Shown here: positions 1 through 36,156 of the stretch, piece by piece
Numbering within the stretch: position 1 is the stretch's first letter
Layout: each line of letters starts with the position of its first letter
IMG/VR virus record: IMGVR_UViG_3300044712_000303
Coordinates: 1 to 36,156 of that record
Source of the DNA: a virus
Reading direction: 5' to 3' (one strand)
Length of the DNA stretch: 36,156 nt
The notes under the pieces: generated by a model
The model's database searches: none
Told to the model about the DNA's origin: nothing
Seen by the model: only the letters and a program-made list of their open reading frames with translations
Translations under genes and position numbers: made by a program

Positions 1-152
1 TAATTTGTGCAGAATCGTTATGTAATCGAGTTTCGAACACATCGGTGTACCAATTCCACAATTGCTCCTTGATAATGTTAGATTGAGCCTCTTGTCGGTC
101 TTTTAATGGGTCGTCAATGATACCTAAATCAACGGCAGTTCCCGTTAGTGAA
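1..152. repeat. Terminal redundancy, left copy
   Basis: These 152 bases are repeated at the other end of the window (36005-36156) with a single difference: T at 26, G at 36030. The repeat lies inside the large terminase gene and the difference is synonymous (CGA versus CGC, both Arg). Joining the copies gives a 36,004-bp circle with an uninterrupted terminase frame. An assembly overlap of a circular or circularly permuted genome is more likely than a true terminal repeat, because true terminal repeats rarely sit inside terL. Confidence 0.95.
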
Positions 153-619
153 CCACCACGACCAACGGCTTTTAAATAGCCTCCACTACCAACAACTTGA
201 AAGAACTCGGCAGTTCGAATAGCTTCTCCTTTCTTTTCACTAATGCGTGTATCGGGGAAAAGTATTTTATACTCATCACTTGTAATTCTTCGTTGTATTT
301 CGGCACTAAATTGTTCAGCAAGGGTTGCGTTATAAGATGCAAGAGCAATCTTTAAGTTAGGCTTCTTACCAAGTGCATAAGTCGGGAAACTACGAGTAGA
401 TAATTCGGACTTTCCATGTTGAGGAGGCACAAATATCATTAGCTTCTTTATCTCACCATTAAGAACCTTATCCAAGTGGTCGCATATAACCTTATGAAAC
501 CATTGCATATCATAGTCTGGCTTGATGTACTTAACAAAGTTATCAAATGACCTCCTCGAAATCTCTCTCCTCAATATCTCTATTTCGTAATTCTGAAAGT
601 CTTTGTCTAATTTCTTCAT
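1..619 (-). CDS. terL: Large terminase subunit, N-terminal part (ATPase)
   Basis: This is the ATPase motor of DNA packaging, which works at the portal. The part here encodes residues 1-206; the rest is at 35241-36004 across the circular join, giving 460 residues in all. Walker A is PPQHGKS (residues 65-71) and Walker B is LGIIDD (165-170), typical of Terminase_6-type phage terminases. I chose the ATG at 619, which reads MKKLDKDFQN and keeps a typical N-terminal stretch (DNFVKYIKPDYDMQWFH). It overlaps the small subunit gene by 77 nt. A later TTG start would remove conserved sequence. The frame runs off base 1 only because the circle was opened here. Confidence 0.95.
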   Translation of the reverse strand, partial: MKKLDKDFQNYEIEILRREISRRSFDNFVKYIKPDYDMQWFHKVICDHLDKVLNGEIKKLMIFVPPQHGKSELSTRSFPTYALGKKPNLKIALASYNATLAEQFSAEIQRRITSDEYKILFPDTRISEKKGEAIRTAEFFQVVGSGGYLKAVGRGGSLTGTAVDLGIIDDPLKDRQEAQSNIIKEQLWNWYTDVFETRLHNDSAQI

Positions 620-1025
620 CGCTTAATTGTCTTGGGTCTATAATATCTTCTCTAACTACCTTTTCCATTTGAATAGCTTGTAATGCCTTTCCATGTTGAA
701 ACTCCAACATAAATTGGGTATTCTTCATTTCACCATTCTTAATATCACCTAAGATGGCATTTGCTACTACTGCAATGAAACCAGGGGTTTGAGAATCACT
801 TGCTACTCTTTTAATCTCACTAACGGTCATTGATTGTACCAAAGCAGTAACACTCATTACATCGTGTCTACTAAGTTTTACATCAAGAATATCACCAGCT
901 TCCTCAATGACTTTCCTAATCATACTCTTTGGTCTACCATTAGGATTACGAACCTCACCTTTTTGAATAGGCTTTAAGTTCTTAATGCTATTTGGATGAG
1001 CCACTCTCTTTTTTTCTTCACTCAT
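543..1025 (-). CDS. terS: Small terminase subunit (probable)
   Basis: This 160-residue protein is encoded directly upstream of terL and overlaps it, the normal place for the DNA-recognition subunit of the packaging motor. The N-terminus has the Asn-Gly-Arg-Pro motif (RNPNGRPKS, residues 27-35) common in small terminase-like phage proteins. The remainder is charged and helical, with a Glu-rich C-terminal tail (ERDFEEVI) that may contact TerL. It is the first gene of the leftward late transcription unit, with a leader of about 265 nt if the promoter candidate at 1298-1326 is correct. The assignment rests on position and the N-terminal motif; no winged-helix fold can be seen by eye. Confidence 0.75.
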   Translation of the reverse strand: MSEEKKRVAHPNSIKNLKPIQKGEVRNPNGRPKSMIRKVIEEAGDILDVKLSRHDVMSVTALVQSMTVSEIKRVASDSQTPGFIAVVANAILGDIKNGEMKNTQFMLEFQHGKALQAIQMEKVVREDIIDPRQLSDEEIRQRLSELRNRDIEERDFEEVI

Positions 1026-1185
1026 AAGTGTAGTTGTTTAATCGTTTCAAATTGGGTTTATATTTTTTTTATGTGGAATTGATTTTTACTTTCTTTTTCA
1101 AAATTGGCTAACCGAAAACATATTACACTATATCATTACACTAATAGTATAATAAATAGTATAATAATATAATATATATCTTTTC

Positions 1186-1335
1186 TTATTTAGAACGAAT
1201 CTAAATAACACATAACACCTTAATAACCAAGACTTTATCAATGAGTTTAACCCGATTTTTGCCTTATTTGGACTAAATCTTAATAGTGTTTACACCACAA
1301 ACATAACACTTCTTATTTATAATCAATCTAAACTC
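1186..1335. repeat. Dyad repeats, left group (three sites)
   Basis: The site at 1186-1208 is a perfect inverted repeat, TTATTTAGA-acgaa-TCTAAATAA (9-bp arms, 5-bp spacer). Degenerate relatives lie at 1264-1286 (TTATTTGGA-ctaaa-TCTTAATAG) and 1313-1335 (TTATTTATA-atcaa-TCTAAACTC). The third overlaps the leftward promoter candidate, and the second lies just past its expected start point. The pattern fits operators for a dimeric protein or iterons for an initiator. Confidence 0.7.
1298..1326 (-). promoter_or_regulatory. Leftward promoter candidate for the late genes
   Basis: Read on the minus strand this gives TATGTTTG (1298-1305, matching TAnnTTTG) with TTG (1324-1326) 18 nt upstream, the Bacteroidota -33/-7 arrangement. 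It points at terS. A degenerate dyad covers its -33 side and another lies immediately downstream, so it would be controllable by the dyad-binding protein. Confidence 0.45.
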
Positions 1336-1405
1336 TTTGTTTTTCTCCATTTTTTATCACGAGTGTTTACAGCTATTACCCAAAAAGTTTTAGGTTTTTT
1401 TTGTT

Positions 1406-1465
1406 GGGTACCCCGACCAACTACCCCCACCCCCTTTTGCTCCCCACCTTTTCGGGGTGCACCCC
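1406..1465. other. C-rich block with two palindromes and G-tracts on the minus strand
   Basis: GGGTACCC (1406-1413) and GGGGTGCACCCC (1454-1465) are perfect palindromes. Between and within them the plus strand has C-runs at 1424-1428, 1430-1434, 1442-1445 and 1462-1465, so the minus strand carries four G-tracts of at least four, compatible with a G-quadruplex with one long loop. The surrounding 1390-1700 is unusually poor in G on the plus strand and repeats CACCAAAGGG (1661-1670, 1684-1693). Confidence 0.5.
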
Positions 1466-1722
1466 TCTTTGCCCACAATACACCCCAGAAACACCTAATA
1501 ACACACTTGTAACGGTGGAGTAATGTAGGTAGTAATAGGGTACACCAATTGAACAGGTGGTAGTCGGAGGGTAACCCACCACGATAAACCCTATTTAACC
1601 CCAATCAACACCAAAGACTAAACCCCTTGCAACACCAACACCAACACACACAAAGAGTAACACCAAAGGGTAACCAAAGGACACACCAAAGGGAACACAA
1701 AGTATATTAGTTTAGTAGTGTA

Positions 1723-1812
1723 TAGAATGAATCTAAATAGCTATGAATCGTATCTATTTGGAATGAATCTAATTAACAAAGTAATTAAGTTATTTAGAAT
1801 GAATCTAAATAA
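1723..1812. repeat. Dyad repeats, right group (three sites)
   Basis: The site at 1790-1812 is perfect: TTATTTAGA-atgaa-TCTAAATAA. Two imperfect copies precede it: TAGA-atgaa-TCTAAATA at 1723-1739 (short left arm) and TATTTGGA-atgaa-TCTAATTA at 1755-1775. All three have the same spacer, ATGAA. The two perfect sites of the region, 1186-1208 and 1790-1812, lie one in each group, flanking the C-rich block. Confidence 0.7.
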
Positions 1813-2055
1813 AGCCAACATTCAATTTAAGGGGGCAAATCTTCGATTTAAGACACTTTATATAGTTAAATGATAAATCATAAGGGAAGCACTGAGAAAG
1901 TGCAAGAAAATCAAAATAGGGGTATTTAAGGGCTTAATAGCTTTGTAAGTTTATACGGTTAAATAACATCGAAAACTTACCCTATTTGATTGAATTAATG
2001 TTTACGGCAATAGAATATATACTTTTTAATTATACTCTATTCTTATACTTAAAAG

Positions 2056-2081
2056 GTATACTAATAGTATACTAATAGTGT
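2056..2081. repeat. AT-rich repeat related to 1141-1150
   Basis: CTAATAGTAT at 2061-2070 and CTAATAGTGT at 2072-2081 repeat CTAATAGTAT at 1141-1150, at the opposite edge of the control region. Here the first copy is framed by GTATAC-taata-GTATAC (2056-2072). The role is unknown; possible roles are a binding site or an easily melted element. Confidence 0.5.
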
Positions 2082-2177
2082 AATAAATTGTAATTGGTAA
2101 AAAATGTAAATATTTTAATTGTGCAAGGCTTTTGTAAATTATTTTTTAACCTAATGAAAAATATTTTTATAAACCTA

Positions 2178-2207
2178 TTGTATTTATGTATACAATTATT
2201 ATATTTG
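2178..2207 (+). promoter_or_regulatory. Early promoter 1
   Basis: TTG (2178-2180), a 19-nt spacer and TATATTTG (2200-2207) match the Bacteroidota -33/-7 consensus exactly. The spacer carries an inverted pair TTGTA (2178-2182) / TACAA (2191-2195), a possible operator. The first gene starts 25 nt downstream. Confidence 0.8.
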
Positions 2208-2231
2208 CATATAATTAAACACAAACACAAA

Positions 2232-2456
2232 ATGAAAAAGCAACAATTTAACACGGTACAAAAAGTAGTTTATATTATCTTAACGGTTTTAGCCGTTTTA
2301 ACTATTTTAAACTTCTTTTCCTTTGGTTTTCTTTTTGCCTGGGCTTTTGGCTTTATTGGTACAGGCTTACAAGTAGTAGTTTGCTTTGCCTCTTTATTGT
2401 TTGGTTCATGGGCTTGGGCTGAAAATGAAATAGCGGACGAAAAATACACCTTTTAA
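2232..2456 (+). CDS. Small membrane protein, first early gene
   Basis: The product is 74 residues from the ATG at 2232, which directly follows early promoter 1. An in-frame start further upstream would lie before the promoter and is not used. A short basic N-terminus (MKKQQFN) is followed by two strongly hydrophobic segments (about residues 10-33 and 36-55, rich in Phe, Trp and Gly) and an acidic tail (ENEIADEKYTF). It is probably a two-helix inner-membrane protein. The family is not recognised; early phage membrane peptides sometimes act in superinfection exclusion, but nothing here shows that. Confidence 0.75.
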   Translation: MKKQQFNTVQKVVYIILTVLAVLTILNFFSFGFLFAWAFGFIGTGLQVVVCFASLLFGSWAWAENEIADEKYTF

Positions 2457-2489
2457 ATAATAACTATTTTAACCTTAACAAAAAACAAA

Positions 2490-2738
2490 ATGAAAAATTC
2501 ACCTATCTACCTATTGCCTTTAATGTCTAAGTGTGACAAAGTAATGAAATTCAATCAAGAGCCTTGTATACTTTGCGAAAGACCTGTAAACATTAACGAA
2601 AATACAAAGTATGTTCATATGCTTACAACACTTGAAGCAGTAACAGAAGAAGAACACAAAAATTCGCAAGGCTTATTTCCTATTGGCAATGAATGTTGCA
2701 AGAAATTACCAAAGGAATATATTTTTAAATTCAAATAA
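2490..2738 (+). CDS. Small Cys-rich protein, possible zinc binder
   Basis: This 82-residue protein has CILC (residues 27-30) and a later Cys pair (ECC, about 69-71), plus one Cys near residue 15, a set that could hold a zinc ion. The stretch CERPVNINENTKYVHML resembles small zinc-ribbon proteins of Bacteroidota phages. The start codon is preceded by TTTTAACCTTAA at 2467-2478, a motif shared with the next genes. No function can be assigned. Confidence 0.75.
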   Translation: MKNSPIYLLPLMSKCDKVMKFNQEPCILCERPVNINENTKYVHMLTTLEAVTEEEHKNSQGLFPIGNECCKKLPKEYIFKFK

Positions 2739-2741
2739 TCT

Positions 2742-2762
2742 AAGGGGGTTAAACACCCCTTT
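2742..2762 (+). terminator. Hairpin after the Cys-rich gene
   Basis: AAGGGG (2742-2747) pairs with CCCCTT (2756-2761) across an 8-nt loop. It is followed by only three T and then an A-run, so it is probably a weak terminator or attenuator. Early promoter 2 follows, which supports a transcript boundary here. Confidence 0.45.
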
Positions 2763-2793
2763 AAAAAAAAATAAAAATATTTTTACCTACTTG

Positions 2794-2823
2794 TTGTATT
2801 GTTGTAAACAATTATTATATTTG
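2794..2823 (+). promoter_or_regulatory. Early promoter 2
   Basis: TTG (2794-2796), a 19-nt spacer and TATATTTG (2816-2823). The 16 bases ending at the -7 box (ACAATTATTATATTTG) are identical to early promoter 1, so the two promoters probably share regulation or arose by duplication. It reads the genes from 2857 on. Confidence 0.8.
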
Positions 2824-2856
2824 TAAAGAAATTAAACAACACAAAACAAAAACATT

Positions 2857-3003
2857 ATGGAAAACAATAGCTTAGAATTATCAAAAGAGTATATTTTAGA
2901 CCTTATGGAGCAAATTAAGGACGCATTAGAAAATAATGATTTTGATGAAGTGCAAAATCTTTCCGACCTGATAAATAGGGAATGTAACGAATTTATTAAC
3001 TAA
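2857..3003 (+). CDS. Hypothetical 48-residue acidic protein
   Basis: An ATG 33 nt after early promoter 2 opens a 48-codon frame, MENNSLELSKEYILDLMEQI and on. It is rich in Glu, Asp, Asn and Leu and predicted to be wholly helical, without Cys or membrane segments. The size and heptad-like Leu/Ile spacing suggest a small helical dimer, but the family is not recognised. It is followed by a GC-rich hairpin at 3011-3027. It is likely real because of the perfect promoter and the tight packing. Confidence 0.7.
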   Translation: MENNSLELSKEYILDLMEQIKDALENNDFDEVQNLSDLINRECNEFIN

Positions 3004-3010
3004 TAAAACT

Positions 3011-3030
3011 GGGGGCTAATAACCCCCTTT
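3011..3030 (+). terminator. Hairpin, possible attenuator
   Basis: GGGGG (3011-3015) and CCCCC (3023-3027) form a five-pair GC stem with a 7-nt loop, followed by TTT. The T-run is short and the next gene has no promoter of its own that I can see, so partial termination or mRNA end protection is more likely than a full stop. Confidence 0.5.
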
Positions 3031-3060
3031 AAAATCTTTCAACCTTAATCAATACCAAAA

Positions 3061-3252
3061 ATGGAAAACAAAAAGAAAATAACTGACAAAAAAGTTTCAT
3101 TCGAATTAGAAAGAATCTGGAATAAATTACTAATTCTTCAGCATTACGACAATAGGAAAAAAGTTACCGAAATAATGGGCGAAATTTTATCGCTTCGAGA
3201 AGAAATTAGAAATAGAATGTATTTAACAGAATTAGAAAAAGAAAATATTTAA
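3061..3252 (+). CDS. Hypothetical small helical protein
   Basis: The product is 63 residues, highly charged (Lys/Glu), with no Cys and regularly spaced Leu and Ile, which suggests a helical bundle or coiled coil. AACCTTAA lies at 3041-3048, 12 nt before the ATG. The stop overlaps the AACCTTAA copy of the following gene (3251-3258). No family was recognised. Confidence 0.7.
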   Translation: MENKKKITDKKVSFELERIWNKLLILQHYDNRKKVTEIMGEILSLREEIRNRMYLTELEKENI

Positions 3253-3270
3253 CCTTAACACAAACACAAA

Positions 3271-3420
3271 ATGAAAAAAGAATATTTAATTTTTGACAAA
3301 GATTTAGCCTTTATTTATCGAATTATTGCAATACTTGAAGCAACAGAAAACGAGGACATAAAAAATAAAGCCCTTAAAGAATTAAAAGAATTAATAATAA
3401 ATATAGACCTTAACCAATAA
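3271..3420 (+). CDS. Hypothetical 49-residue protein
   Basis: The product is 49 residues, MKKEYLIFDKDLAFIYRIIA and on, all-helical in appearance with many Lys and Glu in the second half. The leader, AACCTTAA then a run of A and C before ATG, is nearly the same as that of the gene at 2490. It lies 18 nt after the previous gene and 5 nt before the next, within the early transcript. The function is unknown. Confidence 0.65.
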   Translation: MKKEYLIFDKDLAFIYRIIAILEATENEDIKNKALKELKELIINIDLNQ

Positions 3421-3425
3421 ACACA

Positions 3426-3563
3426 ATGAAACACACAACAAAAAAAGAATTATTAGACTTGTTTCTGGGAGAAGAAACATACACTAAAAAAGACTTAATC
3501 CAATTAGCAAAACAATTAGGGGGGCTACTTATAATTTTAGCCCTTGTAAATTTATTATCTTAA
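3426..3563 (+). CDS. Small membrane-anchored peptide
   Basis: The product is 45 residues: a charged N-terminal half (Lys, Glu, Asp) followed by a C-terminal hydrophobic segment (GGLLIILALVNLLS, residues 32-45) that can span the membrane, giving a tail-anchored topology. ACCTTAA lies 12 nt before the ATG, partly inside the previous gene. The function is unknown. Confidence 0.65.
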   Translation: MKHTTKKELLDLFLGEETYTKKDLIQLAKQLGGLLIILALVNLLS

Positions 3564-3589
3564 TCTTTTAATGCTTAAAATATACTATT

Positions 3590-3967
3590 ATGAAAACCAA
3601 TAGCAATGAATTTAGAAGTAATGTTTACAGTTACATTTTATCTTGCATAGATAGCGAAGGATACGGAATTGAATTAAAAACTGATAAAGAAAAAATAGAC
3701 TTTGTATTTAATACTTTTAAAAGTGAATATGGTCACCAAATAAAATACTACGGTAGTAATATTCGTGAGGCTTTTGCCCAATATTTAGCGGGGCTTCCCT
3801 CTTGCATAAATATAGAATTTAGGAATTATTATATTATTGAATTAGCTAAAAATTGGGGTAGCATTCCACAAAACGCAAACGAAAATCAAGAGGATAGAAT
3901 TATTTTTAATTGGTTTAGGTTTATTGCCGATAATTTTTTAAGACTTGAAAAGAAGCTAAACAAATAA
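3590..3967 (+). CDS. Conserved hypothetical protein of Bacteroidota mobile elements
   Basis: This 125-residue soluble protein begins NSNEFRSNVYSYILSCIDSE and contains AQYLAGLPSCINIEFRNY near residues 65-82. From memory it resembles a family of uncharacterised proteins on Bacteroidota phages and conjugative elements. No catalytic motif is visible. The leader has AATGCTTAA (3570-3578), a degenerate form of AACCTTAA, 11 nt before the start. A role in host takeover or defence evasion would fit its place in the early cluster but is only inference. Confidence 0.75.
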   Translation: MKTNSNEFRSNVYSYILSCIDSEGYGIELKTDKEKIDFVFNTFKSEYGHQIKYYGSNIREAFAQYLAGLPSCINIEFRNYYIIELAKNWGSIPQNANENQEDRIIFNWFRFIADNFLRLEKKLNK

Positions 3968-3994
3968 TATTTTTTAACCTTAATTGATACTAAT

Positions 3995-4264
3995 ATGAAA
4001 AATGTTAAAGTAACTACGCAAAAATTTACACTAAAAAAAGGGTGCAAAACTGCCTACCAATTAAACGAAACAAAAACGGAATTAATAGATTTAAAAACGG
4101 TTAATTTAATTGAGGATAGTTGCAGTTGGTATAGGCGATTAGGAGGTAGCGAAACATTAACAAAAGGCTATACACCCTACGGGTTTAATTTAGTAAAACT
4201 AATAAGCAAAAGCCCTTGCAGGAAAAAGAAAACAATTAGGATTTTTGAATATTTATATAATTAA
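3995..4264 (+). CDS. Hypothetical protein
   Basis: The product is 89 residues, basic and rich in Thr and Lys, with three Cys (in KKGCKTAY, EDSCSWYRR and KSPCRKKK). The central SWYRRLGGSETLTKGYTPYG looks like a compact beta structure. A perfect AACCTTAA lies at 3976-3983, 11 nt before the ATG. No family was recognised. Confidence 0.65.
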   Translation: MKNVKVTTQKFTLKKGCKTAYQLNETKTELIDLKTVNLIEDSCSWYRRLGGSETLTKGYTPYGFNLVKLISKSPCRKKKTIRIFEYLYN

Positions 4265-4291
4265 TTTTTAACCTACAAAACACGAAAAACA

Positions 4292-4888
4292 ATGATAACG
4301 CAAGAAATTAAACTTTTTAAGTTCGAAGAATTAAGCGAAGAAGCCCAAAATTTAGCTATTCAAAATCATATTAATTCAATTGATTATATAGAATTAGGTT
4401 GGTTAATTTGGCAATTTGAGGATGAAGCGAAACAATTAGGTTTTGAAAATCCAAAATTTCAGTATTCATTAGGTAATTGTCAAGGTGACGGCCTATGCTT
4501 TTCTTTTGATTATTTCAATAGCGAAAAATTAGCCGAAATTATCAAGAAATTAACAGGTAAAAATTCAAATTGGTTTATTGATACTATCCAAAATTCAATT
4601 TATAATTTATACGGAACTGGAAACATTGGCAGATATTGTTACGCTTCCGAAACTCAAATAATTCTTAATGAAAATATATTGGAATTTCATAGTAATGTTT
4701 TTGAATTACTTAATCAAATAAGGGAATATGTTGCTGACTTGTATCTGGATTTGTGCAATAAATTTGAGCAAAGAGGGTATAAAGAAATAGAATACGAATT
4801 AAGCGAAGAAAAAGCCCGTTTTGAATTAATAGAGTTTGAAGAAGAATTTTTAAAAACAGGAGAAAGATTTCAATTTTTAATACTATGA
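4292..4888 (+). CDS. Conserved phage protein of unknown function
   Basis: This 198-residue protein starts ITQEIKLFKFEELSEEAQNL, a signature (FEELSEEAQ) of an uncharacterised group of phage proteins, some of which databases label as an antitoxin component on weak grounds. The middle has GNCQGDGLCFSFDY (residues 62-75), a Gly- and Cys-containing beta segment; the C-terminal half is acidic and helical. Its last codons overlap the next gene by 4 nt (4885-4888), implying coupled translation. It is among the larger products of the early cluster. The family is remembered rather than verified. Confidence 0.7.
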   Translation: MITQEIKLFKFEELSEEAQNLAIQNHINSIDYIELGWLIWQFEDEAKQLGFENPKFQYSLGNCQGDGLCFSFDYFNSEKLAEIIKKLTGKNSNWFIDTIQNSIYNLYGTGNIGRYCYASETQIILNENILEFHSNVFELLNQIREYVADLYLDLCNKFEQRGYKEIEYELSEEKARFELIEFEEEFLKTGERFQFLIL

Positions 4889-5115
4889 AAAGATTCAGAA
4901 TAAACAAAGAGCACGAAATTTTAATAAATTTAACTTGCAACGGAAGATTAGTATTTCAATCAATTAGGCAAAAAGGGTTTACTAATATATTACAAGCCCA
5001 AAATTTCGCAAAGGGATATTTGCCCTGGAACTACAAAGGATACGGAAGAAGAATAGAAATAGCTATTCACAATTTAGACACACAAGAAAGTAAGTATATT
5101 AGTACATTTTCATAA
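4885..5115 (+). CDS. Hypothetical small protein
   Basis: The product is 76 residues, basic, with an alternating hydrophobic pattern suggesting a small beta/alpha fold; aromatic and Gly residues cluster in YLPWNYKGYGRR (about 50-61). The ATG overlaps the stop of the preceding gene (ATGA). It is the last gene of the early cluster, 11 nt before the first of three terminator-like hairpins. The function is unknown. Confidence 0.65.
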   Translation: MKRFRINKEHEILINLTCNGRLVFQSIRQKGFTNILQAQNFAKGYLPWNYKGYGRRIEIAIHNLDTQESKYISTFS

Positions 5116-5126
5116 TTAATTAAATA

Positions 5127-5147
5127 GGGGCTCTTGCCCCTTTTTTT
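5127..5147 (+). terminator. Rho-independent terminator of the first early unit
   Basis: GGGGC (5127-5131), TCTT loop, GCCCC (5136-5140), then seven T (5141-5147): a textbook intrinsic terminator directly after the early cluster. Confidence 0.9.
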
Positions 5148-5459
5148 ATAGACTATTAATTAATTAGCCCTTTCTGGGCTTTTCTTATTTATAGCCCTTT
5201 TTAGGGCTTTATTTATTTAAAGCCTTACCAATGCATTAACCTGGGAAAACCAATTGAATACAGGTCAAAAGAAAGGCTAATTAAGGGGTTATTTATTAGG
5301 GCTTATTAATAGCATAGAATATCCTATTACCTTAAAACGTTAATAAATTGATTTTAAGCGACTTTTATAGGTCAAAACATACAAACATATTACCATACCT
5401 ATTTGAGTTGCTTAAATGCAAAATATAGTGCCTTAAATTGAATACTAAACAAAAAGAAT
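5148..5459. other. Gene-free stretch with two further hairpins
   Basis: Two more hairpins follow the terminator: AGCCC/GGGCT at 5166-5180 followed by TTTT, and AGCCCT/AGGGCT at 5193-5208 followed by TTT. The remaining 250 bases are AT-rich with no frame of note. A weak promoter-like pair, TTG (5408-5410) and TTAAATTG (5433-5440), lies before the next gene. Confidence 0.6.
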
Positions 5460-5732
5460 ATGAACACAAAGAAAGAAACGCAAAAAGACTATGAACTAAT
5501 CGGGTTTATTAGGTTTCTAAAGCCCAAACCCACACTATTTAGAACAATTATAAATAAGCTACTTTGGAGTGGAGAAAAAGTGGAAAAAGTCACCCATTGG
5601 CATTTGGGTAAAAAAGCTGATGGTCCCCAGGTTTTTTTGGAAAAAATTCTAAAATTGGTCGGGATTTTATTATGGATTATAGTTACACTCAATTTAATAA
5701 TTACTTTTTTAATTTATAAAATATTTTTCTAA
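5460..5732 (+). CDS. Small protein with C-terminal membrane anchor
   Basis: The product is 90 residues. The first 60 are soluble and basic (FLKPKPTLFRTIINKLLWSG, then VTHWHLGKKADGPQ); residues 63-88 are strongly hydrophobic (LVGILLWIIVTLNLIITFLI) and should span the membrane once. The gene stands alone between a terminator row and the regulator promoter. The family is not recognised. Confidence 0.65.
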   Translation: MNTKKETQKDYELIGFIRFLKPKPTLFRTIINKLLWSGEKVEKVTHWHLGKKADGPQVFLEKILKLVGILLWIIVTLNLIITFLIYKIFF

Positions 5733-5738
5733 TAAATG

Positions 5739-5769
5739 TTGTAGTTTTAAAATATAATAACTACCTTTG
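5739..5769 (+). promoter_or_regulatory. Promoter with built-in dyad upstream of the RHH gene
   Basis: TTG (5739-5741), a 20-nt spacer and TACCTTTG (5762-5769) form a Bacteroidota-type promoter. GTAGTT (5741-5746) and AACTAC (5759-5764) form an inverted repeat spanning exactly the spacer, so a dimeric protein bound there would block RNA polymerase. The RHH protein encoded immediately downstream is the obvious candidate for autoregulation. Confidence 0.7.
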
Positions 5770-5797
5770 TTTTAAATAAAAACACTCAAAGAAAATC

Positions 5798-6001
5798 ATG
5801 AAAGATAAAACAATAACTAACAAGAAAAAGGCAGGCAGACCACATGGTATTCCAACTTCGGTTGTTTCCGTAAGAATCCCGACAGAATTAAAGAAAGAAG
5901 CTGATTCTCGATTCGGAAACCATTGGGCTGGATTATTTAGACATTTTGTAGAAGTTTATTTAATGGAAAAAGAACCACTTTTACCAAAGAAAAAAGATTA
6001 G
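5798..6001 (+). CDS. Ribbon-helix-helix DNA-binding regulator
   Basis: The product is 67 residues. A basic N-terminal arm (TNKKKAGRPHGIPT) precedes a short beta strand, SVVSVRIP (about residues 21-28), then two helices (TELKKEADSRFG and HWAGLFRHFVEVYLME), the order of the MetJ/Arc/CopG fold. Such proteins bind inverted repeats as dimers of the paired strand. It has its own promoter with an inverted repeat, and a terminator-like hairpin follows, so it is a one-gene unit typical of an autoregulated repressor. It could also act on other phage promoters; its targets are not known. Confidence 0.75.
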   Translation: MKDKTITNKKKAGRPHGIPTSVVSVRIPTELKKEADSRFGNHWAGLFRHFVEVYLMEKEPLLPKKKD

Positions 6002-6032
6002 TTTTCAAAGTATAGGTTAAGGATGATTGCGT

Positions 6033-6067
6033 AAAGTGGTGAAATTATTTTTCATCACTTTATTTTA
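6033..6067 (+). terminator. Terminator after the RHH gene
   Basis: A 12-bp stem with one mismatch (AAAGTGGTGAAA at 6033-6044, TTTCATCACTTT at 6050-6061) and a 5-nt loop, followed by an AT-rich run (ATTTTAAAATTATTTTT). Confidence 0.7.
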
Positions 6068-6125
6068 AAATTATTTTTCTGGAAATTAAAATTTAGGCAC
6101 TTTTTTGAAAATAAATATTTTAGCT

Positions 6126-6494
6126 ATGGAAATTTGGAGAGATATTGAAGGATACGAAGGAATTTACCAAATAAGCAATATTGGTAATGTAAAAAGTTTG
6201 TCAAATAAATTTGCAAGGAAAGAAAGAATATTAAAGCAAAAACTTGATAGAAATGGCTATAAGTCAATTTCATTGTGTAAAAACTCTATTAGTAAATATT
6301 TTCTAATTCATAGATTAGTTGCTATTCATTTTATTTTTAGAGAAAATATTTCACTCCATGTAAATCATAAGGATGGAATTAAAACTAATAATAATGTAAC
6401 TAATTTAGAATGGGTAACTCGTTCTGAAAATCAAAAACATGCTTATAGGATGGGGCTATTAAAATTGCCTAACAATCGTAAGTATATATTTTAA
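6126..6494 (+). CDS. HNH endonuclease with NUMOD4 domain
   Basis: The product is 122 residues from the ATG at 6126 (MEIWRDIEGYEG); a TTG start 21 nt upstream adds nothing conserved. Residues 1-45 are a NUMOD4 DNA-binding module (WRDIEGYEGIYQISNIGNVK). An HNH domain follows: IHRLVA, then HVNHKDGIKTNNNVTNLEWV and RSENQKHA. The conserved His residues and NH.DG...NN..NLEW pattern are intact, so it should cut DNA. It is a free-standing homing-type endonuclease, a mobile gene common in phages. It follows a terminator and has no clear promoter, as expected for an inserted cassette. A role in DNA packaging is less likely, because it is far from the terminase. Confidence 0.9.
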   Translation: MEIWRDIEGYEGIYQISNIGNVKSLSNKFARKERILKQKLDRNGYKSISLCKNSISKYFLIHRLVAIHFIFRENISLHVNHKDGIKTNNNVTNLEWVTRSENQKHAYRMGLLKLPNNRKYIF

Positions 6495-6500
6495 ATATTT

Positions 6501-6602
6501 ATGAAACAATTAGACGAAATCAATCACAAAGCAGTTGCAATAGCTTATTGGTTAATTGCTATTTGCTCAATTATTATTTTACTTAAATGTTGCGACCTAT
6601 GA
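6501..6602 (+). CDS. Tiny membrane peptide
   Basis: The product is 33 residues: a polar start (MKQLDEINHK) and one hydrophobic segment (AIAYWLIAICSIIILL, about residues 13-29) with two Cys near the end. It starts 6 nt after the HNH gene and its stop (TGA) overlaps the ATG of the next gene, which is the best evidence that it is translated. The function is unknown. Confidence 0.5.
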   Translation: MKQLDEINHKAVAIAYWLIAICSIIILLKCCDL

Positions 6603-6775
6603 CACCTCAAGAAATGACAAAAATTCTTTTAGAACAATTAATTAATAACCATAATATTTCTACCAAGAAAGCCCCAGAATTAGCAATGTTTGCCGTTGAT
6701 TTATTCCTAAGCTATGAGAATATTCACGATACGAATTTTTGGTTTGAAGTAATGGATGAATTAGAAAGTTTATAA
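6599..6775 (+). CDS. Hypothetical small acidic protein
   Basis: The product is 58 residues from the ATG at 6599, which overlaps the previous stop (ATGA). An alternative ATG at 6587 would add MLRP only. It is helical, acidic, and rich in Leu, Met and Asn. No family was recognised. Confidence 0.65.
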   Translation: MTPQEMTKILLEQLINNHNISTKKAPELAMFAVDLFLSYENIHDTNFWFEVMDELESL

Positions 6776-6776
6776 T

Positions 6777-6914
6777 ATGAAAGTAAGATTCTTAGTAACT
6801 AAAAATAGGCTTGAAGTATTGCCTTGCATCACACTCCACAAGTGGAATAAGAGTGCATCAATTTATTTCTCTTGGATTGTATTTACCCTTGGCTTTGGCA
6901 TCAAATGGAGGTAA
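6777..6914 (+). CDS. Small conserved phage protein
   Basis: The product is 45 residues with a CITLHKWNKSASIYFSWIVF core and a basic end. It resembles short proteins (an LPC...SI.F.W pattern) found beside replication genes in Bacteroidota phages. It overlaps the RusA start by 10 nt and follows the previous stop by 1 nt, so it is embedded in a coupled series. The function is unknown. Confidence 0.6.
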   Translation: MKVRFLVTKNRLEVLPCITLHKWNKSASIYFSWIVFTLGFGIKWR

Positions 6915-7255
6915 TCTACGGAACAGTTCCAAGCAAGTCTAACTCTTATCGCTTTAGTGGTAAGTTTATGTATAAGACTAAGGCTTTAAGAGATTATGAA
7001 GAATCTTTTATTGAGCAATGTACTTTTTACAAGGGAGCAAAAATACAAGGCAACATCAAAATTATGTTAAAGGTTTACTATCCAAATAGAAAATCTGATT
7101 TAGATGGAGTTACCAAAGCCGTACTTGACTTATTACAAAAGGTGGAGGCATTTGATAATGACAACAAGGTTGCAGAATTATTTTTATACAAAGGATTAGA
7201 CAAGGAAAATCCGAGAATTGAATTTTTAATTGAACCAGTAGATTATATTATTTAA
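6905..7255 (+). CDS. rusA: RusA-like Holliday junction resolvase
   Basis: This protein cuts four-way DNA junctions, clearing branched replication intermediates before packaging. It is 116 residues from the ATG at 6905 (MEVIYGTVPSKSNSYRF); a longer reading from an upstream TTG would add a segment overlapping the previous gene and is unlikely. The RusA signatures are present: PNRKSDLDGVTKAVLDLL (about residues 60-77) with the acidic pair Asp65 and Asp67, and AFDNDNKVAEL (82-92) with a third metal-binding Asp, followed by the basic KGLDKENPR segment. The length agrees with E. coli RusA (about 120 residues). It acts with the SSB-like protein and the exonuclease encoded downstream. Confidence 0.92.
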   Translation: MEVIYGTVPSKSNSYRFSGKFMYKTKALRDYEESFIEQCTFYKGAKIQGNIKIMLKVYYPNRKSDLDGVTKAVLDLLQKVEAFDNDNKVAELFLYKGLDKENPRIEFLIEPVDYII

Positions 7256-7320
7256 TTAACAAAGTCCCCCGAAATCTTTGAGATGTACTGGGCTGACAGC
7301 TTGGAAAGACAAGCAAAATT

Positions 7321-7388
7321 ATACCTTAATGGGTATTAAAATGCACAAACTATGATATTTTATACCTTAAAGGGTATTAAAAATTGCA
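7321..7388. repeat. Pair of direct repeats with dyad symmetry
   Basis: ATACCTTAATGGGTATTAAAA (7321-7341, as ATACCTTAAT then GGGTATTAAAA) recurs as ATACCTTAAA then GGGTATTAAAA at 7362-7382, 41 bp later. The core ATACC-n6-GGTAT is an inverted repeat, so this looks like two adjacent binding sites. It occupies the 169-nt gap between rusA and the next transcript segment. Confidence 0.6.
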
Positions 7389-7424
7389 AAAAATACAAAT
7401 TTTAATAACTAAACCAAACACACA

Positions 7425-7541
7425 ATGAAAGCGAAATTAAAAGAAACATTTTGGCTAATTATTGAACTAATGATTGCCATAGCCTACATCCCAGTTGATT
7501 ATTTTCGAGAATTATTTAACCTAAAATCAAACACAAAATGA
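7425..7541 (+). CDS. Small membrane peptide
   Basis: The product is 38 residues: MKAKLKE, then a hydrophobic segment (FWLIIELMIAIAYIPV, about residues 9-24), then a short polar tail. The stop overlaps the next start (ATGA at 7538-7541), and an A/C-rich leader like those of other early genes precedes the ATG. The function is unknown. Confidence 0.55.
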   Translation: MKAKLKETFWLIIELMIAIAYIPVDYFRELFNLKSNTK

Positions 7542-7894
7542 CACAAAAACAAGCAAACAAATTTTTGACATATTATAGCCATTGTCAATTCCTTTATGAC
7601 TTTATTGAGAATGATTGGGAAAGGTCATCTGGTAATGTTCGAAAAGTAAAACTTCTTACTAATCAGCTTAAAAAAGAATTAGAAAAAAACATTGACCACA
7701 TATTTGCATCGAAAGAATCAGAAGGTGTAGATATGGGAAGTGTATTAGACCAATTTGTTAATGCAAGTTCAACTATGGGTCAATTATTTAATATTGGTCT
7801 AATGATGGATACAATTGAAGATAGTAAGCGATTAGAATTAAACGATAGACTTAATAATCTATTAGCTGAGTACGACATAAAACTAAATGATTAA
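7538..7894 (+). CDS. Hypothetical helical protein
   Basis: The product is 118 residues, without Cys apart from one in YSHCQFLYDF, helical throughout with several Leu/Ile-spaced stretches and an acidic C-terminus (RLNNLLAEYDIKLND). The leader contains AACCTAAAA (7518-7526), similar to the AACCTTAA motif. It lies 3 nt before the next gene, so the two are probably co-translated. The family is not recognised. Confidence 0.7.
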   Translation: MTQKQANKFLTYYSHCQFLYDFIENDWERSSGNVRKVKLLTNQLKKELEKNIDHIFASKESEGVDMGSVLDQFVNASSTMGQLFNIGLMMDTIEDSKRLELNDRLNNLLAEYDIKLND

Positions 7895-7897
7895 AAA

Positions 7898-8260
7898 ATG
7901 GTAGATAGTATAGTAGAAAATGTAAGAGAAGATTTGCACATTCGTTCTCAAATTGGAATAAAGAAGTATAGTAATACTCTTGACCGAGATGACCTGGAAG
8001 CAATAGATTGGATTCAACACGCTTATGAAGAAATGCTTGATGGGGCTTTGTACCTTAAAAGATTAAAAGGTGATGTTGAGGAGATGAATGAGCAATTCGA
8101 TGAAATTGTTAGAGATTACTTTAATCTAAAAGAAGAATTATCAGTTAAAGTTAGAATCATTGAAACGCTTAATAAGGTTATATTATCACAAGAGCAAGAG
8201 ATTAAAGAGTTGAAAAATCAAGAATATTATGACAAAAAAAGAAGGGCTTGGCATTATTAG
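7898..8260 (+). CDS. Possible MazG-like nucleotide pyrophosphohydrolase
   Basis: The product is 120 residues. The first half, RSQIGIKKYSNTLDRDD and DWIQHAYEEMLDGALYLKR (about residues 16-54), has the layout of small phage proteins with an all-alpha NTP pyrophosphohydrolase fold (RS..G..KYG..LDR, then an H..EE..D helix), with acidic residues placed as for metal binding. The second half is a Glu/Lys-rich coiled coil. If active, it would hydrolyse noncanonical or host-signal nucleotides. The match is a pattern impression only. A terminator stem begins within its last codons. Confidence 0.55.
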   Translation: MVDSIVENVREDLHIRSQIGIKKYSNTLDRDDLEAIDWIQHAYEEMLDGALYLKRLKGDVEEMNEQFDEIVRDYFNLKEELSVKVRIIETLNKVILSQEQEIKELKNQEYYDKKRRAWHY

Positions 8261-8280
8261 AGCCCTTTTTTATTTTTTTG
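8242..8280 (+). terminator. Rho-independent terminator
   Basis: AAGGGCT (8242-8248) pairs with AGCCCTT (8261-8267) across a 12-nt loop and is followed by a T-rich run. The stem starts inside the preceding gene, and a new promoter follows. Confidence 0.85.
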
Positions 8281-8310
8281 ACAAATTTTTAAATATTTTT
8301 TTATTTTTAT

Positions 8311-8341
8311 TTTGATAGTAATTAAATGTTTACTAATATTG
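8311..8341 (+). promoter_or_regulatory. Promoter of the replication/recombination unit
   Basis: TTTG (8311-8314), a 19-nt spacer and TAATATTG (8334-8341, one mismatch to TAnnTTTG). It lies between a strong terminator and the first gene of the replication unit (8361). Confidence 0.6.
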
Positions 8342-8360
8342 TACAACAAACAACAACACA

Positions 8361-8543
8361 ATGAAAATAATCCACTTAAAAAACGACATTTACCAAGTTG
8401 TAGATGAATCAATTGGTACAACCTTTCACCAAGGCACATATATTGAATGCCAATCTTTTATTCAATTATACCAGTTTAAAGACAATCCATTTTTTAAAGA
8501 ATTTTTAAATTTAATCAATCCAACACATGAAAAATCAAATTAA
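8361..8543 (+). CDS. Hypothetical small protein
   Basis: The product is 60 residues, with a beta-like start (MKIIHLKNDIYQVVDE) and an aromatic-rich helical end (FKDNPFFKEFLNLI). It is the first gene after the promoter at 8311-8341, with an A/C-rich leader. It overlaps the next gene by 17 nt. No family was recognised. Confidence 0.65.
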   Translation: MKIIHLKNDIYQVVDESIGTTFHQGTYIECQSFIQLYQFKDNPFFKEFLNLINPTHEKSN

Positions 8544-8766
8544 CTCAATCGAATCAATTTTAGCCAATTTTGGGCTTCAAGTAGATGACTTTTTTGTTGT
8601 TACTTTTTGGAAAACAAGTGGAGAAATTTCAGTACAATCTCACTTTTCAGTAGAAATGTTCAATAAGTGTCAAATGTTATTAAATAAAGATTTTATTTAT
8701 ACCTATAACAATAACATACACCAATATTTTAGTCAAGAAAATAATTTACGAATCGCATTATCTTAA
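8527..8766 (+). CDS. Hypothetical small protein
   Basis: The product is 79 residues, with mixed alpha/beta character (FFVVTFWKTSGEISVQSHFS is a likely beta hairpin). Its start lies within the end of the preceding gene, suggesting coupled translation, and it precedes the SSB-like gene by 23 nt. No family was recognised. Confidence 0.65.
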   Translation: MKNQINSIESILANFGLQVDDFFVVTFWKTSGEISVQSHFSVEMFNKCQMLLNKDFIYTYNNNIHQYFSQENNLRIALS

Positions 8767-8789
8767 TTTCAATTTAAACAAACACAATT

Positions 8790-9431
8790 ATGGCAATTAT
8801 CGCTAAATCAAACGGAGGTGGAAACATCGAACGCAAATTAGTACCAGCAGGAAACCATGTAGCAAGATGCTATGGCATGATTCAAATCGGTACAGTAGAA
8901 CAAGAGTACATGGGTGAGAAAAAGAAGCTACATAAGGTTATGGTAGACTTTGAATTACCCTTAGAAACGGCAGTATTTAAAGAAGGTGAAGAAGCTAAAC
9001 CTTTTGTAATCTCTAAGGACTTCACATTATCATTTAATGAGAAATCAACATTACGCAAGATGTTGGAATCTTGGAGAGGTAAAGCATTTACTGATGCTGA
9101 GGCAGCCAACTTTGACATTACTAAATTAGTTGGGGCTCCATGTATGCTAAACATTGTACACAAGGCATCTGCCGATGGCACAAAGACTTATGCTAACATT
9201 ACAGGTATTACTCCAATCCCAAAAGGATTGCAATGCCCTGAGCAAATCAACCCAACAAGAGTATTGGCTTATGATGCTTGGAATCAAGAATTGTTTATGA
9301 CTTTACCTGAGTGGTTAGCTGATAAGATTAGTTCAACACCTGAGTATAAGGCTAAATTTTCAATGGATGCACCGAAGCAAGAAGCATTCAAATTGGATAA
9401 AGTAGAAGAAAATGACCCATTACCATTTTAA
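8790..9431 (+). CDS. ssb: Single-stranded DNA-binding protein (phage type)
   Basis: This protein coats single-stranded DNA during phage replication and recruits partners. It is 213 residues. The N-terminal 150 residues look like an OB-type beta protein (GNHVARCYGMIQIG, then KKKLHKVMVDFELPL and LVGAPCMLNIVHK), as in phage proteins related to DUF669 and other phage SSBs. The C-terminus is acidic and ends NDPLPF, closely like the DDDIPF tip with which bacterial SSB binds its partners. The gene lies in one unit with a RecE-type exonuclease, a helicase loader and DnaB. The fold is inferred from pattern and the acidic tip; confidence in an ssDNA-binding role is good. Confidence 0.8.
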   Translation: MAIIAKSNGGGNIERKLVPAGNHVARCYGMIQIGTVEQEYMGEKKKLHKVMVDFELPLETAVFKEGEEAKPFVISKDFTLSFNEKSTLRKMLESWRGKAFTDAEAANFDITKLVGAPCMLNIVHKASADGTKTYANITGITPIPKGLQCPEQINPTRVLAYDAWNQELFMTLPEWLADKISSTPEYKAKFSMDAPKQEAFKLDKVEENDPLPF

Positions 9432-9455
9432 TTAACATTTTAAATAATAAAAACC

Positions 9456-9650
9456 ATGAAAAAATTTGTAAAGATTACTACAAGAGAAGGAGATGCTTAC
9501 ATTAAAAATTGGATTGATTCTGATACAATTTTACAATTAGTTCAAAATTCAATTACCCAGGAAGGAGTAAATGAAGGCACTATTGTTTTCCAAGATGGAA
9601 CTACTAAGGATATTATTTCATTCGCCGAAACAATAACTTATTTAAACTAA
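9456..9650 (+). CDS. Hypothetical small protein
   Basis: The product is 64 residues, probably a small beta barrel or beta-rich domain (KFVKITTREGDAYIKNWI, then GTIVFQDGTTKDIISF). It is acidic, without Cys, and encoded right after the SSB-like gene. The family is not recognised. Confidence 0.65.
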   Translation: MKKFVKITTREGDAYIKNWIDSDTILQLVQNSITQEGVNEGTIVFQDGTTKDIISFAETITYLN

Positions 9651-9668
9651 GTTTAATTACAACACACA

Positions 9669-9950
9669 ATGAAACGCAACGCAAATAACTTAGTCAAGAC
9701 AATTGAAAGAAGTGTCGGGTACAAGGCAAGATTTATCTTCAAGTTAGGAAACTTAGAAGAAGATTTAGAATCCGAAATTTTAGGTGTTACGGAATCGGGT
9801 AATATGGTTATTATTAATCACCCCGAACCGTTTCTAAACTTCTCAATCATGGAGGAGCATATACAAAAAGGCAAAAGAGAATTATTGCCTAAGCTGGTAA
9901 AACAAATGTGCATCCCAATCAACAACATTTTAGCATTTAAGGTATTATGA
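9669..9950 (+). CDS. Hypothetical protein
   Basis: The product is 93 residues. A basic first helix (NANNLVKTIERSVGYKARF) is followed by an acidic/beta middle (LEEDLESEILGVTESGNMVI) and a single Cys near the C-terminus. It overlaps the next gene by 4 nt (ATGA). No family was recognised. Confidence 0.65.
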   Translation: MKRNANNLVKTIERSVGYKARFIFKLGNLEEDLESEILGVTESGNMVIINHPEPFLNFSIMEEHIQKGKRELLPKLVKQMCIPINNILAFKVL

Positions 9951-10168
9951 GTAAATCAAAAGAAAAACTACCAATACCAAGAGATAGAAGTTATTCAGAA
10001 TTGTTTATCGAAACTGCAAATAGATTAAACAAAGATAAAAAACTTCCTTACCGAGGTAGAGAGTACACGATAGGAATCGTTCAATCTCATGTTTATGGTA
10101 AAATTAAAGACCCACAAGTTCAAGAATATTTAAACATCATAGCAAATGAATGGTATAGTGCCCAATGA
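9947..10168 (+). CDS. Hypothetical small basic protein
   Basis: The product is 73 residues, rich in Lys and Arg early (SKSKEKLPIPRDRSYSELFI), with a middle (YRGREYTIGIVQSHVYGKIK) and helical end suggestive of a small helix-turn-helix or nucleic-acid-binding protein. This is a guess from composition. It is translationally coupled to the genes on both sides. Confidence 0.6.
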   Translation: MSKSKEKLPIPRDRSYSELFIETANRLNKDKKLPYRGREYTIGIVQSHVYGKIKDPQVQEYLNIIANEWYSAQ

Positions 10169-10343
10169 CCCAAAGTGGTTAGAACAACAAGAGATTCTCT
10201 CTAATGCCCATTGGCACCAAATATTTCAACTATTAGAGTTTATGGTAAATGATATATACCCAGATGACTTTGATGAGTTGAGCCCAAGTGGAGATGTTAG
10301 AGATTATTTTAAAGCAAAATATCAAGTAACTTTTAAAAACTAA
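10146..10343 (+). CDS. Hypothetical small acidic protein
   Basis: The product is 65 residues from the ATG at 10146, overlapping the previous gene by 23 nt; a GTG at 10158 is an alternative start. It is acidic and aromatic (Trp, His, Tyr, Phe), including FMVNDIYPDDFDELSPSG (about residues 32-49). It lies 5 nt before the exonuclease gene, so it may act with it. The family is unknown. Confidence 0.6.
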   Translation: MNGIVPNDPKWLEQQEILSNAHWHQIFQLLEFMVNDIYPDDFDELSPSGDVRDYFKAKYQVTFKN

Positions 10344-10348
10344 ACCAA

Positions 10349-11089
10349 ATGAACACACCTGAAATTATTGAAACTCTTAAAGATGACAACGAATACTACA
10401 ATGGTGTAGGTCGTAACTATCTATCTAATTCAGACATTGGAATCTTGCTTAGAAACCCTAAGATGTTTGGAGTGCCAACTGAAAAGACTTTGGCAATGTT
10501 GCAAGGTAACTACTTCCATACTGCTTGCTTAGAGCCACACAAATTAAAGGACTTCCCATTAGTTGATGCCTCCACAAGAACAACAAACTTATACAAAGAT
10601 GCTTGCAAAGATAGAGGCATGGATTTTATGCTTTTGACCAAAGAGGCTGATGAGGTAGATTGGATGGTTAAGGCTTTAAGAAACAATCGTGAGTTATCTA
10701 AATTAGTTTGGGATAATGGTTGTAAATACGAAGTGCCAACTACGGGAGTAATCATGGATTTACCTTTTAAGGGTAAGGCTGATATTATCAATGGCGATAT
10801 GATTTATGACCTGAAAACCACAACATCACTTGATGACTTTAAATATTCAGCTAAGAAGTATAACTATGATTCCCAGGCTGCAATTTATCAACAATTATTT
10901 GGCAAAAAGATGGCATTTATTGTTATCGAAAAGGGGACTAATCGTTTAGGATTCTTTCAATGCTCAGATGAGTTTCTTGAGAATGGATGGACTAAAGTTG
11001 CTAAAGGGGTTGAGGTTTATAACAACTTTTTTGGAGTAAACTCTTACTTAGACATTGACCAATATTATATCAACTCTTACCTATTTTAA
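10349..11089 (+). CDS. RecE-type PD-(D/E)XK exonuclease
   Basis: The product is 246 residues, a probable 5'-3' DNA exonuclease that creates single-stranded ends for annealing recombination. The PD-(D/E)XK order is clear: GNYFHTACLEP (residues 53-63, with His57), the acidic position Asp145 in FKGKADII, YDLKTT (Asp154 and Lys156), and a later helix YDSQAAIYQQL with Gln176. This matches the exodeoxyribonuclease VIII/YqaJ-like groups. Phage exonucleases of this kind normally pair with an annealing protein; none was recognised, and the SSB-like protein or a small neighbour may serve. It lies between coupled small genes in the replication unit. Confidence 0.85.
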   Translation: MNTPEIIETLKDDNEYYNGVGRNYLSNSDIGILLRNPKMFGVPTEKTLAMLQGNYFHTACLEPHKLKDFPLVDASTRTTNLYKDACKDRGMDFMLLTKEADEVDWMVKALRNNRELSKLVWDNGCKYEVPTTGVIMDLPFKGKADIINGDMIYDLKTTTSLDDFKYSAKKYNYDSQAAIYQQLFGKKMAFIVIEKGTNRLGFFQCSDEFLENGWTKVAKGVEVYNNFFGVNSYLDIDQYYINSYLF

Positions 11090-11091
11090 TC

Positions 11092-11274
11092 ATGAAAGCA
11101 CAACACAAATTCAAAACAAACCAACTTGGTTTAACATATTCCGAATGGGGAACAAACTTAGATTATCAATTAAAACTTAATTATGTAAAACTTTATGGCA
11201 AGCAAGCAGTCACAACAAGAAAAAGCATTAAAGGACAATCGGGAGGTAATCGCCAAAATGCTACAAGAGTATGA
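11092..11274 (+). CDS. Hypothetical small basic protein
   Basis: The product is 60 residues starting 2 nt after the exonuclease stop. The first 40 residues (THYR-like pattern: KFKTNQLGLTYSEWGTNLDY, then YVKLYGKQA) look like ordinary protein; the last 20 are low-complexity and overlap, in another frame, the more convincing gene at 11195. It is probably a real gene whose 3' end is overprinted. The function is unknown. Confidence 0.5.
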   Translation: MKAQHKFKTNQLGLTYSEWGTNLDYQLKLNYVKLYGKQAVTTRKSIKGQSGGNRQNATRV

Positions 11275-11386
11275 AGAACTTAAAAAGATTCCTAATTGCA
11301 ATCCAGTTAGTGCTATTGCTTACTCTTATTTTGTCATGGAGTTCAAAATCTCAGACGATGAACACGCAAACAATCTTGGAATATGA
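11195..11386 (+). CDS. Hypothetical small protein
   Basis: The product is 63 residues. An N-terminal charged helix (QQEKALKDNREVIAKMLQEY) suggests a coiled coil; the rest is mixed. It overlaps the preceding gene by 80 nt, and its TGA overlaps the next ATG (11383-11386, ATGA), a sign of translational coupling. No family was recognised. Confidence 0.55.
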   Translation: MASKQSQQEKALKDNREVIAKMLQEYEELKKIPNCNPVSAIAYSYFVMEFKISDDEHANNLGI

Positions 11387-11472
11387 AAACGATGACTTTC
11401 AAGAAGATTTTCATGATGATTTTGATTCTACTTATGTCGTTTATGGTTGCAAATACAATACATTTAAACTAA
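11383..11472 (+). CDS. Tiny membrane or signal-like peptide
   Basis: The product is 29 residues, MKTMTFKK followed by a very hydrophobic stretch (IFMMILILLMSFMVA, residues 9-23). The start is coupled to the preceding stop by ATGA, and the stop lies 7 nt before the lipoprotein start. This could be a membrane peptide. The coding case rests on the coupling alone. Confidence 0.4.
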   Translation: MKTMTFKKIFMMILILLMSFMVANTIHLN

Positions 11473-11479
11473 ACCACAA

Positions 11480-11650
11480 ATGCAAAAACTGATATTGATA
11501 TGTACAATATTATGTACATCTTGTGAGATGCAAAAGATACCAAAGCCACAAGCTCCAAAGTATAGAGCAATTTATGGAATTACTCCGCTTGCTACTGGCT
11601 CATCATTCTATCCAATTTACATACCAATAATTAAGACAAATGGAAAATAA
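11480..11650 (+). CDS. Small lipoprotein candidate
   Basis: The product is 56 residues. The start MQKLILICTILCTSCEM is a short signal sequence with a lipobox-like LCTSC (Cys15), followed by a Pro- and Lys-rich mature part (QKIPKPQAPKYRAIYG) and a hydrophobic SSFYPIYIPII stretch. Placed in the early unit, such a surface lipoprotein could alter the host envelope, for example superinfection exclusion, but that is inference. Its 3' end overlaps the next gene by 11 nt. Confidence 0.5.
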   Translation: MQKLILICTILCTSCEMQKIPKPQAPKYRAIYGITPLATGSSFYPIYIPIIKTNGK

Positions 11651-11858
11651 ACAAACGGCAGTAGATTGGTTATTTGATAAGATAACACAGAATCAAGAAA
11701 TTAGATGGAGAGGAACAAGGCATCTTGAATTATTCAAACAAGCCAAACAAATGGAGAAAGAGCATATAATGATGGCATATAATGATGGTCGCGTAAATCA
11801 AGGATTAAAACAAAATAAGAGTTCAGAACAATATTATAACGAAACTTATGGCAATTGA
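11640..11858 (+). CDS. Small conserved phage protein
   Basis: The product is 72 residues. The layout (KQTAVDWLFDKI near the start, a central FKQAKQMEKEHIMMAYNDG and an EQYYNETYG end) is one I recall in many Bacteroidota phage genomes, always without known function. It is helical and soluble. It overlaps the genes on both sides by 11 nt each, typical of a tightly coupled unit. Confidence 0.7.
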   Translation: MENKQTAVDWLFDKITQNQEIRWRGTRHLELFKQAKQMEKEHIMMAYNDGRVNQGLKQNKSSEQYYNETYGN

Positions 11859-12081
11859 CAAACTTGGACATATTAAAAATCTACATCAAGCTATTGTAGA
11901 ATATTCAGAAATTACAAAAGGAATTTCATTGAATACAAATGATTACAATAGATTAAAAAACATTGAAGGCTTTAATAAATTTTTTATAGTTGAAAATGAC
12001 TTAAATGGTGTAGAATATTGGAATGGTAAAATAGTTACACATTCGGAGTTAGTTCCATCAAATAAATTCTATTTGATATAA
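11848..12081 (+). CDS. Hypothetical small protein
   Basis: The product is 77 residues, mixed alpha/beta (HIKNLHQAIVEYSEI, later FFIVENDLNGVEYWNGKIVT). The ATG lies inside the end of the preceding gene and the stop is 1 nt before the next start. The family is not recognised. Confidence 0.65.
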   Translation: MAIDKLGHIKNLHQAIVEYSEITKGISLNTNDYNRLKNIEGFNKFFIVENDLNGVEYWNGKIVTHSELVPSNKFYLI

Positions 12082-12082
12082 T

Positions 12083-12379
12083 ATGGGTAATAGAAAATCA
12101 AATATAGATAAAGACTATTTGTATTGCCCTAATTGCTTAAAGGATTACTCAAAGACTAACTTGGTAGATAGGTTTGACAAGAATGGTAATATTAATTGCT
12201 TGAGATTGGTTTGCGATTGTAAGAGAAAACTTAGTCTAAGACTTTTAGCTAATGGTTGGTTTAAGATTTACGATGTGACCGATGAACAAGCAAGAAAGAA
12301 CGCAAAGGATAGAGAAAAAAGAAAACAATTGAAAAATGGAACAATCGAAACAAGAAGAATACTTCCAAATGGCTATTGA
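12083..12379 (+). CDS. Zinc-ribbon-like protein
   Basis: The product is 98 residues. CPNC (residues 15-18) and a later CDC pair (about 44-46) within strongly beta sequence suggest a zinc ribbon; the C-terminal third is very basic (EQARKNAKDREKRKQLKNG), likely to bind nucleic acid. Such small zinc proteins are frequent next to phage replication genes. The function is unknown. It overlaps the next gene by 44 nt. Confidence 0.65.
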   Translation: MGNRKSNIDKDYLYCPNCLKDYSKTNLVDRFDKNGNINCLRLVCDCKRKLSLRLLANGWFKIYDVTDEQARKNAKDREKRKQLKNGTIETRRILPNGY

Positions 12380-12581
12380 TTGGGCTACAAACTTTGTAGA
12401 AACAAAAGAGCCAATGATTGACTTTAAATCATTCGACAATTGTATAATTCACAATTCTCACACAACATTAGCAGTTTGGATTATGAGGTTGCAAATGTCA
12501 AAGAATAGAGAGCAATTTGCATCATTTATTAGAATTAAGAAATTTAAAGATTGGTATAACGAACAACACAATGAAAACTAA
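12336..12581 (+). CDS. Hypothetical protein
   Basis: The product is 81 residues: an acidic N-terminus (MEQSKQEEYFQMAIDWATNF), then Trp- and His-containing middle and a basic end (RIKKFKDWYNEQHNEN). It starts within the zinc-ribbon gene and its end overlaps the helicase-loader start by 11 nt. No family was recognised. Confidence 0.65.
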   Translation: MEQSKQEEYFQMAIDWATNFVETKEPMIDFKSFDNCIIHNSHTTLAVWIMRLQMSKNREQFASFIRIKKFKDWYNEQHNEN

Positions 12582-13047
12582 ACAATTAGCACTCGGTGAT
12601 TTCTTGCAAGAATTATTAGGTAAGTTTCACTACGCAATTAAAGACCAAGAGTTATTAGATTCTCTCAATGAAACAAAGTTATCTGGAACTGAAGGATTAG
12701 ACTTAATTTACCATATTGATAAGCCTTTAGCAATTCCACAATTACCCAAAGTGAGTGCTCAAGAAATACTTAAAGAGGTAAATGAAAAAGAGGATGCTTT
12801 TATTAAGTTTTGGAATCTTTATGATAAAAAGATTGGCACAAAGGATGCAAAGACAAAGTTTTTAAAGTTACCAATGAAAGATATTGAGAAAATATTTGAA
12901 ACTTTGCCACACTATTTAAAATCAACACCCGATATTAAGTTTAGAAAACACCCCGTTACATATCTTAATCAACGCACCTGGGAAGATGAAGGATATATGC
13001 CAAGGGGTATTAATAGACCGAATCTGGTGAACCCATTTAAGTTTTAG
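12571..13047 (+). CDS. Probable replication protein / helicase loader
   Basis: The product is 158 residues from the ATG at 12571; an upstream non-ATG start would overlap the preceding gene deeply. The C-terminal half, FIKFWNLYDKKIGTKDAKTK (about residues 74-93) then HPVTYLNQRTWEDEG (about 130-144), is the pattern seen at the end of many phage replication initiators and DnaT/DnaC-type loaders (FW..YPKK.GK..A...W through TYLN...WEDE). It is encoded 15 nt before the DnaB helicase gene, so loading that helicase is the likely role. It has no ATPase motifs, so it resembles the non-ATPase type of loader. Confidence 0.7.
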   Translation: MKTKQLALGDFLQELLGKFHYAIKDQELLDSLNETKLSGTEGLDLIYHIDKPLAIPQLPKVSAQEILKEVNEKEDAFIKFWNLYDKKIGTKDAKTKFLKLPMKDIEKIFETLPHYLKSTPDIKFRKHPVTYLNQRTWEDEGYMPRGINRPNLVNPFKF

Positions 13048-13062
13048 TAAAACAACAACACT

Positions 13063-14421
13063 ATGAAACAATTAGATAAAGTAGCATTTACCGATTTAGA
13101 TGCCGAAAGAGAAGTCTTGGCTCTTTTAATGAATCACCCAAGCTATACCAAAGACATCCAAAAGATTATCACTCCAGATGTATTTCACTTTGGTACAACT
13201 AAAGCCGTTTATTTGACTTGTGTTGAATTATTTTCCGAAAAAGGGACATTCACTCAATCCGATATTATTATACGCTTAAAATCAAAAGGAAGTAATGATT
13301 GGGTAGATGTAATGATGGCATCAACAACAAGAACTCCTTTAAATGCTCAAGAGGTTATCTATTATTTAGCCGAGTTAAAAGGCAAAAGAGATATTCTTGC
13401 AATGAGCCGAGAGATTAACAACTCTTTGGTTAATGGAGAAGATTATTTTGCAATCCTTGAGAAAATCAACAAAGTTACATCTACCGAAATTATCCACAAC
13501 GATGAGAGTGAGGTAATGGACATGAAATCGGCTTTAAGTAGTGCCGTTGAGAACATTGGAGATGTAATGACCAATGGTAGCCTATCGGGTGTTCCAACGG
13601 GTTACAATATTCTTGATAATGTTACGGGTGGTTGGTTAAAAGGTAATGTTATTTTGTTTGCAGCACGACCAGGGCAAGGTAAAACTATTTGCTTGCTTGA
13701 GCACTCAAGATGTGCTGGGGAGATGAACAAAAAGGTATTATTCTTATCGTTAGAGATGCCCGTTGTATCATTGATTTACCGAATGATTAGTGGACAATTA
13801 GATGATTCAACACCTTACTCCAAAATTAAAACAGGTCGCATAGACATTAACCAATTTACCAACATTCAAAAGCAAGCCGTTACCAATCTTGAAAAGCTAC
13901 CTATAACTTGGTACGATGGTGCTAACCGAGATATTAATTACCTATCCACTTTAATACAAAAGATTGTTCGTGAGAAACAAATTGATATGGTTGTAATTGA
14001 CTACTTACAACTTATAACCGACAACTCAATTAAGAGCAATGATGAAACTGCCGTAGTCGGTTCGGTATCCAAAAAGATTCAACAATTAGCAAAGAAGTTA
14101 AACATTCCTTTTTTGTGTGCAGCACAATTAAATAGACAATCCGAAGGGAGAAACTCTCATAGACCAAAGCTATCCGATTTGCGTTCAAGTGGTCAAATAG
14201 AACAGGATGCTTCGGTTGTAATAGGATTGTACCGAGATGACTATTATAAGTATGAGAAAGCGAAAGAGGAAGGCAATAATAATGTAGTTTTTAACAATAT
14301 AATAGAGTACATATTCATGAAGAATAGAGATGGTGACACAAGAACTGCCGACTTATTCATAGATGTTGCAACAAGCAAGATTCGGGAGATAAACCCTAAT
14401 TACGCACCACCAAGTTTTTAA
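13063..14421 (+). CDS. dnaB: Replicative DnaB-type helicase
   Basis: This hexameric helicase unwinds the phage replication fork. It is 452 residues, the normal DnaB length. The N-terminal domain (about 1-140) includes DAEREVLALLM, typical of the DnaB N-terminal collar. The RecA-like domain has Walker A ARPGQGKT (201-208), the LSLEM segment (228-232), Walker B VVIDYLQL (310-317), AAQLNR (353-358) and DLRSSGQIEQDA (372-383). All key residues are intact. No phage polymerase or separate primase was found, so host enzymes must do the synthesis. It is the last gene of the rightward units and ends at a terminator. Confidence 0.97.
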   Translation: MKQLDKVAFTDLDAEREVLALLMNHPSYTKDIQKIITPDVFHFGTTKAVYLTCVELFSEKGTFTQSDIIIRLKSKGSNDWVDVMMASTTRTPLNAQEVIYYLAELKGKRDILAMSREINNSLVNGEDYFAILEKINKVTSTEIIHNDESEVMDMKSALSSAVENIGDVMTNGSLSGVPTGYNILDNVTGGWLKGNVILFAARPGQGKTICLLEHSRCAGEMNKKVLFLSLEMPVVSLIYRMISGQLDDSTPYSKIKTGRIDINQFTNIQKQAVTNLEKLPITWYDGANRDINYLSTLIQKIVREKQIDMVVIDYLQLITDNSIKSNDETAVVGSVSKKIQQLAKKLNIPFLCAAQLNRQSEGRNSHRPKLSDLRSSGQIEQDASVVIGLYRDDYYKYEKAKEEGNNNVVFNNIIEYIFMKNRDGDTRTADLFIDVATSKIREINPNYAPPSF

Positions 14422-14445
14422 TTTGATTTCATAGTGTTTAGTTGA

Positions 14446-14477
14446 ATACCCATTGACTTTGTTGGTGGGTATTTTTG
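14446..14477 (+). terminator. Rightward terminator after dnaB
   Basis: ATACCCA (14446-14452) pairs with TGGGTAT (14466-14472) and is followed by TTTTGTTT. It ends rightward transcription 25 nt after dnaB. Confidence 0.8.
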
Positions 14478-14483
14478 TTTATA

Positions 14484-14511
14484 AAAGCAAAAGTCGGAGA
14501 TATTCCCCGAC
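14484..14511 (-). terminator. Leftward terminator of the late genes
   Basis: On the minus strand GTCGGGGA (14511-14504) pairs with TCTCCGAC (14500-14493), one mismatch and a 3-nt loop, followed by TTTTGCTTTT. It faces the rightward terminator and closes the late transcript. Confidence 0.7.
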
Positions 14512-14566
14512 CTTGCTAACCAAACCACAACACCCAATGAAACACGATGAACGCATTACAAAGGTA

Positions 14567-15712
14567 TCAAAATATATGTGTAATCCTACAAATTTGACCA
14601 TGCTCTTTTGAGTGCAAGAACCCTTCGATAGCTTTTACCCCACCAACACCATAACCGTTTCTATGGTGCCACGAATCAGTCCCACTTGGGCTTCTAAGTG
14701 ATTCTATTGTCAGTCCTATCAGGTCTTTTGATGTCTTGTGATGTACATGGTGAGTGTAAAAATATCTATGCTTTGTATCACCCCAATCCTTCTTAGCCTC
14801 GGTAGCCATTAGTAATCCTAAGTCTGCCTGTTTCGCACCATCGCCATGACTTGTACCAATAAGATTTTCAAAATATCGGTAATATTTTCTATGTGCAATT
14901 GAGCAATCGAATGTAATGTTGGTAGAATGTCTAAACCAAGATTTAATTGCATCAGCAAGAAAGAAACCATTAGTATAATCATGATTAGAAGGATTAAATA
15001 CTACATGAACATCGGCTACACTTGTTAGCTTTTCAATAACCTCAACATAAAGTTGCTTTGCCATTAAAAAGTTATCATACCACATTTGGCAAACATCTTG
15101 TGAAGTTCCAGAGGTGGTTGTATTCTTAGGAGAATCAACATGGAGAATATCATTGCCAATAACCAACATTATTTGGTCAATATTAAACCCTTTCACCTTT
15201 TGCAAAATACCCTCTACCCCTTCGTGTACTCTCTTAACGGCAATATGAGAGTTGTAATCTTCCCCACTTTCAAAAGCCGTAGCAAGTTTGCCAATATGCA
15301 CATCGGCTGGGTCTATAACAAGCAAATGACCATCTACTAAGAAATCCCTTTCAATGTTAGGGTATTTAGGAGAATGAGCATCCATTGCCTCAATGATTTC
15401 ATCTCTTAAATTCTCATAAGTCTTTAAACTCTTATCTAATCTAACTGCAACCGAATACTCCTTGGTCTTATCCCAAAATAAAGTAACATCGTCAATATCA
15501 ATCCCTCTTTCCTCACAATGTTTTGCAAACCCTGGGTGGCTCTCTTTTCTTGCCATCCTTTGTTCCAACTTTCTCATGCCCTTACGAATAGTTTCGGCAT
15601 GATACTCAGTTCCTTTAACTGCTAACCTTGAAGCCTCTGACTTACCAACTCCACCTTTATTAAATATTGCAAGTGCATCTGATACAACTTGCGAATAGGT
15701 TTTCTTTTCCAT
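14567..15712 (-). CDS. Metallophosphoesterase with N-terminal helical domain
   Basis: The product is 381 residues. Residues about 130-330 carry the calcineurin-like phosphoesterase motifs: DVH (137-139), GND (186-188), NHD (243-245), SHGDG (288-292) and HHVHH (321-325), all metal-binding positions and most like SbcD/Mre11-type nucleases. GND replaces the usual GD, and the usual GNH[DE] is SNHD. The first 60 residues (VVSDALAIFNKGGVGKSEAS) look like a helix-turn-helix. The substrate could be DNA, RNA or nucleotides. It is the last gene of the late transcript, directly after the spanin; similar genes occur in other Bacteroidota phages. The fold is certain, the role is not. Confidence 0.85.
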   Translation of the reverse strand: MEKKTYSQVVSDALAIFNKGGVGKSEASRLAVKGTEYHAETIRKGMRKLEQRMARKESHPGFAKHCEERGIDIDDVTLFWDKTKEYSVAVRLDKSLKTYENLRDEIIEAMDAHSPKYPNIERDFLVDGHLLVIDPADVHIGKLATAFESGEDYNSHIAVKRVHEGVEGILQKVKGFNIDQIMLVIGNDILHVDSPKNTTTSGTSQDVCQMWYDNFLMAKQLYVEVIEKLTSVADVHVVFNPSNHDYTNGFFLADAIKSWFRHSTNITFDCSIAHRKYYRYFENLIGTSHGDGAKQADLGLLMATEAKKDWGDTKHRYFYTHHVHHKTSKDLIGLTIESLRSPSGTDSWHHRNGYGVGGVKAIEGFLHSKEHGQICRITHIF

Positions 15713-15717
15713 TAAGT

Positions 15718-16161
15718 TTATTTAGGAAACACGATACGGAAGTAGATGTACAATCCGATGATAAGAGTTTCAATAATAATTGTAATTAAAGCCCATTGTG
15801 GGATTATGTTTGTACGTACAAATTTTGTACTTGTGTACGTATTACTTGATAATTTAGACTTGTACGTTGAATCATATACATTAGCAATTGAATCAATATC
15901 AATAGTAGCTTGAATATTGCCTTTTACGGAACGAATTATTACTCTCCCTTGTGGTAAGTTAGATTTGTAATAAAAGTCCTTTAAACTCAAAGAATCGCAT
16001 GGGTTCTCAATCGTTAGCGTATCGTGTACACTACGATAAATGTATCTATCAACATTACGAGCAAAAGTATCAACTTTGATAACTTCTTTAATCGTTGTGA
16101 TTTGCTTAGTAGGCTTACAAGAAGCCAAAGCAATTAGTGTGAAGATTAATATGCGTTTCAT
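15718..16161 (-). CDS. Unimolecular spanin (u-spanin) candidate
   Basis: The product is 147 residues. The N-terminus MKRILIFTLIALASC is a lipoprotein signal with lipobox LASC (Cys15). The C-terminus has a single membrane span (PQWALITIIIETLIIGLYIY, about residues 121-140). Between them is a periplasm-sized soluble part rich in beta-branched residues. An outer-membrane lipid at one end and an inner-membrane helix at the other is the u-spanin design of phage T1 gp11, which fuses the two membranes at the end of lysis. It overlaps the endolysin gene by 4 nt (ATGA), which places it in the lysis cassette and implies a Gram-negative host. Confidence 0.75.
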   Translation of the reverse strand: MKRILIFTLIALASCKPTKQITTIKEVIKVDTFARNVDRYIYRSVHDTLTIENPCDSLSLKDFYYKSNLPQGRVIIRSVKGNIQATIDIDSIANVYDSTYKSKLSSNTYTSTKFVRTNIIPQWALITIIIETLIIGLYIYFRIVFPK

Positions 16162-16577
16162 ATCTTAGATAGCTGGAAGTGCATCCCATCTTTTCTTGTC
16201 CATGTTCCACCCCAATCAAATCCTGAGGTGGTAAAGCAAGACACAAATAGAGGAGATAATTTAGGAGTTTGATTAAGCCCATTTTCAAAGGCATTTACAT
16301 CAATAGCAATACCCCAAGAGTGGAGGCTCATTGAAGTTAAACCTCTTTTCTTTCTAATGTTAAAGCAACCATCCCATGTCTTTAACTCATTTACGGCTTT
16401 AGTGTCAATAAGTTTCTTGAAAGCCATTTTTAGGGGCTCAACCATGTCCTTATTGCAATAAATCTTCTTTGGAATCATTCCGATTTCTAATTCGGTGGGT
16501 ACATCCCAAACAACCATGTGTGGATTACTTGCCGATGGAGTACCATACTTCTTTTGTGCTTGTTGTGATGTTACCAT
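16158..16577 (-). CDS. Endolysin, peptidase M15 family
   Basis: This product cuts the peptide cross-links of the cell wall at lysis. It is 139 residues, a single-domain M15 (VanY/D-Ala-D-Ala carboxypeptidase-like) enzyme. The zinc ligands are visible: His86 and Asp93 in MSLHSWGIAIDVNAF, and His133 in KDGMHFQL, with the usual GFDWGG segment (119-124) between them. There is no signal peptide, so it needs a holin to reach the wall. It follows the holin candidate and precedes the spanin. Confidence 0.9.
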   Translation of the reverse strand: MVTSQQAQKKYGTPSASNPHMVVWDVPTELEIGMIPKKIYCNKDMVEPLKMAFKKLIDTKAVNELKTWDGCFNIRKKRGLTSMSLHSWGIAIDVNAFENGLNQTPKLSPLFVSCFTTSGFDWGGTWTRKDGMHFQLSKI

Positions 16578-16601
16578 TTGATTTGGGTTTAAATGAAATA
16601 A

Positions 16602-16626
16602 GCTACCCGAAAGTAGCCTATTTTTT
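16602..16626 (+). terminator. Hairpin between holin and endolysin genes
   Basis: GCTAC (16602-16606) and GTAGC (16613-16617) enclose a 6-nt loop. The T-run (TATTTTTT) lies on the plus-strand side, so as an intrinsic terminator it would act on antisense (rightward) transcripts. On the sense strand it is a hairpin between two lysis genes and could tune endolysin expression. Confidence 0.45.
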
Positions 16627-16948
16627 AATTAGCTTTTGTTGTCGTAGTCTTAGTCTTACGATTCTTGTCGAATTGGTCTAACTTATCCTCTAACCTTGAT
16701 ATGGTAGAACGCAACTCTTGGTTTTCTTTGGTGAGCAACTCAACTTGTTCGGTTAGTTTCTCCACTTTTAAAGTCATCGTTTCTGCCAAGTCTTGCCAAA
16801 TCTTCACTGCCTTATCTACATTATCAAGTTCACTACTTTTAACCTCAACTTTCTCCTTTTTTCTACCCGTAAAGAAAGCTACTACACCGACTACCATAGT
16901 CCATATAGCATTAAAAGGATTGATTATGTTTTCGATATTGTTTTCCAT
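16625..16948 (-). CDS. Holin candidate with coiled-coil tail
   Basis: The product is 107 residues from the ATG at 16948, which overlaps the stop of the upstream gene (TAATG); a non-ATG start 21 nt upstream is unlikely. There is one membrane segment near the N-terminus (NAIWTMVVGVVAFFTG, about residues 13-28), a basic stop-transfer (RKKEK), then a long coiled coil (VEKLTEQVELLTKENQELRS) and a Lys/Thr-rich tail. Its place directly before the M15 endolysin suggests a holin or lysis regulator; single-span proteins with coiled-coil tails are common at this place in Bacteroidota phages. Only the topology supports this. Confidence 0.6.
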   Translation of the reverse strand: MENNIENIINPFNAIWTMVVGVVAFFTGRKKEKVEVKSSELDNVDKAVKIWQDLAETMTLKVEKLTEQVELLTKENQELRSTISRLEDKLDQFDKNRKTKTTTTKAN

Positions 16949-17277
16949 TATGATTGAGGAGTTTCCCAAGGTAGAGGTAAAACAATAATTGGAGGATTTT
17001 TTAAGTTCTCGATAGCTACCAATAATCCATTATCAATAGCCTCTACATCAAGACCCGCTTCTAACCAAGATTCTACTTGTGCTTGAGTTAAATCTGGATA
17101 GGCAGTAAAATCAGTTTCACTTGGAGTTGCACAACCCATTGCACCATAGGATTCAGTATAATAATTGCCATCAGTTGCACCCCTTCTCCAGTGCACACAA
17201 GCAACAACATCAATTAAATCACCTTCTTGTGGTTTTGTTTCTAATTGTACAATCTCCCACTTAAATTCTACTGCCAT
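16948..17277 (-). CDS. Conserved phage protein (DUF7936-like)
   Basis: The product is 109 residues. The pattern VHWRR (28-32), ESYGAMGCATPSE, then DLTQAQVESWLEAGLDVEAI, and a Pro-rich end (KNPPIIVLPLPWE) is a family I recall from many marine and freshwater phages, where it is encoded near tail and lysis genes. No function is established; an accessory virion protein is possible. It overlaps the holin candidate by 1 nt. Confidence 0.7.
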   Translation of the reverse strand: MAVEFKWEIVQLETKPQEGDLIDVVACVHWRRGATDGNYYTESYGAMGCATPSETDFTAYPDLTQAQVESWLEAGLDVEAIDNGLLVAIENLKNPPIIVLPLPWETPQS

Positions 17278-17282
17278 ATCTA

Positions 17283-17678
17283 TTATAGTTCTATTTCTTC
17301 TAAATCTACTTTTTTAAATTCTACTCCTTTAACCCAACCATTTAAGAATGGATAAGATTCTAATCCTTCAGGGTTAATTACTTGAATAGGCTCAACATTA
17401 ATTTCACTTAATAATAAATCTTTTAATTGAGAGTTTAACTTCTTAATCCCCTCTTTATTAAAAGAATACTCACCTTTTTCGTTTAATAAAAGATTTCCAT
17501 CTTTATCTACTGAAGCGTTGTCTAATCGAAGTTCTTCTTTCTTCTCATTAAATTCATCAAGCAAAGATTTGATTCTTTCACCAATCTTAATTAATTTTTT
17601 TTGACCTTTTGTTTTACCTTCTCCTACACTTTCATTTAAAAATTGTACAAGAGTAAGTAAATCTGCATTTGTTTTCAT
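17283..17678 (-). CDS. Hypothetical protein
   Basis: The product is 131 residues, highly charged and helical in the first 55 (KGQKKLIKIGERIKSLLDEF), then a Gly/Asn turn-rich segment and a C-terminal part with NPEGLESYPFLNGWVKGVEF. It has no membrane segment or Cys. It is the first gene after the promoter-like sequence at 17708-17715 and so leads the accessory/lysis group. The function is unknown. Confidence 0.7.
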   Translation of the reverse strand: MKTNADLLTLVQFLNESVGEGKTKGQKKLIKIGERIKSLLDEFNEKKEELRLDNASVDKDGNLLLNEKGEYSFNKEGIKKLNSQLKDLLLSEINVEPIQVINPEGLESYPFLNGWVKGVEFKKVDLEEIEL

Positions 17679-17707
17679 TTTTGTTTGGGATTTATGTTTT
17701 TATTAAA

Positions 17708-17715
17708 CAAATATA
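17708..17715 (-). promoter_or_regulatory. Promoter -7 box before the lysis group
   Basis: On the minus strand this is TATATTTG, a full -7 match. The nearest TTG (17743-17741) is 25 nt upstream, longer than usual, so strength is uncertain. It would give the 17678 gene and the lysis cassette their own transcript. Confidence 0.45.
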
Positions 17716-17725
17716 ATAATATTTA

Positions 17726-19489
17726 TTAATTATTACCTTTCAATTCATCAACCTGTACTTTTAATTCTTTAATACTTGCTACCAATAATGGAATTACCTC
17801 TGTGTAACTTAAATTTAAATGACCATCGCTTGGATTGATTGAAACGGCTTCGGGTAAAACAGATTGAACATCCTGTGCAATTAAGAATGAACGGCTTGTG
17901 CCTTCTTTGTCTGTTTTATACCTTCCTGTTATTGCTCTTAATGATGCAATTTTTTCTAATCCATTTTGAATTGGTAAAATATCGGTTTTTAATCTTTCAT
18001 CTGATGCAGATGACCATGATGTTCCATTAACACCTAAAATTACACCGTTTGTATTTGCCCAAACTTTAATGCTTCCTGTTGTTGATGTGTTGTAAATATC
18101 AATTTGTTGACTTCCATACCACATTACACCTGTACTTGATGAACCTGATGCCGTTAAAGATATTGCACCCCTACTTGAACCTTGAACAGAAATTTGTGTC
18201 ATTCCTGTTGATGAATATGCTGCTGTTGTCCTGCCAACAATAACATCACCTGATGTGTTAATTCTCATTCTTTCGCTTCCATTTGTATATAGTAGTATAT
18301 TATTTGAATTACTACCTATATACAACTCTCCACCGCCCGAATAAACAAATCCCTTATCCACTCCATTTAATTGGAATAATAAACCCGATGTACTTGATGC
18401 GGAATTCATTACTATTGCTTTGTCAAATCCTGAATTAGTTGATGTACCAATTAAAATTTGTCCGCTTGAACTAATTCGCATTCTTTCGGCACCTGCTGTT
18501 TGAAATGCATGAAAAGAATTTGCGGCGTAATAATTTTCTCCCGAACCTACATTGTCAATTGCGATATATGTATTCGCTGATGCCCCAACAACAGTTAATT
18601 TTGCACCAGGCGATGTAGTTCCAATTCCAACATTACCTGCTGATGTAATTCGCATTCTTTCAAATGAATTTGTTCCATTTGTTGATGCATAAAATTGCAT
18701 TGAATTTGATGAAAAATTATACCATATTTTGCCGACACCATCGCCATTTGTTCCTACATCAAATGATAATTTGCCTATTCCTGTGCTGCCTGAACGAATT
18801 ATTATACCATTATTCCCACTTTCGGTTCCAATTTGCAATTTATAGTCAGATGAATAAGCATTAAATGCACCTGCAATACAAACTATACCACCTGTTGTAA
18901 TTTGCATCCGTTCAGATAATGATGTGCCTGAATTGGTACTATTGGTATAAAATGATAATGTTGAGCCATCTAATGCAAAAATACCTGCTCTCCGAATTGT
19001 TGAATTACCTAAACTTATTCCACCAAATCCTGTACCATTCCCTATGATATTTAAATTTGCAGATGTATTTGTTGCAGATGCCAACATTGTAACACCTAAA
19101 CCTGTACCAATATTTGAATAAATATCAGGCGTAGATGTGCCTATACCTATTGAACTTCCATTATCAAAAATCAATGAATTACCTAATGCAGTACCACTTG
19201 TCCATTTGGAAATGTAATTTGTTGTACCACTACCACTGACACCTGCACTAATTGTCCAACTTCTATCTGCCGATAAATCAAATGATGTGCCATTGATTGT
19301 CAATGTTCTTGTTGTTGGAACACCACCCAATCCACTTAATGTGTAATTAGGGATGTTCAACACATTTGAAAGAAATGTTGATGCACCACTTGAACCTGTT
19401 GTGGTTAATGTAATATCAGTTTGTAGTGTATTTACATCAATTCCACTATCTGAAATTATATTATCTAATATGTTAGCTAAATTCGGCAT
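17726..19489 (-). CDS. Tail fibre with C-terminal S74 chaperone
   Basis: The product is 587 residues, probably a host-recognition fibre. The body repeats ERMRI-x-SxG-x-(V/I)xIGTxT several times (for example SFERMRITSAGNVGIGTTSP), typical of trimeric beta-helical fibres. The last 92 residues are an intramolecular chaperone (peptidase S74): SDERLKTDI starts at Ser496, the expected self-cleavage site, followed by LIAQDVQSVLPEAV and a C-terminal coiled coil (LVASIKELKVQVDELKG). The chaperone trimerises the fibre and then cuts itself off. Residues 60-122 closely repeat a module in the neighbouring fibre gene. Confidence 0.9.
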   Translation of the reverse strand: MPNLANILDNIISDSGIDVNTLQTDITLTTTGSSGASTFLSNVLNIPNYTLSGLGGVPTTRTLTINGTSFDLSADRSWTISAGVSGSGTTNYISKWTSGTALGNSLIFDNGSSIGIGTSTPDIYSNIGTGLGVTMLASATNTSANLNIIGNGTGFGGISLGNSTIRRAGIFALDGSTLSFYTNSTNSGTSLSERMQITTGGIVCIAGAFNAYSSDYKLQIGTESGNNGIIIRSGSTGIGKLSFDVGTNGDGVGKIWYNFSSNSMQFYASTNGTNSFERMRITSAGNVGIGTTSPGAKLTVVGASANTYIAIDNVGSGENYYAANSFHAFQTAGAERMRISSSGQILIGTSTNSGFDKAIVMNSASSTSGLLFQLNGVDKGFVYSGGGELYIGSNSNNILLYTNGSERMRINTSGDVIVGRTTAAYSSTGMTQISVQGSSRGAISLTASGSSSTGVMWYGSQQIDIYNTSTTGSIKVWANTNGVILGVNGTSWSSASDERLKTDILPIQNGLEKIASLRAITGRYKTDKEGTSRSFLIAQDVQSVLPEAVSINPSDGHLNLSYTEVIPLLVASIKELKVQVDELKGNN

Positions 19490-19499
19490 ATTTTTATTT

Positions 19500-22400
19500 T
19501 TATAACATTGTTAATGCGTGCCATGCAGAGGATGCGTAAATATACAATCCAACTACACCATCAGTTTGGAAAACTATTAATCCTTCGGCCGGTGATGCTA
19601 TTGCACCTCTTTGTGTTGCAGTCATTCGTGGTGGAAGGAAACCTTTTGTTGTAGAATCTACTTGTAACAATGCAGATGCGTTTGCTGTTGTTACACCAAT
19701 TGATAATGCCCCTGCTAAATAGTTTTGTGCAGTACCATCCATATATAAATTCCATCTTCCTGTACCACTTGGTATTACTCCTCTAAAACCATAGTTATTA
19801 GTTGCCCCAATTAATGTAGCATTTGCGACAAATCCTTGTTGAGTAGTAATAGTAGACCCTGCACCAATTGTACCTTGTACTGCTTGATAATGCGAATATG
19901 TACTTAATGTAAATGCACTTGCTTGGGTATTTGACTGATTAAAAAATCCTGTTGTGGATGTTACGTCTGATTGAACTACACTTTCATTTAAAACAGAATA
20001 CATTGTAGTTGCACCTGTTAAATTTCTACGAATATATATATTTGTAGTATTAGGTTGAGTTGTCCCTATCCCTAAACTACCTGCCATGTAATTTGATGCT
20101 GTACCATTCATATATAAATTCCATCTGCCTGTACCGCTTGCTATGTTTCCATAGAAACCATAATCATTTGTGGCACCTGTTAAATTAGAATCTGCAAAGA
20201 ATCCATATTGGTTTGTAATTGTCGAACCTGCACCAAATGAACCTTGTGCTGCAATAAAATGATAAAGATTTGGCAACGTAAATGTCGTTGCTTGTGTTGA
20301 TGGAACTGATGCAATTCCCATATAATATGTAGTAACATCAGATTGAATTGTGCCATCAACATAAGTATTTCTAAATGTAGCAGAACCTGTTGCACTTTTT
20401 TGAATATGTAAATTATATCCTGTCAATGCTGTTCCGCCAATCCCCAAACTTCCCGCCATATAGTTATTGGCAGTACCCGAAGCATAAACATTCCACTTGC
20501 CTGTTCCTGATGAAAGATTTAATTCTATACCTCTACCTAATGTTACAGGAGTAAAATCATTTACAATTATAGAATATCCATTTGTTGTATTTGCAGGTGT
20601 ATTAACTAATAATCCTATATATGTTGTATAGCTATTAGTATTTGCCCCATAACCATATACACTACCCGCTGAAAAATGTACAAATTGTGAAAAGTTACCT
20701 GAACCTCCTGAGTTTGACACATAGCCAATACCCATTTGAGTTCCTGTGCCATTATTTAAAATAAATGATTGATATAGAACATTATATAATGTGCTATTTG
20801 TTGTGCTAACTGCAAAAATTCTATTATCATAAATTACACCTCCATTATATGGAACTGTACTATCGTTTAATGTCCACGAATTTCTATTAACTAAATTGGA
20901 TGTTGCATCAGTTTTAGATAATGTAATATTTTGACCGTAGAAATTATTTCCTGCTGCTAAAACTCTTGTATATGTTCCTGTAAGAAAACCATTTATTTGA
21001 ACATCGTTTGCAAATCTTGCAGTTCCGTTTACATCTAATTTGAATGTTGATGATGTCGTACCTCCAATAATAACATTAGTGCCATTGTCAAAAATTTGGC
21101 TGTTCCCAATTGTTGTTGCACCCGTTGCTTTGGTAACATAGTTTGTAGTTAAACCACTAATTACACCTGCAATTGTCCATGTTCTGTCAGCACTTAAATC
21201 ATAGGATGTTCCGTTAATTGTTAATGTGCGAGATGTTGGGACAAAACTACCTAAAGTAGAGACACTACCATCAGCCATTAAGTATTGACTTGATGTTCCA
21301 CCATTTCTCTTAATTGAAGAAGCAATTAAAGAGCCATTGATTTGAACTAAATCAGTTCCATTATCGGTAGTTGTACCCCAAAGTAATCTACCACTTGAAT
21401 TAACTCTACCTCTTTCGCTATCTTCTACTAAGAAAGCCAAAGAGTGGAATGTAGATGTACCAACTTGGAATACACTATTAAAGGTGTTCATAAAACCCTT
21501 AATAGACATATCATAATGATTGACACCTAAGAATCCTGCACCCGTTTTACCTCTAACAACCAATTGTGTAGCCCCCGCCACATAAGTAGGAGTTTGACCC
21601 ACAAACACATTACCATCACTATTGATTCCCATCTTCTCGGATTGAGAACCATTAGTGTAGAATTGAATACCACCACCAGCTTTCTTTGCAACGATTGCAG
21701 CATCAATAGAAGTGTTAGTTTGATAGTGAGCATCAGCACCAAACATTGCAGTTTCAGCACCATTTTGGTAGGCACTAAACATACCACCACCCGTTGCACC
21801 ATTGTTATCAACAATAAGTTTAGTGTAAGCAGTAGTGCCTTTTAAATCCATCAATGAACGAGGTGTGATTGTATTTACACCAATCAATCCACCATCAGTC
21901 CAAAAAGGAGAGTTTAAGAATAAGGTTGTATCGTTGTAATAAGGAATGTAACCCTTAGTTCCGTGCATATCCTTATTTTTCCACACATTAAGTGTAGTAT
22001 CATACATAAGGAAGTCATCTAACAAAGGATTAGTTATCTTAACATTGTGAAGTTCATCTAACTCATACCCATTATCAACCTTAACAAATATCTTACCATT
22101 ATTAGCGTGAGCATAAACAACCCAACCGATAATAATAGTATGGTTTGGTGCTTGAGGCTTAACTTTTGTTAAATAGCCAGGGTGAGTAGGGGATAAGTAA
22201 AGAATATCGCCATCTACCCAAGTTTCAGTACCTCCATAAGACTTAGCACCTGTGGTATTAATTTTATTAATATTACCACCCGTAGTAATAAAACCTTCTT
22301 GATTGTTAGCAATAGTTTCGGTTACTAAACCAATAGTTGTAGCCGAATCAGGGTCATTATCGCCTTGTGCTAACACAACTGCAAGTCTTTGACCTTGTGC

Positions 22401-22997
22401 TCCCCCTTCAGCAACAGAACGTATTCTAACGGCTCTAAAATCGGCTTCATTTAATGTTGCTCCTGTTTTATTTACAACACGAAGAACTTCTTCTTGACCT
22501 AATTGTAAAGTAACATTACCACCTTTTAGTAATAAGTCAGCAGTACCTTCAGTATCATTCCAAACAAGAGTTCCTGGAGTAGTAGGCACATTAGCCAATG
22601 TAGGAGTGTTATCTAAATGCAAGAAGCCTCCACTCAAACCAAACTCACCTAAATCTACATTCTCGGTTGCTCCAACATAAGGAACGGTATAATCAAGATT
22701 AGCAATAATAATCCCCATTACCACATTGTTAATCAATGGGCTATCGGGGTACACACGAACATTACGAGTATAATTAATATTCCACTCACTTCCATGAGAA
22801 CGAATCCAAACATAGAAGTCGGTCATTTCGGTAACCTCAACATCTATATCAGGGTCATCCAATTGGAAAGTAGTAGGAGTTTCCTCGGGGAATGTGCCTG
22901 CAATGGTTACACCATAATCAATGTTGCCCAAAGGAGGCATCGGCACATAGCCCTCGGAAGTAAACTCTTGAAATACTCTTAATGTCTTTATTGCCAT
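19500..22997 (-). CDS. Large tail fibre / receptor-binding protein
   Basis: The product is 1165 residues. The N-terminal 130 residues (MAIKTLRVFQEFTSEGYVPM) probably attach to the tail tip. A central part has phage tail segments (GQRLAVVLAQGDNDPDSATT; VKVDNGYELDELHNVKI). Next comes the SRTLTINGTSYDLSADRTWT module shared with the downstream fibre, then two tandem units of about 124 residues each opening with SGTG(K/R)WN(L/V)Y and YMAGSLGIG, and a C-terminal domain (GFLPPRMTATQRGAI, then GLYIYASSAWHAL). It is beta-rich, Asn/Gly/Thr-rich, and a likely trimeric fibre. The C-terminus may use the chaperone of its neighbour, because it has none. Confidence 0.85.
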   Translation of the reverse strand: MAIKTLRVFQEFTSEGYVPMPPLGNIDYGVTIAGTFPEETPTTFQLDDPDIDVEVTEMTDFYVWIRSHGSEWNINYTRNVRVYPDSPLINNVVMGIIIANLDYTVPYVGATENVDLGEFGLSGGFLHLDNTPTLANVPTTPGTLVWNDTEGTADLLLKGGNVTLQLGQEEVLRVVNKTGATLNEADFRAVRIRSVAEGGAQGQRLAVVLAQGDNDPDSATTIGLVTETIANNQEGFITTGGNINKINTTGAKSYGGTETWVDGDILYLSPTHPGYLTKVKPQAPNHTIIIGWVVYAHANNGKIFVKVDNGYELDELHNVKITNPLLDDFLMYDTTLNVWKNKDMHGTKGYIPYYNDTTLFLNSPFWTDGGLIGVNTITPRSLMDLKGTTAYTKLIVDNNGATGGGMFSAYQNGAETAMFGADAHYQTNTSIDAAIVAKKAGGGIQFYTNGSQSEKMGINSDGNVFVGQTPTYVAGATQLVVRGKTGAGFLGVNHYDMSIKGFMNTFNSVFQVGTSTFHSLAFLVEDSERGRVNSSGRLLWGTTTDNGTDLVQINGSLIASSIKRNGGTSSQYLMADGSVSTLGSFVPTSRTLTINGTSYDLSADRTWTIAGVISGLTTNYVTKATGATTIGNSQIFDNGTNVIIGGTTSSTFKLDVNGTARFANDVQINGFLTGTYTRVLAAGNNFYGQNITLSKTDATSNLVNRNSWTLNDSTVPYNGGVIYDNRIFAVSTTNSTLYNVLYQSFILNNGTGTQMGIGYVSNSGGSGNFSQFVHFSAGSVYGYGANTNSYTTYIGLLVNTPANTTNGYSIIVNDFTPVTLGRGIELNLSSGTGKWNVYASGTANNYMAGSLGIGGTALTGYNLHIQKSATGSATFRNTYVDGTIQSDVTTYYMGIASVPSTQATTFTLPNLYHFIAAQGSFGAGSTITNQYGFFADSNLTGATNDYGFYGNIASGTGRWNLYMNGTASNYMAGSLGIGTTQPNTTNIYIRRNLTGATTMYSVLNESVVQSDVTSTTGFFNQSNTQASAFTLSTYSHYQAVQGTIGAGSTITTQQGFVANATLIGATNNYGFRGVIPSGTGRWNLYMDGTAQNYLAGALSIGVTTANASALLQVDSTTKGFLPPRMTATQRGAIASPAEGLIVFQTDGVVGLYIYASSAWHALTML

Positions 22998-22999
22998 TT

Positions 23000-23581
23000 C
23001 TAATCTTCTTTTTGCCCTATTGGACTAATCCAACATCCTTCGGTATAAACCTTTGTATAATAAGCCAAATTTACATTATCTGAACCACTACTACAACTTA
23101 AATGCTTTTCCAATGTTGGGTAAGATTCAGTTTCATCGTAAATCGTATCTAAGTTAGTCCATGTGATAGCTGAGATTGCAGTAGATTCAGAGTTTAAGGA
23201 GTAATTAAATTCGATTTCTCCGCTTATTTTCTTCATCTCTAACCAAACACCTTGCGTAACTCCTAAAGTGGCTGAAACGCCAAAAGAAATAGCACCATCG
23301 ACCTTTATTCTACGATATATCTTTAGTTCCCCAGTGCCATCAAGAAACATTCCAACAAATGGAACATTATTCTTTGCCTCTTGGCGAAATTGTAAACCAG
23401 CTTTTGCTTCAGGTGTGTCAAAGGTGAATGTTTTAAGGTAAGCTACTAATCTAAAATCGGAAAGAGTTTCAGTCCATCCGTAGACATACCCTGTGTCCAC
23501 CGAGTTAATGAAGTCGCCACTACCATACATTTCTATCGCAGAACGACTAACATAATAAAAGTATCCTATTTCTCTTGCCAT
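23000..23581 (-). CDS. Tail protein, probable beta-sandwich
   Basis: The product is 193 residues, almost wholly beta (FRLVAYLKTFTFDTPEA; GVWLEMKKISGEIEFNYSL; AITWTNLDTIYDE), like concanavalin-type or collagen-binding-like jelly rolls found in tail tips. The position between the large tail protein and the fibre, with 2-3 nt gaps, makes a baseplate or tail-tip component likely. The family is not recognised by name. Confidence 0.65.
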   Translation of the reverse strand: MAREIGYFYYVSRSAIEMYGSGDFINSVDTGYVYGWTETLSDFRLVAYLKTFTFDTPEAKAGLQFRQEAKNNVPFVGMFLDGTGELKIYRRIKVDGAISFGVSATLGVTQGVWLEMKKISGEIEFNYSLNSESTAISAITWTNLDTIYDETESYPTLEKHLSCSSGSDNVNLAYYTKVYTEGCWISPIGQKED

Positions 23582-23584
23582 TGG

Positions 23585-23673
23585 TTATTCGGGTATAAAG
23601 TCATCCATGAAGAAGGCTACAAATTTGTCAAACAAAGTACCTGCACCACCTGCTTGACCAAGGTCTGTACCTA
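23585..23673 (-). CDS. -1 frame extension of the large tail protein
   Basis: The region just after the large tail protein stop is open in the -1 frame from the A10 tract and encodes about 33 residues (NRNGVGTDLGQAGGAGTLFD, then a helical KFVAFFMDDFIPE) ending 3 nt before the next ATG. Joined by a -1 slip at the A-tract it gives a 680-residue product. The tight fit to the next gene and the natural-looking sequence indicate that this is coding. Either ribosomal or transcriptional slippage, or a one-base error in the homopolymer (A11 would fuse the frames), explains it. Confidence 0.65.
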
Positions 23674-25626
23674 CCCCATTACGATTTTTTTTTTAGAAGA
23701 ACTAAGTTCTTGATAAACGATGTTGCTTTCAGCATCGAATAAAGTACAATTTATGGAAGGCTCAATCTCATTTGGTGTGAGTTCCATGAATACTACTTCG
23801 GCAGTACAATCTCTTTCATTGAACTTCATTGACAATGGGAAGAACTTCTTGTCTGCTAAAGCACCTTGAACTGGGAAGTTATAAATAGCCCCATATTCTA
23901 ATCCCTTACCAATGATTGTTCCACTAAAAATGTTACGATAATCAGAATACTGATTAAGCACATTTCTTATTGATAACTCTTGAATTTTATACCCATACTC
24001 CTCTGCTCTCTCATAGTAAATATTATCAATACTAAATCCATTAGTTGTGATATTAGATTCATCCGTTATTGTAGTAACTCCATCTTGCTTTAAAATGTAG
24101 CTACCGTTATAAACCTCAACAACACTTGGGTTAATTGAAGTATCCTTTGGATTAGTAGCAATAGTGCTTTCTGCTATATAAGGTAATTGAGTATTAGCCC
24201 CATAAGTAGATTCAGCATTAAAGTAGCTAATAATTTGATTATATAAACCTTCAAATGCAGGGAAGAAGTACATCTTAAAATAAACAGTTCCCTCATAAGG
24301 TACAGGAACATTTGTTTCAGATGTTGTATCAGTTCTAAACAAAGAAGGTTGAGTTGATGTCCAAGCACCATTAACCAAATACTTTGTTGTTTGCCCATTT
24401 GCCTCTAATCTAACCTCAAATCCAATATAAGACAACACACTTAGTGTATAAGAGAATGTTTCATCTGCTGCAACAAAAACACTTGTTTGAATGTAAGACC
24501 CTACATCATTAAATGATACATTCCACTCTTGTGTAGCGTTATTTAAACAAGGGTAAACACTTCCACTATGTGTAAATGAGTTCCAAGAAAATGGAGCAGG
24601 TGGTGTACCCGAAGCAGTATCAAGAACGGTTAATGTAGCATCTCCACCAGCACCATCAGTTTGATATTTAGCGTAAGTCCAAACACCAGGCAAATCCTTA
24701 GTGAAGATATTAAAGTTGCTATTGAAAATAGTATCACCATTGTAATACTGATAATCAATTTGTGCTTGCTTGTAAAATCTACGAATCTTTCTTTTAGGCT
24801 CTGCAATAATCAAGAAGTCAGTCCCATGATTGTATTGCTTAATAGTATCACTACCTGTGTATAAACCATCTTTGTCATACTTATCAGTAGTATAAATACC
24901 AAAAGCTAAATCTTTGGGCTTAATGATAAACCATTGACCTCTATTTTGATACATTACCACATTAAACAAATATGATATTGATTTCATAATCACATCAACA
25001 CCAAAAGGTTGATTGCCTTTTTGTCTGAACACATTAGTATATGTACCAATAATATCAAGTATTCTATCAATAGGTAATGGGTTCTTATTCTTTAACTTTA
25101 AAAGAATATTGAAATTATAGTTATACCCAATAAACCTTAATGCACTTGCAATAATATCCTTAAATGAATTAAATCCATAAAGAACACGACCATTTGTTTC
25201 TCTTAATGTTGCGTTCTTAAATGCACTCAATCCATCAATAGTTTTAAATTCAATAGCAGGATACTTTAAGAATATATCTTCTTCACATAATTCGGGAGAA
25301 ACAAAACCTGTCCAAAACAAAGCACCATCACGATAGTATTCTAACACATATTCTTTTTCATCTTCGGAGATGATAGAATCCATGTTTATTGCACCACCTA
25401 ATACTTTAAATGACAAAACACTTCCACGAATAGGGTAGAAGATGTCATCATCGGCAGTTGGATAATCAATCTCAACAGGAGTAGCTTGACCATAAGGAAT
25501 ATCCGTTATTGCCCCACTATAACCTTTCTTTAAGATTAATACTTTGCACTTTGTAGTTAATAAAGTTGTAAATGGTTTGCAAGTTCCATCAAACTCAAAG
25601 CGATAAATAGTTCCGTATCCTATCAT
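23671..25626 (-). CDS. Large tail protein (distal tail / baseplate hub candidate)
   Basis: The product is 651 residues and ends SSSKKKIVMG in the zero frame. It is encoded directly after the tape measure gene (ATGA overlap), where siphophages keep distal tail and tail-associated proteins. The start (MIGYGTIYRFEFDGTCKPFT) and beta-rich N-terminal third, with EYVLEYYRDGALFWTGFVSP (about 91-110), match proteins at this position in Bacteroidota phages. The middle is rich in Gly, Thr and Asn (carbohydrate-binding-like). It probably forms the hub to which fibres attach. A frameshift near its end is described separately. Confidence 0.75.
   Translation of the reverse strand: MIGYGTIYRFEFDGTCKPFTTLLTTKCKVLILKKGYSGAITDIPYGQATPVEIDYPTADDDIFYPIRGSVLSFKVLGGAINMDSIISEDEKEYVLEYYRDGALFWTGFVSPELCEEDIFLKYPAIEFKTIDGLSAFKNATLRETNGRVLYGFNSFKDIIASALRFIGYNYNFNILLKLKNKNPLPIDRILDIIGTYTNVFRQKGNQPFGVDVIMKSISYLFNVVMYQNRGQWFIIKPKDLAFGIYTTDKYDKDGLYTGSDTIKQYNHGTDFLIIAEPKRKIRRFYKQAQIDYQYYNGDTIFNSNFNIFTKDLPGVWTYAKYQTDGAGGDATLTVLDTASGTPPAPFSWNSFTHSGSVYPCLNNATQEWNVSFNDVGSYIQTSVFVAADETFSYTLSVLSYIGFEVRLEANGQTTKYLVNGAWTSTQPSLFRTDTTSETNVPVPYEGTVYFKMYFFPAFEGLYNQIISYFNAESTYGANTQLPYIAESTIATNPKDTSINPSVVEVYNGSYILKQDGVTTITDESNITTNGFSIDNIYYERAEEYGYKIQELSIRNVLNQYSDYRNIFSGTIIGKGLEYGAIYNFPVQGALADKKFFPLSMKFNERDCTAEVVFMELTPNEIEPSINCTLFDAESNIVYQELSSSKKKIVMG
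23685..23694 (-). other. A10 slippery tract
   Basis: In the sense strand the zero frame reads TCT AAA AAA AAA ATC and stops 12 nt later; A AAA AAA is a permissive -1 slippage heptamer. The -1 frame is open to 23585. No strong downstream stem is evident, so transcriptional slippage is also possible. Confidence 0.6.
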
Positions 25627-27821
25627 TGTCTACCTGTTACTCTAAGTGTTGTTTCTAAAGATTTATTGATTTGGTAACCCGTTTGAGTTGCCGTAATTGC
25701 TCCCGTTAAGTCAATAGCTAATCTGATTGTTTGAGCCGAATAAGATGAACCACCATAAGTGTAATTACTACCAGATGACTTTTGAGCAACCGATTGAGTT
25801 TGACCACCCATACCTGTTGCTTCTTTTGGCTTAGATAATGCAGAACTTACTCCTTTCAACAAACCACCAACTGCCATTAAAGCTAAACCACCAAGTAATC
25901 CTGCCGTAGCACCTGCTGGGCTAAACATAGATGTTAAGAATGCTTGAACTGCAATCATTGCCTTAGAAGCCATCACAATACCAAGACCAATTTTAACAAA
26001 CATATCTCCAAGAGCACCTAATATCCCTGCTCCGAACTTCTTAATTGCATCGCCTGCACTTCCTCCTTCACCAATAAAAGAAAACATATCAGCAAATTGT
26101 GAAGCAACACTTTGTGTCATTTCATCAACCGAAGCACTAATTACATTGGCAACACCAAGAAATGCCATCTTCATTTTTTGGGCAGTATCTTGTGCTATCT
26201 TTAATGCTATTTGTGTAGATGCCCCAAATTTAGCTAATTGCTCATCCGAAAGTGCCTTACCAAGCATACCACCCTCCATTCCTGGAAGTGGCTTAATTAG
26301 CTTCATTAATGCACCTTTTCTTTCAGCCTCAATCTCCCCTTGTAATTGAGCAACTTTTAATAAATATAATCTTGTGATATTTGTAGTATCAACTCCGTAT
26401 CTTTCAAACTCTTGCTTTTCTTTTTCAAAAGCATCTTTTAAATCTGCTAATTTCTTTTTGTTGCCCGTAAGCCCAATATTATTAATTTCAGCAACGGCAT
26501 CAGCACTCATTTGCTGAAGTTTCTTTAAATGTTCTCCGTATGCTTTAGTTTGGAAATCAGTACCAACAACAACATCAATTCTTTCTGCTTTTCGACCAGT
26601 TGATTCTTTTTTACTTGGAGTAGCACTCAAGCCTGTCAATTGAGAATTATCAACCTTTGGCATCTCCAATGGCTTAGCATTATCAATCTTAGTAAACTTT
26701 CCAATTAACCAATCAATAGCCTTTCCAATAAAACCAATACTTTTGATGTATTCGTACCCTGCTTTAATCTGATTTTTAAAGAAGTCAATAACTGGTGCTC
26801 CAAAGTTTACAATCTTCATGTACACATCAACAAGACCTTGCCAAAGATTAATAGCAGCAATTAGAACTGATATTAAAACTTTTATTGCAGTCTTAATATT
26901 ATCAATAACCATTGCCATCATTTGACCAACTGCCTCATTAGATTGCATTGCAGTTTTAAAGTCATTCATAAATGATAATATACCACTTACTACACTTTTC
27001 AAGTCAAATGCTTTAGCAATTGAATCTCCAACCTCTGCTAACGCAAAACTTACACTTTCCGATAACTTATTGAATTGACCTTGCAATGTTTGTGATTGCT
27101 CCTCTGCCATTCCAAAGAATTGACCCCCTTCGCTTGTAGCTGAAATAAAAGCATCTCCAACTTCCTTAACGGATATTTGACCATCGTGCATTCTTTGTGT
27201 CAAAGAAGCCATAGATTCACCCGTAGCATCCGAAATAGCCTTCAATGGGTTAAATCCTGCGTTAATCATTTGCCGAGCCTCTTGACCCATTAAACGACCC
27301 GATGCGTTTACTTGACCAAATGCTAATGCTAAACGATTAAATCTATCTGCATTACCACCTGAAATATCACCCAACATTCTTGTAATAGGAACAATTTGTT
27401 GAGCAGTTAAACCATATTGCAATAATGTTTGAGCACCCTTTGTGATGTCTTGAAATTGCATAGGCGACTTTAATGCTTGATTTTTTAAGTCAGCAAGCAT
27501 ATTCTTTGCAACCTCTGCACTACCCGTAAATACTCTAAATGAAACTGATATTTGCTCTAACTCGGCAGCAGTAGTTAGTGCAGCTTTACCTATACCTATA
27601 ATGGCAGTTGTAATTCCAGCAGTAGTAAGTGCCAATCCCATAGCACCAAATGCTTGAGATATTGACTTAGCAGTAGTATCCATACTACCACTTATTCTAT
27701 TACCACTCCTTTGTGTATTTGATGCTAATTGAGATAGTTGATTAGACAAACGATTAAGTTTGTTCATCGCATCATCTACATCTGCTCCAATCTTTATATA
27801 AAACTCATTAGTTTCTGCCAT
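25623..27821 (-). CDS. Tail tape measure protein
   Basis: The product is 732 residues; it sets tail length and helps DNA entry. It has an N-terminal coiled coil (NEFYIKIGADVDDAMNKLNR), then a TP901-type tape measure domain (about 85-300: AAELEQISVSFRVFTGSAEV; ALAFGQVNASGRLMGQEA), hydrophobic segments near 300-330 and 600-660 (TAIKVLISVLIAAINLWQGL; LLGGLALMAVGGLLKGVSS) and long helical stretches. At about 1.5 Å per residue it predicts a tail near 110 nm, a siphovirus. It follows the tail assembly chaperone genes (TAATG overlap), the canonical order. Confidence 0.95.
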   Translation of the reverse strand: MAETNEFYIKIGADVDDAMNKLNRLSNQLSQLASNTQRSGNRISGSMDTTAKSISQAFGAMGLALTTAGITTAIIGIGKAALTTAAELEQISVSFRVFTGSAEVAKNMLADLKNQALKSPMQFQDITKGAQTLLQYGLTAQQIVPITRMLGDISGGNADRFNRLALAFGQVNASGRLMGQEARQMINAGFNPLKAISDATGESMASLTQRMHDGQISVKEVGDAFISATSEGGQFFGMAEEQSQTLQGQFNKLSESVSFALAEVGDSIAKAFDLKSVVSGILSFMNDFKTAMQSNEAVGQMMAMVIDNIKTAIKVLISVLIAAINLWQGLVDVYMKIVNFGAPVIDFFKNQIKAGYEYIKSIGFIGKAIDWLIGKFTKIDNAKPLEMPKVDNSQLTGLSATPSKKESTGRKAERIDVVVGTDFQTKAYGEHLKKLQQMSADAVAEINNIGLTGNKKKLADLKDAFEKEKQEFERYGVDTTNITRLYLLKVAQLQGEIEAERKGALMKLIKPLPGMEGGMLGKALSDEQLAKFGASTQIALKIAQDTAQKMKMAFLGVANVISASVDEMTQSVASQFADMFSFIGEGGSAGDAIKKFGAGILGALGDMFVKIGLGIVMASKAMIAVQAFLTSMFSPAGATAGLLGGLALMAVGGLLKGVSSALSKPKEATGMGGQTQSVAQKSSGSNYTYGGSSYSAQTIRLAIDLTGAITATQTGYQINKSLETTLRVTGRQ

Positions 27822-28135
27822 TACTCAATAGAATTAACCCACTTTTTAACTATTTCATCCGAAAGATACTCTTTTTCTTTTGATTTTTCTAAATCCTTGC
27901 CTATATTGTCAATCCACAAGGGTATAAGTTCTTTTGGTTGCTTTAATTCTTTCCCACCCATTGCTGCCAAAGAAGCCCACATTTGATTTCTAAGTATATC
28001 CCACTCCTCGGCTTTTCTAAATTCAAAGCCATGTTCGTAGTCAAGAAATTCCCCTAAAGTCATCCTTTTCCACTCCCATGGCTTCAAACCAGTCCTATAA
28101 ATTCTTGTGAGCATATTGCCCCAAGTTATAACTAC
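27821..28135 (-). CDS. Tail assembly chaperone GT extension (-1 frame)
   Basis: This frame has no separate initiation need: from the slippery site it reads VVITWGN straight into MLTRIYRTGLKPWEWKRMT and ends at the tape measure start. A -1 shift fuses it to the G protein, giving a 227-residue product analogous to lambda gpGT, which holds tape measure and tail tube together during assembly. An ATG at 28114 exists but its use is unproven. The T part has several Trp residues and is helical (GKDLEKSKEKEYLSDEIVKK). Confidence 0.85.
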   Translation of the reverse strand, partial: VVITWGNMLTRIYRTGLKPWEWKRMTLGEFLDYEHGFEFRKAEEWDILRNQMWASLAAMGGKELKQPKELIPLWIDNIGKDLEKSKEKEYLSDEIVKKWVNSIE

Positions 28136-28503
28136 TTTTTTTTTGTGGTAGTAGCTTTTGGTGCATCTAAATCACTTGGCATCAAGTCTTTAGTAATCCA
28201 CTCAACAACAGTAATAACTTGAGTTTGCATCAACCACTTAGTTGCAATCATTTTAGATGTCTTAATCTTAGCAACCAAAGCATCTGCTTGCTCATCTTCT
28301 CCATTGCAATAAAGATAGTAAATATGACCACTAAGCATCATATCTCTTGTAACCTCAATTAACTTAGATGGATTGTTTTCGTACTCTTGCATATTGATTA
28401 AGTCATTGAAGTCACCTCCTAATTCCTTAACATACACATCATTAATACTACCTAAAGAAAAGTCAAAGTTGATTTTTTTGCCTTCAAAAGTTATACTTCT
28501 CAT
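28132..28503 (-). CDS. Tail assembly chaperone G
   Basis: The product is 123 residues, encoded after the tail tube gene and before the tape measure. It begins MRSITFEGKKINFDFSLGSI, is helical afterwards (LINMQEYENNPSKLIEVTRD; KTSKMIATKWLMQTQVITVV), and ends ATTTKKK at a slippery A-run. Lambda gpG and its relatives bind the tape measure protein as chaperones and are not in the virion. Most ribosomes should stop here; a minority shift to make the longer GT form. Confidence 0.85.
   Translation of the reverse strand: MRSITFEGKKINFDFSLGSINDVYVKELGGDFNDLINMQEYENNPSKLIEVTRDMMLSGHIYYLYCNGEDEQADALVAKIKTSKMIATKWLMQTQVITVVEWITKDLMPSDLDAPKATTTKKK
28135..28144 (-). other. Programmed -1 frameshift site A AAA AAG
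   Basis: In the sense strand the zero frame is ACA AAA AAA AAG TAG. A AAA AAG is the heptamer used by E. coli dnaX. The stop is the next codon, and the -1 frame is open into the GT extension. This is the expected device of siphophage tail chaperones. Confidence 0.88.
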
Positions 28504-28523
28504 GTTTTTGTGTTTGTGGGTTT

Positions 28524-28557
28524 AAAACAAAAAGGGTGAAGAACTAAATCCTCACCC
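28524..28557 (-). terminator. Terminator after the tail tube gene
   Basis: On the minus strand GGGTGAGGA (28557-28549) pairs with TCTTCACCC (28542-28534), one mismatch, and is followed by TTTTTGTTTT (28533-28524). It probably lowers expression of the chaperones and tape measure relative to the tail tube. Confidence 0.75.
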
Positions 28558-28583
28558 CAAATGTAATCAATTATTTTTGATTA

Positions 28584-28997
28584 TTATGCACCTACAACAT
28601 CCTTAGTCAATGCTCCTGTGCCTTGCAATGTAACTTCTACGGTTGCAATTTCTTGGTCGCCTGCTTGAACTGGCTTAGAAGCTACATAAGCAGTACCTGT
28701 AAGAGTTGTATCTGCAACAGTTGCAGTCTTAAATGATACAGTTAATGCAGTTTGGTCTAACCAAGCAGTCAATAATTCATCGTAAGTATAGTTAGCACCA
28801 CCATCTGCGTAATCAACTTGAATAGTAGATGTGATAGACCAAGACTTACGACCTGGAATTTGAGTTGCCCATGCACCACTATCTTTGCTTGAAGTTTCAA
28901 TCATTGAAGTGGATAAATCGATACTACAAGTAGTTTCGTTTGCTATTTTTTTAGTACCTACGAAGATGCGTAAGTCTGTTCCTTTTACTAATGCCAT
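28584..28997 (-). CDS. Major tail tube protein
   Basis: The product is 137 residues, which polymerise into the tail tube. It is beta-rich, with the TP901-1/phi-like tail tube pattern: MALVKGTDLRIFVGTKKIAN at the start, DLSTSMIETSSKDSGAW (27-43), then PGRKSWSITSTIQVDY (48-63) and a Thr-rich C-terminus. Size and gene order (after the tail terminator, before the chaperones, with a terminator hairpin downstream) agree. Confidence 0.9.
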   Translation of the reverse strand: MALVKGTDLRIFVGTKKIANETTCSIDLSTSMIETSSKDSGAWATQIPGRKSWSITSTIQVDYADGGANYTYDELLTAWLDQTALTVSFKTATVADTTLTGTAYVASKPVQAGDQEIATVEVTLQGTGALTKDVVGA

Positions 28998-29004
28998 TTT
29001 ATTA

Positions 29005-29448
29005 TTAATTTAATTGATTTAACAATTGACTGAAAATTATATTTTGTTCTACTTGCCATCCTGTTGGCAATTGTAATATTACGGAATTTGTTTGATATTC
29101 ACAATTGATGACTTGCCAACCTGTTAAGTATTGGCTAAACCCATAGGTATTATTAGATGTAATAATACGAGCAATGATAAGATTAGAAATATCATTTACT
29201 TCCTTTTTCCCACCTTCGCTTGAATCATATCTTTGAATAACACTAATTTCAATTGTAGAATCTCTTTGAAATGTATCTTTACTCCTTTCTCCTCTTGAAA
29301 TCTGATTTCCTAAAATAATAACAGGATATACTGCACCTTCAGGAACAATTTCATCATAAACGCCAACTGCTTGGCTATTATAGGTAATTCCACTTAATGC
29401 TTGGTAGTATGCCTTCCGTAAATCAAATGCACTATCCTTGTTTATCAT
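29005..29448 (-). CDS. Tail terminator / completion protein
   Basis: The product is 147 residues and caps the tail tube so that it can join the head. KDSAFDLRKAYYQALSGITY at the start, VYPVIILGNQISRGERSKDT and a mid beta region (STIEISVIQRYD) match the DUF3168-like tail terminator layout. It sits between the gp10-like gene (4-nt ATGA overlap) and the tail tube gene. Confidence 0.75.
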   Translation of the reverse strand: MINKDSAFDLRKAYYQALSGITYNSQAVGVYDEIVPEGAVYPVIILGNQISRGERSKDTFQRDSTIEISVIQRYDSSEGGKKEVNDISNLIIARIITSNNTYGFSQYLTGWQVINCEYQTNSVILQLPTGWQVEQNIIFSQLLNQLN

Positions 29449-29882
29449 TTTAGTAAATTTTTCATTAATGTACTTGTTCTTCTATTTAAACTTCTTCTTG
29501 CAATAATGTAGTAATGTAAAAAGTATCGCCTTGGTTTTACTGGCATTCTTGGATTACCTCTTTTGAATTTTAATGCAAAATCAGAAAATTCGCTATACTC
29601 AGCGTTTAATCTAAATTTATTACCTGTACCAAACTCTTGATAAGGAGAATGCCCTGCACTAAATCCAATTTTAATATTTGGGCTTCTTTTACTCCCTAAG
29701 TTATTCCTATATTGGCTACCCTTTAACTCTCCAGTATCAACAGGTGCACTTGACCTTGACCTCATCTCAATGAAATCTGCTTCTTTTAGCACATTCTCAT
29801 TAACTTGATTTTCAAGTCTTGACTTTGCTCTGTCAATCTTATTTTGCAAAACTTTAAGACCTGCGAAAGTTATTTTAATCAC
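29445..29882 (-). CDS. HK97 gp10-like connector protein
   Basis: The product is 145 residues from a GTG at 29882, which overlaps the preceding stop (GTGATTAA); a longer frame from TTG at 29933 would lie inside the upstream gene. The family signature is present: APVDTGELKGS (about residues 48-58) and GHSPYQEFGTG (about 80-90). HK97 gp10-type proteins join the head-tail interface or tail tube top. The C-terminus is basic (RRSLNRRTSTLMKNLLK). Confidence 0.8.
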   Translation of the reverse strand: MIKITFAGLKVLQNKIDRAKSRLENQVNENVLKEADFIEMRSRSSAPVDTGELKGSQYRNNLGSKRSPNIKIGFSAGHSPYQEFGTGNKFRLNAEYSEFSDFALKFKRGNPRMPVKPRRYFLHYYIIARRSLNRRTSTLMKNLLK

Positions 29883-30225
29883 TTCTCTTTGTTGCTTTAA
29901 AAGTAAGTTTAGTTTTTGTGAAGTCGGGGTCAATAATATTGCTCAAAGCATAATCAACACCATTAACTTCTAAAATATCAGTCGTTCTTGGTACAAACGC
30001 ATTTCGGTATCTCATTTCTCCTTCAAAGGATTGATTTACTCCAAACTTGGAACTCTCAATGTTTCTAATACCACCGTAGTTACCATAGAACGAACTGGTT
30101 TCTGCAAAGTAAATATTCGTAGTATAACTCGAATAAGTTACTCCTGATAAACCACCTGCACCATCGGGAGTGCCCGATAGCTTGCGTTTAAATGTGCCTT
30201 TAATTCTATTAAGTCTATTATACAT
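29875..30225 (-). CDS. Head closure / head-tail joining protein
   Basis: The product is 116 residues, in the position of SPP1 gp16 and HK97 head closure proteins, after the gp6-like adaptor. It is beta-rich with a Lys/Arg-rich start (MYNRLNRIKGTFKRKLSGTP) and a TTDILEVNGVDYALSNIID stretch (about 80-98), as in small beta-barrel head closure proteins. It overlaps the genes on both sides by 8 nt. Confidence 0.7.
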   Translation of the reverse strand: MYNRLNRIKGTFKRKLSGTPDGAGGLSGVTYSSYTTNIYFAETSSFYGNYGGIRNIESSKFGVNQSFEGEMRYRNAFVPRTTDILEVNGVDYALSNIIDPDFTKTKLTFKATKRSD

Positions 30226-30754
30226 AAATAGGGCGATAATGTCTTATTCTGTCCTTAATTGCCTTTAAAGCAAGTCTTTTATCTTCAACCTTGTTATCAA
30301 AATCTACTGCAATAATATCAAGAACTGCATTCTCAATATCTTTTGGCAAAGTAGAGAATCCACAAATATAAGTTACTTTAATGCCATCGGCACTATAAGC
30401 ACTAATCTTTGTTTTTTCACCACTCAATTCGTAATCCTTATCAAGAACAAGATTTGTACCACTAAAATTAACTACCGAAGTAATTGATTGAATAGGTGCA
30501 AATGGTAACATAACCGTACCATTGATTTGTGTATAAGAAAGTCTTACCGTTTTAGTCTTTAATCCACATTCGGTAAATAACTCAACCTCACGAAAAGCCG
30601 AAGCTAATAGTGCATTAAGTTTATCATCTTGGTCGTTAAAATCAATGTTTAAGTGTTCCTTAACTTGTGCTAAAGTTATAGGAATAGGTAGTGAATCTGA
30701 TGTTACCACCAAATCCATACCTTGTGTCTTAACTGATTCTATTTCGTAAGCCAT
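30218..30754 (-). CDS. Head-tail connector, gp6-like
   Basis: The product is 178 residues. ITLAQVKEHLNIDFNDQDDK and LNALLASAFREVELFTE (about 26-60) form the helical part of the HK97 gp6 / SPP1 gp15 adaptor family, followed by a beta section (GTVMLPFAPIQSITSV) and a C-terminal helix (DIENAVLDIIAVDFDN). The protein binds as a ring under the portal. It overlaps the small gene upstream by 1 nt. Confidence 0.85.
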   Translation of the reverse strand: MAYEIESVKTQGMDLVVTSDSLPIPITLAQVKEHLNIDFNDQDDKLNALLASAFREVELFTECGLKTKTVRLSYTQINGTVMLPFAPIQSITSVVNFSGTNLVLDKDYELSGEKTKISAYSADGIKVTYICGFSTLPKDIENAVLDIIAVDFDNKVEDKRLALKAIKDRIRHYRPIYV

Positions 30755-30951
30755 TATTTCTTCTTAAATACAGGTTTATCAGCCTTATCCTTTTCTGCTT
30801 TAACTGGAGCAGACTTCTCTAAAACTTCAACCAATTTTTTACTATTTAAAACATCTGCACGAGCATCAGAACATTCAAAAATATCTCCAGCTTGTCTTAA
30901 TGCGTTAGTTTCCAAATCATGGAAAATGGTTAATACTTTTACCTTAGCCAT
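30754..30951 (-). CDS. Small head-associated protein
   Basis: The product is 65 residues. The first 45 (VKVLTIFHDLETNALRQAGD and LNSKKLVEVLEK) look like a small beta-alpha domain found after major capsid genes in many phages (a KF.D..T......GD..E pattern). The tail is Lys-rich and disordered (KAEKDKADKPVFKKK). It could be a capsid decoration or accessory protein; the role is unproven. Confidence 0.7.
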   Translation of the reverse strand: MAKVKVLTIFHDLETNALRQAGDIFECSDARADVLNSKKLVEVLEKSAPVKAEKDKADKPVFKKK

Positions 30952-30970
30952 TGTAATTTATTTAGATTTT

Positions 30971-31007
30971 AAAAAATAAGCCTACTGTTCTTATGGGAAG
31001 TAGGCTT
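30971..31007 (-). terminator. Terminator after the major capsid gene
   Basis: On the minus strand AAGCCTACT (31007-30999) and AGTAGGCTT (30986-30978) make a perfect 9-bp stem with a 12-nt loop, followed by ATTTTTT (30977-30971). Partial termination here would keep capsid protein in excess over connector proteins. Confidence 0.88.
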
Positions 31008-31036
31008 ACATAATCAACACAAAACAAAAAGATATA

Positions 31037-32221
31037 TTATGCTACCACAAAAACACCTTTTCTCATTGCAGAACCGAAGTAGATTGGCAACGCAATTGAT
31101 TCCTCAACACGAACAGTTACTAAGTTCTTAGTGAAGTTATCACCATCTTCGTAAGCAAATTCAGTCATGATGTTATCTTCGAACAACAATTCTGCTGCAC
31201 GATTCATATCACCAACTAAGAAGCTATTAGCATCAATGATGTCAGTAGCAATTACAGTAACACCAGCGATAGATAAGTTACCACTTGCAACCAATGAAGG
31301 GAAAGAATAACCTGCACCTGATTCTTTGTTAATTAACAATTCCATGAAGTCGATTGGGTTAACCAAAACAACATTTGGAGTGAAACGAGCAGCCTTCAAT
31401 TGTGCGATAGCGTTAGCTAACTTATCCCAACGGTTAGAAGAAGTTGTTACTGAACCAGATGGAGTGTAAGAAGTAGCTGATTCCCAAAGACCTACAAAAT
31501 CAGAAGTTCCTGCAGTATCTAACAAGTTAGTATCTTCAACGATTAACAAATCTTGTACCATTTGAGTAGATACGAAGTTTTGCAACCAAGATAAACGCTG
31601 CAACATTTGCTTAGAAATCTTAGCGTAAGCAGCGATTGTCTTAGGAGTTACCTCAGTGATTGTGAAATCGTAATCTACTTGAGCCTTAGAAGCACCTTCA
31701 GTTTGGATTGCAGGAGCACCTTCGCCACCTGATTTCTTAGCAAACTTGAATACACCGTTTTGCTCAATTGTAGAAGAACGCATCAAATCACGCAAGTGAA
31801 TCTGACGGAATGGGTCAGTCAAGATAGTGTTTGACAAACCAGCAATCTTAGAAGCCCAATCAGAACCAATGTTTGCAGGCAAAGTCATTGTACCTACTGC
31901 CTTCATGTTCAATCCGAAAGCTGCATCACGACGAGCACCTAAAGCCTTAAATTTATCAGCGTTAGCTTCGAAAGCCTTAGCCATAAAGTTTTCAGGTTGA
32001 GAAGCTACATTCTTTTGGTTAGAATCCAAGATAGCATCAGCTAACCCTTTCTCTACCAAACCTAATTTCTCCTCTAAAGAAGCAAATTTCTCACCTGCAT
32101 TCTTAACTTGGTTAGTCAAATCGTCAATGTTCAAACCTTCGATTTCACGACTAACACCTTTTTGAATCATTTCGTTAAGGTCGCCTTTTACTTCCTCAAC
32201 TAACTTTTTAATATCCTCCAT
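31037..32221 (-). CDS. Major capsid protein, HK97 fold
   Basis: The product is 394 residues. The N-terminal 60-100 residues are a charged coiled coil (MEDIKKLVEEVKGDLNEMIQ; FASLEEKLGLVEKGLADAIL), the scaffolding delta domain that the prohead protease removes. The shell domain follows, with FRQIHLRDLMRSSTIE (about 140-155), TPKTIAAYAKISKQMLQRL (about 192-210) and a C-terminal segment VTVRVEESIALPIYFGSAM. It overlaps the protease gene by 1 nt (TAATG), and a strong terminator follows. Confidence 0.95.
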   Translation of the reverse strand: MEDIKKLVEEVKGDLNEMIQKGVSREIEGLNIDDLTNQVKNAGEKFASLEEKLGLVEKGLADAILDSNQKNVASQPENFMAKAFEANADKFKALGARRDAAFGLNMKAVGTMTLPANIGSDWASKIAGLSNTILTDPFRQIHLRDLMRSSTIEQNGVFKFAKKSGGEGAPAIQTEGASKAQVDYDFTITEVTPKTIAAYAKISKQMLQRLSWLQNFVSTQMVQDLLIVEDTNLLDTAGTSDFVGLWESATSYTPSGSVTTSSNRWDKLANAIAQLKAARFTPNVVLVNPIDFMELLINKESGAGYSFPSLVASGNLSIAGVTVIATDIIDANSFLVGDMNRAAELLFEDNIMTEFAYEDGDNFTKNLVTVRVEESIALPIYFGSAMRKGVFVVA

Positions 32222-32949
32222 TATTTAAACGAGTTTTTTAATTGTTGTAAAAATTCTAATTGTTGTTTTTGGATTAATTCTTCTGGATTAACAACTTCGG
32301 GAGTGGTAATAATTTCCGACTTCTCTCTGCTATTAATTAGCTTGAACATTTCCGACTTGATAAAGTTATACTCAATTTCTAACAATTCATAGGATTCGTC
32401 TTTTAAATTTCCTTTACGCAACATTTTGTAAAGTTTTTCAAATCTATCAGATAAGCCCTTAGCATCTAACGATTTCAACCCCAAAAATGGAGTATCTGGG
32501 TTAGCTGCCCATAAAACTGAAGAAAACTCATATAATTTAACTTCTTGAATCTCATAATAAGCAGGCTTATTTTTAGGCTCTACTTTTTCTTCCTTAATTG
32601 TTGAGAAACCAATTGAGTGCTGATTAATTAATCCTTCTTCGTAAAGTTTAAGGATGTCCTCACCAACTTCGGTATCAACAATTTTAGCTTCAAAGTAAAG
32701 ACCAAATGAATCCTCCTTTAAGACTTGTGGCTTTCCAAGAGGCTTAGAAGAATCGTGGTCATGTAAAAACCAAATCTCATTCTTTCCATTAACACCTCTT
32801 TCTTTTATGGTTTTAGAAAATGCTCCAGGCATAATCATATCACCATGCAAATCAACATTACCAAACTTAGCAGCGTAACCTGTTACGATTCGCTTTTCAA
32901 TATCTAAGTCAGTAATTTCTCCATCAGACTTTATTTTATAATCTCTCAT
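32221..32949 (-). CDS. Prohead protease, S78 family
   Basis: The product is 242 residues from the ATG at 32949 (MRDYKIKSDG); a TTG two codons upstream is not needed. The S78 elements are RIVTGYAAKFGNVDLHGDMI (20-39), FLHDHD (61-66, catalytic His63 or His65) and NQHSIGFS (109-116, catalytic Ser112). The last 80 residues are helical and Gln/Glu-rich and may act as additional scaffold. It cuts scaffold domains from the capsid precursor. A promoter sits just upstream, so capsid and protease can be boosted separately. Confidence 0.92.
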   Translation of the reverse strand: MRDYKIKSDGEITDLDIEKRIVTGYAAKFGNVDLHGDMIMPGAFSKTIKERGVNGKNEIWFLHDHDSSKPLGKPQVLKEDSFGLYFEAKIVDTEVGEDILKLYEEGLINQHSIGFSTIKEEKVEPKNKPAYYEIQEVKLYEFSSVLWAANPDTPFLGLKSLDAKGLSDRFEKLYKMLRKGNLKDESYELLEIEYNFIKSEMFKLINSREKSEIITTPEVVNPEELIQKQQLEFLQQLKNSFK

Positions 32950-32966
32950 ATACAAATCAATATTCG

Positions 32967-32996
32967 CAAATATAACAAAAATAAATTACTACCAAA
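32967..32996 (-). promoter_or_regulatory. Promoter for protease and major capsid genes
   Basis: On the minus strand TTTG (32996-32993), an 18-nt spacer and TATATTTG (32974-32967) match the Bacteroidota consensus fully. The start point would be only about ten bases before the protease ATG, giving a nearly leaderless mRNA. Confidence 0.75.
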
Positions 32997-33728
32997 CTAT
33001 ACAAACATTATCCCACATCGGCAATTAACCAATTCGGATACGGGGGCACTATTATCTCCAGGGGCATTCATAGGGAATCCACCTACGATAAACTTTTCAG
33101 ATAAGCCAATAGGAGGATAATTAACCATAGCATTATGCGTTGCTCTTTCTTTTCCATCTAAAGTAACTATCCATTTTTTCTTAATTTCTTTTTTCTCCAA
33201 TTTAGCCCACTCTAAACTTGCAAGATTCATAATCTTTGTTGTTTCGGTTCTCGCAATAGTTTGAGCACGAATAATATTCTTTTGAGTTAAATATAATCCG
33301 AGTAAAGTAATTATTGCTGATGTAGGAATACCTTGGCTAACCTTATCCTCTACAAATCGCTTTATATCGTTTTTTATTGTCCGAATGATACCAAGTATCA
33401 CAATGAACTCAACGAGGTTGTTAAATAGCAAAAGAACGGCTAAATTCCATGCGTTATTAAACTCATCATCTTCGGCTTTTTTGTTTGTCCCATTAAGGAA
33501 CTCATTTTGCTTTCTACCAAACTTGTAATAAGCATCTTTAAGTATCTCCATCATCCACTTATCACTAAAGTGTGATGTAATGTGAAATGTACTCGGATTC
33601 CTACCTTCAAGACTTTGAATGTAAGCCTTAGTTTCAATATTTAATTTAGTTTGAAGGAAAGCATAAAAACCTCTTTCGTTTATATCATGCCTTCGTGTCC
33701 ATGCTCGGATGTATTGTTCTTCGGTCAT
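32997..33728 (-). CDS. MuF-like minor head protein
   Basis: The product is 243 residues. The C-terminal third is the Phage_Mu_F domain: QTIARTETTKIMNLASLEWA (about 156-175), then ERATHNAM, and ELVNCRCGIMFV at the very end. The N-terminal part is helical. MuF proteins bind portal and head interior and in some phages carry toxins, but here the protein has no extra domain. It starts with an ATGA overlap on the small membrane gene upstream. Confidence 0.88.
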   Translation of the reverse strand: MTEEQYIRAWTRRHDINERGFYAFLQTKLNIETKAYIQSLEGRNPSTFHITSHFSDKWMMEILKDAYYKFGRKQNEFLNGTNKKAEDDEFNNAWNLAVLLLFNNLVEFIVILGIIRTIKNDIKRFVEDKVSQGIPTSAIITLLGLYLTQKNIIRAQTIARTETTKIMNLASLEWAKLEKKEIKKKWIVTLDGKERATHNAMVNYPPIGLSEKFIVGGFPMNAPGDNSAPVSELVNCRCGIMFV

Positions 33729-33862
33729 CTTTTGTTTCTAAATATGCGTTCAACCTTTTTGCGTTCAATTCTTTTATGCTCAGGCTCATAAGTAATCATG
33801 AACCCAAGCAAGAAAGAACCTACTACACTAACTATTAAAATAATTGAAGTTATGTAATCCAT
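33725..33862 (-). CDS. Small membrane protein in the head module
   Basis: The product is 45 residues, MDYITS, a single hydrophobic segment (IILIVSVVGSFLLGFMI, residues 7-23), then a very basic tail (HKRIERKKVERIFRNKR). It lies between portal and MuF genes and overlaps the MuF start (ATGA), leaving 1 nt to the portal stop, so the entire portal-MuF gap is coding. A membrane protein here is unexpected in a head operon. The basic tail would be cytoplasmic. The function is unknown. Confidence 0.65.
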   Translation of the reverse strand: MDYITSIILIVSVVGSFLLGFMITYEPEHKRIERKKVERIFRNKR

Positions 33863-33863
33863 A

Positions 33864-35237
33864 TTAATCTTCATCTATAATTGGCGAACCAATTGTGTTA
33901 GGGTCAATATTCAAGCTACCAATCGGCACTTGATTTGATTTAATATACACATTTTGCATAATTGGGTCATTAGTTGGCTCAAAGTCCATAAACACCCTTT
34001 TCTCATCTTGTGTAAGCACACCATCAAGTTTTTCCAAGATTGTCGCTGCATCTAAGAAGTTTTGCTTCATCTCTGGATAAGCATCAACATCAAAACGAAG
34101 AATGTATTGAGATGGGTTAATGTTCATTGTTGGAGCAAGCCAAGCAAGCATTTTCTCTAACACCTTTGATTGTAACGGAATAACGCAGTTAATAATCATT
34201 CTACGGATAAAGTGAGCCAAGTTGCTTTCCGTTAAGTTATCCGAGTTTAAAAGCACATAAGGATAGTGCCATAAACGGCAAAGTTGCTCAGTAGATAACT
34301 TACTCATTTGGCGAAGGTCTAAATCAATGTTGCTTGTTGATAGCTTCAAGTAACCCATCTTCGTGTTTGAGAAAGCAATACGACCTTGGTTAGCCGAATT
34401 ATAAACTTTGTCATAAACTCGGTCTTGCAAGTCTTGGTAACCACTTCCACTAATGTCTTGTACATTCGGGTCATCGGTATAAAGCATACCAACTGCACCA
34501 CGAGTTTCGTAATTCTCAATTGCAACTTCTTCTCCACTATTTGCTTTTTGCAATACACGAGAACCTGCTTGCAAAGGAGAGAATCCACGAGGTATGCTCA
34601 AGAAGTTAGTTTCATTAGGGTTGAATGAACGGAACGATAAGAAATACTTAGGGTCAATGTTTTTAACATTTAAAGAAAAAATATTATACCCAACAATCTT
34701 ACGGAATCCATCGGTAACGATTTGGTAGTCGTTAGCAGCGATAACATGAAGTCTTGCAATTCTACCCTTTTTAATTGGGTCTTCCTCGGCATACACACCT
34801 ACATCACCCAAAAGCAAGTACCATGAGAAAATAGCCTCAAAAAACTCTTTTGTTGTTTGGTAGTTGTTAGGTTGTCTTAATAATGCCAAAATTGGATGTT
34901 CTTCCAATTCTTTTAAGTTCTTTCTCTTAATGCCATTAGCTTCCAAGATACTTCTATCATTTGGTCGCATCATTAAGGATTTATATCTCTCGGCTTTCTT
35001 TACATCAATCTTATTAGCTTGATATAATTCTAACGGAACTTCAACTGCACGAGATGCAATATCACTAATGATTGCATACACATCCACATTCTTTTCGTAT
35101 CCATTTTGAATCGCATCACGATAGTCAGCGTTGTACAAAGAATAGGTTTGCCCACCCATGAAGATTTGTTGTTGCTTCATTTGTTGAGCATTAATGTTAA
35201 TGGCTTTTTTGCCAGTAAAAAAATCAAGTAATCCCAT
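33864..35237 (-). CDS. Portal protein
   Basis: The product is 457 residues, the dodecameric ring at the head vertex through which DNA passes. The HK97-type portal signatures are visible: MGLLDFFTGKKA at the start, NVDVYAIISDIASRAVEVPL (about 49-68), RLHVIAANDYQIV, EQLCRLWHYPYVLLN and ESNLAHFIRRMIINCVIPL in the stem/clip helices, ending with a helical crown. It is encoded directly after terL (3 nt apart). Confidence 0.93.
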   Translation of the reverse strand: MGLLDFFTGKKAININAQQMKQQQIFMGGQTYSLYNADYRDAIQNGYEKNVDVYAIISDIASRAVEVPLELYQANKIDVKKAERYKSLMMRPNDRSILEANGIKRKNLKELEEHPILALLRQPNNYQTTKEFFEAIFSWYLLLGDVGVYAEEDPIKKGRIARLHVIAANDYQIVTDGFRKIVGYNIFSLNVKNIDPKYFLSFRSFNPNETNFLSIPRGFSPLQAGSRVLQKANSGEEVAIENYETRGAVGMLYTDDPNVQDISGSGYQDLQDRVYDKVYNSANQGRIAFSNTKMGYLKLSTSNIDLDLRQMSKLSTEQLCRLWHYPYVLLNSDNLTESNLAHFIRRMIINCVIPLQSKVLEKMLAWLAPTMNINPSQYILRFDVDAYPEMKQNFLDAATILEKLDGVLTQDEKRVFMDFEPTNDPIMQNVYIKSNQVPIGSLNIDPNTIGSPIIDED

Positions 35238-35240
35238 TGT

Positions 35241-36156
35241 TTAAAAAATTAAAAGTTTCTTTTTAGAATACTTCGTATAAATCGCATATCGAATAGCATC
35301 AAGTGCGTGGTTAAAGTCATCTATCGGTTTGTTGATTGGTTTACCACCAACCGTTAGCCATTGATAATTATCCACTTCTTTCTTGATATTCTTTGACCTA
35401 CGAGTGTAATACACCTCATACTCTCGCAATTTACTAATACCAGCATTAACGGAATCGTTCCCTTTTACTGCTTTAAGAACTTTGACCCCAGCACGTCTTA
35501 ATTCCTCAATTGATTTAGGGTCTGCACTATCGGCATAAATTTCCCCATACTTATCGGGGTACATTTCAATCCTTTTGACCAAATCGGAATTAGTTAATCC
35601 TTTATCGTAAATTACTTCGTCAAGGTACAACTTATTACCAATTTTAGCAATTCTTATAAGAGCAGTCGGGTCATTAGAAAATCCAAAGTCAAGCCCACTA
35701 AAGATAACCTCGGCATCCTTCGGGAAGAACTCACACACTTGCCAATCGTGGTAAATCAAGGATTCACTACTTGGTTTAGGGTTTTGCTGATAAAGTGATT
35801 CAAAAGTAAAAGGTTCGTTCTTTTTAACCCTTAATAGCTTCTCAGCACTATGTTTTGCTTCCCATAAAGCCTCACCCTCTTTTCTTGGGTCATAATCATT
35901 CTCGGCTCTTTCTCTTAAAGCAGGAAACTCAATTATCGTCCAATCATCATCTCTTTCAAGCAAACGACCTGCTAAGTCATCATCATACCACCGAGTTTGA
36001 ATAATAATTTGTGCAGAATCGTTATGTAAGCGAGTTTCGAACACATCGGTGTACCAATTCCACAATTGCTCCTTGATAATGTTAGATTGAGCCTCTTGTC
36101 GGTCTTTTAATGGGTCGTCAATGATACCTAAATCAACGGCAGTTCCCGTTAGTGAA
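35241..36156 (-). CDS. terL: Large terminase subunit, C-terminal part (nuclease)
   Basis: This continues the gene at 1-619 across the circular join (36004 to 1). It encodes the linker and the RNase H-like nuclease that cuts DNA at the start and end of packaging. Metal-binding acids are visible in GLDFGFSNDP and LDEVIYDKG, then ADSADPKSIEELRRAGVKV and, near the end, FNHALDAIRYAIY. The C-terminus is basic (KYSKKKLLIF). Bases 36005-36156 duplicate 1-152, so the last part of this frame is the same gene seen twice. Confidence 0.95.
   Translation of the reverse strand, partial: SLTGTAVDLGIIDDPLKDRQEAQSNIIKEQLWNWYTDVFETRLHNDSAQIIIQTRWYDDDLAGRLLERDDDWTIIEFPALRERAENDYDPRKEGEALWEAKHSAEKLLRVKKNEPFTFESLYQQNPKPSSESLIYHDWQVCEFFPKDAEVIFSGLDFGFSNDPTALIRIAKIGNKLYLDEVIYDKGLTNSDLVKRIEMYPDKYGEIYADSADPKSIEELRRAGVKVLKAVKGNDSVNAGISKLREYEVYYTRRSKNIKKEVDNYQWLTVGGKPINKPIDDFNHALDAIRYAIYTKYSKKKLLIF
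36005..36156. repeat. Terminal redundancy, right copy
   Basis: Identical to 1-152 except for G at 36030 (T at 26). See the left copy. Confidence 0.95.

Follow-up and report, generated by a model that had tools for sequence, protein, structure and literature searches.

Fur-box-like dyads at the early/late boundary of a Bacteroidota phage as candidate operators for the host iron regulator

Which protein recognizes the family of 23-bp dyads that is clustered between the divergent operons of an uncultivated phage, and does this locus function as a replication origin or as a genetic switch? The window analyzed here is the entire 36,156-nucleotide IMG/VR record IMGVR_UViG_3300044712_000303, a single record of a phage of Bacteroidota. 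A 152-bp repeat at its ends (one mismatch) and a terminase gene split across them indicate that the genome is circular as assembled. A first-pass annotation, made from the sequence alone, considered both an origin and an early/late switch, and proposed one dimeric binding protein, with a ribbon-helix-helix (RHH) protein, the helicase loader and a host factor as the candidates.

Dyads and promoters in the early/late gap

The dyads lie within a 1.2-kb gap that separates a leftward late operon, from the terminase onward, from a rightward early operon. The first of the leftward late genes is terminase-small-subunit-like (543-1025); terL and the portal gene follow, and the late genes continue round to position 14567; the early genes, from 2232 to 14421, include those for RusA, an exonuclease, the helicase loader and DnaB. 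The match of the helicase loader (12517-13047) to PHROG 270, replication initiation protein, is restricted to its C-terminal part, so that this protein may lack a DNA-binding domain. An Rfam search yields no match, and neither a nucleotide search nor a search with the TerS protein finds a relative among cultured phages. The features relevant for the discussion below are as follows (no strand is assigned to the dyads; fractions are matching arm positions).

543..1025, minus strand: terminase small-subunit-like gene with weak similarity to DUF5681; first of the late genes, followed by terL and portal
1186..1208: Fur-box-like dyad 1, 18/18; approximately +86 to +108 of the late promoter
1264..1286: Fur-box-like dyad 2, 15/18; starts 11 bp past the late -7 element
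1298..1326, minus strand: late promoter P_L, flavobacterial type; -33 TTG at 1326-1324, -7 TATGTTTG at 1305-1298
1313..1335: Fur-box-like dyad 3, 14/18; overlaps the late-promoter -33 TTG in the window's own clade
1718..1740: Fur-box-like dyad 4, 14/18; opens a triple array with 36-bp spacing
1754..1776: Fur-box-like dyad 5, 15/18
1790..1812: Fur-box-like dyad 6, 18/18; core ATTTAGAATGAATCTAAAT, one mismatch to ATTTAGAATNATTCTAAAT
2178..2207, plus strand: early promoter P_R, TTG-N19-TATATTTG
2232..2456, plus strand: first rightward (early) ORF in the ORF list, no function assigned
5535..5557: Fur-box-like dyad 7, 16/18; inside ORF 5460-5732, 240 bp before the RHH-like gene
5798..6001, plus strand: RHH-like small protein, present in 7/7 complete genomes compared; phage-encoded rival binder

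The six dyads of the gap, two with perfect arms (1186-1208 and 1790-1812) and four degenerate, were recognized already in the first-pass annotation, where one genuine site was given as 1723-1739 instead of 1718-1740. A scan of the whole window with up to three mismatches identifies five dyad sites, four in the gap and one in a coding region, compared to 0.25 expected from 100 dinucleotide-preserving shuffles, none of which reached five sites; the two further dyads in the gap are weaker than this set. The coding copy (5535-5557, two mismatches) had escaped the first-pass annotation, which noticed none in coding regions. It is the only further copy in the genome, so the density of the dyad outside the gap is low, whereas equal density elsewhere had been named as an observation that would speak against the proposed role. 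The ORF that contains it encodes a small membrane-protein-like product and lies upstream of the RHH-like gene.

With the small-terminase-like protein as query, 41 relatives were found (61-99% identity), and the geometry counts given below refer to the 31 distinct relatives with enough upstream sequence. All relatives with enough upstream sequence carry dyads, which rules out the absence from related phages that the earlier annotation had likewise listed against itself. The arms are 94-96% conserved across relatives, in contrast to 65-77% for the spacer and 64-69% for the flanks, so that the 5-bp spacer does not form the conserved block that had been suggested. The 11 relatives that were scanned whole contain 4-7 dyads each, compared to 0-1 for a reversed control; most complete relatives have a coding-region copy near the place of 5535-5557, and in four of the six fetched relatives (G003, G004, G006 and G010) a dyad is located close to the RHH-like gene. 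A distant relative, L388 (7 shared ORFs, best 28-38% identity), has two groups of boxes, with four boxes perfect. The six 23-bp dyads are thereby confirmed as real, non-random and conserved.

The positions of the dyads relative to the promoters are compatible with regulation. The flavobacterial promoter element TA[TA]GTTTG is present as the late-strand -7 in 31/31 distinct relatives, and the -33 TTG is confined to the window's clade. Again in 31/31, a distance of 11-13 bp separates the late -7 from the start of dyad 2 downstream, and dyad 1 lies a further 73-78 bp beyond dyad 2 in all of them; these fixed positions at the late promoter support the reading of the region as an early/late switch. 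In two Pedobacter genomes (L225 and L237), the same box is located 13 bp past the -7 of TonB receptor genes, comparable to P_L, and a box just past the start of P_L, as at these host genes, suits repression. At the opposite end of the gap, many relatives have an extra dyad that starts 33-34 or 54-56 bp before the P_R -33, the two groups being offset by about two helical turns. The window, L133 and L135 are without a dyad next to P_R and carry the triple array further upstream instead; the array is similar in L134 and L135 (35-36 bp spacing) and looser in L133. Judging by its position, the P_R-proximal box lies where activators often bind, which at most hints at activation, given that many host iron genes have several upstream box positions.

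The gap contains other features as well. Between 1410 and 1700 lies a non-coding block, C-rich on the plus strand, that evolves fast, with conservation confined to its left part. Phased repeats of approximately 11 bp (TAGTATACTAA / TAGTGTAATAA) form arrays in the late leader (1118-1176) and upstream of the early promoter (2030-2093); their copy number differs between relatives, and they possibly represent a second operator family. Palindromes of the form TGTWWACA, found at 1287, 1364, 2187 and 2803, adjacent to the late -7 and, at two early promoters, between the -33 and -7 elements, are notable for their placement and not enriched in the genome as a whole (6 compared to 5.7 by chance). The possibility that the dyads form an RNA hairpin was considered and rejected because the degenerate copies disrupt the pairing and because host iron genes, too, are preceded by these sites.

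The Fur box and its occurrence in bacterial chromosomes

The dyad core ATTTAGAATGAATCTAAAT is the flavobacterial box of the ferric uptake regulator Fur that has been reported for Riemerella (ATTTAGAATTATTCTAAAT). In Riemerella anatipestifer, this box is given in the Results of PMC5609570 along with Fur gel shifts of four promoters, and a 19-bp palindrome, ATTTAGA-N5-TCTAAAT, is described upstream of TonB and haem-uptake genes; the box was predicted beforehand and then tested only as part of whole promoters, and the abstract of that paper prints the E. coli box, whereas its table and discussion agree with the Results. A further study (PMC7976709) shows Fur binding that depends on metal, along with derepression in a fur mutant. 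Six sites in the window fall within three mismatches of ATTTAGAATNATTCTAAAT (18 fixed positions), compared to 0.2 expected, the consensus being that of R. anatipestifer. The palindrome is the same as in the phage dyads; in R. anatipestifer, however, the sites are chromosomal, with one site per promoter, whereas the phage carries 6-7 sites per genome at the early/late boundary.

When GTDB is scanned with one genome per species, the exact dyad gives at least 120 matches. Among the 120 matches listed, it is nearly restricted to Bacteroidota: the record titles name taxa of this phylum for at least 108, whereas 4 belong to neighbouring phyla, 2 to unnamed records and 6 to other groups. Of the 120, 110 are intergenic. 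The families encoded directly downstream, among the matches listed, are TonB receptors (11), glutamyl-tRNA reductase HemA (9), cytochrome c (9), ABC binding proteins that we read as Fe-type (6), DUF4856 (6), IscA/ErpA (5) and SufB (3); genes for FeoA and IscS, both identified by our reading of the sequences, are also preceded by an exact dyad among these matches. The TonB receptors in question are siderophore receptors. Thus, on chromosomes the dyad is found ahead of genes for iron, haem and Fe-S functions more often than expected by chance, which favors the host factor among the first-pass candidates.

Of 100 Flavobacteriaceae genomes drawn evenly, 12 contain the exact dyad (one of them is the ascertained centre) and none contains the reversed control; most of these dyads are located at hemA. 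A gene of the Fur family is found in 60/60 Flavobacteriaceae genomes and in 0/12 phage records; a host of this kind would thus supply the protein. No convincing dyad precedes the fur genes themselves, and therefore there is no autoregulation to back the link to Fur. For the host boxes, helical phasing to their promoters is suggestive only (p between ~0.0006 and 0.06 when periods of 9.5-10.75 bp are tried). At seven Bacteroidales loci (L238, L262, L265, L271, L286, L306 and L341), a dyad lies between an mlaD-like gene and dnaA; a link to DnaA, which these loci suggested, was rejected because, in several of them, the dyad is the core of a longer, terminator-like palindrome that ends the mlaD-like gene.

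The proposal that the dyads are iterons or initiator recognition sites can be weighed at this point. The AT-rich flanks, the 1.2-kb non-coding gap and the minimum of the detrended cumulative GC skew at 1687, within the 1-2 kb interval where the first-pass annotation had proposed to look for an extremum, would all be compatible with an origin; however, the skew reverses where the coding strand switches and is, hence, uninformative, and nothing else gives the origin positive support. There is no DnaA box within 4 kb (the nearest TTWTNCACA is at 6282) and no initiator adjacent to the repeats, the loader and DnaB genes being 11 kb away, and the dyads show promoter geometry and match host iron operators. 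An origin is therefore a very improbable explanation of the dyads, although Fur sites could lie beside one.

The dyad in other virus groups and the identity of the binder

Clusters of the same box are present in about a dozen other virus groups that have no early genes in common with this phage. For pairs of boxes 27-57 bp apart, IMG/VR contains 19 viral loci, compared to none for the reversed control; two of these, L375 and L379, have a G+C content of ~49% and may not belong to Bacteroidota viruses. No regulator gene common to the dyad-bearing viruses was found, and the recurrence of the clusters in viruses without a common early gene points to a host protein as the binder. The cultured flavobacterial phages 11b, phi18:1 and RAP44 have no boxes above background, so that the boxes are a trait of some phage groups. 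Nine records of Prevotella Lak-B megaphages contain one 22/23 match to the dyad each (e.g., L422, 2501-2523).

These observations bear directly on the RHH and loader proteins as binders, a suggestion that finds no support in the recurrence of the dyad in virus groups sharing no early gene with this phage. A phage-encoded regulator, e.g., the RHH-like protein, with a merely convergent resemblance of its sites to the Fur box, could be invoked given that the gene is retained in every complete genome compared, that a dyad lies near it, and that its structural model consists of two helices after a possible strand (pLDDT 69); no Fur, cI or helix-turn-helix repressor family is found among the phage genes scanned, which leaves the RHH-like protein as a candidate. 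The same dyad, however, marks iron genes in bacterial chromosomes, and the unrelated viruses that bear it have no homologues of the early genes of this phage. Furthermore, the dyad spans 23 bp and its half-sites are separated by one helical turn, a layout that fits a helix-turn-helix dimer more readily than a single RHH dimer. We regard a phage regulator as improbable. Binding by the terminase small subunit, with the dyads as cos or pac sites, is suggested by their position immediately upstream of the terS-like gene, as in lambda, where the terminase site cosB precedes the small-subunit gene; the boxes, however, are found at distances of up to 1.3 kb and, in relatives, as far as P_R, and they also occur on host chromosomes and in viruses that have different terminases, so that this explanation is scarcely credible.

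If the binder is host Fur, the boxes might still serve mainly as decoys: by titrating it, they would induce the iron uptake of the host in infected cells while hardly affecting the promoters of the phage. The viral clusters, which consist of 2-6 boxes, nearly all intergenic and often without a recognizable promoter within 300 bp, are compatible with this possibility. However, the fixed spacing to the late -7 in all distinct relatives and to P_R in many of them points to promoter control, and 6-7 boxes are few before the genome is replicated; a predominant decoy function is accordingly unlikely.

A predicted Fur-dependent switch and its known counterparts

Taken together, the motif, the promoters, the fixed spacing and the host regulon, all of which can be read from the genomes, suggest that the dyads are probably operators for the host Fur, a regulator that the phage itself does not encode, and that Fur would block the late promoter and leave the boxes later. 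The identity of the dyad with the published flavobacterial box also fits the single dimeric protein that was envisaged at the outset; Fur-superfamily paralogues (PerR/Zur-like) could act at similar sites and could be the binder. We infer Fur binding, its effect and the response to iron as follows. Upon phage entry, dimeric, Fe2+-loaded host Fur would bind the dyads; Fur bound to dyads 1-3 would block the promoter of the terminase and structural genes and leave the early promoter open, or perhaps help P_R; and the late genes would start once Fur leaves the boxes. Release might be triggered by a fall in iron or by replication, which would multiply the boxes (6-7 per genome) and dilute a limited Fur pool. 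The latter variant can be developed, tentatively, into a copy-number timer, whereby replication titrates the limited host Fur and turns the late operon on, host iron uptake being derepressed as a side effect, a device that unrelated Bacteroidota viruses would have arrived at repeatedly; we consider this version possible and rather doubtful.

The available sequences suggest that a gene switch is coupled to the host iron regulator in this phage and in several unrelated phages. If so, phage development would be linked to iron status in waters and guts. The dyad data also yield a strong Fur-box consensus for Bacteroidota, the iron regulon of which is poorly charted.

No report of Fur sites as phage switches was found in the open-access literature, and the closest counterparts each share part of the proposed arrangement. 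The Irr/ICE box of alphaproteobacteria, TTTAGAA-N3-TTCTAAA, is the site of a haem-responsive member of the Fur superfamily and has the same half-site spacing as the phage dyad, albeit in another phylum. On Shiga-toxin prophages, Fur controls stx1, so that a host Fur operator resides on a phage genome as it would here; that site, however, serves a cargo gene, whereas the sites described here are at the late and early promoters of the phage itself. CTXphi, GIL01 and coliphage 186 employ host LexA as a repressor, with sites in the phage control region, i.e., a host stress regulator in the role proposed here for Fur. The signal relayed by LexA is DNA damage, and the outcome is the induction of prophages, whereas the sensor here would respond to iron, and no integrase is found among the phage genes scanned. 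For LexA, phages are already known to make use of a host regulator; the arrangement proposed here would extend this to the iron sensor Fur, at an early/late switch conserved through a phage family and recurring in about a dozen virus groups.
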